Notes under the pieces: model-generated
Seen by the model: the letters and a program-made list of their open reading frames with translations, nothing else
What the model was told of the DNA's origin: nothing
Databases searched by the model: none
Shown: one piece after another, positions 1 to 64,000 of the stretch
How the letters are laid out: each line of letters opens with the position of its first letter
Position numbering within the stretch: position 1 is the first letter of the stretch
Program-made: the position numbers and the translations under genes
Assembly: GCA_034620365.1 (NCBI GenBank)
Contig: JAQGEQ010000300.1
Span: forward strand, 62,001-126,000
Source of the DNA: Pegea sp. RAD2-039
Lineage: Eukaryota; Chordata; Thaliacea; Salpida; Salpidae
DNA length: 64,000 nucleotides
Direction: 5' to 3'

Positions 1-298
1 CTGCATTACATTTCATATTAAAGTACAAAAGTAAACTTAAACTTATATATAAAAATCTGTTTGAGCAAATGTTGAGTAATATAGAAAGTAATAACTCTAT
101 TTATGATATTGCTTTTTTTGTGGAAAAAATCATTTAAGTTACTTTTCACAATATTTAGAAAATATTAATTTAAGCTACAGAGTATTTAATTCGACTAACG
201 ATTTTGAATACTTGTAAACTCACTTTGTTAACTTTAAACTCCGTAGATCAAAACGTTTGTTTTTCTTAAAGTTAAGATTTTTTGATTTTGAGCATTTT

Positions 299-500
299 AT
301 GATTTTTTTGCCTACTTTAGCCAAAAAAAGGCCATGTATTTATGTTTCAGGGCAATAATTTTAAAGATTTAGATATTTCCTATGTAGCAGGATTCAACTG
401 GATTCAGATGGACTGATGCTGTAAATTACGGGCGTTGCAGGAGCTGCCAGAAGAAAATTGATCACTATTATTTAAGTTATCTTAAATTAAAAGCTTTTTA
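299..500 (+). pseudogene. FLYWCH-like small ORF, frameshifted copy
   Basis: Homologous to the intact 66-codon frame at 43994-44194. The ATG is kept, but one additional A in the A-run near 325 and one additional base in the GTAGCAGGATTC region near 387 shift the frame by two in total, so it is not restored. The copy at 15998 shares both lesions, so they arose before those two units separated. No function can be claimed for this copy. Confidence 0.55.
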
Positions 501-977
501 GTTTTATCAATGTGATGTTAACTTTATAAGTTTTTCTATTAAACTTTTTATATTAACGAATGATTTGATCACGCTTACATTCGAAATATTTCATTTCTTA
601 ATATTATTTTTTATAATATCTATTAAATGATTTAATATTTTTAAGGTTCACTGTTTGTACCTATGCCTTAGCAAAACTTATTTTAGAGATTCGATACTAA
701 AGAAATTTTTCTTAACAGATTATTAAAGTTTTAAAGTATTTAAAATTTAAGAACTTTAAAATAACGTCAGTCAAATTTTGTACATCTATTTTTTACTGAG
801 AGATAATTAAGAAAAAGATTTAGATAAAGAAAGTGAATTATGTAAGAAAACAAAAACGTTATAAACAAAATCGTTAAACAGTTTTAAAATATCAATAATT
901 ACAATAACTGTTAGTATTGTTACTTTTACTAAGAATTATAGTTTAATAAGTTAAAAATAAATCAATTTTTTTTCTAG
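501..977. other. AT-rich stretch upstream of Q1
   Basis: No reading frame or repeat of note. It ends in a clear polypyrimidine tract and acceptor (TTTTTTTTCTAG) immediately before the Q1 exon, so it most likely represents intron. The same stretch precedes Q2, Q6 and Q7. Confidence 0.5.
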
Positions 978-1620
978 GGATGGAAATGACTTCCCTCAAA
1001 CTAGAATAGAAGAAAAGAAGCAAGAAAGACGAGAACTAGAAGGACAAGAACGAGAAAGACAAGGACGAGAAGAACAAGAACGAGAAGGACAAGAACGAGA
1101 AGGACAAGAACGAGAAGAACAAGAACGAGAAGGACAAGAACGAGAAGGACAAGGACGAGAAGGACAAGAACTAGAAACACAAGAACTTGAAAGACAGCAA
1201 TGGGAAATACGAGAGTTTCAAAGCAAAGTGCTACAGATGCCACAACTTCACCTAAAAAGACAAAGACAACAGGAAATACAAGAACAGCAACTGCAAGAAA
1301 GACTACTGCAACGACGTCTGTGGGATATACAAGCGTATCATCGACAACAGAATCTACAATTACAGCATCATCACCAACATAGACAAGAGAGACCAGAGCA
1401 ACAACAACAGGAAGAACAACAACATCTGTGGAATATAATAGAGTATCAAAGACAATTGATACAATTGCAACAAAGCTACCAACAAAGTCAACAACGTTAT
1501 CGTGAAAGACAAGAACAACAAGAAATACAAAAAGAGCAGCAGATGGAGCGGCAGATGCAACGAAATCTGTGGGAAATACAAGATTGTAGACTACATGTGC
1601 TACGATTGCAGCAACTGCAA

Positions 1621-2150
1621 GAACAGCAAGAAGGACAACAGCAAGAAGGACAACAACAAGAAGGACAAGAAGGACAACAGCAAGAAGGACAACAGCAAGA
1701 AGGACAACAGCAAGAAGGACAACAGCAAGAAGGACAACAACAAGAAGGACAACAACAAGAAGGACAAGCAAGAAGGACAACAGCAAGAAGGACAACAGCA
1801 AGAAGGACAACAGCAAGAAGGACAACAGCGAGAAGGACAACAGCAAGAAGGACAACAGCAAGAAGGACAACAGCAAGAAGGACAACAGCAAGAAGGACAA
1901 CAGCAAGAAGGACAACAGCAAGAAGGACAACAGCAAGAAGGACAACAGCAAGAAGGACAACAGCAAGAAGGACAACAGCAAGAAGGACAACAGCAAGAAG
2001 GACAACAACAAGAAGGACAACAGCAAGAAGGACAACAGCAAGAAGGACAACATCAAGAAGGACAACAGCAAGAAGGACAACAGCAAGAAGGACAACAGCA
2101 AGAAGGACAACAACAAGAAGGACAACAGCAAGAAGGACAACAGCAAAGTA
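1621..2150 (+). repeat. 15-bp tandem array (QEGQQ) in Q1
   Basis: About 35 copies of CAAGAAGGACAACAG with occasional CAACAA variants. The unit has no stop in any of the six frames: forward QEGQQ, KKDNS and ARRTT; reverse LLSFL, VVLLA and CCCPS. The long opposite-strand ORFs here are therefore shadows. Confidence 0.95.
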
Positions 2151-2462
2151 GTAGGCAGGAAGCTGGACAAAAACAGCGGCAGGAACTACAAGGCTATCAA
2201 CAATATGTACTACAATTGCTACAACATCACCTACAAAAACAAGAACAACAAGAAAGAGAAGAACAACGAAAAAAACGAGAAAAACAAAAAATACAACAAC
2301 GTCATCGTGAAAGACGAAAACGACGAGAAAAAAAAGAACAGCAGAACCAGGAACAACAACTACAACAACTTCTTTTAAAAATACAAGAGTATCAACGACA
2401 ACAAGAATTGATATTTCAACAACGTCACCGAGAAAGACAAGAAAAACAAGAAAACCACCAAC

Positions 2463-2943
2463 AACAACAACCAGAAAGGCAACCAGAACAACAACAACAA
2501 CAACCAGAACAGCAACCAGAACAACAACAACAACAAACAGAACAGCAACCAGAACAACAACAACAACAACCAGAACAGCAACCAGAACAACAACAACAAC
2601 AACCAGAAAGGCAACCAGAACAACAACAACAACAACCAGAACAACAACAACAACAACCAGAACAGCAACCAGAACAACAACAACAACAACCAGAAAGGCA
2701 ACCAGAACAACAACAACAACAACCAGAACAACAACAACAACAACCAGAACAGCAACCAGAACAACAACTACAGCAATTTCTTTTAAAAATAGAACAGTTT
2801 CAACGACAACAAGAATTGATATTTCAACAACGTGACCGAGAAAGACAAGAAAACCAACAACAACAACCAGAACAGCAACCAGAACAACAACAACAACAAC
2901 CAGAACAGCAACCAGAACAACAACAACCAGAACAGCAAGAAAG
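2463..2943 (+). repeat. PEQQQQQ tandem arrays at the 3' end of Q1
   Basis: Runs of CAACCAGAACAACAACAA encode PEQ followed by poly-Q. They are interrupted at about 2770-2850 by a non-repetitive module (LQQFLLKIEQFQRQQELIFQ) that resembles an earlier one (LLLKIQEYQRQQELIFQ), so the segment itself looks duplicated. Confidence 0.9.
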
Positions 2944-2959
2944 GCGAGAGCAACCATAA

Positions 2960-4511
2960 AGACAATCAAACTTAAAATGATAACTAATGCTTAGAAATAC
3001 ATTTTTATTGAATATTTTTTCTTCTGAAACTTCAAACTTTGTAACATTGACATTTAGTTCGTCTTATATGAAGATTTTATTCAAAACTCTGTTCTATTAA
3101 TATTTTTTTCGAAAAGTAAATGTAAAAGTTAATAAAATAGAAAATGTAAATTGCAAAACTGAAAAATATTTAATGATTTTATATCAATTTATAAAAATAT
3201 ATAAATTTATATAATTATCAATTTATTTATATTTATTTTAACGACATTTTTCAGCAACTTAAATTGACTTATAATTAAATTAATGATTAAAGTGTCTTAA
3301 CTGAAAAAAATGCTAATATTTACTAATTAAACTGCAATTGATACATTTTGAATAGATAGTTAGACGTTTTTGTTCTTGACACATACAAATTAACGAAAGA
3401 ACTAGATAAAGTTTGTTGTTCCCATTTTTGTTATTAACATAACTTTTGTTTTTTGTATTATCAACTTAACTGTCGTGTTTGCTGATTTCTGGTTCTTTAG
3501 ATGAAACTTCTTATAAAATTGAATTTGGTCTTATGACATTTATGATAACGATTGGAATAATAAATCTAACTTAATATCAAAACCAAATTTTAAGAATAGA
3601 AACTACAAATCGTCTGAAAGCTCATTTAAAAGTTTATAAAAAGTTTTTCATTTTCTTTAAAAAAATTAAATTAAAATTTGAATTATGAATGGAGATTACA
3701 AACAGAGGCATTTGTATGAATTCTTTGGTGGTTAAATATCTACCATTGAAATAAAGTTTGGAACAAAAACCAATTTTTTCAGTTTTTCGCAAATTTCTAA
3801 AAAAATAATTTTTTTGGAATACTTTTGGAACCAACTTGTTCAACGGACTGATAAGAAAAAGTTGTTTGTCAACTAAATAAGTTGAATTGTGTTAAACTAC
3901 TAGTTACAATTTACTTGTATTTTGTTTTGATGTCTCATATTTATATAAATTAAACTTGTAAATTAGATACAAGAGATAGATAAAGTTCGATTAATTGTAG
4001 CTTAATATCAAGAAAGCTTTCATTGTACCACATTATTATTCGCTAGATACAAGATAAAAGTTAGATAATTATTTTATTGACAGAAAAAGCCTTGACTTGC
4101 ATATATACTTGAAAATCTAATTTCTTTTATTCTATTTGGAAAAGAAAATAGAAAATAAATTTACATATCCTAGTAAAAGTAAAAGTTGAATAAGTTTGGC
4201 TTTCTATTAAATACAACGTTGTGATATTAATAAATATCTTTATTAAAAAGATTATATTTAAAAAACTGCATCAGAGCTACCAAATATAAAAAGTAATTTG
4301 AAAATTGATTCTTCTTGACTCTATCACTAATAAATAGTAATTGTTGTCGGTTGTTTGTAGAAATATGAACTGTTTGCGTCAGTCTGGAAAATAATACTTC
4401 TTATAAAAGTTTATTAAACTTTCGTATATAAAAAACACACTTGTCAGTCACTAACCAGGTAACTTAGGACATTATCGAACATTTAATATATTAATTATTA
4501 TTAAAGTTGTC
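2960..4511. other. AT-rich tail between Q1 and the first tRNA pair
   Basis: No supportable gene. The same tail follows Q6 (46260-47811) and Q7 (61610-63180). Its right part, from about 3867, also follows S1 and S4. A minus-strand frame at 3634-3843 is broken by a stop in the copy after Q6, so it is unlikely to be coding. TATA/ATTT microsatellite near 3190-3240 varies in length between copies. Confidence 0.6.
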
Positions 4512-4515
4512 AAAA
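4512..4515 (-). terminator. Pol III T-run terminator after tRNA-Asp
   Basis: On the minus strand TTTT follows the tRNA-Asp 3' end by 4 nt (GGAGTTTATTTTG). No T4 run lies between the two tRNAs, so this is the first terminator for the pair. The same arrangement is kept in all eight T blocks. Confidence 0.6.
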
Positions 4516-4519
4516 TAAA

Positions 4520-4591
4520 CTCCCCGTCGGGGAATCGAACCCCGGTCTCCCGCGTGACAGGCGGGGATACTCACCACTATACTAACGAGGA
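4520..4591 (-). tRNA. tRNA-Asp(GTC), copy 1
   Basis: A 72-nt cloverleaf beginning TCCTCGTTAGTATAGTGG with anticodon GTC at residues 34-36, T-arm GGTTCGATTCC, acceptor strands TCCTCGT/ACGGGGA and discriminator G. This is the standard eukaryotic tRNA-Asp sequence and has internal A and B boxes. It is second in the pair, 8 nt after tRNA-Ile. Confidence 0.97.
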
Positions 4592-4599
4592 CAAGAACA

Positions 4600-4673
4600 T
4601 GGCCAGTACGGGGATCGAACCCGCGACATTCGCGTTATTAGCACGACGCTCTAACCAACTGAGCTAACCGGCC
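4600..4673 (-). tRNA. tRNA-Ile(AAT), copy 1
   Basis: A 74-nt tRNA beginning GGCCGGTTAGCTCAGTTGG, with anticodon AAT (residues 35-37), anticodon stem TCGTG/CGCGA, T-loop TTCGATC, acceptor GGCCGGT/ACTGGCC and discriminator A. It is first in the Ile-Asp pair. Compared with the other copies its spacer to tRNA-Asp is 8 nt, not 9. Confidence 0.97.
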
Positions 4674-5014
4674 ACGACAGATAATCTCAAATTTGTTATT
4701 TATTCCAAATATTTTTACTTTTATTTGAAACTTATTCTTTCTAGGAAATCAAATCGAAAAGTTGAAATTATTTTCTTAAAGTTTCTGATTTTATTCAATT
4801 TAAAATATTTTTAAGTGACATAAATAAAGAATTATAAGTTTAATAATTACATATATTTTATAGGAAGTAGATATCTTTATATTATTGAGACAATCTATTT
4901 TACTAAATAATATTTTTGAAGTTTATCTTATTCTGTTTCTTAATACTAAAATATTTCTAATTTATTTTTCAAATTTTATTGAAATCATCAAATCATTGTC
5001 GATAATTATGAACA
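4674..5014. other. AT-rich flank upstream of the tRNA pair
   Basis: Sequence conserved in every T block, beginning AAATTTGTTATTTATTCC. It contains no gene that I can see. As it lies 5' of tRNA-Ile it would hold any upstream Pol III element. Confidence 0.5.
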
Positions 5015-5203
5015 TCGTCTCAGATTCTTCAAATTAGATACTTTAGATATTCGACGGATTAAATACGACTTAATTCTTATTTTCAAAATTATCCACAATT
5101 TAATTGACATTAAGTTTGATGATCTCTTTTCCATTAGTCCTTCCTTCAAGTTATATCAGTTTAAACGACACACATTACATCTTAATAAGCTCATATCACC
5201 TGG
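5015..5203 (+). mobile_element. LINE reverse-transcriptase C-terminal fragment, 3'-truncated
   Basis: The plus strand reads RLRFFNLDTL.IRRIKYDLI and continues as a degenerate version of the C-terminal region of non-LTR retrotransposon polymerases (compare the longer copy at 11848). It stops abruptly at CTCATATCACCTG, where the P block begins (GGCTCAAAGGCTTACG). The same junction is present at 20802, 48505 and 63872, so it predates the duplications. Confidence 0.7.
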
Positions 5204-5243
5204 TATTTAGGCTCAAAGGCTTACGCAAATATAGCGATTGAAG

Positions 5244-5366
5244 ATGAATAAGATAGCGCGTCACGAACAATTATTACGAATGAAGAAATATGAAAGATGG
5301 GAAATATTTGATAACAGTAAAGATTTGGTTAAGATTCGTAGTTTTGTGAGTGATATCAAACAATGA
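5244..5366 (+). other. 41-codon open frame, not conserved
   Basis: ATG to TGA encoding MNKIARHEQLLRMKKYE and onwards. The copy near 20840 has lost 4 nt and the copy near 48545 has ATAAATAAG in place of ATG. It is probably a fragment of an old mobile element and not a gene. Confidence 0.2.
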
Positions 5367-5429
5367 AAGTAAGTTACAAGTAAAAAAGAGGTTAGAAAAC
5401 GTTCTAAATTCAATAAATTTCAAATCTTT

Positions 5430-5541
5430 TATGTAGTATGTGAGTTGTTCTCAATTTGAATTTCAAATCCTTGGTTTTTTCAAATTCTTTTGATGTTATT
5501 CCTAATGCACCAATCACAAATGGAAGTATTTTAGTATTCAC
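5430..5541 (-). mobile_element. Second retroelement fragment (VIGALG motif), internally deleted
   Basis: The minus strand reads TKILPFVIGALGITSKEFE, matching the short conserved block I/VPxVIGALG that often lies downstream of reverse transcriptase in animal retroelements. About 25 nt present in the copies at 21011 and 48720 are missing here. It lies just 3' of the microexon gene. Confidence 0.5.
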
Positions 5542-5846
5542 ATAAAATAATTAAACTTTGAATTAACTAATTTAATAAGTTCAATCTGCTTTGAATATTT
5601 TACTTCTTTACGTTCTTACGTTCGAATTTCTTTTTTAAATATAAACTATTTAATCTGCTGTTTAAAATAAAACAAAAACTTGATAAAATCATAAATATTT
5701 TACAAAGAATAACATTTATTTGTAAACGAGAAATCCATTTACAAACAACAATTAACTCGACAAAACTTCTGAAAATACAAGAAGTTTGTTTATTTGTTTA
5801 TCAGCAGATATACAAAAAATGTTTCTAATTCAGTTCCATCATTCAA

Positions 5847-8800
5847 CTACATCTTCTGAAAATGAAAAATTGAATAAATAAACAGAAGTTTTATTTTCAG
5901 TTAAAATTAAAAGAAATTTTATAAAATGTTTTAAATTGTTTTTTAATTGCTAGAATAAATTTTCACAAATATAAGGCTTCCAAATTAATATAATTTTAAA
6001 ATAAGTAGATCATATAAAATATCAATTTTTAATTTACATTTTCTTACGCATCCAAAAGTAAAAACTCGAATCAGAAAGTTTCTAAGTATCTTCTTTTTCT
6101 GCAAAATAATTCATTAAATTTATTATTTGACTTATTTCATGTTAGAAAAGCAAATATTGTTAATTTAGAAAAATGAAATTCAAAGAAATCAAAAATCTTT
6201 GCATAGAAATTAACTAATTTAATTTTCTTTAATTTATATTTAACATCATGTATTAGTATCAAGTTTTATTGTATAGTGTTATTATAAAATATTTTAATTT
6301 ATATTTAACATCATGTATTAGTATCAAGTTTTATTGTTTAGTGTTATTATTAAATATTTTAATTTATATTTAACATCATGTATTAGTGTCAAGTTTTATT
6401 GTATAGTGTTATTATTAAATATTTTAATTTATATTTAACATCATGTATTAGTCTTCACTTACAGATAATTTTTTGATGGCATCTTTCTTGATTGTGTTAA
6501 CTACGTTGGCCTGTATTGAACAATTTACTACTTAATTTGAGAAACATCAAATTTGAATATAAATATTAACTTATTAACAATAAATTCAATCAATTTTATA
6601 TCTAATTAATAAATATAAATTAAATGACAAAACTTACCGGTCTGCTTTCAACATTTATATTCTTAGGTTTTTCATCTGGGATATTTTGAGCCTGAATAAA
6701 ATCGATTAAGATTTATATGAAGGTGGAAATAAAAATATTAATTTCATTTCGAAGACATACTTTGTAAAAGTTGTCTAAAGTAGTGACAATAATTTTATTA
6801 GTTTAATTTTCTTACTGAAATATTAAATAGAATTAATAATTAAATCAGATTAAAACTTATCAAGTAAAAGTAATATAATATCAACATTAAATCACAACTA
6901 ACTGGTTTGCTTTCAACATTTTGAATATTTTTATTATCATCTACGCTTTGCTTCTGAAAAATTAAAATAATAATTATTCTTTTTTGCAAACACTAGATTA
7001 AAAACAGCAGAATTACAAACATTTAAATATTAAATAATATTTTCTTTTAAAATTCAAAAATTTTACTAAAAATGAGAATTAGTTTGATTAATTTAACAAC
7101 AAATTGAAGTTAAATAAAAAATTTAGATCAGTAAAAATTATTTCAATTATTTTAATTGAAAGAAAACTATTTTGTATTTAATTTAAATAATTCTTCAAAA
7201 CAAAAGAAATTAGGTTTACATCAAATTAATATTTACCAAAACTGGATTCACCAAATTATTGCTGGTTTCTCTGCTATCAGTTTCCTAAAAATCACAATTT
7301 TATCTTTTATCTTTTGAAAGTAGCAAAAATGAAACTAATTATTTGATATTTTTACAAGATTATCAACTATTTAATTTAATAATTATAACTTGGAATAAAA
7401 TTATAACTAAAAAAGTATATATTAAACTTAATAAACAAAATGGCTAATTATTTAAATCAAAAAACTGACATTCAATCTTAATTTAAAGTAAACTAAACTT
7501 AAAATATTTATTTCTTAACACATACTAGCAGAAAGAAATATATTTTTATGTGTTTGAAATATTTTATTTGAATTTTTTATTTTGTGTCTCTGTATAATTG
7601 TTATAATATTTTGGTCTTAGAAAAACTTATAATATTATTATTTTATACAATAAAAGCGAACGATACTCAAATTAGACAAATGCAAGTGAAGCAGCAAAAG
7701 AAGTAATATTTTGTTTCACAACAATTATTAAAATCAATTTAACAAACAAATGATAACTTGGTAATAGTCTTACCATCGAAGATACTGATGTAAGTGAAGA
7801 CGTCTCACTTGTATTATATTCTATATTGTCCTGTTACAAATAAATGATTTAAATGAAAGTTTATATTATATTTATTTTATAATTAAGTTTTAAAAATCTA
7901 ATCTCACCATTAAACCATTTTTATTCTCGTTTATTTTGGCCAATTCTAAAACTGCCTCAATAACCTTAAATAAAATAATTTTAAATTAGAATCAAGAACA
8001 GACTGAAATTAGAAGAAACAGAAACTCACGCTGGAAGCTATCGAATCATCATCATCTTCCGAATCAGACAACTGAAAGATATTTTTATGTTTAGATTTTC
8101 TACTTCTACTTTAATTATTTTGTTGTAAAAGTATCGAAACTTTGATAAATATTTGATGTTAAACTGATTTAAATTTAGTATGACCATTATTATTTTATTA
8201 AAAGTTAATTATTAAAAAGTATCCTTTTTTAATATATATAGAAATTAAATAAATATCTTTATAAGTTTTGATATTTTTTATATAATTTATATCAAAGGTA
8301 AATCTTTACAATTTCATTTTCTTCTTTAATAATTTCAACAACTGATGAGGTTTTCTATAAGAAATTGAGTTAAACAAAAACTGTAATAACTTATTCAGTC
8401 AACTGTTATCAATTATTAATTTACATTTAAGTATAATTAAAGATAAATCAAATAATTTCGGATAAAATGCTGCAAATCTATTTACAAATCAGTCATAAAA
8501 CTACTACAAAAGACAAGCAAGTGTTATCAGTAAAGAAAATGTTGAATTAACTCACTGTATTGCAGTCAATATCATTTTCAACAGATTCTCCAACAACAAC
8601 TGAATTAACAGCTGAAAATAATTTCAATTTTGTATTAAGATTTAAAATTCTACAATTTAAATGACAACATAAACAAAATCATAATCATAAAGTAACAAGT
8701 TTAAAAAATCAGCTTAAATTCAATAATTCCGAAAAACAACAAAATTTTGTCTGCTACACTTACTTAAGTGCTTCATGTATTCCAACTAAAAATAAATCAA

Positions 8801-10375
8801 TAAATTAATTTTGCATATTAACAGAATCCCTAAATTATATAAAGTAATTATTCAAAGATTTATTGAGTTAAACAACTAAATGAACTTAAAAAATAAATAT
8901 TTAGAATTTTAAAAACAGTTTTTAGCGGAATAATCAATTGATATTTAAAATAAATCAATTTACCAACAAACATTTCCATTGTTGCAGGTTAAAGATATTT
9001 CGTTCCAAGAATTCTAAAATATTTTATATGTTAATGTAAGAAGTTAGAATCAATTAATTCTCTAACCTGAACATTCTTTTTCTTTAAATTTACCTTAAAA
9101 CAAAAAATTTAGTTTTAAAAACTGATTATCAGTTGCATTAAGACATTTAATTTAAAATATATTCATTTAAAACTAAAAGTAAACTTACCGAACATTGATA
9201 TTTCAAATATCACTAATTTTGGCTGAAAACGTTGAAAAATTAGTTAATTTAAACAAAGCAAGCTTGTTATTTATTTTATAATAGTTATTTAAAAGTGATA
9301 TTAATAAAGTTAACAAGTTTATTTACTTACCAGTTGGAAATATAATTCGTTTAAATGTAGGTGATTCACTTCATATAAGTGAACTTCCATAGTATGATCT
9401 GAAATCAAAATAATAATATTTACTCATGAACTACAAAGTGTTAATGTTACTTGTAATTTATTACAAGGTTAAAAAAGAAAATGTTAGATTGAAAAATACT
9501 TACCAAGTAAGTCTAGTCGCTTATTCATCTCGAAAAATAAATAATTCTATCTGATGAAAAGATATTTGTAAATAGCAAGACATAAAATTGATTTTGACAA
9601 CTACTTTTTAATTATAAAGTTTTAAAATTAACTTAGTTAGTTTTAACGATAAAAGCTATTTAATGTATTCTGATATTTTTGCCGATTTTGAAATAACAGC
9701 AAACTAAAACTACTTATTAACATTTGAAAGTATTCAAGGAAACAATTTGAGATAACTAATAGTTTTGTTTGCGATTTCAAAATAGCTGAACCAAATATTA
9801 AAATTAAATAGAGTAATTGCATAATTTCCATTTAAATTATAATATAAAGTATAAATCGATATTAATTTATTCAGTAACTATCTAAATTAATAAATTAATC
9901 ATGACTATTTCATAATTCTCAAATATGATTTGAAACTTTAAAAGATTTACTTATTTATTTTAATTTAATTAAGTTTTAAAAGAACGATGTACAAACCTCA
10001 ATAAAGTAGACAATTAAAAGAAAAACTTTTTTACAAGTGAGTTATGAAAAATTGGTTATTACGTCATAAATGCTAGTATTGTTGTCAAAATAATTCAAGT
10101 TAGCTCGTTATTAACATTAAAAAATTAGTTATCTTGATTAATTGAATATTTATTTATCTTTCAGTGAAATCATTTTTAAAAAATCGTTTTAAACAACTCA
10201 TTAACCAAAACTCAAAAACATTTTTCTAAAATTATTTGATTAAATAACCTAAAGTGAAGTACTACAATTCTCTCATAATAATAATTAGTAAAAACAAAAC
10301 TAATAATGAATTTACAAACAGTTAGTTGAAGAGCTTACTTCTAATCTTAAGATCGCTGGTTCTTAAACTTTTCAT
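5847..10375 (-). CDS. Microexon gene, copy 1 (17 exons, about 247-251 aa)
   Basis: Exons in 5'-3' order: 1a 10339-10375 or 1b 9504-9528 (each with its own ATG); 2 9331-9398; 3 9189-9222; 4 9067-9093; 5 8964-9013; 6 8764-8785; 7 8556-8611; 8 8310-8354; 9 8030-8071; 10 7908-7964; 11 7774-7830; 12 7237-7284; 13 6903-6953; 14 6638-6691; 15 6463-6510; 16 6048-6098; 17 5847-5855 with stop TAG. All introns are GT-AG, and phases agree at every join. Exon 1b to 17 total 744 nt. Exons 8-16 are all symmetric (0-0). Peptides include MNKRLDLL (1b), LSDSEDDDDSIASS (9), ETDSRETSNNLVNPVL (12), KQSVDDNKNIQNVESKP (13), AQNIPDEKPKNINVESRP (14). The N-terminal third is helical and hydrophobic, the middle acidic and Ser-rich, the C-terminus basic (KKKILRN). 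There is no signal peptide. AATAAA lies at 5715-5720. Family unknown. Evidence for coding: exon integrity across three copies against indel-rich introns. Confidence 0.8.
6229..6453. repeat. 65-bp intronic minisatellite, about 3.4 copies
   Basis: The anchor TAACATCATGTATTAGT recurs at 6241, 6306, 6371 and 6436, a period of exactly 65 bp. It lies in the intron between exons 15 and 16 and ends against exon 15. Copy number differs in the other two gene copies. Confidence 0.95.
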
Positions 10376-10384
10376 AATCAGTCT

Positions 10385-10425
10385 CTGGGCTCTCTTGAAA
10401 TACTTTTAGTATAAATAACTTAGCA
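10385..10425 (-). promoter_or_regulatory. Candidate TATA promoter of microexon gene copy 1
   Basis: On the minus strand TTATTTATACTAAAAG (centred near 10413) lies about 40 nt before the ATG of exon 1a, leaving a very short 5' UTR. The element is kept at 26086-26095 and 54289-54298 before the other two copies. Exon 1b has no comparable element, so it may have a different promoter. Confidence 0.4.
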
Positions 10426-10440
10426 TAAACCGGTCACCCA

Positions 10441-11290
10441 CAGTGAAGCATCTATATGAGTAGTAAATAAAAGTTTGTTTGAAAACGGTTGCTGATAATT
10501 TTATTAATAACTTTTCAATTTTCAAAATTATAAACACTAGTAAGTAAATTCAAACAGCTACAATTTGGTAAAAGTTAGATAGCTTATAGCTATTAAACAT
10601 CTAAGATTACGTTTTTCTAAACAAGCGTCCACCATTCTATCAAAGTAGGTGTTTAGTTGCGTGCAGCTAGCAGCAGAGTTGGTTTGTAAATACAAGTTTT
10701 TCTGTAGTTGATGGTACTCAGCTTAAAAAAAACTCTAAAAATAATTTTAATTGTTTTTATTTATTTCTGCTTTTGGAATTAATTAAACTGAATAAATAAA
10801 TATAAATTAAAATAAATAAAATTATTTCAAAAGAAGTTTAATTAAAATATTGAAAATTAATTCTAGAAATTATATAAAAGTGCAAAGTACGCCAGAAGAA
10901 GAAAGGTTATTGTTGTAAAATCAAAACATGTGGATTCAGTAAAACAAAACAAGAGGTTTAGATGTCGTTTTGTATCTTCATTATAACCTTCCACGATTGT
11001 TGAGTTTGTTGAAGAAATTAAACATATGAACTGCTGTACAAAGTAAGTTAAGTTGTAATTGATCTATTGTTTGCTTCCATACTAACTTATTTGATTGGTG
11101 GATGTGAATATATATTAATTACAAACAGAATTCCGACCTATTTCATCTCATCTTCTAATTGTTTTGTTGATTACAATTTGAATGAATGTACCAGCCAATA
11201 GGTTTAGATGTCATGTACAACTTATTACAACTTATTCAAGTTATTAAACTTTTGTTTATAAAAAATTCACTTGCCAGTCACTAACCAGGT
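10441..11290. other. Region between microexon gene and T block
   Basis: Mostly AT-rich. At 10653-10721 (minus strand) a possible exon reads LSTINYRKTCIYKPTLLLAARN then TAA; the copies near 26340 and 54540 keep the frame with several synonymous changes. A cysteine-containing plus-strand frame near 10885-10960 (KKKGYCCK) is also kept. Neither is long enough to call a gene. Confidence 0.3.
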
Positions 11291-11349
11291 AACTTAGGAC
11301 ATTATCGAACATTTAATATATTAACTATTATTAAAGTTGCCAAAATAAA

Positions 11350-11421
11350 CTCCCCGTCGGGGAATCGAACCCCGGTCTCCCGCGTGACAGGCGGGGATAC
11401 TCACCACTATACTAACGAGGA
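11350..11421 (-). tRNA. tRNA-Asp(GTC), copy 2
   Basis: Identical to copy 1 in the 72-nt gene body. Spacer to tRNA-Ile is 9 nt. Confidence 0.97.
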
Positions 11422-11430
11422 CACAGAACA

Positions 11431-11504
11431 TGGCCAGTACGGGGATCGAACCCGCGACATTCGCGTTATTAGCACAACGCTCTAACCAACTGAGCTAACC
11501 GGCC
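11431..11504 (-). tRNA. tRNA-Ile(AAT), copy 2
   Basis: One difference: the anticodon stem reads TTGTG instead of TCGTG, giving a T:G wobble against G in CGCGA, so the stem is still formed. Probably functional. Confidence 0.93.
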
Positions 11505-11847
11505 ACGAGAGACCATTTCAAATTTGTTATTTATTCCAAATATTTTTACTTTTATTTGAAACTTTTTCTTTCTAGGAAATCAGATGTAAAAGTTGAAATT
11601 ATTTTCTTGAAGTTTCTGATTTTATTCAATTTAAAATATTTTTAAGTGACATAAATAAAGAATTATAAGTTTAATAATTACATATATTTTATATAAAGTA
11701 GATATCTTTATATTATTGAGACAATCTATTTTACTAAATAATATTTTTTGAAGTTTATCTTATTCTGTTTCTTAATACTAAAATATTTCTAATTTATTTT
11801 TTAAATTTTATTGAAATCATCAAATCATTGTCGATAATTATGAACAT

Positions 11848-12352
11848 CGTCTCAGATTCTTCAATTTAGATACTTTAGAAATTCGACGGATTAAATGCGA
11901 CTTAATTCTTATTTTCAAAATTATCCACAATTTAGTTGACCCTTTAGTTTGATGATTTCTTTTCCATTGGTCCTTCTCTCAAGTTATATCAACTTAGACG
12001 ACACACATTACATCTTAATAAGCATATATCACCTGGTACATTAATCAGAGCGAATTTTTTCTCATACAGCACAATTAGTACATGGAACCAGCTGCCATCA
12101 GACATTGTCATGTCAAAATCACTCGCGTTGTTCAAAAAAAAAGCTGAATTGTTATAATATCGCCATCATTGCCATTTCTAAACTGTAAATTTTTCTCTTT
12201 TACAATACTATGATTCTGTGCAATCCTTCACTGTCATATGCTTTTTCGTTTACACGTCAAATAGATCTAATTTGTGAGAATGTGTGTTAGCGAGAGGTGC
12301 TCTCTTTAGGCACCCTCCTTCACATTTATTGTAATAAATAAATAAATAAATA
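11848..12352 (+). mobile_element. LINE 3' end with RT C-terminus and TAAA tail
   Basis: The plus strand reads RLRFFNLDTLEIRRIKCDL, then FFSYSTISTWNQLPSDIV, then SLALFKKK, the typical end of non-LTR polymerases (FFSxRxxxxWNxLPxxVV, FKxxLD). A 3' UTR with GAATGTGTGTTAGCGAGAGG and CACCCTCCTTCACATTTATTG follows, ending in a (TAAA)n tail at about 12335-12352. 5'-truncated, and fused to the tRNA flank on its left. Confidence 0.85.
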
Positions 12353-14857
12353 ATTTAATTTTATGTAAATCTTCTTATCAGACTAACTTTATATGCTTTA
12401 AAGATTTTAATCGAAATTAAACTGTAAAGCTTGAAATTGTCATTTATTTAAAATTAATTCAAGGTTATCGAAAATCGTACAGCTTTTAATTTTTTCTATA
12501 ATATGATTTACCGTCTACTGCAGACTAGTTTTATTGGATCATATTAAATTAATAATTACTAGTCTTTTTTTTTGCTTGCTTAAGATTAAAGAAATAATAC
12601 CAAATTTAAATTATGAAAACAATTAGTTTTTATTTTTAAATAAATTTTTTATTTTTATTTTTTTGAATTATAGAGATTTTAGGATAAGAAGAAGCCTTTT
12701 ATCAAGCGGTGACTTTTGAGAATGGCCGGTAGAACGACTAACACTTTGGTGCTGGCCCATCGGTCAAATCTGAAATAGAAGCAGTAAATTCAATGAAACT
12801 TATAGATGAGAACCAAGTGGAACCGATAAATGCAGCCTTTAAGAGAATGGCTTTCATAATGTCTTTAAATACTGAGGTAGCAACATTGAAGATTCTGAAA
12901 AATGTTAGATTGATTATGTGGATGAACAAATGTGGGAAAAAGGGGACATTATAGCCGGGCATTTCGAAAATAGTCTTTCTTAAAACAAATCGGACCAAGA
13001 TGGATGTCTCTATAGAGGGCAAAGTTTTTAATGCATTTATTAACACCAGATTCTTGAAGATCTACTAAAGCAGAAGATCAGAACTTAATGATTCACAAAG
13101 CTCGAGGTCAATTAAAGGTGACTCAGTTGTGCAATGTGTGGAAGATAATTGAATTTATCAGAGATAAACTCCATCTGCTATCTTTAATAAAGGTATTGAA
13201 TGGCAACCACCTCTACGAAATTTAGCAAAGCTAAGCTCCATCTGTTTAAGAACAGTATAACGTTAAAAAGCTGCTTTTCATAAAGAATTTTTTTCACAGA
13301 ACTTGGACCTTTTGTAAGATTCCTAAGAAAGTAGTGTTTGAGCCTATTTAATCTTCAAAAGGGGTTTTCTGGAAAGTAGTCGGGTATAAAAAGAAAAGAT
13401 ACAGATGCTGCAATGACTACCTAAACTTCTGAGGATGTATGCTCTTCTTAGCTTATTGAACCTAGATTGCTTATTATTGCGGAGTAGAGACTAAAAAGAA
13501 GGCTTAAACAAAACAGCATAATTTCTACTGCATCAGATATGAGATCAAGATAAAGATCCATATTTACTGGCTGCAATAAAGATAGCATTGTAGCCTTGAA
13601 TCTAGCTTTTGAAGAAAGTAGGTAAAAACCTAATGCTTTCAGTCTGCAGAACGAGAAAAAAACCTTTGCTGACTCTAATCAGAAATTATAAAACAAATCC
13701 AAGCATTCTAATCATGATGAAAAATAATTTAGAATTGTCGATTCAGTAAAAGATGAAAATTGAAAAAGGATGCTGATTTACGAGCTGCAAAAAAGGGAAA
13801 AAAGCAAAGCTAAGATTCTGCTAAAACTAAAGCTGTGACAAAGAGGAATTTGGAAGCAACCACAAGCCACAACTTGATATAACATCCGGTTGAAGACAGT
13901 GAACCGAAAAACTCACGGATCTTCATTTAGCTCTTTCTGCCGATTCATCAGTGATCGGATCTGGTAATGACATAATAGTTTTTGGCAAACAAAGTTTTGG
14001 TTGGAAGTTCATTTCATCACTCACTTCATCAATCTGTTTTAATTATAAGCTTCAGCTTAATACAATTATCTATGATTTCCATTTTCCGCTGAAATAATTT
14101 CTTATTTAAACTGTTGCACTGTTTTCACTAATTTGAAATTGGGTCATATCTAAAAATCGAATGACTTCATAGTTAGTTTGCAAAGGTGATTTGCTTCATG
14201 ATTGTATCCTGTCCATATCACCATTACTCCGTAACACATAAATGAAGCCTTAAAGACAATAGAGCTTGAACTACTTGAAAGACACAGCTTTGGAAGTTTA
14301 AGGCAAACATTTGTTTCAGATAAACGGAACTGATTATGTTTTTTAACTTAAAAAATATTATGTTTTGTTTTTGGATTGTAAAACAGCTTTTGCAGCTTAT
14401 ATATACGGCATAATAAAGAAATAATTAAGAGAATTAAACTAGTTGAAATATACATTAGAATATCAACGAAGAATAAAGTACAAAATTATTGATCGAGCTA
14501 GGAAAAGTTGTTTTAAGTAACTCTATACAAACTTTAAATATGAAATTAACATAATTAAAAAAAAAACTGTCTGCAAACTGTTAAAGCATTTTTATGTCTC
14601 AAGTTGTGCTCATACCAACCCTTTAAAACTTTGATAAATACAACCTCTTCGGAAAAACAAGTTGTATAGGATTTTATTTATTCATTTGTTTATTTCTTAC
14701 ACCGAACGTTATAAGGGGTGTATGAAACAACCATTTATTCTTAACACATGTTTTCAAAATAACTATAGTATAATAAAAATAAAATATTGGTAAGGATGGA
14801 GATACCACTTGACAGTTCATCAGTCTCTATACAATATAGAAGTGCATAATTACATTG
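12353..14857. other. D block 1: decayed unique sequence between two LINE tails
   Basis: About 2.5 kb without a supportable gene. A minus-strand frame at 12738-13046 (102 codons, ending TDGPAPKC) has a counterpart at 56061-56318 but with indels in the 5' half, and no domain is evident. The block recurs as D2, D3 and D4. D2 and D3 lack about 620 bp equivalent to 12863-13485. Confidence 0.6.
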
Positions 14858-15268
14858 CATTTATTGAAATAAATAAATAAACTATATGGAGGGTGTCTGA
14901 AGAAACACATTCCGCTAACACACATTAATACAACATCGCAAATAATATGTATTAAGTTAGAAATATAGAAAGCAAAAGATGTAACACTTGGTTTTTCGGT
15001 AGTCCTGAGAGCATATAACATTTGTGTGAAATGTTAATATAGAAAAATGAAAAAATCACAGTTTAGAAATGACAATGTTGGCAATATTATAACAGTTCAA
15101 CTTCTTTTTGAACAACACGAGCGACTCCGACATGACAATGTCTGATGGCAACTGGCTTCAAGTATAATTGTGCAGTATGAGAAAAAATTCAATCTGAATA
15201 ATGTACCAGGTGATATGTAATGTGTGTCCTCTGAGCTGATATAACTTGAGGGAAGGACTAATGGAAAA
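14858..15268 (-). mobile_element. LINE 3' end, inverted orientation
   Basis: On the minus strand QLPSDIVMSESLVLFKKKLN is followed by the same 3' UTR as at 11848 and a TAAA-type tail at 14858-14882. The tail points left, towards D, opposite to the LINE at 11848, so D lies between two tails facing each other. The fragment begins within the polymerase C-terminus near 15268. Confidence 0.8.
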
Positions 15269-15360
15269 TTATTAAATAACGTTAAATAACGATAAAACCT
15301 TGTGAGAACCTTAAAATCGTTAGAAAACGTTAAATAACATTAACTAACGTTAGACAACTT
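15269..15360. repeat. TAACGTTA-type degenerate repeat
   Basis: Clustered AACGTTAAATAACG/AACGTTAGA motifs, partly self-complementary. Longer versions occur at 43230-43360 and 58600-58710 at the same position in the unit. Confidence 0.6.
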
Positions 15361-15997
15361 GATGTTTTGGTAATACATAATTACAGAAAAATTACATAAA
15401 GCATGCCTGGCTACTTTGTTTGCTGAGATGTGTTTTTGATAGTTGAGTGGTTGTAGAAACCTTCATCTTTCTTCTAATTTTCTTCTTTATTTTTATCTTA
15501 CAAATTAGACAGCAAAGAAAGTAGTTTCAGACATTGCTTCTTGGACAATTTTATAACAACTTCAAAACAGTTTATAAAATTTCTTTTTAAAACACTTGGA
15601 CGGTGTATTAAATCAAGCGGTAAGCTTTTGGTTTAGAAAAATATTGTAACAGCAGAAAAATGGTAATATGCTTACTAAACATATGATTATTATCCACCCC
15701 TGCATTACATTTCATATTAAAGTACAAAAGTAAACTTAAACTTATATATAAAAATCTGTTTGAGCAAATGTTGAGTAATATAGAAAGTAATAACTCTAGT
15801 TATGATATTGCTTTTTTTGTGGAAAAAATCATTTAAGTTACTTTTCACAATATTTAGAAAATATTAATTTAAGCTACAGAGTATTTAATTCGACTAACGA
15901 TTTTGAATACTTGTAAACTCACTTTGTTAACTTTAAACTCCGTAGATCAAAACGTTTGTTTTTCTTAAAGTTAAGATTTTTTGATTTTGAGCATTTT
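15361..15997. other. AT-rich spacer before unit 2
   Basis: No gene seen. The unit boundary (ctgcattacatttc) is at about 15701, preceded by TTATTATCCACCC, which is also present before 43697 and 59053. Confidence 0.5.
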
Positions 15998-16199
15998 ATG
16001 ATTTTTTTGCCTACTTTAGCCAAAAAAAGGCCATGTATTTATGTTTCAAGGCAAAAATTTTAAAGATTTAGTTATTTCCTATGTAGCAGGATTCAACTGG
16101 ATTCAGATGGACTGATGCTGTAACTTACGGGCGTTGCAGGAGCTGCCAGAAAAAAATTGATCACTATTATTTAAGTTATCTTAAATTAAAAACTTTTTA
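15998..16199 (+). pseudogene. FLYWCH-like small ORF, frameshifted copy 2
   Basis: Same two +1 insertions as at 299-500 (A-run near 16026 and GTAGCAGGATTC near 16085). Shared lesions show that units 1 and 2 descend from an already broken copy, or that one converted the other. Confidence 0.55.
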
Positions 16200-16677
16200 G
16201 TTTTTATCAATGTGATGTTAACTTTATAAGTTTTTCTATTAAACTTTTTTTATTAACGAATGGTTTGATCAAGCTTACATTCGAAATATTTCATTTCTTA
16301 ATATTATTTTTTATAATATCTATTAAATAATTTAATATTTTTAAGGTTTACTGTTTGTACCTATGCCTTAGCAAAACTTATTTTAGAGATTCGATACTAA
16401 AGAAATTTTTCTTAACAGATTATTAAAGTTTTAAAGTAATTAAAATTTAAGAACTTTAAAATAACGTCAGTCAAATTTTGTAAATCTATTTTTTACTGAG
16501 AGATAATTAAGAAAAAGATTTAGATAAAGAAAGTGAATTATGTAAGAAAACAAAAACGTTATAAACAAAATCGTTAAACAGTTTTAAAATATTGATAATT
16601 ACAATAACTGTTATTATTGTTACTTTTACTAAGAATTATAGTTTAATAAGTTAAAAATAAATCAATTTTTTTTCTAG

Positions 16678-17931
16678 GGATGGAAATGACTTCCCTCAAG
16701 CTAGAATAGAAGAAAAAAAGCAAGAAAGACAAGAACTTGAAGGACAAGAACGAGAAAGACAAGGAAGAGAAGGACAAGGAAGAGAAGGACAAGGACGAGA
16801 AGGACAAGGACGAGAAGGACAAGGACGAGAAGGACAAGGACGAGAAGGACAAGGACGAGAAGGACAAGGACGAGAAGGACAAGGACGAGAAGGACAAGGA
16901 CGAGAAGGACAAGAACGAGAAGGACAAGAACGAGAAGGACAAGGACGAGAAGGACAAGAACTAGAAACACAAGAACTTGAAAGACAGCAATGGGAAATAC
17001 GAGAGTTTCAAAGCAAAGTGCTACAGATGCCACAACTTCACCTAAAAAGACAAAGACAACAGGAAATACAAGAACAGCAACTGCAAGAAAGACTACTGCA
17101 ACGACGTCTGTGGGATATACGAGCGTATCATCGACAACAGAATCTACAATTACAGCATCATCACCAACATAGACAAGAGAGACCAGAGCAACAACACCAA
17201 GAAGAACAACAACATTTGTGGAATATAAAAGAGTATCAAAGACAATTGATACAATTGCAACAAAGTTACCAACAAAGTCAACAACGTTATCGTGAAAGAC
17301 AAGAACAACCAGAAATACAAAAAGAGCAGCAGATGGAGCGGCAGATGCAACGAAATCTGTGTGAAATACAAGAGTGTCGACACATGTGCTACGATTGCAG
17401 CAACTGCAAGTACAACAAGAAGGACAACAGCAAGAAGGACAACAGCAAGAAGGACAACAGCGAGAAGGACAACAGCAAGAAGGACAACAGCAAGAAGGAC
17501 AACAGCAAGAAGGACAACAGCAAGAAGGACAACAGCAAGAAGGACAACAGCAAGAAGGACAACAGCAAGAAGGACAACAACAAGAAGGACAACAACAAGA
17601 AGGACAACAACAACAAAGTAGTAGGCAGGAAGCTGGACAAAAACAGCGGCAGGAACTACAAGTCTATCAACAATATGTACTACAATTACTACAACATCAC
17701 CTACAAAAACAAGAACAACAAGAAAGAGAAGAACAACGAAAAAAACGAGAAGAACAATAAATACAGCAACGTCATCGTGAAAGACGAAAACGACGAGAAA
17801 AAAAAGAACAGCAGAACCAGGAACAACAACTACAACAACTTCTTTTAAAAATACAAGAGTATCAACGACAACAAGAATTGATATTTCAACAACGTCACCG
17901 AGAAAGACAAGAAAACCAACAACAACAACTG
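16678..17931 (+). pseudogene. Gln-rich exon Q2 with 1-nt deletion and premature stop
   Basis: Acceptor CTAG at 16674-16677, then the DGNDFPQARIEEKK start. A 5' array GGACAAGGACGAGAA (GQGRE) at about 16760-16960 is longer than in Q1. One T is lost at about 17381 (GTCGACACATG, against GTCGACTACATG elsewhere), shifting the frame. In the homologous frame a stop TAA at 17758-17760 replaces an AAA lysine codon. The 3' end is of the second type: CAACTG|GTAACA donor at 17931/17932 in place of PEQQ arrays, and the S1 exon begins 619 nt later. Two independent lesions make it a likely pseudogene. Confidence 0.6.
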
Positions 17932-18550
17932 GTAACATTTAGTTTCACTTCAAATTGAATTATTCTTAAAAAATAAACAGATTTTTTAATTGGATTATTT
18001 CTTTAAACTTTCTGAGTTTTAAAGAATAATTATTAGAAATGTTTACTGCTAATTTGATATTTGTAAAATAAATCCAACTGTTTGTCTTGAATACTTATAC
18101 ATTTTTGTGTTTGCTTTTTATAGTTGTATCAGTATTGTTTTTTTTATAATAAAATATTATTATATTTTCAACTCTTTTAATTTTGCAGTTTAACTGATTA
18201 GAGTGATAATAGAATTTTAAATAAATACTGGAAAGTTATTTAAATTATTATTTTATTTATAATTTTCTGTTTACAAATTTTTTTAAGCCTTATTTTTTAT
18301 TAAACTAATTAACAGTTAGTATTTATAAATTGTAAACCTAAAAATTTAATTTGAAATATTTAATTAAAATAAATTATCTGAATATTTTAATCGATAGTAT
18401 TTTATAAGCTTATACGAACATGAATATTTTAATATATTTTCTTTTATTACCATTTATTACTTGCAATTATCGTTTCTAGCAACCTTCTATTGATTATTAT
18501 AAAATATAGTTCTTATATATTGATTAAATTAATTATTTATTCTTCTACAG
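17932..18550 (+). other. Intron between Q2 and S1
   Basis: Donor GTAACA and acceptor TTCTTCTACAG. The same 617-619 nt intron separates Q4 from S3 and Q5 from S4, where the joined frame is open (phase 0). Confidence 0.6.
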
Positions 18551-19138
18551 AACTTTAATTCAAACTTACTAATGGATTGCGATCAATTAATAAGACTATT
18601 GAATGTTTATTACCAAAAGGAGTCGTCGCCTGTCTTTGACATTTTTTATGCTTCTGATTGTACGTGGCAAATAAACCCACCGAGCAATAATCCTTTTTTT
18701 CTTGAAAAAGAAGAAATAAAAGTTTACCTTGAAAGAAATTCAGACAAAAGAAGTCAACCGCAGTTTTCATTAATTGCTTACAGAGATAATGTTGACAAAG
18801 GAATAGCTGTAGACCTTGTTGGATTGCGAGAAACTGAGTTTGGATTGACAGCCTTCCATGATTATCTTTATATTGAAAAACACAAGAGTCAATTGAAAGT
18901 AGTAGGTATGAGAAGTATTTATACTAAACGTATTGCTGATTTAAAAGTGGATCATTTGAAAGAGCACATTTTGTTTGAAAATGAAGTTGAAGAAGAAACA
19001 ACTGTTGAAGATGATGAAGGTAATTTGTTGGTTGGAAATTTACCTGATGATTGTAAGAAAGAGAAACTTAATGAACAATTTTCTTATTATTACCTTTTGA
19101 AATTTGTTTTTAAAAAAGTCATCATAAAAAGACTTTAA
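18551..19138 (+). CDS. NTF2-like plus partial RRM exon S1 (Rasputin/G3BP-like order)
   Basis: The ATG at 18572 gives 188 aa; the exon is open from the acceptor at 18550. Residues about 1-130 look NTF2-like: an initial helix ending in YYQKES, then FDIFY, a G-rich strand (AVDLVGLRE) and a final strand (KVVGMRSIYTKRI). An acidic linker (EVEEETTVEDDEG) and LLVGNLPDDCKKEKLNEQFSYY follow; this matches the RNP2 strand and first helix of an RRM (LxVGNLPxxxxxxxLxxxFxxYG). The remaining RRM is absent; the frame ends in KKVIIKRL. NTF2-acidic-RRM is the G3BP/Rasputin order, but identity to that family is my inference. The upstream partner Q2 is broken, so S1 may be silent or start at its own ATG. Confidence 0.5.
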   Translation, partial: NFNSNLLMDCDQLIRLLNVYYQKESSPVFDIFYASDCTWQINPPSNNPFFLEKEEIKVYLERNSDKRSQPQFSLIAYRDNVDKGIAVDLVGLRETEFGLTAFHDYLYIEKHKSQLKVVGMRSIYTKRIADLKVDHLKEHILFENEVEEETTVEDDEGNLLVGNLPDDCKKEKLNEQFSYYYLLKFVFKKVIIKRL

Positions 19139-19218
19139 CTCTTGATTCATCATGATAAAACTAAGTTTATTTTGCGTGAAAGACTTTAGATTTTGTAGTG
19201 TATATGCCGTATCTTTGA

Positions 19219-19300
19219 TGACAAAGTGGGATTTTAACCCATGCCCTCAAAATATGATAGATTAGCAACCAATTATCTTAACTACTCGTCCATCTTGTTG
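19219..19300 (-). pseudogene. Degenerate tRNA-Ser(GCT) relic
   Basis: The minus strand reads ATGGACGAGTAGTTAAG, then TTGCTAA in an anticodon-loop position and GGGTTAAAATCCCA as a T-arm remnant, within 82 nt, the normal tRNA-Ser length. The B box GGTTCGAATCC has become GGTTAAAATCC and most acceptor pairs are lost, so it should not be functional. A second copy is at 39254-39335. Confidence 0.65.
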
Positions 19301-20112
19301 CTAGCATCAACTTTTATTATTGAAATAAATTTTAAGCTTTTGTAAGTTTAATTCTCATTTAATTACTGGAATTTTCAAATTTCTATTCAAATAAATGATT
19401 ATCTAAGATTTATTTTATTTCAAATTATAAATAAAATCTCTCATTTAATAGCTGTAAGATGATTGTCAACTAAATGAGTTGAATTGTTTTAAACTACTAG
19501 TTACAATTTACTTGTATTTCGTTTTGATGTTTCATATTTATATAAATTAAACTTGTAAATTAGATACAAGAGATAGATAAAGTTCGATTAATTGTAGCTT
19601 AATATCAAGAAAGCTTTTATTGTACCAAATCATTATTCGCTAGATACAAGATAAAAGTTAGATAATTATTTTATTGACAGAAAAGGCCTTGACTTGCATA
19701 TATACTTGAAAATCTAATTTCTTTTATTCTATTTGGAAAAGAAAATAGAAAATAAATTTACATATCCTAGTAAAAGTATAAGTTGAATAAGTTTGGCTTT
19801 CTATTAAATACAACGTTGTGATATTAATAAATATCTTTATTATAAAGATTATATTTAAAAAACTGCATCAGAGCTACCAAATATAAAAAGTAATTTGAAA
19901 ACTGATTCTTCTTGACTCTATCACTAATAAATAGTAATTGTTTTCGGTTGTTTGTAGAAATAACAACTGTTTGTGTCAGTCTGGATAATAATACTTCTTA
20001 AAAAAGTTTATTAAACTATTGTATATAAAAAACTCACTTGCCAGTCACTAACCAGGTAACCTAGGACATTATCGAACATTTAATATATTAATTATTATTA
20101 AAGTTGACAAAA
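19301..20112. other. AT-rich tail after S1
   Basis: No gene. From about 19455 it matches 3870-4510, so Q-type and S-type units rejoin the same flank before the tRNA pair. Confidence 0.6.
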
Positions 20113-20116
20113 TAAA

Positions 20117-20188
20117 CTCCCCGTCGGGGAATCGAACCCCGGTCTCCCGCGTGACAGGCGGGGATACTCACCTCTATACTAACGAGGA
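20117..20188 (-). tRNA. tRNA-Asp(GTC), copy 3
   Basis: One change against the consensus: T16 to A in the D-loop. Stems and anticodon are intact. Confidence 0.95.
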
Positions 20189-20197
20189 CACAGAACA

Positions 20198-20271
20198 TGG
20201 CCAGTACGGGGATCGAACCCGCGACATTCGCGTTATTAGCACGACGCTCTAACCAACTGAGCTAACCGGCC
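20198..20271 (-). tRNA. tRNA-Ile(AAT), copy 3
   Basis: Matches the consensus of the eight copies, 9 nt upstream of tRNA-Asp. Confidence 0.97.
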
Positions 20272-20614
20272 ACGAGAGATCATCTCAAATTTGTTATTTA
20301 TTCCAAATATTTTTACTTTTATTTGAAACTTATTCTTTCTAGGAAATCAAATCGAAAAGTTGAACTTATTTTCTTAAAGTTTCTGATTTTATTCAATTTA
20401 AAATATTTTTAAGTGACATAAATAAAGAATTATAAGTTTAATAATTACATATATTTTATAGGAAGTAGATATCTTTATATTATTGAAACAATCTATTTTA
20501 CTAAATAATACTTTCGAAGTTTATCTTATTCTGTTTCTTAAATACTAAAATATTTCTAATTTATTTTTAAAATTTTATTGAAATCATCAAATCATTGTCG
20601 ATAATTATGAACAT

Positions 20615-20802
20615 CGTCTCAGATTCTTCAATTTAGATACATTATAAATCGACGGATTAAATACGACTTAATTCTTATTTTCAAAATTATCTACAATTTA
20701 ATTGACATTCAGTTTGATGATTTCCTTTCCATTAGTCCTTCCTTCAAATTGTATCAGTTCAGACGACACACATTACATCTTAATAAGCTCATATCGCCTG
20801 AT
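20615..20802 (+). mobile_element. LINE fragment, 3'-truncated (T block 3)
   Basis: Same element part and same right junction as 5015-5203, with additional substitutions (for example TACATTATAAATCGACGG). Confidence 0.65.
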
Positions 20803-21010
20803 ATTTAGGCTCAAGGGCTTACGCAAATATAGCGATTGAAGATAAGATAGCGCGTCACGAACAATTATTACGAATGAAGAAATATGAAAGATGGGAAATA
20901 TTTGATAACAGTAAAGATTTGGTTAAGATTCATAGTTTTGTGAGTGATATCAAACAATGAAAGTAAGTTACAAGTAAAAAAGAGGTTAGAAAACGTTCTA
21001 AATTCAATAA

Positions 21011-21159
21011 ACATCAAAACTTTTTTGTAGTTTGTGCGCTGTTCTCAATTTGAATTTCAGCTCCTTGATCTTTTCAAAGTATTTTTGAATGATTTTTTCA
21101 AATTCTTTTGATGTTATTCCTAATGCACCAATCACAAATGGAAGTATTTTAGTATTCAC
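21011..21159 (-). mobile_element. Retroelement fragment with VIGALG motif
   Basis: The best-preserved copy: about 50 codons open on the minus strand, VNTKILPFVIGALGITSKEF followed by a basic helical stretch (KYFEKIKELKFKLRTAHK). Resembles the C-terminal block found after some animal reverse transcriptases; family not determined. Confidence 0.5.
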
Positions 21160-21459
21160 ATAAAATAATTAAACTTTGAATTAACTAATTTATAAAGTTC
21201 AATCTGCTTTGAAATTTTTACTTCTTTAAAAGTTCTATTTTCTTATTTAAATATAAATTATTTAATCTGCTGTTTAAAATAAAACAAAAACTTGATAAAA
21301 TCATAAATTTTTTACGAAGAATAACATTTATTTGTAAACGATAAATCCATTTACAAACAACAATTAACTCGACAAAACTTCGCAAAATACAAGAAGTTTG
21401 TTTATTTGTTTATCAGCAGATATACAAAAAAATGTTTCTAATTCAGTTCCATCATTCAA

Positions 21460-24400
21460 CTACAGCTTCTGAAAATGAAAAATTGAATAAATAAACAGAA
21501 GTTTTATTTTCAGTTAAAATTAAAAGAAATTTTATAAAATGTTTTAAATTGTTTTGTAAATTGCTAAAAAAATTTCACAAATATAAGGCTTCCAAATTAA
21601 TATAATTTTAAAACAAGTAAATCATATAAAATATCAATTTTTAATTTACATTTTCTTACGCATCCAAAAGTAAAAACTCGAATCAGAAAGTTTCTAACTC
21701 TCTTCTTTTTCTGCAAAATTAAACATTAAATTTATTATTTGACTTATTTCATGTTAGAAAAGCAAATATTGTTAATTTAGAAAAATGAAATTCAAAGAAA
21801 TCAAAACTTTTTGTATAGAAATTAACTACTTTAATTTTCTTTAATTTATATTTAACATCATGTATTAGTATCAAGTTTTATTGTATATTGTTATTATTAA
21901 ATATTTTAATTTATATTTAACATCATGTATTAGTATCAAGTTTTATTGTATAGTGTTATTATTAAATATTTTAATTTATATTTAACATCATGTATTAGTA
22001 TCAAGTTTTATTGTATATTGTTATTATTAAATATTTTAATTTATATTTAACATCATGTATTAGTATCAAGTTTTATTGTATAGTGTTATTATTAAATATT
22101 TTAATTTATATTTAACATCATGTATTAGTGTTCACTTACAGATAATTTTTTGATGGCATCTTTCTTGATTGTGTTAACTACGTTGGCCTGCATTGAACAA
22201 TTTACTACTTAATTTGAGAAACATCAAATTTTAGTATAAATATTAACTTATTAACAATAATTTCAATCAATTTTATATCTAAATAATAATCATAAAATAA
22301 ATGACAAAACTTACCTGTCTGCTTTCAACATTTATATTCTTAGGTTTTTCATCTGGGATATTTTGAACCTGAATAAAATCGATTAAGATTTATATGAAGG
22401 TGAAAACAAAAATATTAATTTCATTTCGAAGACATACTTTGTAAAAGTTGTCTAAAGTAGTGACAATAATTTTATTAGTTTAATTTTCTTACTGAAATAT
22501 TAAATAGAATTAATAATTAAATCAGATTAAAACTTATCAAGTAAAAGTAATATAATATCAACATTAAATCACAACTAACTGGTTTGCTTTCAACATTTTG
22601 AATATTTTTATTATCATCTACGCTTTGCTTCTGAAAAATTAATATAATAATTATTATTTTTTGCAAACACTAGATTAAAAGCAGCAGAATTACAAACATT
22701 AAAATATTAAATAATATTTTCTTTTAAAATTCAAAATTTTTACTAAAAATGAGAATTAGTTTGATTAATTTAACAACAAATTGAAGTTAAATAAAAAATT
22801 TAGATCAGTAAAAATTATTTCAAATATTTTAATTGAAAAAAAACTATTTTGTATTCAATTTAAATAATTCATAAAAACAAAATAAATTAGGTTTATATCA
22901 AAATAATATTTACCAAAACTGGATTCACCAAATTATTGCTGGTTTCTCCGCTATCGGTTTCCTAAAAATCACAATTTTATCTTTTATGTTTTGAAAGTAG
23001 CAAAAATGAAACAAATTATTTGATATTTTTACAAGATTATCAATTATTTAATTTAATAATTATAACTTGGAATAAAATTATAACTAAAAAAGTATATATT
23101 AAACTTAATAAACAAAATGGCTAATTATTTAAATCAAAAAACTGACATTGAATCTTAATTTAAAGTAAACTAAACTTAAAATATTTATTCCTTAACACAT
23201 ACTAGCAGAAAGAAATATATTTTTATGTGTTTGAAATATTTTATTTGAATTTTTTATTTTGTGTCTCTGTATAATTGTTATAATATTTTGGTTTTAGAAA
23301 AACTCATATTATTATTATTTTATACAATAAAAGCGAACGATACTCAAATTAGACAAATGCAAGTGAAGCAGCAAAAGAAGTAATATTTTGATTCACATCA
23401 ATTATTAAAATCAATTTAACAAACAAATGATAACTTGGTAATAGTCTTACCATCGAAGATACTGATGTAAGTGAAGACGTCTCACTTGTATTATCTTCTA
23501 TATTGTCCTGTTACAAATAAATGATTTAAATGAAAGTTAATATTATATTTATTTTATAATTAAGTTTTAAAAATCTAATCTCACCATTAAACCATTTTTA
23601 TTCTCGTTTATTTTGGCCAATTCTAAAACTGCCTCAATAACCTTAAATAAAATAATTTTAAATTAGAATCAATAACAGACTGAAATTAGAAGAAATAGAA
23701 ACTCACGCTGGAAGCTATCGAATCATCATCATCTTCCGAATCAGACAACTGAAAGATATTTTTATGTTTAGATTTTTTACTTCTACTTTAATTATTTTGT
23801 TGTAAAAGTATCGAAACTTTGACAAATATTTGATGTTAAACTGATTTAAATTTAATGTAACCATTATTGTTTTATTAAAAGTTAATTATTAAAAATTATC
23901 CTTTTTAATATATAAAAAACTAAATAAATATCTTTATAAGTTTTGATATTTTTTATATAATTTATATCAAAGGTAAATATTTACAATTTCATTTTCTTCT
24001 TTAATAACTTCAACAACTGATGAGGTTTTCTATAAGAAATTGAGTTAAACAAAAACTGTAATAACTTATTCAGTCTACTGTTATCAATTATTAATTTACA
24101 TTTAAGTATAATTAAAGATTAATCAAATAATTTCGGATAAAATGCTAAAAATCTGTTTACAATTCAGTCATAAAACTACTACAAAAGACAAGCAAGTGTT
24201 ATCAATAAAGAAAATGTTGAATTAACTCACTGTATTGCAGTCAATAGCATTTTCAACAATTTCTCCAACAACAACTGAATTAACAGCTGAAAATAATTTC
24301 AATTTTTTATTAAGAATTAAAATTCTACAATTTAATTGACAACATAAACAAAATTATAATCATAAAGTAACAAGTTTAAAAAATCAGCTTAAATTCAATA

Positions 24401-26051
24401 ATTCCGAAAAACAACAAAATTTTTGTCTGCTACACTTACTTAAGTGCTTCATGTATTCCAACTAAAAATAAATTCATAAATTAATTCTGCATATTAACAG
24501 AATCCCTAAATTATATAAAGTAATTATTCAAAGATTTATTGAGTTAAACAACTAAATGAACTTAAAAAATAAATATTTAGAATTTTAAAAACAGTTTTTA
24601 ACGGAATAATCAATTGATATTTAAAATAAATCAATTTACCAACAAACATTTCCATTGTTGCAGGTTAAAGATATTTCTTTCCAAGAATTCTAAAATATTT
24701 TATATGTTAATGTAAGAAGTTAGAATCAATTAATTCTCTAACCTGAACTTTCTTTTCCTTTAAATTTACCTTAAAACGAAAAATTTAGTTTTAAAAACTG
24801 ATTATCAGTTGCATTAAGACATTTAATTTAAAATATATTCATTTAAAACTAAAAGTAAACTTACCGAACATTGATATTTCAAATATTACTAATTTTGGCT
24901 GAAAACAATAAAAAATTAGTTAATTTAAACAAAGCAAGCTTGTTATGTATTTTATAATAGTTATTTAAAAGTGATATTAATAAAGTTAACAAGTTTATTT
25001 ACTTACCAGTTGAAAATAGATTTCATTTAAATGTAGGTGATTCACTTCATATAAGTGAACTTCCATAGTATGATCTGAAATCAAAATAATAACATTTACT
25101 CATGAACTACAAAGTGTTAATGTTACTTGTAATTTATTACAAGGTTAAAAAAGAAAATGTTAGATTGAAAAATACTTACCAAGTAAGTCTAGTCGCTTAT
25201 TCATCTCGAAAAATAAATAAATCTATCTGATGAAAAGATATTTGTAAATAGCAAGACATAAAATTGATGTTGACAACTACTTTTTAATTATAAAGTTTTA
25301 AATTTAACTTAGTCAGTTTTAGCGATAAAAGCTATTAAATGTATTCTAATATTTTTGCCGATTTTAAAATAACAGCAAACTAAAACTACTTATTAACATT
25401 TGAAAGTATTCAAAGAAACAATTTGAGATAACTAATAGTTTTGTTTGCGATTTCAAAATAGCTGAACCAAATATTAAAATTAAATAGAGTAATTGCATAA
25501 TTTCAATTTAAATTATAATATAAAGTATAAATCGATATTAAGTTATTCAGTAACTATCTAAATTAATAATTTATTCAAGAATATTTCATAATTCTCAAAT
25601 ATAATTAGAAACTTTAATACATTTACTTATTTGTTTTAATTTAATTAAGTTTTAAAAGAGCGATGTACAAACCTCAATAAAGTAGACAACTAAAAGAAAA
25701 ACTTTTTTACAAGTGAGTTATGAAAAATTGGTTATTACGTCATAAATACTAGTATTGTTGTCAAAATAATTCAAGTTAGCTCGTTATTAACATTAGAAAA
25801 TTAGTTATCTTGATTAATTGAATATTTATTTATCTTTCAGTGAAATCAATTTTATAAAATCATTTTAAACAACTCATTAACCAAAACTCAAAAACATTTT
25901 TGTAAAAATATTTAATTAAATAACCTAAAGTGAAGTACTACAATTCTCTCATAATAATAATTAGTAAAAACAAAACTAATAATGTATTTACAAACAGTTA
26001 GTTAAAGAGCTTACCTCTAATCTTAAGATCGCTTGTTCTCAAACTTTTCAT
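21460..26051 (-). CDS. Microexon gene, copy 2 (17 exons, about 247-251 aa)
   Basis: Exons: 1a 26015-26051 or 1b 25180-25204; 2 25007-25074; 3 24865-24898; 4 24743-24769; 5 24640-24689; 6 24440-24461; 7 24231-24286; 8 23985-24029; 9 23707-23748; 10 23585-23641; 11 23451-23507; 12 22914-22961; 13 22580-22630; 14 22315-22368; 15 22140-22187; 16 21660-21710; 17 21460-21468 (AAG CTG TAG). Exon lengths equal those of copy 1 without exception. Differences are mostly conservative or silent: exon 2 NELYF to NEIYF, exon 4 KEKECS to KGKESS, exon 7 ESVENDI to EIVENAI, exon 11 Y to D, exon 12 R to G, exon 14 A to V and P to Q, exon 16 KKKIL to KKKRV. Exons 1b, 6, 9 and 10 are identical. All donors and acceptors are kept, so this copy looks intact. 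Exon 1a ends AGAG|GT, joining to exon 2 as IR-D-HTM. Confidence 0.8.
21838..22130. repeat. 65-bp intronic minisatellite, about 4.4 copies
   Basis: TAACATCATGTATTAGT at 21853, 21918, 21983, 22048 and 22113: one unit more than copy 1 at the same place (intron 15). Confidence 0.95.
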
Positions 26052-26074
26052 AATCAGTCTCTAGGCTCTCTTGA

Positions 26075-26100
26075 AATACTTTTAGTATAAATAAATTAGC
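26075..26100 (-). promoter_or_regulatory. Candidate TATA promoter of microexon gene copy 2
   Basis: TATA-like TTTATTTATACTAAAAG on the minus strand, about 35-45 nt before exon 1a, as in copies 1 and 3. Confidence 0.4.
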
Positions 26101-26837
26101 ATAAACTGGTCACACACAGTGAAGCACCTATATGAGTAGTAAATGAAAGTTTGTTTGAAAACATTGCTGATAATTTTATTAATAACTTTTCGATTTTCAA
26201 AGTTATAAATACTAGTAAGTAAATACAAACAGCAACAATTTGGTAAATGTTTGATAGTTTGTAGCTATTAAACATCTAAGATTACATTTTCTAAACAAGC
26301 GTCCACCATTCTATCAAAGTAGGTGTTTAGTTGCGTGCTGCTAGCAGCAAAGTTAGTTTGTAAAGACAAGTTTTTCTATAGTTGATTGTACTCAGCTTAA
26401 AGATACTCTAAAAATAAATAAAATTGTTTCAAAAGAAGTTTGATTAAAATATTGAAGATTAATTCTAGAAATTATGTAAAAGTGCAAAGTACGCCAGAAG
26501 AAGAAAGGTTATTGTTGTAAAACCAAAACATGTTGATTCAGTAAAACAAAACAAGAGGTTTAGATGTCGTTTTGTATCTTCATTATAACCTTCCACGATT
26601 GTTGAGTTTGTTGAAGAAATAAAACATATGAACTGCTGTACAAAGTAAGTTAAGTTGTAATTGATCTATTGTTTGCTTCCATACTAACTTATTTGATTGG
26701 TGGATGAAAATATGTATTAATTACAAACAGAATTCCGACCTATTTCATCTCATCTTCTAATTATTTTGTTGATTACAATTTGAATGATTGTACCGTAGAG
26801 GTTTAGATGTACAACTTATTATAACTTATTCAAGTTA
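26101..26837. other. Region between microexon gene 2 and LINE insertion
   Basis: Counterpart of 10441-11246. The minus-strand frame LSTINYRKTCLYKLTLLLAA near 26330-26400 is again open to TAA. Confidence 0.3.
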
Positions 26838-27331
26838 TTTATTTATTTATTTATTACAATAAATGTGAAGGAGGGTGCCTAAAGAGAGCTCCTCTCGCTA
26901 ACACACATTCTCACAAATTAGATCTATTTGACGTGTAAACGAAAAAGCATATGACAATGAAGAATTGCACAGAATCTTAGTTTTGTAAAAGAGAAAAATT
27001 CACAGTTTAGAAATGGCAATGTTGGCGATATTATAACAATTCAGCTTTTCCTTGAACAGCATAAGTGATTTTGACATGACAATCTCTGATGGCAGATTGT
27101 TCCATGTATTGATTGTGCGGTATGAGAAAAAACTTAATCTGGTTAACGTAGCTGGTGGAGTAGGCTTATTAAGATGTAGTTTATGTCTTCTAAGTTGCTA
27201 TAACTTGAGGGAGGGACTAATGGAGAAGAAATCATCGTACTGAAGATCAATTAGGTTGTGAATAATTTTAAAAATCAGAATAAGCTCGTATTTAATTCTG
27301 CGGATTTCCAAAGTATCTAGATTGAAGAATT
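26838..27331 (-). mobile_element. 5'-truncated LINE insertion with visible empty sites
   Basis: A minus-strand LINE 3' end: TTTATTTATTT tail at 26838-26855, the CACCCTCC...CTAACACACATTC 3' UTR, then the polymerase C-terminus to about 27331 (GTATCTAGATTGAAGAA). Copies 1 and 3 run CAAGTTATTAAACTTTTG without interruption at 11246 and 55047, so this insertion happened in one unit after duplication. A plus-strand frame at 27052-27243 is its antisense. Confidence 0.85.
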
Positions 27332-27435
27332 AAACTTTTGTTTATAAAAAACTCACTTGCCAGTCACTAACCAGGTAACTTAGGACATTATCGAATATTT
27401 AATATATTAATTATTATTAAAGTTGTCAAAATAAA

Positions 27436-27507
27436 CTCCCCGTCGGGGAATCGAACCCCGGTCTCCCGCGTGACAGGCGGGGATACTCACCACTATACTA
27501 ACCAGGA
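27436..27507 (-). tRNA. tRNA-Asp(GTC), copy 4, acceptor change
   Basis: The 5' acceptor strand reads TCCTGGT instead of TCCTCGT: C5 to G faces G68, breaking one acceptor pair. Otherwise consensus. Function uncertain. Confidence 0.85.
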
Positions 27508-27516
27508 CACAGAACA

Positions 27517-27590
27517 TGGCCAGTACGGGGATCGAACCCGCGACATTCGCGTTATTAGCACGACGCTCTAGCCAACTGAGCTAACCGGCC
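27517..27590 (-). tRNA. tRNA-Ile(AAT), copy 4
   Basis: One D-loop change (GGTTGGCTAG for GGTTGGTTAG). Stems intact. Confidence 0.93.
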
Positions 27591-27933
27591 ACGAGAGATC
27601 ATCTCAAATTTGTTATTTATTCCAAATATTTTTACTTTTATTTGAAACTTATTCTTTTTAGAAAATCGGATGTAAAAGTAGAAATTGTTTTCTTGAAGTT
27701 TCTGATTTTATTCAATTTAAAATATTTTTAAGTGACATAAATAAAGAATTATAAGTTTAATAATTACATATATTTTATATGAAGTAGATATCTTTATATT
27801 ACTGATACAATCGGTTTTACTAAATAATATTTTTTGAAGTTAATCTTATTCTGTTTCTTAATACTAAAATATTTCAAATTCAATTTTTAAGTTTTATTGA
27901 AATCATCAAATCATTGTCGATAATTATGAACAT

Positions 27934-28455
27934 CGTCTCAGATTCTTCAAATTAGATACTTTAGAAATTCGACGGATTAAATACGAGTTAATTCGTATTT
28001 TCAAAATTATCCACAAATTAATTGACATTCAGTTTGATGATTTCTTTTCCTTTATTCCTTCCCTCAAGTTATATCAGCTCAGACGACACCCATTACACCT
28101 TAATAAGCATATATCACCTGGTACGTTAATCAGAGTAAATTTTTTTTCATATCGCATAATTAATACATGGAACCAGCTGCCATCAGACATTGTCATGTTG
28201 GAATCAATCGTGTTATTCAAGCAGAAGTTGAACCGTTTTAATATTGCGAATTTCTAAACAGTATTGTTTTCTTTTTTTAATATTACTATAATTCTATGTA
28301 ATTGTTCACTGTTATATGTTTTGAGGACTACTGAAATGTCATGTGTTACATCTTTTACTTTCTATATTTTTGACTATATAGATGTTATTTGTGAGAATGT
28401 GTGTTAGCGAGAGGTGCTCTCTTCAGGTACCATCCTTCGCATTTATTGAAATAAA
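27934..28455 (+). mobile_element. LINE 3' end (T block 4) with tail
   Basis: RT C-terminus with STWNQLPSDIVMLES, then a longer 3' UTR (GTTTTGAGGACTACTGAAATG) than at 11848, and an AATAAATAAATAAT tail at about 28440-28455. The UTR difference suggests two LINE subfamilies or a deletion. Confidence 0.8.
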
Positions 28456-30099
28456 TAAATAAATAATAGCAGAGTTAAAAATGTAGGCACTTAAATTGCC
28501 ATAAATTCGTTTATAGAAAAATTATCCTTATTAAAGGCAACAGCTGATAGAGCTGATAGAGATTTTAGGATAAGAAGAAGCTTTTTATCAAGCAGTAACT
28601 TTTGAGAATGGCCGGTAGAACGACTAACACTTTGGTGCTGGCCCATCGGTCAAATCTGAAATAGAAGCAGTAAATTCAATGAAACTTATAGATGAGAACC
28701 AAGTGGAACTGATAAATGCAGCCTTTAAGAGTAGAGACTAAAAAGAAGGCCGAAACAAAAAAGCATAATTTCTACTGCATCAGATATGAGATCAAAAGAA
28801 AGATCCATATTTACTGGTTGCAATAAAGATAGCATTGTAGCCTAGAATCTAGCTTTTGAAGAAAGTAGGTAAAAACCTAATGCTTTCAGTTTGCAGAACG
28901 AGAAAAAAACCTTTCCTGACTCTAATCAGAAATTATGAAACAAATCCAGGCATTCTAATCATGATGAAAAATAATTTAGAATTGTCGATTCAGTAAAAGA
29001 TGAAAATTAAAAAGGATGCTGATTTACGAGCTGCAAAAAAGGGAAAAAAGCAAAGCTAAGATTTTGCTAAAACTAAAGCTGTGACAAAGAGGAATTTGGA
29101 AGCAACCACAAGCCACAACTTGATATAACATCCGGTTGAAGACAGTGCAACCGAAAAACTCACGGATCTTCATTTAGCTCTTTCTGCCGATTCATCAGTG
29201 ATCGGATCTGGTAATGACATAATAGTTTTTGGCAAACAAAATTTTGGTTGGAGGTTCATTTCATCACTCACTTCATCAATCTGTTTTAATTATAAGCTTC
29301 AGCTTAATACAATTATCTATGATTTCCATTTTCCGCTGAAATAATTTCTTATTTAAACTGTTGCACTGTTTTCACTCATTTGAAATTGGGTCATATCTAA
29401 AAATCGAATGACTTCATAGTTAGTTTGCAAAGGTGATTTGCTTCATGATTGTATCCTGTCCATATCACCATTACTCCGTAACACATAAATGAAGCCTTAA
29501 AGACAATAGAGCTTGAACTACTTGAAAGACACAGCTTTGGAAGTTTAAAGCAAACAGTTGTTTCAGATAAACAGAACTGATTATGTTTTTTAACTTAAAA
29601 AATATTATGTTTTGTTTTTGGATTGGAAAACAGCTTTTGCAGCTTATATATACGGCATAATAAAGAAATAATTAAGAGAATTAAACTAATTGAAATATAC
29701 ATGAGAAAATCAACGAAGAATAAAGTACAAAATTATTGATCGAGCCAGTAAAAATTATTTTAAGTAACTCTATACAAACTTTATATATGAAATTAACTTA
29801 ATTAAAAAAAAACTGTCTGCAAACTGTAAAAGCATTTTTTGTCTCAAGTTGTGCTCATACCAACCCTTTAAAACTTTGATAAATACAACCCCTTCGGAAA
29901 AACAAGTTGTATAGGATTTTATTTATTCATTTGTTTATTTCTTACACCGAACGTTATAAGGGGTGTATGAAACAACCATTTATTCTTAACACATGTTTTC
30001 AAAATAACTATAGTATAATAAAAATAAAAATATAGACAAAGATGGAGATACCACTTATCAGTTTATCAGTCTCTATACAATATAGAAATGCATAATTAC
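28456..30099. other. D block 2, internally deleted
   Basis: Homologous to 12650-14857 but joins GCCTTTAAGAG directly to TAGAGACTAAAAAG (28722-28740), losing about 620 bp at an AGAG microhomology. No gene seen. Confidence 0.6.
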
Positions 30100-30329
30100 A
30101 TTTTATTTATTGAAATGAATAAATAAACTATATGGAGGGTGTCTGAAGAAAACACATTCCGCTAACACACATTAATACAACATCACAAATAATATGTATT
30201 AAATTAGAAATATAGAAAGCAAAAGATGTAACACATGGCATTTCGGTAGTCCTCAAAGCATACAACAATTGTGTGAAATGTTAATAATATAAAAAAATGA
30301 AAACATCACAGTTTAGAAATGCAGTGTTG
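30100..30329 (-). mobile_element. Inverted LINE 3' end fused to Q3
   Basis: Same 3' UTR as 14858-15268 but cut after CAGTGTTGG at about 30329, where Q-exon sequence (ATACGAGAGTTTC) begins. The polymerase part present at 43020-43225 is missing. Confidence 0.8.
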
Positions 30330-32081
30330 GATATACGAGAGTTTCAAAGCAAAGTGCTACAGATGCCTCAACTTCACCTAAAAAGACAAAGACAACAGGA
30401 AATACAAGAGCAGCAACTGCAAGAAAGACTACTGCAACAACGTCTGTGGGATATACGAGCGTATCATCGACAACAGAATCTACAATTACAGCATCATCAC
30501 CAACATAGACAAGAGAGACCAGAGCAACAACAACAGGAAGAACAACAACATTTGTGGAATATAAAAGAGTATCAAAGACAATTGATACAATTGCAACAAA
30601 GTTACCGACAAAGTCAACAACGTTATCGTGAAAGACAAGAACAACAAGAAATACAAAAAGAGCAGCAGATGGAGCTACAGATGCAACGAAATCTGTGTGA
30701 AATACAAGAGTGTCGACTACATGTGCTACGATTGCAGCAACTGCAAGAAGGACAACAACAAGAAGGACAACAGCAAGAAGAACAACAACAAGAAGGACAA
30801 CAGCAAGAAGGACAACAGCAAGAAGGACAACAGCAAGAAGAACAACAACAAGAAGGACAACAGCAAGAAGGACAACAGCAAGAAGAACAACAACAAGAAG
30901 GACAACAGCAAGAAGGACAACAGCAAGAAGGACAACAGCAAGAAGGACAACAGCAAGAAGGACAACAGCAAGAAGGACAACAGCAAGAAGGACAACAGCA
31001 AGAAGGACAACAGCAAGAAGGACAACAACAAGAAGGACAACAACAAAGTAGTAGGCAGGAAGCTGGACAAAAACAGCGGCAGGAACTACAAGTCTATCAA
31101 CAATATGTACTACAATTACTACAACATCACCTACAAAAACAAGAACAACAAGAAAGACAAGAACAACAAGAAATACAAAAAGAGCAGCAGATGGAGCTAC
31201 AGATGCAACGAAATCTGTGTGAAATACAAGAGTGTCGACTACATGTGCTACGATTGCAGCAACTGCAAGAACAGCAAGAAGGACAACAACAAGAAGGACA
31301 ACAGCAAGAAGAACAACAACAAGAAGGACAACAACAAGAAGGACAACAGCAAGAAGAAACAGCAAGAAGGACAACAGCAAGAAGGACAACAGCAAGAAGG
31401 ACAACAGCAAGAAGGACAACAGCAAGAAGGACAACAGCAAGAAGGACAACAGCAAGAGGACAACAGGACAACAGCAAGCAACAGCAAGGACAACAGCAAG
31501 AAGGACAACAGCAAGAAGGACAACAGCAAGAAGGACAACAGCAAGAAGGACAACAGCAAGAAGGACAACAGCAAGAAGGACAACAGCAAGAAGGACAACA
31601 GCAAGAAGGACAACAGCAAGAAGAACAACAGCAAGAAGGACAACAGCAAGAAGGACAACAGCAAGAAGGACAACAGCAAGAAGGACAACAACAAAGTAGT
31701 AGGCAGGAAGCTGGACAAAAACAGCGGCAGGAACTACAAGGCTATCAACAATATGTACTACAATTACTACAACATCACCTACAAAAACAAGAACAACAAG
31801 GAAGAGAAGAACAACGAAAAAAACGAGAAGAACAAAAAATACAGCAACGTCATCGTGAAAGACGAAAACGACGAGAAAAAAAAGAACAGCAGAACCAGGA
31901 ACAACAACTACAACAACTTCTTTTAAAAATACAAGAGTATCAACGACAACAAGAATTGATATTTCAACAACGTCACCGAGAAAGACAAGAAAACCAACAA
32001 CAACAACAACAACAACCAGAACAGCAACCAGAACAACAACAACAACAACCAGAACAGCAAGAAAGGCGAGAGCAACCATAA
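30297..32081 (+). CDS. Gln-rich long ORF Q3, chimeric start, internal duplication (594 aa)
   Basis: Open from ATG at 30297 to TAA at 32079-32081. The first 11 codons (MKTSQFRNAVL) are antisense LINE 3' UTR; the Q module starts at IREFQSKVLQMPQLH. No Q1-type acceptor or E/R repeat precedes it. The order is: helical module, QEGQQ array, SSRQEAGQKQRQEL module, a second partial helical module (EIQKEQQMELQMQRNLCEI), a second array, a second SSRQEAG module, then short PEQQ and QERREQP. Between about 31345 and 31490 the frame runs as TARRTT and returns after an irregular stretch (RGQQDNSKQQQ), that is, two lesions cancel. Likely coiled coil or disordered. The presence of a promoter is not shown. Confidence 0.5.
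   Translation: MKTSQFRNAVLDIREFQSKVLQMPQLHLKRQRQQEIQEQQLQERLLQQRLWDIRAYHRQQNLQLQHHHQHRQERPEQQQQEEQQHLWNIKEYQRQLIQLQQSYRQSQQRYRERQEQQEIQKEQQMELQMQRNLCEIQECRLHVLRLQQLQEGQQQEGQQQEEQQQEGQQQEGQQQEGQQQEEQQQEGQQQEGQQQEEQQQEGQQQEGQQQEGQQQEGQQQEGQQQEGQQQEGQQQEGQQQEGQQQEGQQQSSRQEAGQKQRQELQVYQQYVLQLLQHHLQKQEQQERQEQQEIQKEQQMELQMQRNLCEIQECRLHVLRLQQLQEQQEGQQQEGQQQEEQQQEGQQQEGQQQEETARRTTARRTTARRTTARRTTARRTTARRTTARGQQDNSKQQQGQQQEGQQQEGQQQEGQQQEGQQQEGQQQEGQQQEGQQQEGQQQEEQQQEGQQQEGQQQEGQQQEGQQQSSRQEAGQKQRQELQGYQQYVLQLLQHHLQKQEQQGREEQRKKREEQKIQQRHRERRKRREKKEQQNQEQQLQQLLLKIQEYQRQQELIFQQRHRERQENQQQQQQQPEQQPEQQQQQPEQQERREQP
30746..31694 (+). repeat. 15-bp tandem arrays in Q3 (two blocks)
   Basis: Blocks at about 30746-31048 and 31270-31694, built from CAAGAAGGACAACAG with GAAGAACAACAA variants. 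Separated by a non-repetitive module that is itself duplicated. Confidence 0.95.
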
Positions 32082-32769
32082 AGACAATCAAACTTAAAAT
32101 GATAACTAATGCTTAGAAATACATTTTTATTTATTTAACAACAACAACTGGTAACATTTAGTTTCACTTCAAATTGAATTATTCTTAAAAAATAAACAGA
32201 TTTTTTAATTGGATTATTTCTTTAAACTTTCTGAGTTTTAAAGAATAATTATTAGAAATGTTTACTGCTAATTTGATATTTGTAAAATAAATCCAACTGT
32301 TTGTCTTGAATAATTATACATTTTTGTGTTTGCTTTTTATAGTTGTATCAGTATTGCTTTTTTTATAATAAAATATTATTATATTTTCAACTCTTTTAAT
32401 TTTGCAGTTTAACTGATAAGAGTGATAATATAATTTGAAATAAATACTGGAAAGTTATTTAAATTATTATTTTATTTATAATTTTCTGTTTACAAATTTT
32501 TTTAAGCCTTATTTTTTATTAAACTAATTAACAGTTAGTATTTATAAATTGTAAACCTAAAAATTTAATTTGAAATATTTAATTAAAATAAATTATCTGA
32601 ATATTTTAATCGATGGTATTTTATAAGTTTATACGAACATGAATATTTTAATATATTTTCTTTTATTACCATTTATTACTTGCAATTATCGTTTCTAGCA
32701 ACCTTCTATTGATTATTATAAAATATAGTTCTTATATATTGATTAAATTAATTATTTATTCTTCTACAG
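32082..32769 (+). other. Hybrid 3' flank of Q3
   Basis: The first 50 nt match the flank after Q1/Q6/Q7 (GACAATCAAACTTAAAATG). At about 32131 the sequence jumps to the Q2-type end (CAACAACAACTG|GTAACATTTAG) and continues as the Q-S intron. Q3 therefore stops before the donor and cannot read into S2. Confidence 0.7.
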
Positions 32770-33297
32770 AACTTTAATTCAAACTTACTAATGGATTGCG
32801 ATCAATTAATAAGACTATTGAATGTTTTTTACCAAAAGGAGTCGTCGCCTGTCTTTGACATTTTTTATGCTTCTGATTGTACGTGGCAAATAAACCCACC
32901 GAAAAATGCTTCTTTTTTTCTTGAAAAAGAAGAAATAAAAGTTTACCTTGAAAGAAATTCAGACAAAAGAAGTCAACCGCAGTTTTCATTAATTTCTTAC
33001 AGAGATAATGTTGACAAAGGAATAGCTGTAGACCTGGTTGGATTGCGAGAAACTGAGTTTGGATTGACAGCCTTCCATGATTATCTTTATATTGAGAAAC
33101 ACAAGAGTCAATTGAAAGTAGTAGGTATGAGAAGTATTTATACTAAACGTATTGCTGATTTAAAACTGGATCATTTGAAAGAGCACATTTTGTTTGAAAA
33201 TGAAGTTGAAGAAGAAACAACTGTTGAAGATGATGAAGGTAATTTGTTGGTTGGAAATTTACCTGATGATTGTAAGAAAGACAAACTTAAAGAATAA
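32770..33297 (+). CDS. NTF2-like plus RRM-start exon S2, truncated
   Basis: The ATG at 32791 gives 168 aa. Same layout as S1, with PKNASFFLEKEE in the loop where S1 has PSNNPFFLEKEE. CAA to TAA at 33295-33297 ends the protein at KDKLKE, inside the first RRM helix. S3 has the same stop; S1 and S4 do not. The partner Q3 ends before its donor, so S2 is probably an orphan exon unless it uses its own ATG. Confidence 0.4.
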   Translation, partial: NFNSNLLMDCDQLIRLLNVFYQKESSPVFDIFYASDCTWQINPPKNASFFLEKEEIKVYLERNSDKRSQPQFSLISYRDNVDKGIAVDLVGLRETEFGLTAFHDYLYIEKHKSQLKVVGMRSIYTKRIADLKLDHLKEHILFENEVEEETTVEDDEGNLLVGNLPDDCKKDKLKE

Positions 33298-33543
33298 TTT
33301 TCTTATTATTACCTTTTGAAATTTGTTTTTAAAAAAGTCATCTTAAAAAGACTTTAACTCTTGATTCATCTTGATAAAACTAAGTTTATTTTGCGTGAAA
33401 GACTTTAGATTTTGTATTGTATATGCCGTATCTTTGATGACAAGGTGGGATTTTAATAAACAAATAAACAATTCTCATGCAATTGCTTATAATCAAATCT
33501 TGCTGCTAGTATTATTGAAATGAATTTTAAGCTTTTAATTAAG

Positions 33544-35678
33544 GACAAGAACGAGAAGGACAAGAACAAGAAGGACAAGAACGAGAAGGACTAGAACGAG
33601 AAGGACAAGAACAAGAAGGACAAGAACGAGAACGAGAAGGACAAGAACGAGAAGGACAAGAACGAGAAGGACAAGAACTAGAAAGACAGCAATGGGAAAT
33701 ACGAGATTTTCAAAGCAAAGTCCTACAGATGTCACAACTTCACCTAGAAAGACAAAAACAACAGGATATACAAGAACAGCAACTGCAAGAAAGGCTACTG
33801 CAACGACGTCTGTGTGATATACGAGCGTATCATCGACAACAGAATCTACAATTACAGCATCATCACCAACATAGACATGATCACCAAGAGAGACAAGAAC
33901 AACAGTACCAGGAAGAACAACAACATTTGTGGAATATAAAAGAGTATCAAAGACAATTGATACAATTGCAACAAAGTTACCAACAAAGTCAACAACGTTA
34001 TCGTGAAAGACAAGAACAACAAGAAATACAAAAAGAGCAGCAGATGGAGCGGCAGATGCAACGAAATCTGTGGGAAATACAAGAGTGTCGACTACATGTG
34101 CTACGATTGCAGCAACTGCAAGTACAGCAAGAAGGACAACAACAAGAAGGACAACAGCAAGAAGGACAACAGCAAGAAGGACAACAGCAAGAAGGACAAC
34201 AGCAAGAAGGACAACAACAAAGTAGTAGGCAGGAAGCTGGACAAAAACAGCGGCAGGAACTACAAGTCTATCAACAATATGTACTACAATTACTACAACA
34301 TCACCTACAAAAACAAGAACAACAAGAAAGAGAAGAACAACGAAAAAAACGAGAAAAACAAAAAATACAACAACGTCATCGTGAAAGACGAAAACGACGA
34401 GAAAAAAAAGAACAACAGAACCAGGAACAACAACTACAACAACTTCTTTTAAAAATACAACAGTATCAACGACAACAAGAATTGATATTTCAACAACGTC
34501 ACCGAGAAAGACAAGAAAACCAACAACAACTGGTAACATTTAGTTTCACTTCAAATTGAATTATTCTTAAGAAATAAACAGATTTTTTAATTGGATTATT
34601 TCTTTAAACTTTCTGAGTTTTAAAGAATAATTATTAGAAATGTTTACTGCTAATTTGATAATTGTAAAATAAATCCAACTGTTTGTCTTGAATACTTATA
34701 CATTTTTGTGTTTGCTTTTTATAGTTGTATCAGTATTGCTTTTTTTATAATAAAATATTATTATATTTTCAACTCTTTTAATTTTGCAGTTTAACTGATT
34801 AGAGTGATAATAGAATTTTAAATAAATACTGGAAAGTTATTTAAATTATTATTTTATTTATAATTTTCTGTTTACAAATTTTTTTAAGGCTTATTTTTAT
34901 TAAACTAATTAACAGTTAGTATTTATAAATTGTAAACCTAAAAATTTAATTTGAAATATTTAATTAAAATAAATTATCTGAATATTTTAATCGATGGTAT
35001 TTTATAAGTTTATAGAAACATGAATATTTTAATATATTTTCTTTTATTACCATTTATTACTTGCAATTATCGTTTCTAGCAACCTTCTATTGATTATTAT
35101 AAAATATAGTTCTTATATATTGATTAAATTAATTATTTATTCTTCTACAGAACTTTTATTCAAACTTACTAATGGATTGCGATCAATTAATAAGACTATT
35201 GAATGTTTATTACCAAAAGGAGTCGTCGCCTGTCTTTGACATTTTTTATGCTTCTGATTGTACGTGGCAAATAAACCCACCGAGCAATAATCCTTTTTTT
35301 CTTGAAAAAGAAGAAATAAAAGTTTACCTTGAAAGAAATTCAGACAAAAGAAGTCAACCGCAGTTTTCATTAATTGCTTACAGAGATAATGTTGACAAAG
35401 GAATAGCTGTAGACCTTGTTGGATTGCGAGAAACTGAGTTTGGATTGACAGCCTTCCATGATTATCTTTATATTGAGAAACACAAGAGTCAATTGAAAGT
35501 AGTAGGTATGAGAAGTATTTATACTAAACGTATTGCTGATTTAAAAGTAGATCATTTGAAAGAGCACGTTATGTTTGAAAATGAAGTTGAAGAAGAAACA
35601 ACTGTTGAAGATGATGAAGGTAATTTGTTGGTTGGAAATTTACCTGATGATTGTAAGAAAGAGAAACTTAAAGAATAA
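33544..35678 (+). CDS. Q4-S3 spliced gene: Gln-rich coiled region + NTF2-like + RRM start
   Basis: Exon A 33544-34532 follows acceptor TTTTAATTAAG; its frame is open throughout and the first ATG is 33729. Donor CAACTG|GTAACA at 34532/34533; exon B starts at 35151 after TTCTTCTACAG. Both exons are phase 0 at the join, and the seven codons before the S ATG read NFYSNLL, so the fusion is open: 268 + 175 = 443 aa from ATG 33729. The N-terminal part is Q/R/E-rich with a short QEGQQ array (about 34128-34220); the C-terminal part is NTF2-like with an acidic linker and LLVGNLP, ending at TAA 35676-35678. The order resembles stress-granule scaffold proteins of the G3BP type with a Q-rich extension; this is inference. 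Confidence 0.55.
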
Positions 35679-35925
35679 TTTTCTTATTATTACCTTTTGA
35701 AATTTGTTTTTAAAAAAGTCATCTTAAAAAGACTTTAACTTTTGATTCATAATGAATAAAACTAAGTTTATTTTGCGTGAAAAATTTTAGATTTTGTATT
35801 GTATATGCCGTATCTTTGATGACAAAGTGGGATTTTAATAAACAAATAAACAATTCTCATGCAATTGCTTATAATCAAATCTTGCTGCTAGTATTATTGA
35901 AATGAATTTTAAGCTTTTAATTAAG

Positions 35926-38900
35926 GACAGGAACGAGCAAGACAAGAACAAGAAGGACAAGAACGAGAACGAGAAGGACTAGAACGAGAAGGACAAGAAC
36001 AAGAAGGACAAGAACGAGAAGGACAAGAACAAGAAGGACAAGAACGAGAACGAGAAGGACTAGAACGAGAAGGACAAGAACAAGAAGGACAAGAACGAGA
36101 ACGAGAAGGACAAGAACGAGAAGGACAAGGACGAGAAGGACAAGAACGAGGAGGACAAGAACGAGAAGGACAAGAACGAGAACGAGAAGGACAAGAACGA
36201 GAAGGACAAGAACAAGAAGGGCAAGAACGAGAACGAGAAGGACTAGAACGAGAAGGACAAGAACAAGAAGGACAAGAACGAGAACGAGAAGGACAAGAAC
36301 GAGAAGGACAAGGACGAGAAGAACAAGAACGAGAAGGACAAGAACAAGAAGGACAAGAACGAGAACGAGAAGGACAAGAACGAGAACGAGAAGGACAAGA
36401 ACGAGAAGGACAAGAACGAGAAGGACAAGAACGAGAAGAACAAGAACGAGGAGGACAAGAACGAGAAGGACAAGAACGAGAAGGACAAGAACTTAAAAGA
36501 CAGCAATGGGAAATACGAGAATATCAAAGCAAAGTCCTACAGATGCCACAACTTCACCTAGAAAGACAAAAACAACAGGATATACAAGAACATCAACTGC
36601 AAGAAAGGCTACTGCAACGACGTCTGTGTGATATACGAGCGTATCATCGACAACAAAATCTACGATTACAGTATCATCACCAACATAGACAAGATCAACA
36701 AGAGAGACAAGAACAACAGTACCAGGAAGAACAACAACATTTGTGGAATATAAAAGAGTATCAAAGACAATTGATACAATTGCAACAAAGTTACCAACAA
36801 AGTCAACAACGTTATCGTGAAAGACAAGAACAACAAGAAATACAAAAAGAGCAGCAGATGGAGCGGCAGATGCAACGAAATCTGTGTGAAATACAAGATT
36901 GTAGACTACATGTGCTACGATTACTGCAACTGCAAGTACAACAAAAAGGACAACAGCAAGAAGGACAACAGCAAGAAGGACAACAACAAGAAGGACAAAA
37001 GCAAGAAGGACAACAGCAAGAAGGACAACAGCAAGAAGGACAACAACAAGAAGGACAAAAGCAAGAAGGACAACAGCAAGAAGGACAACAGCAAGAAGGA
37101 CAACAGCAAGAAGGACAACAGCAAGAAGGACAACAGCAAGAAGGACAACAGCAAGAAGGACAACAACAAGAAGGACAACAGCAAGAAGGACAAAGGCAAG
37201 GAGGACAACAGCAAAGTAGTAGGCAGGAAGCTGGACAAAAACAGCGGCAGGAACTACAAGGCTATCAACAATATGTACTACAATTACTACAACATCACCT
37301 ACAAAAACAAGAACAACAAGAAATACAAAAAGAGCAGCAGATGGAGCGGCAGATGCAACGAAATCTGTGTGAAATACAAGAGTGTCGACAACATGTGCTA
37401 CGATTGCAGCAACTGCAAGAACAACAAAAAGGACAACAGCAAGAAGGACAACAGCAAGAAGGACAACAACAAGATGGACAACAGCAAGAAGGACAACAGC
37501 AAGAAGGACAAAAGGAAGAAGGACAACAGCAAGAAGGACAACAGCAAGAAGGACAACAACAACAAGGACAACAGCAAGAAGGACAACAGCAAAAAGGACA
37601 ACAGCAAGAAGGACAACAACAAGAAGGACAACAGCAAGAAGGACAACAGCAAAGTAGTAGGCAGGAAGCTGGACAAAAACAGCGGCAGGAACTACAAGGC
37701 TATCAACAATATGTACTACAATTACTACAACATCACCTACAAAAACAAGAACAACAAGAAAGAGAAGAACAACGAAAAAAACGAGAAAAACAAAAAATAC
37801 AACAACGTCATCGTGAAAGACGAAAACGACGAGAAAAAAAAGAACAGCAGAACCAGGAACAACAACTACAACAACTTCTTTTAAAAATACAAGAGTATCA
37901 ACGACAACAAGAATTGATATTTCAACAACGTCACCGAGAAAGACAAGAAAACCAACAACAACAACTGGTAACATTTAGTTTCACTTCAAATTGAATAATT
38001 CTTAAAAAATAAACAGATTTTTTAATTGGATTATTTCTTTAAACTTTCTGAGTTTTAAAGAATAATTATTAGAAATGTTTACTGCTAATTTGATATTTGT
38101 AAAATAAATCCAACTGTTTGTCTTGAATACTTATACATTTTTGTGTTTGCTTTTTATAGTTGTATCAGTATTGTTTTTTTTATAATAAAATATTATTATA
38201 TTTTCAACTCTTTTAATTTTGCAGTTTAACTGATTAGAGTGATAATAGAATTTTAAATAAATACTGGAAAGTTATTTAAATTATTATTTTATTTATAATT
38301 TTCTGTTTACAAATTTTTTTAAGGCTTATTTTTATTAAACTAATTAACAGTTAGTATTTATAAATTGTAAAACTAAAAATTTAATTTGAAATATTTAATT
38401 AAAATAAATTATCTGAATATTTTAATCGATGGTATTTTATAAGTTTATAGAAACATGAATATTTTAATATATTTTCTTTTATTACCATTTATTACTTGCA
38501 ATTATCGTTTTTAGCAACCTTCTATTGATTATTATAAAATATAGTTCTTATATATTGATTAAATTAATTATTTATTCTTCTACAGAGCTTTTATTCAAAC
38601 TTACTAATGGATTGCGATCAATTAATAAGACTATTGAATGTTTATTACCAAAAGGAGTCGTCGCCTGTCTTTGACATTTTTTATGCTTCTGATTGTACGT
38701 GGCAAATAAACCCACCGAAAAATGCTTCTTTTTTTCTTGAAAAAGAAGAAATAAAAGTTTACCTTGAAAGAAATTCAGACAAAAGAAGTCAACCGCAGTT
38801 TTCATTAATTGCTTACAGAGATAATGTTGACAAATCAATAACTATAGACCTTGTTGGATTGCGAGAAACTGAGTTTGGATTGACAGCCTTCCATGATTAT

Positions 38901-39173
38901 CTTGAAATTGAGAAACACAAGAGTCAATTGAAAGTAGTAGGTATGAGAAGTGTTTATACTAAACGTATTGCTGATTTAAAAGTGGATCATTTGAAAGAGC
39001 ACATTTTGTTTGAAAATGAAGTTGAAGAAGAAACAACTGTTGAAGATGATGAAGGTAATTTGTTGGTTGGAAATTTACCTGATGATTGTAAGAAAGAGAA
39101 ACTTAAGGAACAATTTTCTTATTATTACCTTTTGAAATTTGTTTTTAATAAAGTCATCATAAAAAGACTTTAA
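35926..39173 (+). CDS. Q5-S4 spliced gene: E/R-rich + Gln-rich + NTF2-like + partial RRM
   Basis: Exon A 35926-37967 begins after TTAATTAAG and is open in one frame for 2 kb: a long EREGQ/EREREGQ array (35930-36490), two helical modules and two QEGQQ arrays. The first ATG in frame is 36543 (475 codons to the donor CAACTG|GTAACA at 37967/37968). Exon B 38586-39173 joins in phase 0 (SFYSNLL before the S ATG at 38607) and gives 195 aa, reaching KVIIKRL like S1 because the CAA codon is kept. Total about 670 aa from ATG 36543. S4 differs at DKSITIDLVGL and DYLEIEKH. This is the most complete Q-S gene in the window. The RRM is only its first strand and helix. Confidence 0.55.
35930..36490 (+). repeat. 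E/R-rich tandem array at the 5' end of Q5
   Basis: GGACAAGAACGAGAA units with 6-nt CGAGAA additions, arranged in a higher-order repeat that includes GGACTAGAACGAGAAGG. All length changes are multiples of three, so the EREGQ frame stays open. Confidence 0.9.
36945..37655 (+). repeat. 15-bp tandem arrays in Q5 (two blocks)
   Basis: Blocks at about 36945-37212 and 37425-37655 separated by the SSRQEAG and QMERQMQRN modules. The internal duplication is similar to the one in Q3 but without frameshifts. Confidence 0.95.
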
Positions 39174-39253
39174 CTTTTGATTCATCATGATAAAACTAAG
39201 TTTATTTTGCGTGAAAGACTTTAGATTTTGTAGTGTATATGCCGTATCTTTGA

Positions 39254-39335
39254 TGACAAAGTGGGATTTTAACCCATGCCCTCAAAATATGATAGATTAG
39301 CAGCCAATTATCTTAATTACTCGTCCATCTTGTTG
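39254..39335 (-). pseudogene. Degenerate tRNA-Ser(GCT) relic, copy 2
   Basis: Same 82-nt relic as 19219-19300 with a few more changes (GGCTGCTAATC). Present after S4 and S1 but replaced by unrelated sequence after S2 and S3. Confidence 0.65.
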
Positions 39336-40147
39336 CTAGCATCAACTTTTATTATTGAAATAAATTTTAAGCTTTTGTAAGTTTAATTCTCATTTAATTA
39401 CTGGAATTTTCAAATTTCTATTCAAATAAATGATTATCTAAGATTTATTTTATTTCAAATTATAAATAAAATCTCTCATTTAATAGCTGTAAGATGATTG
39501 TCAACTAAATGAGTTGAATTGTGTTAAACTACTAGTTACAATTTTCTTGTATTTCGTTTTGATGTTTCATATTTATATAAATTAAACTTGTAAATTAGAT
39601 ACAAGAGATAGATAAAGTTCGATTAATTGTAGCTTTATATCAAGAAAGCTTTTATTGTACCAAATCATTATTCGCTAGATACAAGATAAAAGTTAGATAA
39701 TTATTTTATTGACAGAAAAAGCCTTGACTTGCATATATACTTGAAAATCTAATTTCTTTTATTCTATTTGGAAAAGAAAATACAAATTAAATTTACATAT
39801 CCTAGTAAAAGTATAAGTTGAATAAGTTTGGCTTTCTATTAAATACAACGTTGTGATATTAATAAATATCTTTATTATGAAGATTATATTTAAAAAACTG
39901 CATCAGAGCTACCTAATATAAAAAGTAATTTGAAAACTGATTCTTCTTGACTCTATCACTAATAAATAGTAATTGTTGTCGGTTGTTTGTAGAAATAACA
40001 ACTGTTTGCGTCAGTCTGGAAAATAATACTTCTTAAAAAAGTTTATTAAACTTTTGTATATAAAAAATTCACTTGCCAGTCACTAACCAGGTAACTTAGA
40101 ACATTATCGAACATTTAATATATTAATTATTATTAAAGTTGCCAAAA
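39336..40147. other. AT-rich tail after S4
   Basis: Counterpart of 19301-20112. No gene seen. Confidence 0.6.
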
Positions 40148-40151
40148 TAAA

Positions 40152-40223
40152 CTCCCCGTCGGGGAATCGAACCCCGGTCTCCCGCGTGACAGGCGGGGAT
40201 ACTCACCACTATACTAACGAGGA
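40152..40223 (-). tRNA. tRNA-Asp(GTC), copy 5
   Basis: Consensus sequence, intact stems. Confidence 0.97.
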
Positions 40224-40232
40224 CACAGAACA

Positions 40233-40306
40233 TGGCCAGTACGGGGATTGAACCCGCGACATTCGCGTTATTAGCACGACGCTCTAACCAACTGAGCTAA
40301 CCGGCC
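40233..40306 (-). tRNA. tRNA-Ile(AAT), copy 5
   Basis: One T-loop change: TTCGATC to TTCAATC (purine 57 kept). The B box may be slightly weaker. Confidence 0.92.
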
Positions 40307-40648
40307 ACGAAAGATCATCTCAAATTTATTATTTATTCCAAATATTTTTACTTTTAATTGAAACTTATTCTTTCTAGGAAATTAAATCGAAAACTTGAAA
40401 TTATCTTCTTGAAGTTTCTGATTTTATTCAATTTAAAATATTTTTAAGTGACATAAATAAAGAATTATAAGTTTAATAATTACATATATTTTATATAAAG
40501 TAGATATCTTTATATTATTGAGACAATCTATTTTACTAAATAATATTTTTGAAGTTTATCTTATTCTGTTTCTTATTACTAAAATATTTCTAATTTATTT
40601 TTTAAATTTTATTGAAATCATCAAATCATTGTCGATAATTATAAACAT

Positions 40649-41172
40649 CGTTTCAGCTTCTTCAAATTAGATACTTTAGAATTTGACAGATTAAATACGA
40701 GTTAATTCTTATTTTCAAAATTATCCACAATTTAATTGACATTCAGTTTGATGACTTCTTTTCTATTAGTACTTCCCTCAAGTTATATCAACTCAGAAGA
40801 CACCCATTACACCTTAATAAGCATATATCACCTGGTACGTTAATCAGAGTAAATTTTTTTTCATATCGCATAATTAATACATGGAACCAGCTGCCATCAG
40901 ACATTGTCATGTTGGAATCACTCGCGTTGTTTAAGCAGAAGTTGAACCGTTTTAATATTGCGCATTTCTAAACAGTATTGTTTTCTTTTTTTAATATTAC
41001 CATAATTCTATGTAATTGTTCACTGTTATATGTTTTGGGGACTACTGAAATGTCATGTGTTACATCTTTTACTTTCTATATTTTTGACTATATAGATGTT
41101 ATTTGTGAGGATGTGTGTTAGCGAGAGGTGCTCTCTTCAGGTACCATCCTTCGCATTTATTGAAATAAATCA
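40649..41172 (+). mobile_element. LINE 3' end (T block 5)
   Basis: Closest to the copy at 27934: the same longer 3' UTR with GGACTACTGAAATGTC. The tail is short (AATAAATCAATAAT). Confidence 0.8.
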
Positions 41173-42825
41173 ATAATAGCAGAGTTAAGAATGTGGGCAC
41201 TTAAATGGCCAAAGATTCGTTTATAAAAAAATTATCTTTATTAAAGGCAACAGCTGATAGAGCTGATAGAGATTTTAGGATAAGAAGAAGACTTTTATCA
41301 AGCAGTGACTTTTGAGAATGGCCGGTAGAACGACTAACACTTTGGTGCTGGCCCATCGTTCAAATCTGAAATAGAAGCAGTAAATTCAATGAAACTTATA
41401 GATGAGAACCAAGTGGAACCGATAAATGCAGCCTTTAAGAGTAGAGACTAAAAAGAAGGCCGAAACAAAAAAGCATAATTTCTACTGCATCAGATATGAG
41501 ATCAAAAAAAAGATCCATATTTACTGGCTGCAATAAAGATAGCATTGTAGCCTTGAATCTAGCTTTTGAAGAAAGTAGGTAAAAACCTAATGCTTTCAGT
41601 CTGCAGAACAAGAAAAAAATCTTTGCTGACTCTAATCAGAAATTATAAAACAAATCCAGGCGTTCTAATCATGATGAAAAATAATTTAGAATTGTCGATT
41701 CAGTAAAAGATGATTATTGAAAAAGGATGCTGATTTACGAGCTGCAAAAAAGGGAAAAAAGCAAAGCTAAGATTTTGCTAAAACTAAAGCTGTGACAAAG
41801 AGGAATTTGGAAGCAACCACAAGCCACAACTTGATATAACATCCGGTTGAAGACAGTGCAACCGAAAAACTCACGGATTTTCATTTAGCTCTTTCTGCCG
41901 ATTCATCAGTGATCGGATCTGGTAATGACATAATAGTTTTTGGCAAACAAAGTTTTGGTTGGAAGTTCATTTCATCACTCACTTCATCAATCTGTTTTAA
42001 TTATAAGCTTCAGCTTAATACAATTATCTATGATTTCCATTTTCCGCTGAAATAATTTCTTATTTAAACTGTTGCACTGTTTTCACTCATTTGAAATTGG
42101 TTCATATCTAAAAATCGAATGACTTCATAGTTAGTTTGCAAAGGTGATTTGCTTCATGATTGTATCCTGTCCATATCACCATTACTCCGTAACACATAAA
42201 TGAAGCCTTAAAGACAATAGAGCTTGAACTACTTGAAAGACACAGCTTTGGAAGTTTAAAGCAAAAATTTGTTTCAGATAAACGGAACTGATTATGTTTT
42301 TTAACTTAAAAAAAAATATGTTTTGTTTTTGGATTGTAAAACAGCTTTTGCAGCTTATATATACGGCATAATAAAGAAATAATTAAGAGAATTAAACTAG
42401 TTGAAATATACATTAGAATATCAACGAAGAATAAAGTACAAAATTATTGATCGAGCTAGGAAAAATTGTTTTAAGTAACTCTATACAAACTTTATATATG
42501 AAATTAATTTAATTAAAAAAAATTGTCTGCAAACTGTAAAGCATTTTTATGTCTCAAGTTGTGACTAATAGTAAATACTATCCCTTTAAAACTTTGATAA
42601 ATACAACCCCTTCGGAAAAACAAGTTGTATAGGATTTTATTTATTCATTTGTTTATTTCCTACACCAAACGTTATAAGGGGTTTATGAAACAACCATTTA
42701 TTCTTAACACATGTTTTCAAAATAACTATAGTATAATAAAAATAAAAATATAGACAAAGATTGATATACTACTTGACAGTTCATCAGTCTCTATACAATA
42801 TAGAAGTGCATAATTACATTGCATT
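41173..42825. other. D block 3, internally deleted
   Basis: Carries the same deletion junction as D2 (CTTTAAGAGTAGAGAC at about 41432-41450), while from about 42600 onward it is almost identical to D4, which lacks the deletion. No gene seen. Confidence 0.6.
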
Positions 42826-43225
42826 TATTAAAATGAATAAATAAACTATATGGAGGGTGTCTGAAGAAAACACAATCCGCTAACACACATTAATACAACA
42901 TCACAAATAATAGTATTAAATTAGAAATATAGAAAGCAAAAGGTGTAACACATGGCATTTCGGTAGTCCTCAAAGCATATAACAATTGTGTGAAATGTTA
43001 ATAATATAAAAAAATGAAAAAATCGCAGTTTAGAAATGCAGTGTTGGCAATATTATAAAAGTTCAACTTCTTCTTGAACAACGCGAGCGACTCCGACATG
43101 ACAATGTCTGATGGCAACTGGTTTCAAGTACTAATTGTGCAGTATGAGAAAAAATTCAATCTGAATAATGTATCAGGTGATATGTAATGTGTGTCCTCTG
43201 AGCTGATATAACTTGAGGGAAGGAC
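42826..43225 (-). mobile_element. Inverted LINE 3' end (unit 3)
   Basis: As 14858-15268; the tail faces D3. The 3' UTR has CACAATCCGCTAAC, shared with the copy at 58190. Confidence 0.8.
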
Positions 43226-43360
43226 TAATGGAAAATTATTAAATAACGCTAAATAACGCTAAATAACGTTAAAACCTTGTAAAATCGTTATAACCGTGTG
43301 AGAACCTTAAAATCGTTAGAAAACGTTAAATAACATTAATTAACGTTAAATAACTTGATG
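43226..43360. repeat. TAACGTTA-type degenerate repeat (unit 3)
   Basis: AATAACGCTAAATAACGTT units, longer than at 15269-15360. Confidence 0.6.
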
Positions 43361-43993
43361 TTTTGGTGATACATAATTACAGAAAAATTACATAAAGCAT
43401 ACCTGGCTACTTTGTTTACTGAGATGTGTTTTTGATAGTTGAGTGGTTGTAGAACCTCTCATCTTTCTTTTAATTTTTTTCTTTATTTTTATCTTACAAA
43501 TTAGTCAGCAAAGAAAGTAGTTTCAGACATTGCTTCTTGGACAATTTTATAACAACTTGAAAACAGTTTATAAAATTTCTTTTTAAAACAATTGGACGGT
43601 GTATTAAATCAAGCGGTAAGCTTTTGGTTTAGAAAAATATCGTAACAGCAGAAAAATGGTAATATGCTTACTAAACATATGATTATTATCCACCCCTGCA
43701 TTACATTTCATATTAAAGTACAAAAGTAAACTTAGACTTATATATAAAAATCTGTTTGAGCAAAGGTTGAGTAATATAGAAAGTAATAACTCTATTTATG
43801 ATATTGCTTTTTTTGTGGAAAAAATCATTTAAGTTACTTTTCACAATATTTAGAAAATATTAATTTAAGCTACAGAGTATTTAATTCGACTAACGATTTT
43901 GAATACTTGTAAACTCACTTTGTTAGTTTTAAACTCCGTAGATCAAAACTTTTGTTTTTCTGAAAGTTAAGATGTTTTGATTTTGAGCATTTT

Positions 43994-44194
43994 ATGAGTT
44001 TTTTGCCTACTTTAGCCAAAAAAGGCCATGTATTTATGTTTCAGGGCAAAAATTTTAAAGATTTAGTTATTTCCTATGTAGATGATTCAACTGGATTCAG
44101 ATGGACTGATGCTGTAATTTACGGGCGTTGCAGGAGCTGCCAGAAGAAAATTGATCACTATTATTTAAGTTATCTTAAATTAAAAGCTTATTAG
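43994..44194 (+). CDS. Intact FLYWCH-like small protein or first exon (66 aa)
   Basis: ATG to TAG, encoding MSFLPTLAKKGHVFMFQGK and onward to FRWTDAVIYGRCRSCQKKID. The spacing of an FLPT start, a hydrophobic strand, an aromatic/Trp residue and a CxxC is reminiscent of FLYWCH-type zinc fingers, but the terminal His is only loosely placed (IDHYY). The frame is intact here and at 59350, broken at 299 and 15998. It lies about 480 nt upstream of the Q6 acceptor; no donor I tested joins it to Q in frame, so the relation to Q is unresolved. It may be a remnant of a mobile element. Confidence 0.35.
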   Translation: MSFLPTLAKKGHVFMFQGKNFKDLVISYVDDSTGFRWTDAVIYGRCRSCQKKIDHYYLSYLKLKAY

Positions 44195-44670
44195 TTTTAT
44201 CAATGTGATGTTAACTTTATAACTTTTTCTATTAAACTTTTTTTATTAACGAATGGTTTGATCAAGCTTACATTCGAAATATTTCATTTTTTAATATTAT
44301 TTTTTATAATATCTATTAAATGATTTAATATTTTTAAGGTTCACTGTTTGTACCTATGCCTTAGCAAAACTTATTTTAGAGATTCGATACTAAAGAAATT
44401 TTTCTTAACAGATTATTAAAGTTTTAAAGTATTTAAAATTTAAGAACTTTAAAATAACGTCAGTCAAATTTTGTACATCTATTTTTTACTGAGAGATAAT
44501 TAAGAAAAAGATTTAGATAAAGAAAGTGAATTATGTAAGAAAACAAAAACGTTATAAACAAAATCGTTAAACAGTTTTAAAATATTGATAATTACAATAA
44601 CTGTTAGTATTGTTACTTTTACTAAGAATTATAGTTTAATAAGTTAAAAATAAATCAATTTTTTTTCTAG
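44195..44670. other. AT-rich stretch upstream of Q6
   Basis: As 501-977; ends in TTTTTTTTCTAG. Confidence 0.5.
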
Positions 44671-45344
44671 GGATGGAAATGACTTCCCTCAAACTAGAAT
44701 AGAAGAAAAGAAGCAAGAAAGACGAGAACTAGAAAGACAAGAACGAGAAAGACAAGGAAGAGAAGGACAAGAACGAGAAGGACAAGGACGAGAAGAACAA
44801 GAACGAGAAGGACAAGAACGAGAAGAACAAGAACGAGAAGGACAAGGACGAGAAGGACAAGGACGAGAAGGACAAGAACTAGAAACACAAGAACTTGAAA
44901 GACAGCAATGGGAAATACGAGAGTTTCAAAGCAAAGTGCTACAGATGCCACAACTTCACCTAAAAAGACAAAGACAACAGGAAATACAAGAACAGCAACT
45001 GCAAGAAAGACTACTGCAACGACGTCTGTGGGATATACGAGCGTATCATCGACAACAGAATCTACAATTACAGCATCATCACCAACATAGACAAGATCAC
45101 CAAGAGAGACAAGAACAACAGTACCAGGAAGAACAACAACATTTGTGGAATATAAAAGAGTATCAAAGACAATTGATACAATTGCAACAAAGTTACCAAC
45201 AAAGTCAACAACGTTATCGTGAAAGACAAGAACAACAAGAAATACAAAAAGAGCAGCAGATGGAGCGGCAGATGCAACGAAATCTGTGGGAAATACAAGA
45301 TTGTAGACTACATGTGCTACGATTGCAGCAACTGCAAGTACAAC

Positions 45345-45550
45345 AAGAAGGACAACATCAAGAAGGACAACAGAAGGACAACAACAAGAAGGACAACAGC
45401 AAGAAGGACAACAGCAAGAAGGACAACAGCAAGAAGGACAACAGCAAGAAGGACAACAGCAGAAGGACAACAGCAAGAAGGACAACAGCAAGAAGGACAA
45501 CAGCAAGAAGGACAACAGCAAGAAGGACAACAGCAAGAAGGACAACAACA
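45345..45550 (+). repeat. 15-bp tandem array in Q6
   Basis: About 13 units with two out-of-frame deletions, as described for the exon. Confidence 0.9.
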
Positions 45551-45884
45551 AAGTAGTAGGCAGGAAGCTGGACAAAAACAGCGGCAGGAACTACAAGGCT
45601 ATCAACAATATGTACTACAATTACTACAACATCACCTACAAAAACAAGAACAACAAGAAAGAGAAGAACAACGAAAAAAACAAGAAGAACAAAAAATACA
45701 GCAACGTCATCGTGAAAGACGAAAACGACGAGAAAAAAAAGAACAGCAGAACCAGGAACAACAACTACAACAACTTCTTTTAAAAATACAAGAGTATCAA
45801 CGACAACAAGAATTGATATTTCAACAACGTCACCGAGAAAGACAAGAAAAACAAGAAAACCACCAACAACAACAACCAGAAAGG

Positions 45885-46095
45885 CAACCAGAACAACAAC
45901 AACAACAACCAGAACAGCAACCAGAACAACAGCAACAACAACCAGAACAGCAACCAGAACCACAACAACAACAACCAGAACACCAACCAGAACAACAACA
46001 ACAACAACCAGAAAGGCAACCAGAACAACAACAACAACAACAACCAAAACAACAACCAGAACAACAACCAGAACACCAACCAGAACAACAACTAC
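45885..46095 (+). repeat. PEQQQQQ array in Q6
   Basis: CAACCAGAACAACAACAA repeats with CACCAA and CCACAA variants. Confidence 0.9.
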
Positions 46096-46259
46096 AGCAA
46101 TTTCTTTTAAAAATAGAACAGTTTCAACGACAACAAGAATTGATATTTCAACAACGTGACCGAGAAAGACAAGAAAAACAAGAAAACCAACAACAACAAC
46201 CAGAACAGCAACCAGAACAACAACAACCAGAAGAGCAAGAAAGGCGAGAGCAACCATAA

Positions 46260-47811
46260 AGACAATCAAACTTAAAATGATAACTAATGCTTAGAAATAC
46301 ATTTTTATTGAACATTTTATCTTCTGAAACTTCAAACTTTGTAACATTGACATTTAGTTCGTCTTATATGAAGATTTTATTCAAAACTCTGTTCTATTAA
46401 TATTTTTTTCGAAAAGTAAATGTAAAAGTTAATAAAATAGAAAATGTAAATTGCAAAACTGAAAAATATTTAATGATTTTATATCAATTTATAAAAATAT
46501 ATAAATTTATTTATATTTATATATTTATTTATATTTATTTTAACGACATTTTTCAGCAACTTAAATTGACTTATAATTAAATTAATGATTAAAGTGTCTT
46601 AACTGAAAAAAATGCTAATATTTACTAATTAAACTACAATTGATACATTTTGAATAGATAGTTAGACGTTTTAGTTCTTGACACATACAAATTAACGAAA
46701 GAACTAGATAAAGTTTTTTGTTCTCATTTTTGTTATTAACATAACTTGTGTTTTTTGTATTATCAACTTAACTGTCGTGTTTGCTGATTTCTGATTCTTT
46801 AGATGAAACTTCTTATAAAATTGAATTTGGTCTTATGACATTTATGATAACGATTAGAATAATAAATCTAACTTAATATCAAAACCAAATTTAAGAATAG
46901 AAACTACAAATCGTATGAAAACTCATTTAAAAGTTTATAAAAAGTTTTTCATTTTCTTTAAAAAAATTAAATTAAAATTTGAATTATGAATAGAGATTAC
47001 AAACAGAAGCATTCATATTAATTATTTGGTGGTTAAATATCTACCATTGAAATAAAGTTTGGAATAAAATTCAATTTTTTCAGTTTTTCGCAAATTTCTA
47101 AAAAAATAATTTTTTTAGATTACTTTTGGAACCAACTTGTTCAACGGACTGATAAGAAAAAGTTGTTTGTCAACTAAATAAGTTGAATTGTGTTAAACTA
47201 CTAGTTACAATTTACTTGTATTTTGTTTTGATGTCTCATATTTATATAAATTAAACTTGTAAATTAGAAACAAGAGATAGATAAAGTTCGATTAATTGTA
47301 GCTTAATATCAAGAAAGCTTTTATTGTACCACATTATTATTCATTAGATACAAGATAAAAGTTAGATAATTATTTTATTGACAGAAAAAGCCTTGACTTG
47401 CATATATACTTGAAAATCTAATTTCTTTTATTCTATTTGGAAAAGAAAATAGAAAATAAATTTACATATCCTAGTAAAAGTATAAGTTGAATAAGTTTGG
47501 CTTTCTATTAAATACAACGTTGTGATATTAATAAACATCTTTATTATAAAGATTATATTTAAAAAACTGCATCAGAGCTACCAAATATAAAAAGTAATTT
47601 GAAAACTGATTTTTCTTGACTCTATCACTAATAAATAGCAATTGTTGTCGGTTGTTTGTAGAAATAACAACTGTTTGTGTTAGTCTGGAAAATAATACTT
47701 CTTAAAAAGGTTTATTAAACTATTGTATATAAAAACTCACTTGCCAGTCACTAACCAGGTAACTTAGGACATTATCCAACATTTAATATATTAATTATTA
47801 TTAGAGTTGAC
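46260..47811. other. AT-rich tail after Q6
   Basis: Counterpart of 2960-4511. No gene seen; the minus-strand frame of the first copy is interrupted by TAA here. Confidence 0.6.
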
Positions 47812-47819
47812 AAAATAAA

Positions 47820-47891
47820 CTCCCCGTCGGGGAATCGAACCCCGGTCTCCCGCGTGACAGGCGGGGATACTCACCACTATACTAACGAGGA
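47820..47891 (-). tRNA. tRNA-Asp(GTC), copy 6
   Basis: Consensus sequence. Confidence 0.97.
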
Positions 47892-47900
47892 CACAGAACA

Positions 47901-47974
47901 TGGCCAGTACGGGGATCGAACCCGCGACATTCGCGTTATTAGCACGACGCTCTAACCAACTGAGCTAACCGGCC
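47901..47974 (-). tRNA. tRNA-Ile(AAT), copy 6
   Basis: Consensus sequence, 9 nt from tRNA-Asp. Confidence 0.97.
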
Positions 47975-48317
47975 ACGAGAAATCCTCTCAAATTTGTTAT
48001 TTATTCCAAATATTTTTACTTTTATTTGAAACTTATTCTTTCTAGGAAATCAAATGGAAAAGTAGAAATTGTTTTCTTGAAGTTTCTGATTTTATTCAAT
48101 TTAAAATATTTTTAAGTGACATAAATAAATAATTATAAGTTTAATAATTACATATATTTTATATAAAGTAGATATCTTTATATTATTGAAACAATCTATT
48201 TTAATAAATAATATTTTTTGAAGTTTATCTTATTTTGTTTCTTAATACTAAAATATTTCTAATTTATATTTTAAATTTTATTGAAATCATCAAATCATTG
48301 TCGATAATTATGAACAT

Positions 48318-48505
48318 CGTCTCAGATTCTTCAACTTAGATACTTTAGAAATTCGACGGATTAAATACGAGTTAATTCTTATTTTCAAAATTATTCACAA
48401 TTTAATTGACCTTCAGTTTGATGATTTATTTTCCATTAGTACTTTCCTCAAGTTATATCAGTTCAGACGACACACATTACATCTTAATAAGCTCATATCA
48501 CCTGA
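48318..48505 (+). mobile_element. LINE fragment, 3'-truncated (T block 6)
   Basis: Same piece and same right junction as 5015-5203. Confidence 0.65.
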
Positions 48506-48719
48506 TATTTAGGCTCAAAGGCTTACGCAAATATAGCGATTGAAGATAAATAAGATAGCGCGTCACGAACAATTATTATGAATGAAGAAATATGAAAGAT
48601 GGGAAATATTTGATAACAGTAAAGATTTGGTTAAGATTCGTAGTTTTGTGAGTGATATCAAACAATGAAAGTAAGTTACAAGTAAAAAAGAGGTTAGAAA
48701 ACGTTCTAAACTCAATAAA

Positions 48720-48867
48720 CATCAAAACTTTTATGTAGTATGTGCGTTGTTCTCAATTTGATATTCAGCTCCTTGATTTTTTCAAAGTATTTTTTAATGA
48801 AGTTTTCAAATTCTTTTGATGTTATTCCTAATGCACCAATCACAAATGGAAGTATTTTAGTATTCAC
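48720..48867 (-). mobile_element. Retroelement fragment with VIGALG motif, copy 3
   Basis: Reads KILPFVIGALGITSKEFEN followed by FIKKYFEKIKEL; full length like the copy at 21011. Confidence 0.5.
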
Positions 48868-49165
48868 ATAAAATAATTAAACTTTGAATTAACTAATTTA
48901 TTAAGTTCAATCTGTTTTGAAATTTTTACTTCTTTAAAAACTCGAATTACTTATTTAAATATAAACTGTTTAATCTGCTGTTTAAAATAAAACAAAAACT
49001 TGATAAAATCATAAATATTTTACGAAGAATAACATTTATTTGTAAACGAGAAATCCATTTACAAACAACAATTAACTCGACAAAACTTCTCAAAATACAA
49101 GAAGTTTGTTTATTTGTTTATCAGCAGATCTAAAAAAATGTTTCCAATTCAGTTCCATCATTCAA

Positions 49166-52100
49166 CTACATCTTCTGAAAATAAAAAATTGAATAAATAA
49201 ACAGAAGTTTTATTTTCATTTAAAATTAAAAAAAATTTTATAAAATGTTTTAAATTGATTTTTAAAATGCTAAAATAATTTTTCACAAATATAAAGCTTC
49301 CAAAATAAAATAATTTTAAAATAAGTAAATCATATAAAATATCAATTTTTAATTTACATTTTCTTACGCATCCAAAAGTAAAAACTCGAATCAGAAAGTT
49401 TCTAACTCTCTTCTTCTTCTGCAAAATAATTCATTAAATTTATTATTTGACTTATTTCATGTTAGAAAATCAAATATTGTTAATTTAGAAAAATGAAATT
49501 CAAAGAAATCAAAATTCTTTCTATAGAAATTAACTACTTTAATTTTCTTTAATTTATATTTAACATCATGTATTAGTATCAAGTTTTATTGTATAGTGTT
49601 ATTATTAAATATTTTAATTTATTTTTAACATCATGTATTAGTATCAAGTTTTATTGTATAGTGTTAGTATTAAATATTTTAATTTATATTTAACATCATG
49701 TATTAATCTTCACTTACAGATAATTTTTTGATGGAATCTTTCTTGATTGTGTTAACTACGTTGGCCTGCATTGAACAATTTACTACTTAATTTGAGAAAC
49801 ATCAAATTTGAATATAAATATTAACTTATTAACAATAATTTCAATCAATTTTATATCTAAATTATAAATATAAATTAAATGACAAAACTTACCTTTCTGC
49901 TTTCAACATTTATATTCTTAGGTTTTTCATCTGGGATATTTTGAACCTGAATAAAATCGATTAAGATTTATATGAAGGTGAAAACAAAAATATTAATTTC
50001 ATTTCGAAGACATACTTTGTAAAAGTTGTCTAAAGTAGTGACAATAATTTTATTAGTTTAATTTTCTTACTGAAATATTAAATAGGATTAATAATTAAAT
50101 CAGATTAAAACTTATCAAGTAAAAGTAATATAATATCAAAATTAAATCACAACTAACTGGTTTGCTTTCAACATTTTGAATATTTTTATTTTCATCTACG
50201 CTTTGTTTCTGAAAAATTAAAATAATAATAATTATTTTTTGCAAACACTAGATTAAAAGCAGCAGAATTACAAACATTAAAATATTAAATAATATTTTCT
50301 TTTAAAATTCAAAAATTTTACTAAAAATGAGAATTAGTTTGATTAATTTAACAACAAATTGAAGTTAAATAAAAATTTAGATCAGTAAAAATTATTTCAA
50401 ATATTTTAATTGAAAGAAAACTATTTTGTATTCAATTTAAATAATTCATAAAAACAAAAGAAATTAGGTTTATATCAAATTAATATTTACCAAAACTGGA
50501 TTCACCAAATTATTGCTGGTTTCTCCGCTATCAGTTTCCTAATAAATATAAGTTTAAGCTTTCAAATTATGTTTTCTTTTACGCCAAAAATTTTGATACA
50601 AATGAAAGTTTGTTTTAATAAGTTTAGTAAAAATCGAAGTTAAATCTAAAAGTTTTAAATCTGAAAAACTTATTTCAAATCATTTAAATGAATAAACTAT
50701 TTTATCTTCTAATGTATAAATATGACAATTTAGTAAGTTCTTGAAAAGAAATTAAAATGGTTTACTCTTTGTCTGAAAGCAATCAAACCAGTTTCAATCC
50801 AATTATCTTCTGTATCCTACAAAATTTCATTTAATAATTACATCATTAACTGGTATTTAGATCTTTAATAACTAGATTTATACCATTCTTAACATTTTAA
50901 ATCAAAATAAATTTGTTTTTAGATAGAAGAAGAAATGGAAATAATTATTTTTCACTTACTGTATCAGGTTCTGAAAATATCGAAGTGACTTCACTTTTTA
51001 TTTCATCATTTTCAATCTAAAATCATAAATAAATATTTTAAATAAATTGTAAGAAGGCAAAATTATATCTAAAAAACAAAAGAAATTAGGTTTATATCAA
51101 ATTAATATTTACCAAAACTGGATTCACCAAATTATTGCTGGTTTCTCCGCTATCGGTTTCCTAAAAATCACAATTTTATCTTTTATCTTTTGAAAGTAGC
51201 AAAAATTGAAACAAATTATTTGATATTTTTACAAGATTATCAATTATTTAATTTAATAATTATAACTTGGAATAAAATTATAACTAAAAAAGTATATATT
51301 AAACTTAATAAACAAAATGGCTAATTATTTAAATCAAAAAACTGACATTGAATCTTAAATTAAAGTAAACTAAACTTAAAATATTTATTTCTTAACACAT
51401 ACTAGCAGAAAGAATTATATTTTTATGTGTTTGAAATATTTTATTTGAATTTTTTATTTTGTGTCTCTGTATATTTGTTATAATATTTTGGTCTTAGAAA
51501 AACTCATATTATTATTATTTTATACAATAAAAGCGAACGATACTCAAATTAGACAAATGCAAGTGAAGCAGCAAAAGAAGTAATATTTTGTTTCACATCA
51601 ATTATTAAAATCAATTTAACAAACAAATGATAACTTGGTAATAGTCTTACCATCGAAGATACTGATGTAAGTGAAGTTGTCTCACTTGTATTATCTTCTA
51701 TATTGTCCTGTTACAAATAAATGATTTAAATGAAAGTTTATATTATATTTATTTTATAATTAAATTTTAAAAATCTAATCTCACCATTAAACCATTTTTA
51801 TTCTCGTTTATTTTGGCCAATTCTAAAACTGCCTCAATAACCTTAAATAAAATAATTTTAAATTAGAATCAAGAACAGACTGAAATTAGAAGAAACAGAA
51901 ACTCACGCTGGAAGCTATCGAATCATCATCATCTTCCGAATCAGACAACTGAAAGATATTTTTATGTTTAGATTTTTTACTTCTACTTTAATTATTTTGT
52001 TGTAAAAGTATCGAAACTTTGATAAATATTTGATGTTAAACTGATTTAAATTTAATATGACCATTATTGTTTTCTTAAAGATTAATTATTAAAAATTATA

Positions 52101-54254
52101 ATTTTTTAGTAAATATAGAAAACTAGATAAATATCTTTATAAGTTTTGATATTTTTTATATAATTTATATCAAAGGTAAATATTTAGAATTTCATTTTCT
52201 TCTTTAATAATTTCAACAACTGATGAGGTTTTCTATAAGAAATTGAGTTAAACAAAAACTGTAATAACTTATTCAGTCAACTGTTATCAATTATTAATTT
52301 ACATTTAAGTATAAGTAAAGATAAATCAAATAATTTCGGATAAAAAGCTAAAAATCTATCTACAATTCAGTCATAAAACTACTACAAAAGACAAGCAAGT
52401 GTTATCAGTAAAGAAAATGTTGAATTAACTCACTGTATTGCAGTCAATAGCATTTTCAACAATTTCTCCAACAACAACTGAATTAACAGCTGAAAATAAT
52501 TTCAATTTTGTATTAACATTTAAAATTCTACAATTTAATTGACAACATAAACAAAATTATAATCATAAAGTAACAAGTTTAAAAAATCAGCTTAAATTCA
52601 ATAATTCCGAAAAACAACAAAATTTTTGTCTGCTACACTTACTTAAGTGCTTCATGTATTCCAACTAAAAATAAATTCATAAATTAATTTTGCATATTAA
52701 CAGAATTCCTAAATTATATAAAGCAATTATTCAAAGATTTTTTGAGTTAAACAACTAAATGAACTAAAATAATTATTATTTATAATTTTAAAAACAGTTT
52801 TTAACGTAATAATCAATTAATATTTAAAATAAATCAATTTACCAACAAACATTTCCATTGTTGCAGGTTAAAGATATTTCGTTCCAAGAATTCTAAAATA
52901 TTTTATATGTTAATGTAAGAAGTTAGAATCAATTAATTCTCTAACCTGAACATTCTTTTTCTTTAAATTTACCTTAAAACAAAAAATTTAGTTTTAAAAA
53001 CTGACTATCAGTTGCATTAAGACATTTAATATAAAATGTATTCATTTAAAACTAAAAGTAAACTTACCGAACATTGATATTTCAAATATTACTAATTTTG
53101 GCTGAAAACAATAAAAAATTAGTTAATTTAAACAAAGTAAGCTTGTTATGCATTTTATAATATTTATTTACAAGTGATATTAATAAAGTTAACAAGTTTA
53201 TTTACTTACCAGTTGAAAATAGATTTCATTTAAATGTAGGTGATTCACTACATATAAGTGAACTTCCATAGTATGATCTGAAATCAAAATAATAACATTT
53301 ACTCATGAACTACAAAGTGTTAATGTTACTTGTAATTTATTACAAGGTTAAAATAGAAAATGTTAGATTGAAAAATACTTACCAAGTAAGTCTAGTCGCT
53401 TATTCATCTCGAAAAATAAATAATTCTATCTGATGAAAAGATATTTGTAAATAGCAAGACATAAAATTGATGTTGACAACTACTTTTTAATTATAAAGTT
53501 TTAAAATTAACTTAGTTAGTTTTAGCGATAAAAGCTATTTAATGTATTTTAATATTTTTGCCGATTTTAAAATAACAGCAAACTAAAACTGCTTATTAAC
53601 ATTTGAAAGTATTCAAAGAAACAATTTGAGATAACTAATAGTTTTGTTTGCGATTTCAAAATAGCTGAACCAAATATTAAAATTAAATAGAGTAATTGCA
53701 TAATTTCCATTTAAATTATAATATAAAGTATAAATCGATATTAAGTTATTCAGTAACTATCTAAATTAATAATTTAATCGAGAATATTTCATAATTCTCA
53801 AATATAATTTAAAACTTTAAACGATTTACTTATTTATTTTAATTTAATTAAGTTTTAAAAGAACGATGTACAAACCTCAATAAAGTAGACAACTAAAAGA
53901 AAAACTTTCTTACAAGTGAGTTATGAAAAATTGGTTATTACGTCATAAATACTAATATTGTTGTCAAAATAATTCAAGTTAGCTCGTTATTAACATTAAA
54001 AAATTAGTTATCTTGATTAATTGAATATTTATTTATCTTTCAGTGAAATCAATTTTATAAAATCATTTTAAACAACTCATTAACCAAAACTCAAAAACAA
54101 TTTTGTAAAAATATTTAATTAAATAACCTAAAGTGAAGTACTACAATTCTCTCATAATAATAATTAGTAAAAACAAAACTAACAATGAATTTACAAACAG
54201 TTAGTTGAAGAGCTTACCTCTAATCTTAAGATTGCTGGTTCTCAAACTTTTCAT
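49166..54254 (-). CDS. Microexon gene, copy 3 (20 exons, about 284-303 aa)
   Basis: Exons: 1a 54218-54254 or 1b 53383-53407; 2 53210-53277; 3 53068-53101; 4 52946-52972; 5 52843-52892; 6 52643-52664; 7 52434-52489; 8 52188-52232; 9 51907-51948; 10 51785-51841; 11 51651-51707; 12a 51113-51160; X1 50960-51016; X2 50766-50816; 12b 50491-50538; 13 50158-50208; 14 49893-49946; 15 49718-49765; 16 49368-49418; 17 49166-49174. X1 (IENDEIKSEVTSIFSEPDT) and X2 (DTEDNWIETGLIAFRQR) are absent from copies 1 and 2; both have GT/AG borders and are symmetric phase 0. Exon 12 is present twice. The donor of exon 8 is lost: GAAATT|GTAAAT has become GAAATTCTAAAT, so reading on reaches TGA five codons later; skipping the 45-nt exon keeps the frame. 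Other changes are mild (exon 2 LYE to LYV, exon 13 D to E, exon 15 DA to DS). Confidence 0.75.
49546..49708. repeat. 65-bp intronic minisatellite, about 2.4 copies
   Basis: TAACATCATGTATTA at 49561, 49626 and 49691: the fewest of the three gene copies. Confidence 0.93.
50451..51163. repeat. Direct repeats flanking the X1-X2 exon cassette
   Basis: AAACAAAAGAAATTAGG through exon 12 occurs at about 50451-50541 and again at 51073-51163, 622 bp apart. Recombination between them would remove X1 and X2 and leave a single exon 12, which is the arrangement in copies 1 and 2. Confidence 0.85.
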
Positions 54255-54279
54255 AATCAGTCTCTAAGCTGTCTTGAAA

Positions 54280-54305
54280 TACTTTTAGTATAAATAAATT
54301 AGCCT
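54280..54305 (-). promoter_or_regulatory. Candidate TATA promoter of microexon gene copy 3
   Basis: TATA-like AATTTATTTATACTAAAAG on the minus strand, before exon 1a, conserved with the other copies. Confidence 0.4.
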
Positions 54306-55148
54306 AAACCGGTCACCCACAGTGAAGCACCTATATGAGTAGTAAATGAAAGTTTGTTTGAAAACGGTTGCTGATAATTTTATTAATAACTGTTTGATTT
54401 TCATAGTTATAAACACCAGTAAGTAAATACAAACAGCAACAATTTGGTAAAAGTTTGATAGTTTATAGCTATTATATATCTAAGATTACATTTTCTAAAC
54501 AAGCGTCCACCATTCTATAAAAGTAGGTGTTTAGTTGCGTGCTGCTAGCAGCAGAGTTAGTTTGTAAAGACAAGTTTTTCTGTAGTTGATGGTACTCTGC
54601 TTAAAGAATAATATAAAAATAAATAAAATTATTTCAAAAAAAGTTTAATTAAAATATTGATGATTAATTCCTGAAATTATATAAAAGTGCAAAGTACGCC
54701 AGAAGAAGAAAGGTTATTGTTGTAAAACCAAAACATGTTGACTCAGTAAAACAAAACAAGAGGTTTAGATGTCGTTTTGTATCTTCATTATAACCTTCCA
54801 CAATTGTTGAGTTTGTTGAAGAATTAAAACATATAAACTGCTGTACAAAGTAAGTTAAGTTGTAATTGATCTATTGTTTGCTTCCATACTAACTTATTCG
54901 ATTGGTGGATGAAAATATATATTAATTACAAACAGAATTCCGACCTATTCCATCTCATCTTCTAATTGTTTTGTTGATTACAATTTGAATGAATGTACCA
55001 GCCAAGAGGTTTAGATGTCATGTACAACTTATTACAACTTATTCAAGTTATTAAACTTTTGTTTATAAAAAACTCCTTTGCCAGTCATTAACCAGGTAAC
55101 TTAGGACATTATCCAACATTTAATATATTAATTATAATCATAGTTGCC
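54306..55148. other. Region between microexon gene 3 and T block 7
   Basis: Counterpart of 10441-11349, without the LINE that interrupts unit 2. The minus-strand frame QSTINYRKTCLYKLTLLLAA near 54535-54600 is again open. Confidence 0.3.
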
Positions 55149-55156
55149 AAAATAAA

Positions 55157-55228
55157 CTCCCCGTCGGGGAATCGAACCCCGGTCTCCCGCGTGACAGGCG
55201 GGGATACTCACCACTATACTAACGAGGA
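55157..55228 (-). tRNA. tRNA-Asp(GTC), copy 7
   Basis: Consensus sequence. Follows a damaged tRNA-Ile, so its expression would test whether tRNA-Asp needs the upstream promoter. Confidence 0.96.
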
Positions 55229-55237
55229 CACAGAACA

Positions 55238-55311
55238 TGGCCAGTAAGGGGATCGAACCCGCGACATTCGCGTTATTAGCACGACGCTCTAACCAACTGA
55301 CCTAACCGGTC
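55238..55311 (-). pseudogene. Decaying tRNA-Ile(AAT), copy 7
   Basis: Three stem-breaking changes: acceptor G2 to A (GACCGGT), D-stem C11 to G (TAGGTCAG for TAGCTCAG), and T-stem G to T (CCCTTACTGG for CCCGTACTGG). Anticodon and loops are kept. The C11 change also lies in the A box. Likely a pseudogene. Confidence 0.75.
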
Positions 55312-55654
55312 ACGAGAGATCATCTCAAATTTGTTATTTATTCCAAATATTTTTACTTTTATTTGAAACTTATTCTTTTTAGAAAATCAGATGGAAAAGT
55401 AGAAATTATTTTCTTGAAGTTTCTGATTTTATTCAATTTAAAATATTTTTAAGTGACATAAATAAAGAATTATAAGTTTAATAATTACATATATTTTATA
55501 TAACGTAGATATCTTTATATTATTGAGACAATCTATTTTACTAAATAATATTTTTTGAAGTTTATCTTATTCTGTTTCTTATTACTAAAATATTTCAAAT
55601 TTATTTTTTAAATTTTATTGAAATCATCAAATCATTGTCGATAATTATGAACAT

Positions 55655-55905
55655 CGTCTCAGATTCTTCAATTTAGATACTTTAGAAATTCGACGGATTA
55701 AAACCGACTTAACTCTTATTTTTAAATTTTAATATTTTTAATTGTTCGCTGTTATACGTTTTGAGGACTACTGAAATGTCATGTGTTAAATCTTTTACTT
55801 TCTATATTTTTGACTATATAGATGTTATTTGTGAGAATGTGTGTTAGCGAGAGGTGCTTTCTTCAGGTACCATCCTTCGCATTTATTGAAATAAATAAAT
55901 AAATA
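55655..55905 (+). mobile_element. LINE 3' end with internal deletion (T block 7)
   Basis: The start of the RT C-terminal piece (to about 55720) joins directly to the 3' UTR (TGTTCGCTGTTATACG), losing about 270 bp including the WNQLP region. Tail AAATAAATAAATAAT. Confidence 0.75.
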
Positions 55906-58189
55906 ATAGCTGAGTTAAGAATGTGGGCACTTAAATGGCCAAAGATTTGTTTATAGAAAAATTATCCTTATTAAAGGCAACAGCTGATAGAGCTGATAGA
56001 GATTTTAGGATAAAAAGCTTTTTATCGAGCAGTAACTTTTGAGAATGGCTGGTAGAACGACTAACACTTTGGTGCTGGCCCATCGGTCATATCTGAAATA
56101 GAAGCAGTAAATTCAATGAAACTTATAGATGAGAACCAAGTGGAACCGATAAATGCAGCCTTTAACCGAATGGCTTTCATAATGTCTTTAAATACTGAGG
56201 TAGCAACATTGAATATTCTGAAAAATGTTAGATTGATTATGTGCCACAAAAGTGGGAAAAAGGGGACATTATAGCCGGGCATTTCGAAAATAGTCTTCCT
56301 TAAAATAAATCGGACCAAGATGGATGTCTCTATAGAGGCAAAGTTTTTAATGCACTTATTAACACAAGATTCTTGAAGATCTTCTAAAGTAGAAGATCAG
56401 AAACTTACTAGATCAGAACTTAATGATTCACAAAGCTCGAGGTCAATTAAAGGTGGCTCAGTTGTGCAATATGTAGAAGATAATTGAATTTATCAGAGAT
56501 AAACTCCATCTGCTATCTTTAATAAAGGTATTGAATGGCGACCACCTCTACGAAATTTAGCAAAGCTAAGCTCCATCTGTTTAAGAAAAGTATAACGTTA
56601 AAAAGCTGCTTTTCATAAAGAATTTTTGCACAGAACTTGGAACTTTTGTAAGATTCCTAAGAAAGTAGTGTTTGAGCCTAATTAATCTTCAAAAGGGGTT
56701 TTCTGGAAAGTAGTCGGGTATAAAAAGAAAAGATACAGATGCTGCAATGACTACCTAAACTTCTGAGCATGTATGCTCTTCTTAGCTTATTGAACCCAGA
56801 TTGCTTATTATTGCAGAGTAGAGACTAAAAAGAAGGCCTAAACAAAAAAGCATAATTTCTACTGCATCAGATATGAGATCAAGATAAAGATCCATATTTA
56901 CTGGTTGCAATAAAGATAGCATTGTAGCCTTGAATCTAGCTTTTGAAGTAGGTAAAAACTTAATGCTTTCAGTCAGCAGAACGAGAAAAAAACCTTTGCT
57001 GACTCTAATCAGAAATTATGAAACAAATCCAGACATTCTAATCATGATGAAAAATAATTTAGAATTGTCGATTCAGTAAAAGATGAAAATTGAAAAAGGA
57101 TGCTGATTTACGAGCTGCAAAAAAGGGAAAAAAGCAAAGCTAAGATTTTGCTAAAACTAAAGCTGTGACAAAGAGGAATTTGGAAGCAACCACAAGCCAC
57201 AACTTGATATAACATCCGGTTGAAGACAGTGCAACCGAAAAACTCACGGATTTTCATTTAGCTCTTTCTGCCGATTCATCAGTGATCGGATCTGGTAATG
57301 ACATAATAGTTTTTGGCAAACAAAGTTTTGGTTGAAAGTTCATTTTATCACTCACTTCATCAATCTGTTTTAACTATAAGCTTCAGCTTAATACAATTAT
57401 CTATGATTTCCATTTTTCGCGGAAATAATTTCTTATTTAAACTGTTGCACTGTTTTCACTCATTTGAAATTGGTTCATATCTAAAAATCGAATGACTTCA
57501 TAGTTAGTTTGCAAAGGTGATTTGCTTCATGATTGTATCCTGTCCATATCACCATTACTCCGTAACACATAAATGAAGCCTTAAAGACAATAGAGCTTGA
57601 ACTACTTGAAAGACACAGCCTGGGAAGTTTAAAGCAAAAATTTGTTTCAGATAAACAGAACTGATTATGTTTTTTAACTTAAAAAATATTATGTTTTGTT
57701 TTTGGATTGGAAAACAGCTTTTGCAGCTTATATATACGGCATAATAAAGAAATAATTAAGAGAATTAAACTAGTTGAAATATACATTAGAAGACCAACGA
57801 AGAATAAAGTACAAAATTGTTGATCGAGCTAGGAAAAATTGTTTTAAGTAACTCTATACAAACTATATATATGAAATTAATTTAATTAAAAAAAAACTGT
57901 CTGCAAACTGTAAAAGCATTTTTTGTCTCAAGTTGTGCTCATACTAACCATTTAAAACTTTGATAAATACAACCCCTTCGGAAAAACAAGTTGTATAGGA
58001 TTTTATTTATTCATTTGTTTATTTCCTACACCAAACGTTATAAGGGGTTTATGAAACAACCATTTATTCTTAACACATGTTTTCAAAATAACTATAGTAT
58101 AATAAAAATAAAAATATAGACAAAGATTGATATACTACTTGACAGTTCATCAGTCTCTATACAATATAGAAGTGCATAATTACATTGCA
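55906..58189. other. D block 4, undeleted
   Basis: Includes the 620-bp part missing from D2 and D3 (about 56160-56820). The minus-strand frame at 56061-56318 shares its C-terminal half with 12738-13046 but the N-terminal part differs by indels. No domain seen. Confidence 0.55.
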
Positions 58190-58590
58190 TTTATTAAAAT
58201 GAATAAATAAACTATATGGAGGGTGTCTGAAGAAAACACAATCCGCTAACACACATTAATACAACATCACAAATAATAGTATTAAATTAGAAATATAGAA
58301 AGCAAAAGGTGTAACACATGGCATTTCGGTAGTCCTCAAAGCATATAACAATTGTGTGAAATGTTAATAATATAAAAAAATGAAAAAATCGCAGTTTAGA
58401 AATGCAGTGTTGGCAATATTATAAAAGTTCAACTTCTTCTTGAACAACGCGAGCGACTCCGACATGACAATGTCTGATGGCAACTGGTTTCAAGTATTAT
58501 TTGTGCAGTATGAGAAAAAATTCAATCTGAATAATGTATCAGGTGATATGTAATGTGTGTCCTCTGAGCTGATATAACTTGAGGGAAGGA
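58190..58590 (-). mobile_element. Inverted LINE 3' end (unit 4)
   Basis: As 42826-43225, nearly identical to it. Confidence 0.8.
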
Positions 58591-58715
58591 CTAATGGAAA
58601 ATTATTAAATAACGTTAAATAACGTTAAAACCTTGTAAAATCGTTATAACCGTGTGAGAACCTTAAAATCGTTAGAAAACGTTAAATAACATTAATTAAC
58701 GTTAGATAACTTGAT
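58591..58715. repeat. TAACGTTA-type degenerate repeat (unit 4)
   Basis: AATAACGTTAAATAACGTT and AACATTAATTAACGTTAG; see 43226-43360. Confidence 0.6.
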
Positions 58716-59349
58716 GTTTTGATAATACATAATTACAGAAAAATTACATAAAGCATGCCTGGCTACTTTGTTTACTGAGATGTGTTTTTGATAGTTGAGT
58801 GGTTGTAGAACCTCTCATCTTTCTTCTAATTTTTTTCTTTATTTTTATCTTACAAATTAGTCAGCAAAGAAAGTAGTTTCAGACATTGCTTCTTAGACAA
58901 TTTTATAACAACTTCAAAACAGTTTATAAAATTCCTTTTTAAAACACTTGGACGGTGTATTAAATCAAGCGGTAAGCATTTGGTTTAGAAAAATATCGTA
59001 ACAGAAGAAAAATGGTAATATGCTTACTAAACATATGATTATTATCCACCCCTGCATTACATTTCATATTAAAGTACAAAAGTAAACTTAGACTTATATA
59101 TAAAAATCTGTTTGAGCAAATGTTGAGTAATATAGAAAGTAATAACTCTATTTATGATATTGCTTTTTTTGTGGAAAAAATCATTTAAGTTACTTTTCAC
59201 AATATTTAGAAAATATTAATTTAAGCTACAGAGTATTTAATTCGACTCACGATTTTGAATACTTGTAAACTCACTTTGTTAACTTTAAACTCCGTAGATC
59301 AAAACGTTTGTTTTTCTGAAAGTTAAGATGTTTTGATTTTGAGCATTTT
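58716..59349. other. AT-rich spacer at the unit 3/unit 4 boundary
   Basis: No gene seen; boundary at about 59053. Confidence 0.5.
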
Positions 59350-59679
59350 ATGAGTTTTTTGCCTACTTTAGCCAAAAAAGGCCATGTATTTATGTTTCAG
59401 GGCAAAAATTTTAAAGATTTAGTTATTTCCTATGTAGATGATTCAACTGGATTCAGATGGACTGATGCTGTAATTTACGGGCGTTGCAGGAGCTGCCAGA
59501 AGAAAATTGATCACTATTATTTAAGTTATCTTAAATTAAAAACTTTTTATTTTTATCAATGTGATGTTAACTTTATAAGTTTTTCTATTAAACTTTTTTT
59601 ATTAACGAATGGTTTGATCAAGCTTACATTCGAAATATTTCATTTCTTAATATTATTTTTTATAATATCTATTAAATGA
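59350..59679 (+). CDS. FLYWCH-like small ORF with extended C-terminus (109 aa)
   Basis: The first 63 codons match 43994-44194 with intact CRSCQKK. The stop is lost (AAACTTTTTATTTT in place of AAAGCTTATTAG), so the frame runs on through AT-rich sequence to TGA at 59677-59679. The hydrophobic extension (FLILFFIIS) is probably not selected. See the 66-aa copy for domain comments. Confidence 0.3.
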   Translation: MSFLPTLAKKGHVFMFQGKNFKDLVISYVDDSTGFRWTDAVIYGRCRSCQKKIDHYYLSYLKLKTFYFYQCDVNFISFSIKLFLLTNGLIKLTFEIFHFLILFFIISIK

Positions 59680-60642
59680 TTTAATATTTTTAAGGTTCAC
59701 TGTTTGTACCTATGCCTTAGCAAAACTTATTTTAGAGATTCGATACTAAAGAAATTTTTCTTAACAGATTATTAAAGTTTTAAAGTAATTAAAATTTAAG
59801 AACTTTAAAATAACGTCAGTCAAATTTTGTACATCTATTTTTTACTGAGAGATAATTAAGAAAAAGATTTAGATAAAGAAAGTGAATTATGTAAGAAAAC
59901 AAAAACGTTATAAACAAAATCGTTAAACAGTTTTAAAATATTGATAATTACAATAACTGTTATTATTGTTACTTTTACCAAGAATTATAGTTTAATAAGT
60001 TAAAAATAAATCAATTTTTTCTAGGGATGGAAATGACTTCCCTCAAGCTAGAATAGAAGAAAAAAAGCAAGAAAGACAAGAACTAGAAGGACAAGAACGA
60101 GAAAGACAAGGAAGAGAAGGACAAGAACGAGAAGGACAAGGACGAGAAGAACAAGAACGAGAAGGACAAGGACGAGAAGGACAAGAACTAGAAACACAAG
60201 AACTTGAAAGACAGCAATGGGAAATACGAGAGTTTCAAAGCAAAGTGCTACAGATGTCACAACTTCACCTAAAAAGACAAAGACAACAGGAAATACAAGA
60301 ACAGCAACTGCAAGAAAGACTACTGCAACGACGTCTGTGGGATATACGAGCGTATCATCGACAACAGAATCTACAATTACAGCATCATCACCAAAATAGA
60401 CAAGAGAGACCAGAGCAACAACAACAGGAAGAACAACAACATTTGTGGAATATAAAAGAGTATCAAAGACAATTGATACAATTGCAACAAAGTTACCAAC
60501 AAAGTCAACAACGTTATCGTGAAAGACAAGAACAACAAGAAATACAAAAAGAGCAGCAGATGGAGCGGCAGATGCAACGAAATCTGTGGGAAATACAAGA
60601 TTGTAGACTACATGTGCTACGATTGCAGCAACTGCAAGTACA

Positions 60643-60852
60643 GAAGGACAACAGCAAGAAGGACAACAGCAAGAAGGACAACAGCAAGAAGGACAACAGC
60701 AAGAAGGACAACAGCAAGAAGGACAACAGCAAGAAGGACAACAACAAGAAGGACAACAGCAAGAAGGACAACAACAAGAAGGACAACAGCAAGAAGGACA
60801 ACAGCAAGAAGGACAACAGCAAGAAGGACAACAGCAAGAAAGACAACAACAA
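60643..60852 (+). repeat. 15-bp tandem array in Q7
   Basis: About 14 units, CAGCAAGAAGGACAA phase, uniform except for CAACAA variants. Confidence 0.93.
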
Positions 60853-61164
60853 AGTAGTAGGCAGGAAGCTGGACAAAAACAGCGGCAGGAACTACAAGTC
60901 TATCAACAATATGTACTACAATTACTACAACATCACCTACAAAAACAAGAACAACTAGAAAGAGAAGAACAACGAAAAAAAACGAGAAGAACAAAAAATA
61001 CAACAACGTCATCGTGAAAGACGAAAACGACGAGAAAAAAAAGAACAGCAGAACCAGGAACAACAACTACAACAACTTCTTTTAAAAATACAAGAGTATC
61101 AACGACAACAAGAATTGATATTTCAACAACGTCACCGAGAAAGACAAGAAAAACAAGAAAACCA

Positions 61165-61472
61165 CCAACAACAACAACCAGAAAGGCAACCAGAACAACA
61201 ACAACAACAACCAGAACAGCAACCAGAACCACAACAACAACAACCAGAACAACAACAACCAGAACAACAACAACAACAACCAGAACAGCAACCAGAACCA
61301 CAACAACAACAACCAGAACACCAACCAGAACAACAACAACAACAACCAGAAAGGCAACCAGAGCAACAACAACAACAACCAGAACAACAACCAGAACAAC
61401 AACAACAACAACCAGAACAGCAACCAGAACAACAACAACAACAACCAGAACAGCAACCAGAACAACAACTAC
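61165..61472 (+). repeat. PEQQQQQ array in Q7
   Basis: The same codon pattern as in Q1 and Q6, with CCACAACAACAA (PQQQ) variants. Confidence 0.9.
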
Positions 61473-61609
61473 AGCAATTTCTTTTAAAAATAGAACAGTT
61501 TCAACGACAACAAGAATTGATATTTCAACAACGTGACCGAGAAAGACAAGAAAAACAAGAAAACCAACAACAACAACCAGAACAGCAAGAAAGGCGAGAG
61601 CAACCATAA

Positions 61610-63180
61610 AGACAATCAAACTTATAATGATAACTAATGCTTAGAAATACATTTTTATTGAATATTTTTTCTTCTGAAACTTCAAACTTTGTAACATTGA
61701 TATTTAGTTCGTCTTATATGAAGATTTTATTCAAAACTCTGTTCTATTAATATTTTTTTCGAAAAGTAAATGTAAAAGTTAATAAAATATAAAATGTAAA
61801 TTGCAAAACTGAAAAATATTTAATGATTTTATATCAATTTATAAAAATATATAAATTTATATATATATTTATTTATTTATATTTATCTATTTATAATTAT
61901 TTATTTTAACGACATTTTTCAGCAACTTAAATTGACTTATAATTAAATTAATGATTAAAGTGTCTTAACTGAAAAAAATGCTAATATTTACTAATTAAAT
62001 TGCAATTGATACATTTTGAATAGATAGTTAGACGTTTTTGTTCTTGACACATACAAATTAACGAAAGAACTAGATAAGGTTTGTTGTTCCCATTTTCGTC
62101 ATTAACATAACTTGTGTTTTTTGTATTATCAACTTAACTGTCGTGTTTGTTGATTTCTGATTCTTTAGATGAAACTTCTTATAAAATTAAATTTGGTCTT
62201 ATGACATTTATGATAACGATTAGAATAATAAATCTAACTTAATATCAAAACCAAATTTAAGAATAGAAACTACAAATCGTCTGAAAACTCATTTAAAAGT
62301 TTATAAAAAGTTTTTCATTTTCTTTAAAAAAATTAAATTAAAATTTGAATTATGAATAGAGATTACAAACAGAAGCATTTGTATTAAATCTTTGGTGGTT
62401 AAATATCTACCATTGAAATAAAGTTAGGAACAAAAACCAATGTTTTCAGATTTTTGCGAATTTCTAAAAAAATAATTTTTTTAGATTACTTTTGGAACCA
62501 ACTTGTTCAACGGACTGATAAGAAAAAGTTGTTTGTCAACTAAATAAGTTGAATTGTGTTAAACTACTAGTTACAATTTACTTGTATTTTGTTTTGATGT
62601 CTCATATTTATATAAATTAAACTTGTAAATTAGATACAAGAGATAGATAAAGTTCGATTAATTGTAGCTTAATATCAAGTAAGCTTTTATTGTACCAAAT
62701 CATTATTCGCTAGATACAAGATAAAAGTTAGATAATTATTTTATTGACAGAAAAAGCCTTGACTTTCATATATACTTGAAAATCTAATTTCTTTTATTCT
62801 ATTTGGAAAAGAAAATAGAAAATAAATTTACATATCCTAGTAAAAGTATAAGTTGAATAAGTTTGGCTTTCTATCAAATACAACGTTGTGATATTAATAA
62901 ATATCTTTATTATAAAGATTATATTTAAAAAACTGAATCAGAGCTACCAAATATAAAAAAGTAATTTGAAAACTGATTCTTCTTGACTCTATCACTAATA
63001 AATAGTAATTGTTGTCGATTGTTTGTAGAAATAACAACTGTTTGTGTCAGTCTGAAAAATAATACTTCTTAAAAAGGTTTATTAAACTTTTGTTTATAAA
63101 AAACTCACTTGCCAGTCACTAACCAGGTAACTTAGGACATTAGCGAATATTTAATATATTAATTATTATTAAAGTTGCCA
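61610..63180. other. AT-rich tail after Q7
   Basis: Counterpart of 2960-4511; the TATATTTATT microsatellite near 61855-61905 is expanded. No gene seen. Confidence 0.6.
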
Positions 63181-63187
63181 AAATAAA

Positions 63188-63259
63188 CTCCCCGTCGGGG
63201 AATCGAACCCCGGTCTCCCGCGTGACAGGCGGGGATACTCACCACTATACTAACGAGGA
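63188..63259 (-). tRNA. tRNA-Asp(GTC), copy 8
   Basis: Consensus sequence. Confidence 0.97.
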
Positions 63260-63268
63260 CACAGAACA

Positions 63269-63342
63269 TGGCCAGTACGGGGATCGAACCCGCGACATTC
63301 GCGTTATTAGCACGACGCTCTAACCAACTGAGCTAACCGGTC
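63269..63342 (-). tRNA. tRNA-Ile(AAT), copy 8, acceptor mismatch
   Basis: Acceptor G2 to A (GACCGGT), giving A:C against C71; the same change is in copy 7. All other positions consensus. Function uncertain. Confidence 0.85.
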
Positions 63343-63684
63343 ACGAGAGATCCTCTCAAATTTGTTATTTATTCCAAATATTTTTACTTTTATTTGAAAC
63401 TTATTCTTTCTAGGAAATCAGATGGAAAAGTAGAAACTGTTTTCTTGAATTCTCTGATTTTATTCAATTTAAAATATTTTTAAGTGACATAAATAAAGAA
63501 TTATAAGTTTAATAATTACATATATTTTATAGGAAGTAGATATCTTTATATTATTGAGACAGTCTATTTTACTAAATAATATTTTTGAAGTTTATCTTAT
63601 TCTGTTTCTTAATACTAAAATATTTCTAATTTATTTTTTAAATCTTATTGAAATCATCAAATCATTGTCGATAATTATGAACAT

Positions 63685-63872
63685 CGTCTCAGATTCTTCA
63701 AATTAGATACTTTATAAATCGACAGATTAAATACGACTTAATTCTTATTTTCAAAATTATTCACAATTTAATTGACATTCAGTTTGATGATTTCTTTTCC
63801 ATTAGTCCTTCCCTCAAGTTATATCAGTTCAGACGACACACATTACACCTTAATAAGCTCATATCACCTGAT
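63685..63872 (+). mobile_element. LINE fragment, 3'-truncated (T block 8)
   Basis: Same piece and right junction as 5015-5203. Confidence 0.65.
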
Positions 63873-64000
63873 ATATAGGCTCAAAGGCTTACGCAAATAT
63901 AGCGATTGAAGATGAATAAGATAGCGCGTCACGAACAGTTATTACGAATGAAGAAATATGAAAGATGGGAAATATTTGATAACAGTAAAGATTTGGTTAA
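63873..64000. other. Start of a fourth P block, cut by the window end
   Basis: Matches 5211-5335 closely (GGCTCAAAGGCTTACGCAAA, then GATGAATAAGATAGCG). A fourth microexon gene copy should begin about 1.8 kb beyond the window. Confidence 0.75.

Follow-up and report, generated by a model that had tools for sequence, protein, structure and literature searches.

Genes made up of micro-exons alone are best known from the effectors of parasites and herbivores, namely the schistosome MEGs and the bicycle genes of aphids, the latter encoding proteins with CYC motifs and a signal peptide. According to the part of the MEG literature used here, short symmetric exons of 6-36 bp make up about 80% of the coding sequence of these genes, whose product is almost always secreted or anchored (PMC5825161). 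Bicycle genes have a mean of ~17 exons, the small internal ones being nearly all of phase 2, as stated in excerpts of their description (PMC9168663).

Here we describe a gene of Pegea sp. RAD2-039 located in a window of 64,000 nucleotides (contig JAQGEQ010000300.1, positions 62,001 to 126,000 of the forward strand). It shares with the MEGs a coding region split into many very short exons, multiple copies, rapid change and a cassette principle by which protein variants could be made, and yet exons no longer than 36 nt hold 117 of its 744 coding nucleotides (16%), its protein has no signal peptide as judged by hydropathy and the host belongs to a different phylum. The symmetric exons, e4 and e8-e17, account for 489 of the 744 nt (66%), e1-e3 and e5-e7 being asymmetric. 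With the bicycle genes it has in common the number of exons (17 here, of 9-68 nt) and their unusually small size, as well as fast evolution and poor recognition by sequence search, as far as the cited excerpts go (PMC9168663). Unlike in bicycle genes, the tail is of phase 0 throughout and the N-terminal block is of mixed phases, and reading the 247 residues by eye revealed no C-Y-C motif. The sequence-only reading that preceded this work had set the gene apart from both MEGs and bicycle genes, and gene structure, rather than sequence comparison, upholds the distinction.

Results

Copy 1 occupies the minus strand from 10375 to 5847 and comprises 17 coding exons of 9-68 nt and an alternative first exon. 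That 17 short blocks can be chained into one frame from ATG to TAG was borne out, as each of the 18 blocks, 17 of which are used at once, was matched once with AG/GT borders, and splicing of e1-e17 yields 247 aa between the ATG at 9528-9526 and the TAG at 5849-5847. The alternative first exon e0 (10339-10375, 37 nt) has an ATG start and ends in phase 1, the predicted e0-e2 splice product being MKSLRTSDLKIR(N/D)HTMEVHL..., while e1 (9504-9550, 47 nt), known as 1b in the earlier reading, carries the start given above. They are followed by e2 (9331-9398, 68 nt), the fast-evolving e3 (9189-9222, 34 nt) and e4 (9067-9093, 27 nt), e5 (8964-9013, 50 nt), whose 3' part encodes NLQQWK, invariant in five aligned sequences, the highly conserved e6 (8764-8785, 22 nt, LEYMKHL) and e7 (8556-8611, 56 nt), the last exon of the fixed N-terminal block. 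As the phases of e1-e7 are unequal, these exons (282 coding nt, 94 residues) must be joined as one block.

Each of the exons e8-e17 is a multiple of three and in phase 0. The first of these symmetric cassettes, e8 (8310-8354, 45 nt), is followed by e9 (8030-8071, 42 nt), which encodes the acidic SDSEDDDD and differs in length among copies by +3 and +6, and by e10 (7908-7964) and e11 (7774-7830), of 57 nt each, to which the subfamily B loci have no match. Several copies have a duplicate of e12 (7237-7284, 48 nt), and e14 (6638-6691, 54 nt) is 74% identical over 50 nt to e13 (6903-6953, 51 nt; NVESKP/NVESRP). Beyond e15 (6463-6510, 48 nt), e16 (6048-6098, 51 nt) encodes the basic/hydrophobic C-terminus, KKKILRNFLIRVFTFGC in copy 1, and e17 (5847-5855, 9 nt) adds K(M/L)-stop. 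An AATAAA read from the sequence at 5789-5794 on the same strand, 53 nt 3' of the stop, is a possible polyadenylation signal. The e15-e16 intron contains a tandem repeat of 65 bp (6228-6452) with 3.5 units in copy 1, 4.5 in copy 2 and 2.4 in copy 3.

Copy 2 (21460-26051, minus strand) has 18 exons, every border being AG/GT, and copy 3 (49166-54254, minus strand) has 19; their exon lengths are equal, with no exon indels and no in-frame stops, as previously claimed. The additional intact e12 of copy 3 (50538-50491) was absent from the earlier list, and the donor following its e8 is CT rather than GT (52187-52186), so that splicing there is doubtful in this copy. The reported identity of exons 1b, 6, 9 and 10 in the three copies applies to e6, e9, e10 and the coding part of 1b, but not to the 5' non-coding part of 1b, where one base is different in copy 2. 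The statement that introns differ by many indels was too strong, as we count three indels, amounting to three bases, between e1 and e12 (1759 aligned intron nt for copy 1 versus 2, 1761 for copy 1 versus 3). The large intron differences consist of the variable 65-bp repeat before e16 and the stretch around the extra e12.

The full chain was also read in five further copies on the contig of the window, two of which are in the window, in one copy on C31 and in one on C272, which has 15 exons. Intact parts of the chain are present at loci on C90, C159, C70, C87, C165, C253, C26 and C35, and ~23 genomic places hold most of the e1-e9 block. The ATG of e0 was read in eight copies (W1-3, L009, L010, L012, L014 and L026), and at L011 the search gave a match to e0. 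GC donors were found at e0 of L012 and at e1 of both C26 copies. Closely similar arrays occur in tandem and inverted, the arms of the inverted pairs sharing 98.1% identity on C159 (7.4 kb), 95.4% on C90 (6.8 kb) and 99.3% on C31 (1.9 kb). In view of gene conversion, copies on one contig are dependent evidence.

Some copies are damaged or partial. The seventh C171 copy (L011) is without e1-e11, and the C191 copy (L026) and the C159 copy near 34.3-35.1 kb (L019) are without e1-e6, the e7 of L026 being one base longer. C102, C247 and a second piece on C31 hold 3' parts only. The C26 copies do not have their e8 donor at its reference place, and in four B loci the middle cassette has an e15-like stretch with a 1-nt gap that forms no open AG-GT block.

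Exon-by-exon reading of the seven further copies found AG at all 123 acceptors and GT at 120 of 122 donors, with one GC and one CT. Eight copies have an open frame, which spans 17 exons in seven of them and 15 in L024; the 1-nt alignment gap in e13-e14 of L024 is an end effect of the chosen cut, both exons being of full length. With W1 as reference, the splice dinucleotides of e1-e9 are kept at 16/16 positions in C272, 14/16 in C26 and 16/16 in C35, whereas other intronic GT/AG are kept at 40/63, 37/63 and 41/63, respectively. In C31, 22/22 splice dinucleotides and 93/111 other intronic GT/AG are kept. Exon indels relative to W1 are of 3 nt in C272, 6 nt in C26 and 3+3 nt in C35, with none in C31, as opposed to 14, 17 and 15 intron indels across e1-e9 in C272, C26 and C35, mostly not multiples of three. 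The exons of these three lineages diverge from W1 by 14-15%, and neutral simulation of an equal amount of change predicts ~4.2 stops where none is observed (P of no stop 0.009-0.014 per lineage, the lineages sharing history). In nine B loci, all 87 scored cassette exons (e12/e13/e14/e16) have AG-GT borders and no stop. As splice dinucleotides are kept, exon indels are three-fold and the expected stops are missing, we conclude, with a probability of roughly 0.85, that these loci form a tandemly amplified family of protein-coding micro-exon genes, whose anatomy and coding nature are predicted from the DNA, the exon borders being comparative.

Equal substitution in exons and introns had been set beforehand as the result that would refute a gene, and over e1-e12 the two are nearly equal (exons 0.063 versus introns 0.075 for C31, e1-e12; 0.146 versus 0.145 for C272, e1-e9). 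We do not take this as a refutation since splice sites, frame and the absence of stops are kept beyond the neutral expectation and the pooled pN/pS is 0.51. Evolution of the predicted protein is fast, its constraint being weak and patchy. Of the former view of a real gene under constraint, the coding and tandemly amplified nature is well supported, with this qualification. The end of e5 together with e6 shows a pN of 0-0.024. From e3 to early e5, pN between lineages (0.26-0.30) is lower than pS (0.35-0.60), ruling out positive selection in this region. In e7, four of six pairs have a pN above their pS; as there are 0-3 synonymous differences per pair, no selection is claimed.

The profile search of the spliced protein that the sequence-only reading had recommended gave no Pfam or PDB relative for the family proteins. 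Weak Pfam matches were to MAP_Futsch (E 0.049) and, with a single member out of five in each case, to DUF1577 (E 0.032), DUF5470 and a zinc finger; PDB matches to HIV protease, with E values no better than 0.048 and domain i-E >40, are due to chance. A PC4/Sub1 domain in the N-terminal block, considered by eye because of NLQQW (QW motif), was rejected, as hhalign gave a probability of 2.1 over 11 columns with a comparison profile built from two sequences and Pfam PC4 did not match. The claimed lack of a signal peptide agrees with the hydropathy of the e1 start, to which the check was confined (maximal 19-residue mean -0.06, windows starting at residues 1-14). No membrane span is seen by hydropathy, the 19-residue Kyte-Doolittle maximum being 0.99.

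As for the host, a 2.6-kb stretch of C14 carries matches to GT2 (PF13632) and GH6 on one strand. Tunicate CesA has this pair of domains, and the cellulose-synthase-type/GH6 locus identifies the host as a tunicate. Elsewhere in the genome let-7-like hairpins adjoin HUWE1-like exons; these hairpins and the GT2/GH6 locus led to the rejection of the rotifer Brachionus (PMC6555955) as a candidate host. The telomere repeats are TTAGGG, which speaks against nematodes and arthropods, and a COX1 search of the genome gave no match.

Discussion

Among paralogues, whole exons of the e8-e17 tail are found once, several times (1-3 repeats) or are absent, and the scored exons stay open. We propose that the tail may be a set of interchangeable cassettes, and that unequal recombination between repeats, perhaps together with alternative exon use, would change the product by 14-19 residues at a time and cause no frameshifts. 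The predicted product would be non-secreted. It would combine the conserved motif NLQQWKCLLLEYMKHL, which is perhaps helical, with an acidic tail, probably disordered; its C-terminus, basic-hydrophobic and containing a cysteine, could serve as a membrane tether.

The tandem and inverted arrays, together with fast evolution, make a germline function the first guess and self/non-self or immune signalling the second. Our leading guess is an amplified, intracellular germline protein, its role being putative. If the arrays were sex-linked or germline-selected and encoded a gamete protein, conversion through amplification and palindromes would keep the copies alike, as might be seen in the inverted pairs with arms 95-99% alike next to tandem copies, and a second family also lies on C171, C31 and C26, pieces of both families being present on C102 and C247. 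The ampliconic testis genes of the Y, as presented in the cited excerpts, are a known analogue (PMC7313670, PMC3403216). Closely similar, fast-evolving multicopy arrays, tandem and inverted, are common to mammalian Y-type ampliconic palindromic genes and the Pegea family. To our knowledge, micro-exon structure and variation in the number of exon cassettes are not part of that class. Given that such arrays also arise on autosomes, that the second family has no match on the contigs of subfamily B and that tunicates are mostly hermaphrodite and without sex chromosomes, a germline role is plausible but short of probable.

Rather unlikely, though worth weighing, is a tunicate-specific recognition or adaptor system in immune or allorecognition signalling, whose modular tail would be diversified between copies and individuals. 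Multiple copies, exon gain and loss and fast evolution fit such a role, and the tunicate BHF (Botryllus histocompatibility factor) is described, in the part of the report cited, as an intracellular, partly disordered allorecognition protein (PMC12065747). This likeness to another tunicate, intracellular protein with disordered regions is one of description. Membrane association of BHF is reported to involve cysteines among its first 50 residues, whereas the Pegea protein has the cysteine in question at its C-terminus, and that part of the report describes no amplified array (PMC12065747). The missing membrane span and domain match also speak against signalling.

Were the arrays mainly pseudogenes or a satellite-like repeat, their frames would be open through recent duplication and conversion. 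Such decay is in line with the near equality of exon and intron substitution in e1-e12, with the lost donor, the truncations and the 1-nt exon insertion of some copies, and with the middle cassettes of four B loci, whose e15-like stretch is not open. It is nevertheless improbable, as lineages 14-15% apart differ by exon indels of 3, 6 and 3+3 nt against 14-17 intron indels, keep their splice sites, and have no stop where about four are expected, and as every scored cassette exon in nine loci is intact. Membership of the secreted effector class of schistosome MEGs and aphid bicycle genes, for which many tiny, often symmetric exons, multiple copies and fast evolution might speak, can practically be dismissed given a start unlike a signal peptide, tail exons of phase 0 instead of 2, the small coding share of exons no longer than 36 nt and a tunicate host.

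Returning to the amplified coding family, we tentatively suggest that the micro-exon-cassette architecture may have originated independently in a chordate, in a non-secreted protein, where a fixed N-terminal reader joined to a tail that gains, loses and perhaps selects among phase-0 micro-exons could provide a germline- or individual-specific intracellular repertoire. A comparable structure in a tunicate would uncouple micro-exon architecture from the effector role. The arrays supply natural variants with one, two or three cassettes, which would make the question of why micro-exons are used testable across copies, and they are a warning that a gene search guided by the length of ORFs can overlook entire families.

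Gene model

The gene lies on the minus strand of the window, which spans bases 62001-126000 of contig C171 (156,280 bases) in a eukaryotic assembly of 105.7 Mb and 387 contigs. Its exons, rebuilt from the sequence, are e0 (10375-10339), e1 (9550-9504), e2 (9398-9331), e3 (9222-9189), e4 (9093-9067), e5 (9013-8964), e6 (8785-8764), e7 (8611-8556), e8 (8354-8310), e9 (8071-8030), e10 (7964-7908), e11 (7830-7774), e12 (7284-7237), e13 (6953-6903), e14 (6691-6638), e15 (6510-6463), e16 (6098-6048) and e17 (5855-5847), the last codon of which is the stop. Every block is found a single time in the stretch, flanked by 5' AG and 3' GT except at the e0 start and the e17 end. The chain of 17 blocks in one frame that the sequence-only reading had put forward is thus borne out: e1-e17 total 744 coding nt and encode 247 residues. 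As e0, whose first bases are its own ATG, would also keep the frame if spliced to e2, e0 and e1 are possible alternative starts.

Splice borders and frame in other copies

Short blocks chained by eye might fit together by accident, and other copies were therefore examined. Seven were read exon by exon: the second and third copies of the window (W2 and W3), three elsewhere on C171 and one each on C31 and C272. Acceptors are AG in 123 of 123 cases and donors GT in 120 of 122, the exceptions being GC at e0 of the locus L012 and CT at e8 of W3, where the donor is lost. Exon length changes by whole codons, in e9 only. In the distant lineages on C272, C26 and C35, compared over e1-e9, the splice dinucleotides are kept at 16/16, 14/16 and 16/16 places, respectively (in C26 one GT became GC and one donor lies away from the reference place), and other intronic GT or AG at 40/63, 37/63 and 41/63. 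Exon indels amount to 3 nt, 6 nt and 3+3 nt, and intron indels number 14, 17 and 15. Under random substitution of the observed number about 4.2 stops would be expected, and the probability of none is 0.009-0.014 per lineage, values that are not to be multiplied since the lineages share history.

The second subfamily, B, was scored at nine loci for the four exons e12, e13, e14 and e16, taking ungapped matches of at least 60 nt and at least 80% identity; each of the 87 copies is bordered by AG and GT and free of stops. Exon e15 was inspected in five of the nine. In all five the copy closest to e16 is an open 48-nt exon, and the first cassette holds a diverged open 48-nt e15-like exon (ETAFEIFKRN...). 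The middle cassette exists in four of the five, and in all four its e15-like stretch is gapped by 1 nt and lacks an open AG-GT block, which is also absent from the short partial e15 matches in three subfamily B loci.

Damage or absence of exons is seen in several copies. Exons e1-e11 are missing from the seventh copy on C171, and e1-e6 from the C159 copy in L019 and from the C191 copy, the latter also with one additional base in e7; only 3' parts are present on C102, on C247 and in a second piece on C31.

Block and cassette architecture

As e4 alone among e1-e7 has a length divisible by three, these exons act as a single 94-residue block. Every exon from e8 to e17 starts in phase 0 and is a multiple of three long, so that paralogues differ by whole exons with the frame kept in the scored exons. 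Exon e12 is doubled in five of the seven further copies (W3, L009, L010, L012, L014) and also present twice, inside a larger cassette, in L024, the 15-exon form on C272. Eight of the nine subfamily B loci carry the e12-e13-e14 set in triplicate, and L024 carries it twice; an exon search found neither e10 nor e11 in subfamily B. Exons e13 and e14 are 74% identical over 50 nt. At about position 5522 of the C191 locus, in the tail region, lies an additional exon-like block with an AG acceptor. Given this block and the diverged e15-like exon of five subfamily B loci, the exon repertoire of the family exceeds the 18 listed.

Copy number and arrangement

Searching with the e1-e9 DNA, and scoring all 27 first-look candidates and reading some places, we found about 23 places with most of this block, plus fragments: six on C171, three each on C70 and C272, two each on C90, C159 and C26, and one each on C31, C165, C253, C87 and C35. 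Several copies form inverted, palindrome-like pairs; among the matches listed these include C159:16000-35500 (arms of 7.4 kb, 98.1% alike), C90:36000-54500 (6.8 kb, 95.4%) and C31:152000-160000 (1.9 kb, 99.3%). Also among the matches listed, loci of subfamily B on different contigs are 93-96% alike, and 82-83% when compared with C191. Array units in the window show inverted repeats as well, 28045-28435 against 43235-42852 and 58601-58218 (76% identical) and 11856-12359 against 27330-26828 (88%).

Substitution rates and constraint

The substitution rates speak in part against the constraint read from the sequence. Early exons change about as fast as introns: 0.063 vs 0.075 in C31 (e1-e12), 0.146 vs 0.145 in C272 (e1-e9), 0.170 vs 0.159 in C90 (e3-e9) and, likewise for early exons, 0.029 vs 0.025 in W2 and 0.025 vs 0.034 in W3. 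Further along, exons change more slowly than introns in C31 (e13-e17, 0.033 vs 0.096), in C272 (e13-e14, 0.095 vs 0.195) and, over e13-e15, in four of five other C171 copies (0.013-0.020 vs 0.030-0.036), W3 being the exception (0.039 vs 0.024). The codon pattern is one of weak constraint and fast evolution, with pairwise dN/dS of 0.18-0.97 within the six C171 copies, 0.32-0.59 to C31 and 0.55-0.88 to C272, and a pooled pN/pS of 0.51 to C31. Constraint along the protein is patchy: pN is 0-0.024 at the end of e5 and in e6 (NLQQWKCLLLEYMKHL) and 0.26-0.30 between lineages from e3 into the beginning of e5, and in e7 it is above pS for four pairs out of six, synonymous differences being very few.

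Neighbouring elements and host

A repeated plus-strand ORF of 168-188 residues (MDCDQLIRLLNVYYQ...) lies at 18572-19138, 32791-33297, 35172-35678 and 38607-39173. Its end gives a sub-threshold match to an RRM start (E 0.055) and it appears NTF2-like by eye, a layout that we take to be G3BP-like. The family is also matched on C31, C309, C26, C194, C102 and C247, in part the contigs with micro-exon copies. Very long Q/E/G-rich ORFs (1001-2969, 16701-17938, 30297-32091, 33535-34559, 36493-37994, 44694-46269, 60245-61619) are built of 15-bp and 33-bp tandem repeats (QEGQQ, EQQPEQQQQQP) whose number differs from unit to unit, and are open on both strands in several frames. Eight minus-strand pairs of tRNA-Asp(gtc) and tRNA-Ile(aat) run through the array, from 4520-4674 to 63188-63343. 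Among 20 fetched loci, a lone tRNA-Ile is present in the four of C171 and one each of C102 and C247, and none was found in the nine of subfamily B.

Telomere repeats are TTAGGG. C14 has matches to GT2 (PF13632, 61.5 bits) and to GH6 (PF01341, 27.5 bits by genome search and 35 bits with its exon) on a single strand, their starts separated by 2.3 kb. At G000:C42:53785-54357 three let-7 matches below the family cut-off, and a fourth by pattern, adjoin HUWE1-matching exons on the same strand, in a stretch of 50% GC versus 28-32% in three arbitrary 10-kb loci; vertebrate let-7f-2/mir-98 is also located in HUWE1. GT2 and GH6 are the two domains combined in tunicate CesA, and the host is very probably a tunicate.

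Comparison with known micro-exon genes

In MEGs about 80% of the coding sequence consists of short symmetric exons of 6-36 bp, and the products are secreted or anchored (PMC5825161, excerpt), whereas here exons of up to 36 nt hold 16% of the coding sequence and hydropathy indicates no signal peptide. Bicycle genes have about 17 small exons, the internal ones nearly all in phase 2 (PMC9168663, excerpt), unlike the phase 0 tail of this gene. On these features the gene belongs to neither group, in keeping with the sequence-only reading; what it has in common with both is the working principle, variation via frame-neutral micro-exons. In the tunicate and general micro-exon literature, as far as titles and abstract openings of the matches listed go, the family is undescribed, which is not proof of absence. 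Ordinary loci of this genome look unlike the micro-exon gene, by a crude control that is not an exon-length distribution: three arbitrary 10-kb stretches have open stretches of 70-235 residues, several being conserved genes by our own reading, and in the neighbouring family (18572-19138) a frame of 188 residues is open.

Predicted protein and possible role

The proposed profile search of the 247-residue protein gave no Pfam match above noise and no relative in the PDB. Hydropathy peaks at 0.99 (19-residue window) and the e1 form begins with a non-hydrophobic N-terminus, which makes secretion or a membrane span unlikely and agrees with the lack of a signal peptide claimed earlier; the e0 start was assessed visually. 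Residues 95-218 hold 25 D/E and 11 K/R, and S and N abound in the tail. Among the last 30 residues are ten K/R, a short run of hydrophobic ones and a Cys that all eight copies compared retain. The protein would thus be intracellular, and its C-terminus may perhaps serve as a membrane tether. In their tandem and inverted arrays and fast change, the genes resemble ampliconic germline families, which may point to a germline role. A role in recognition would come second, as BHF, an allorecognition protein of tunicates, is intracellular and partly disordered (PMC12065747, excerpt).
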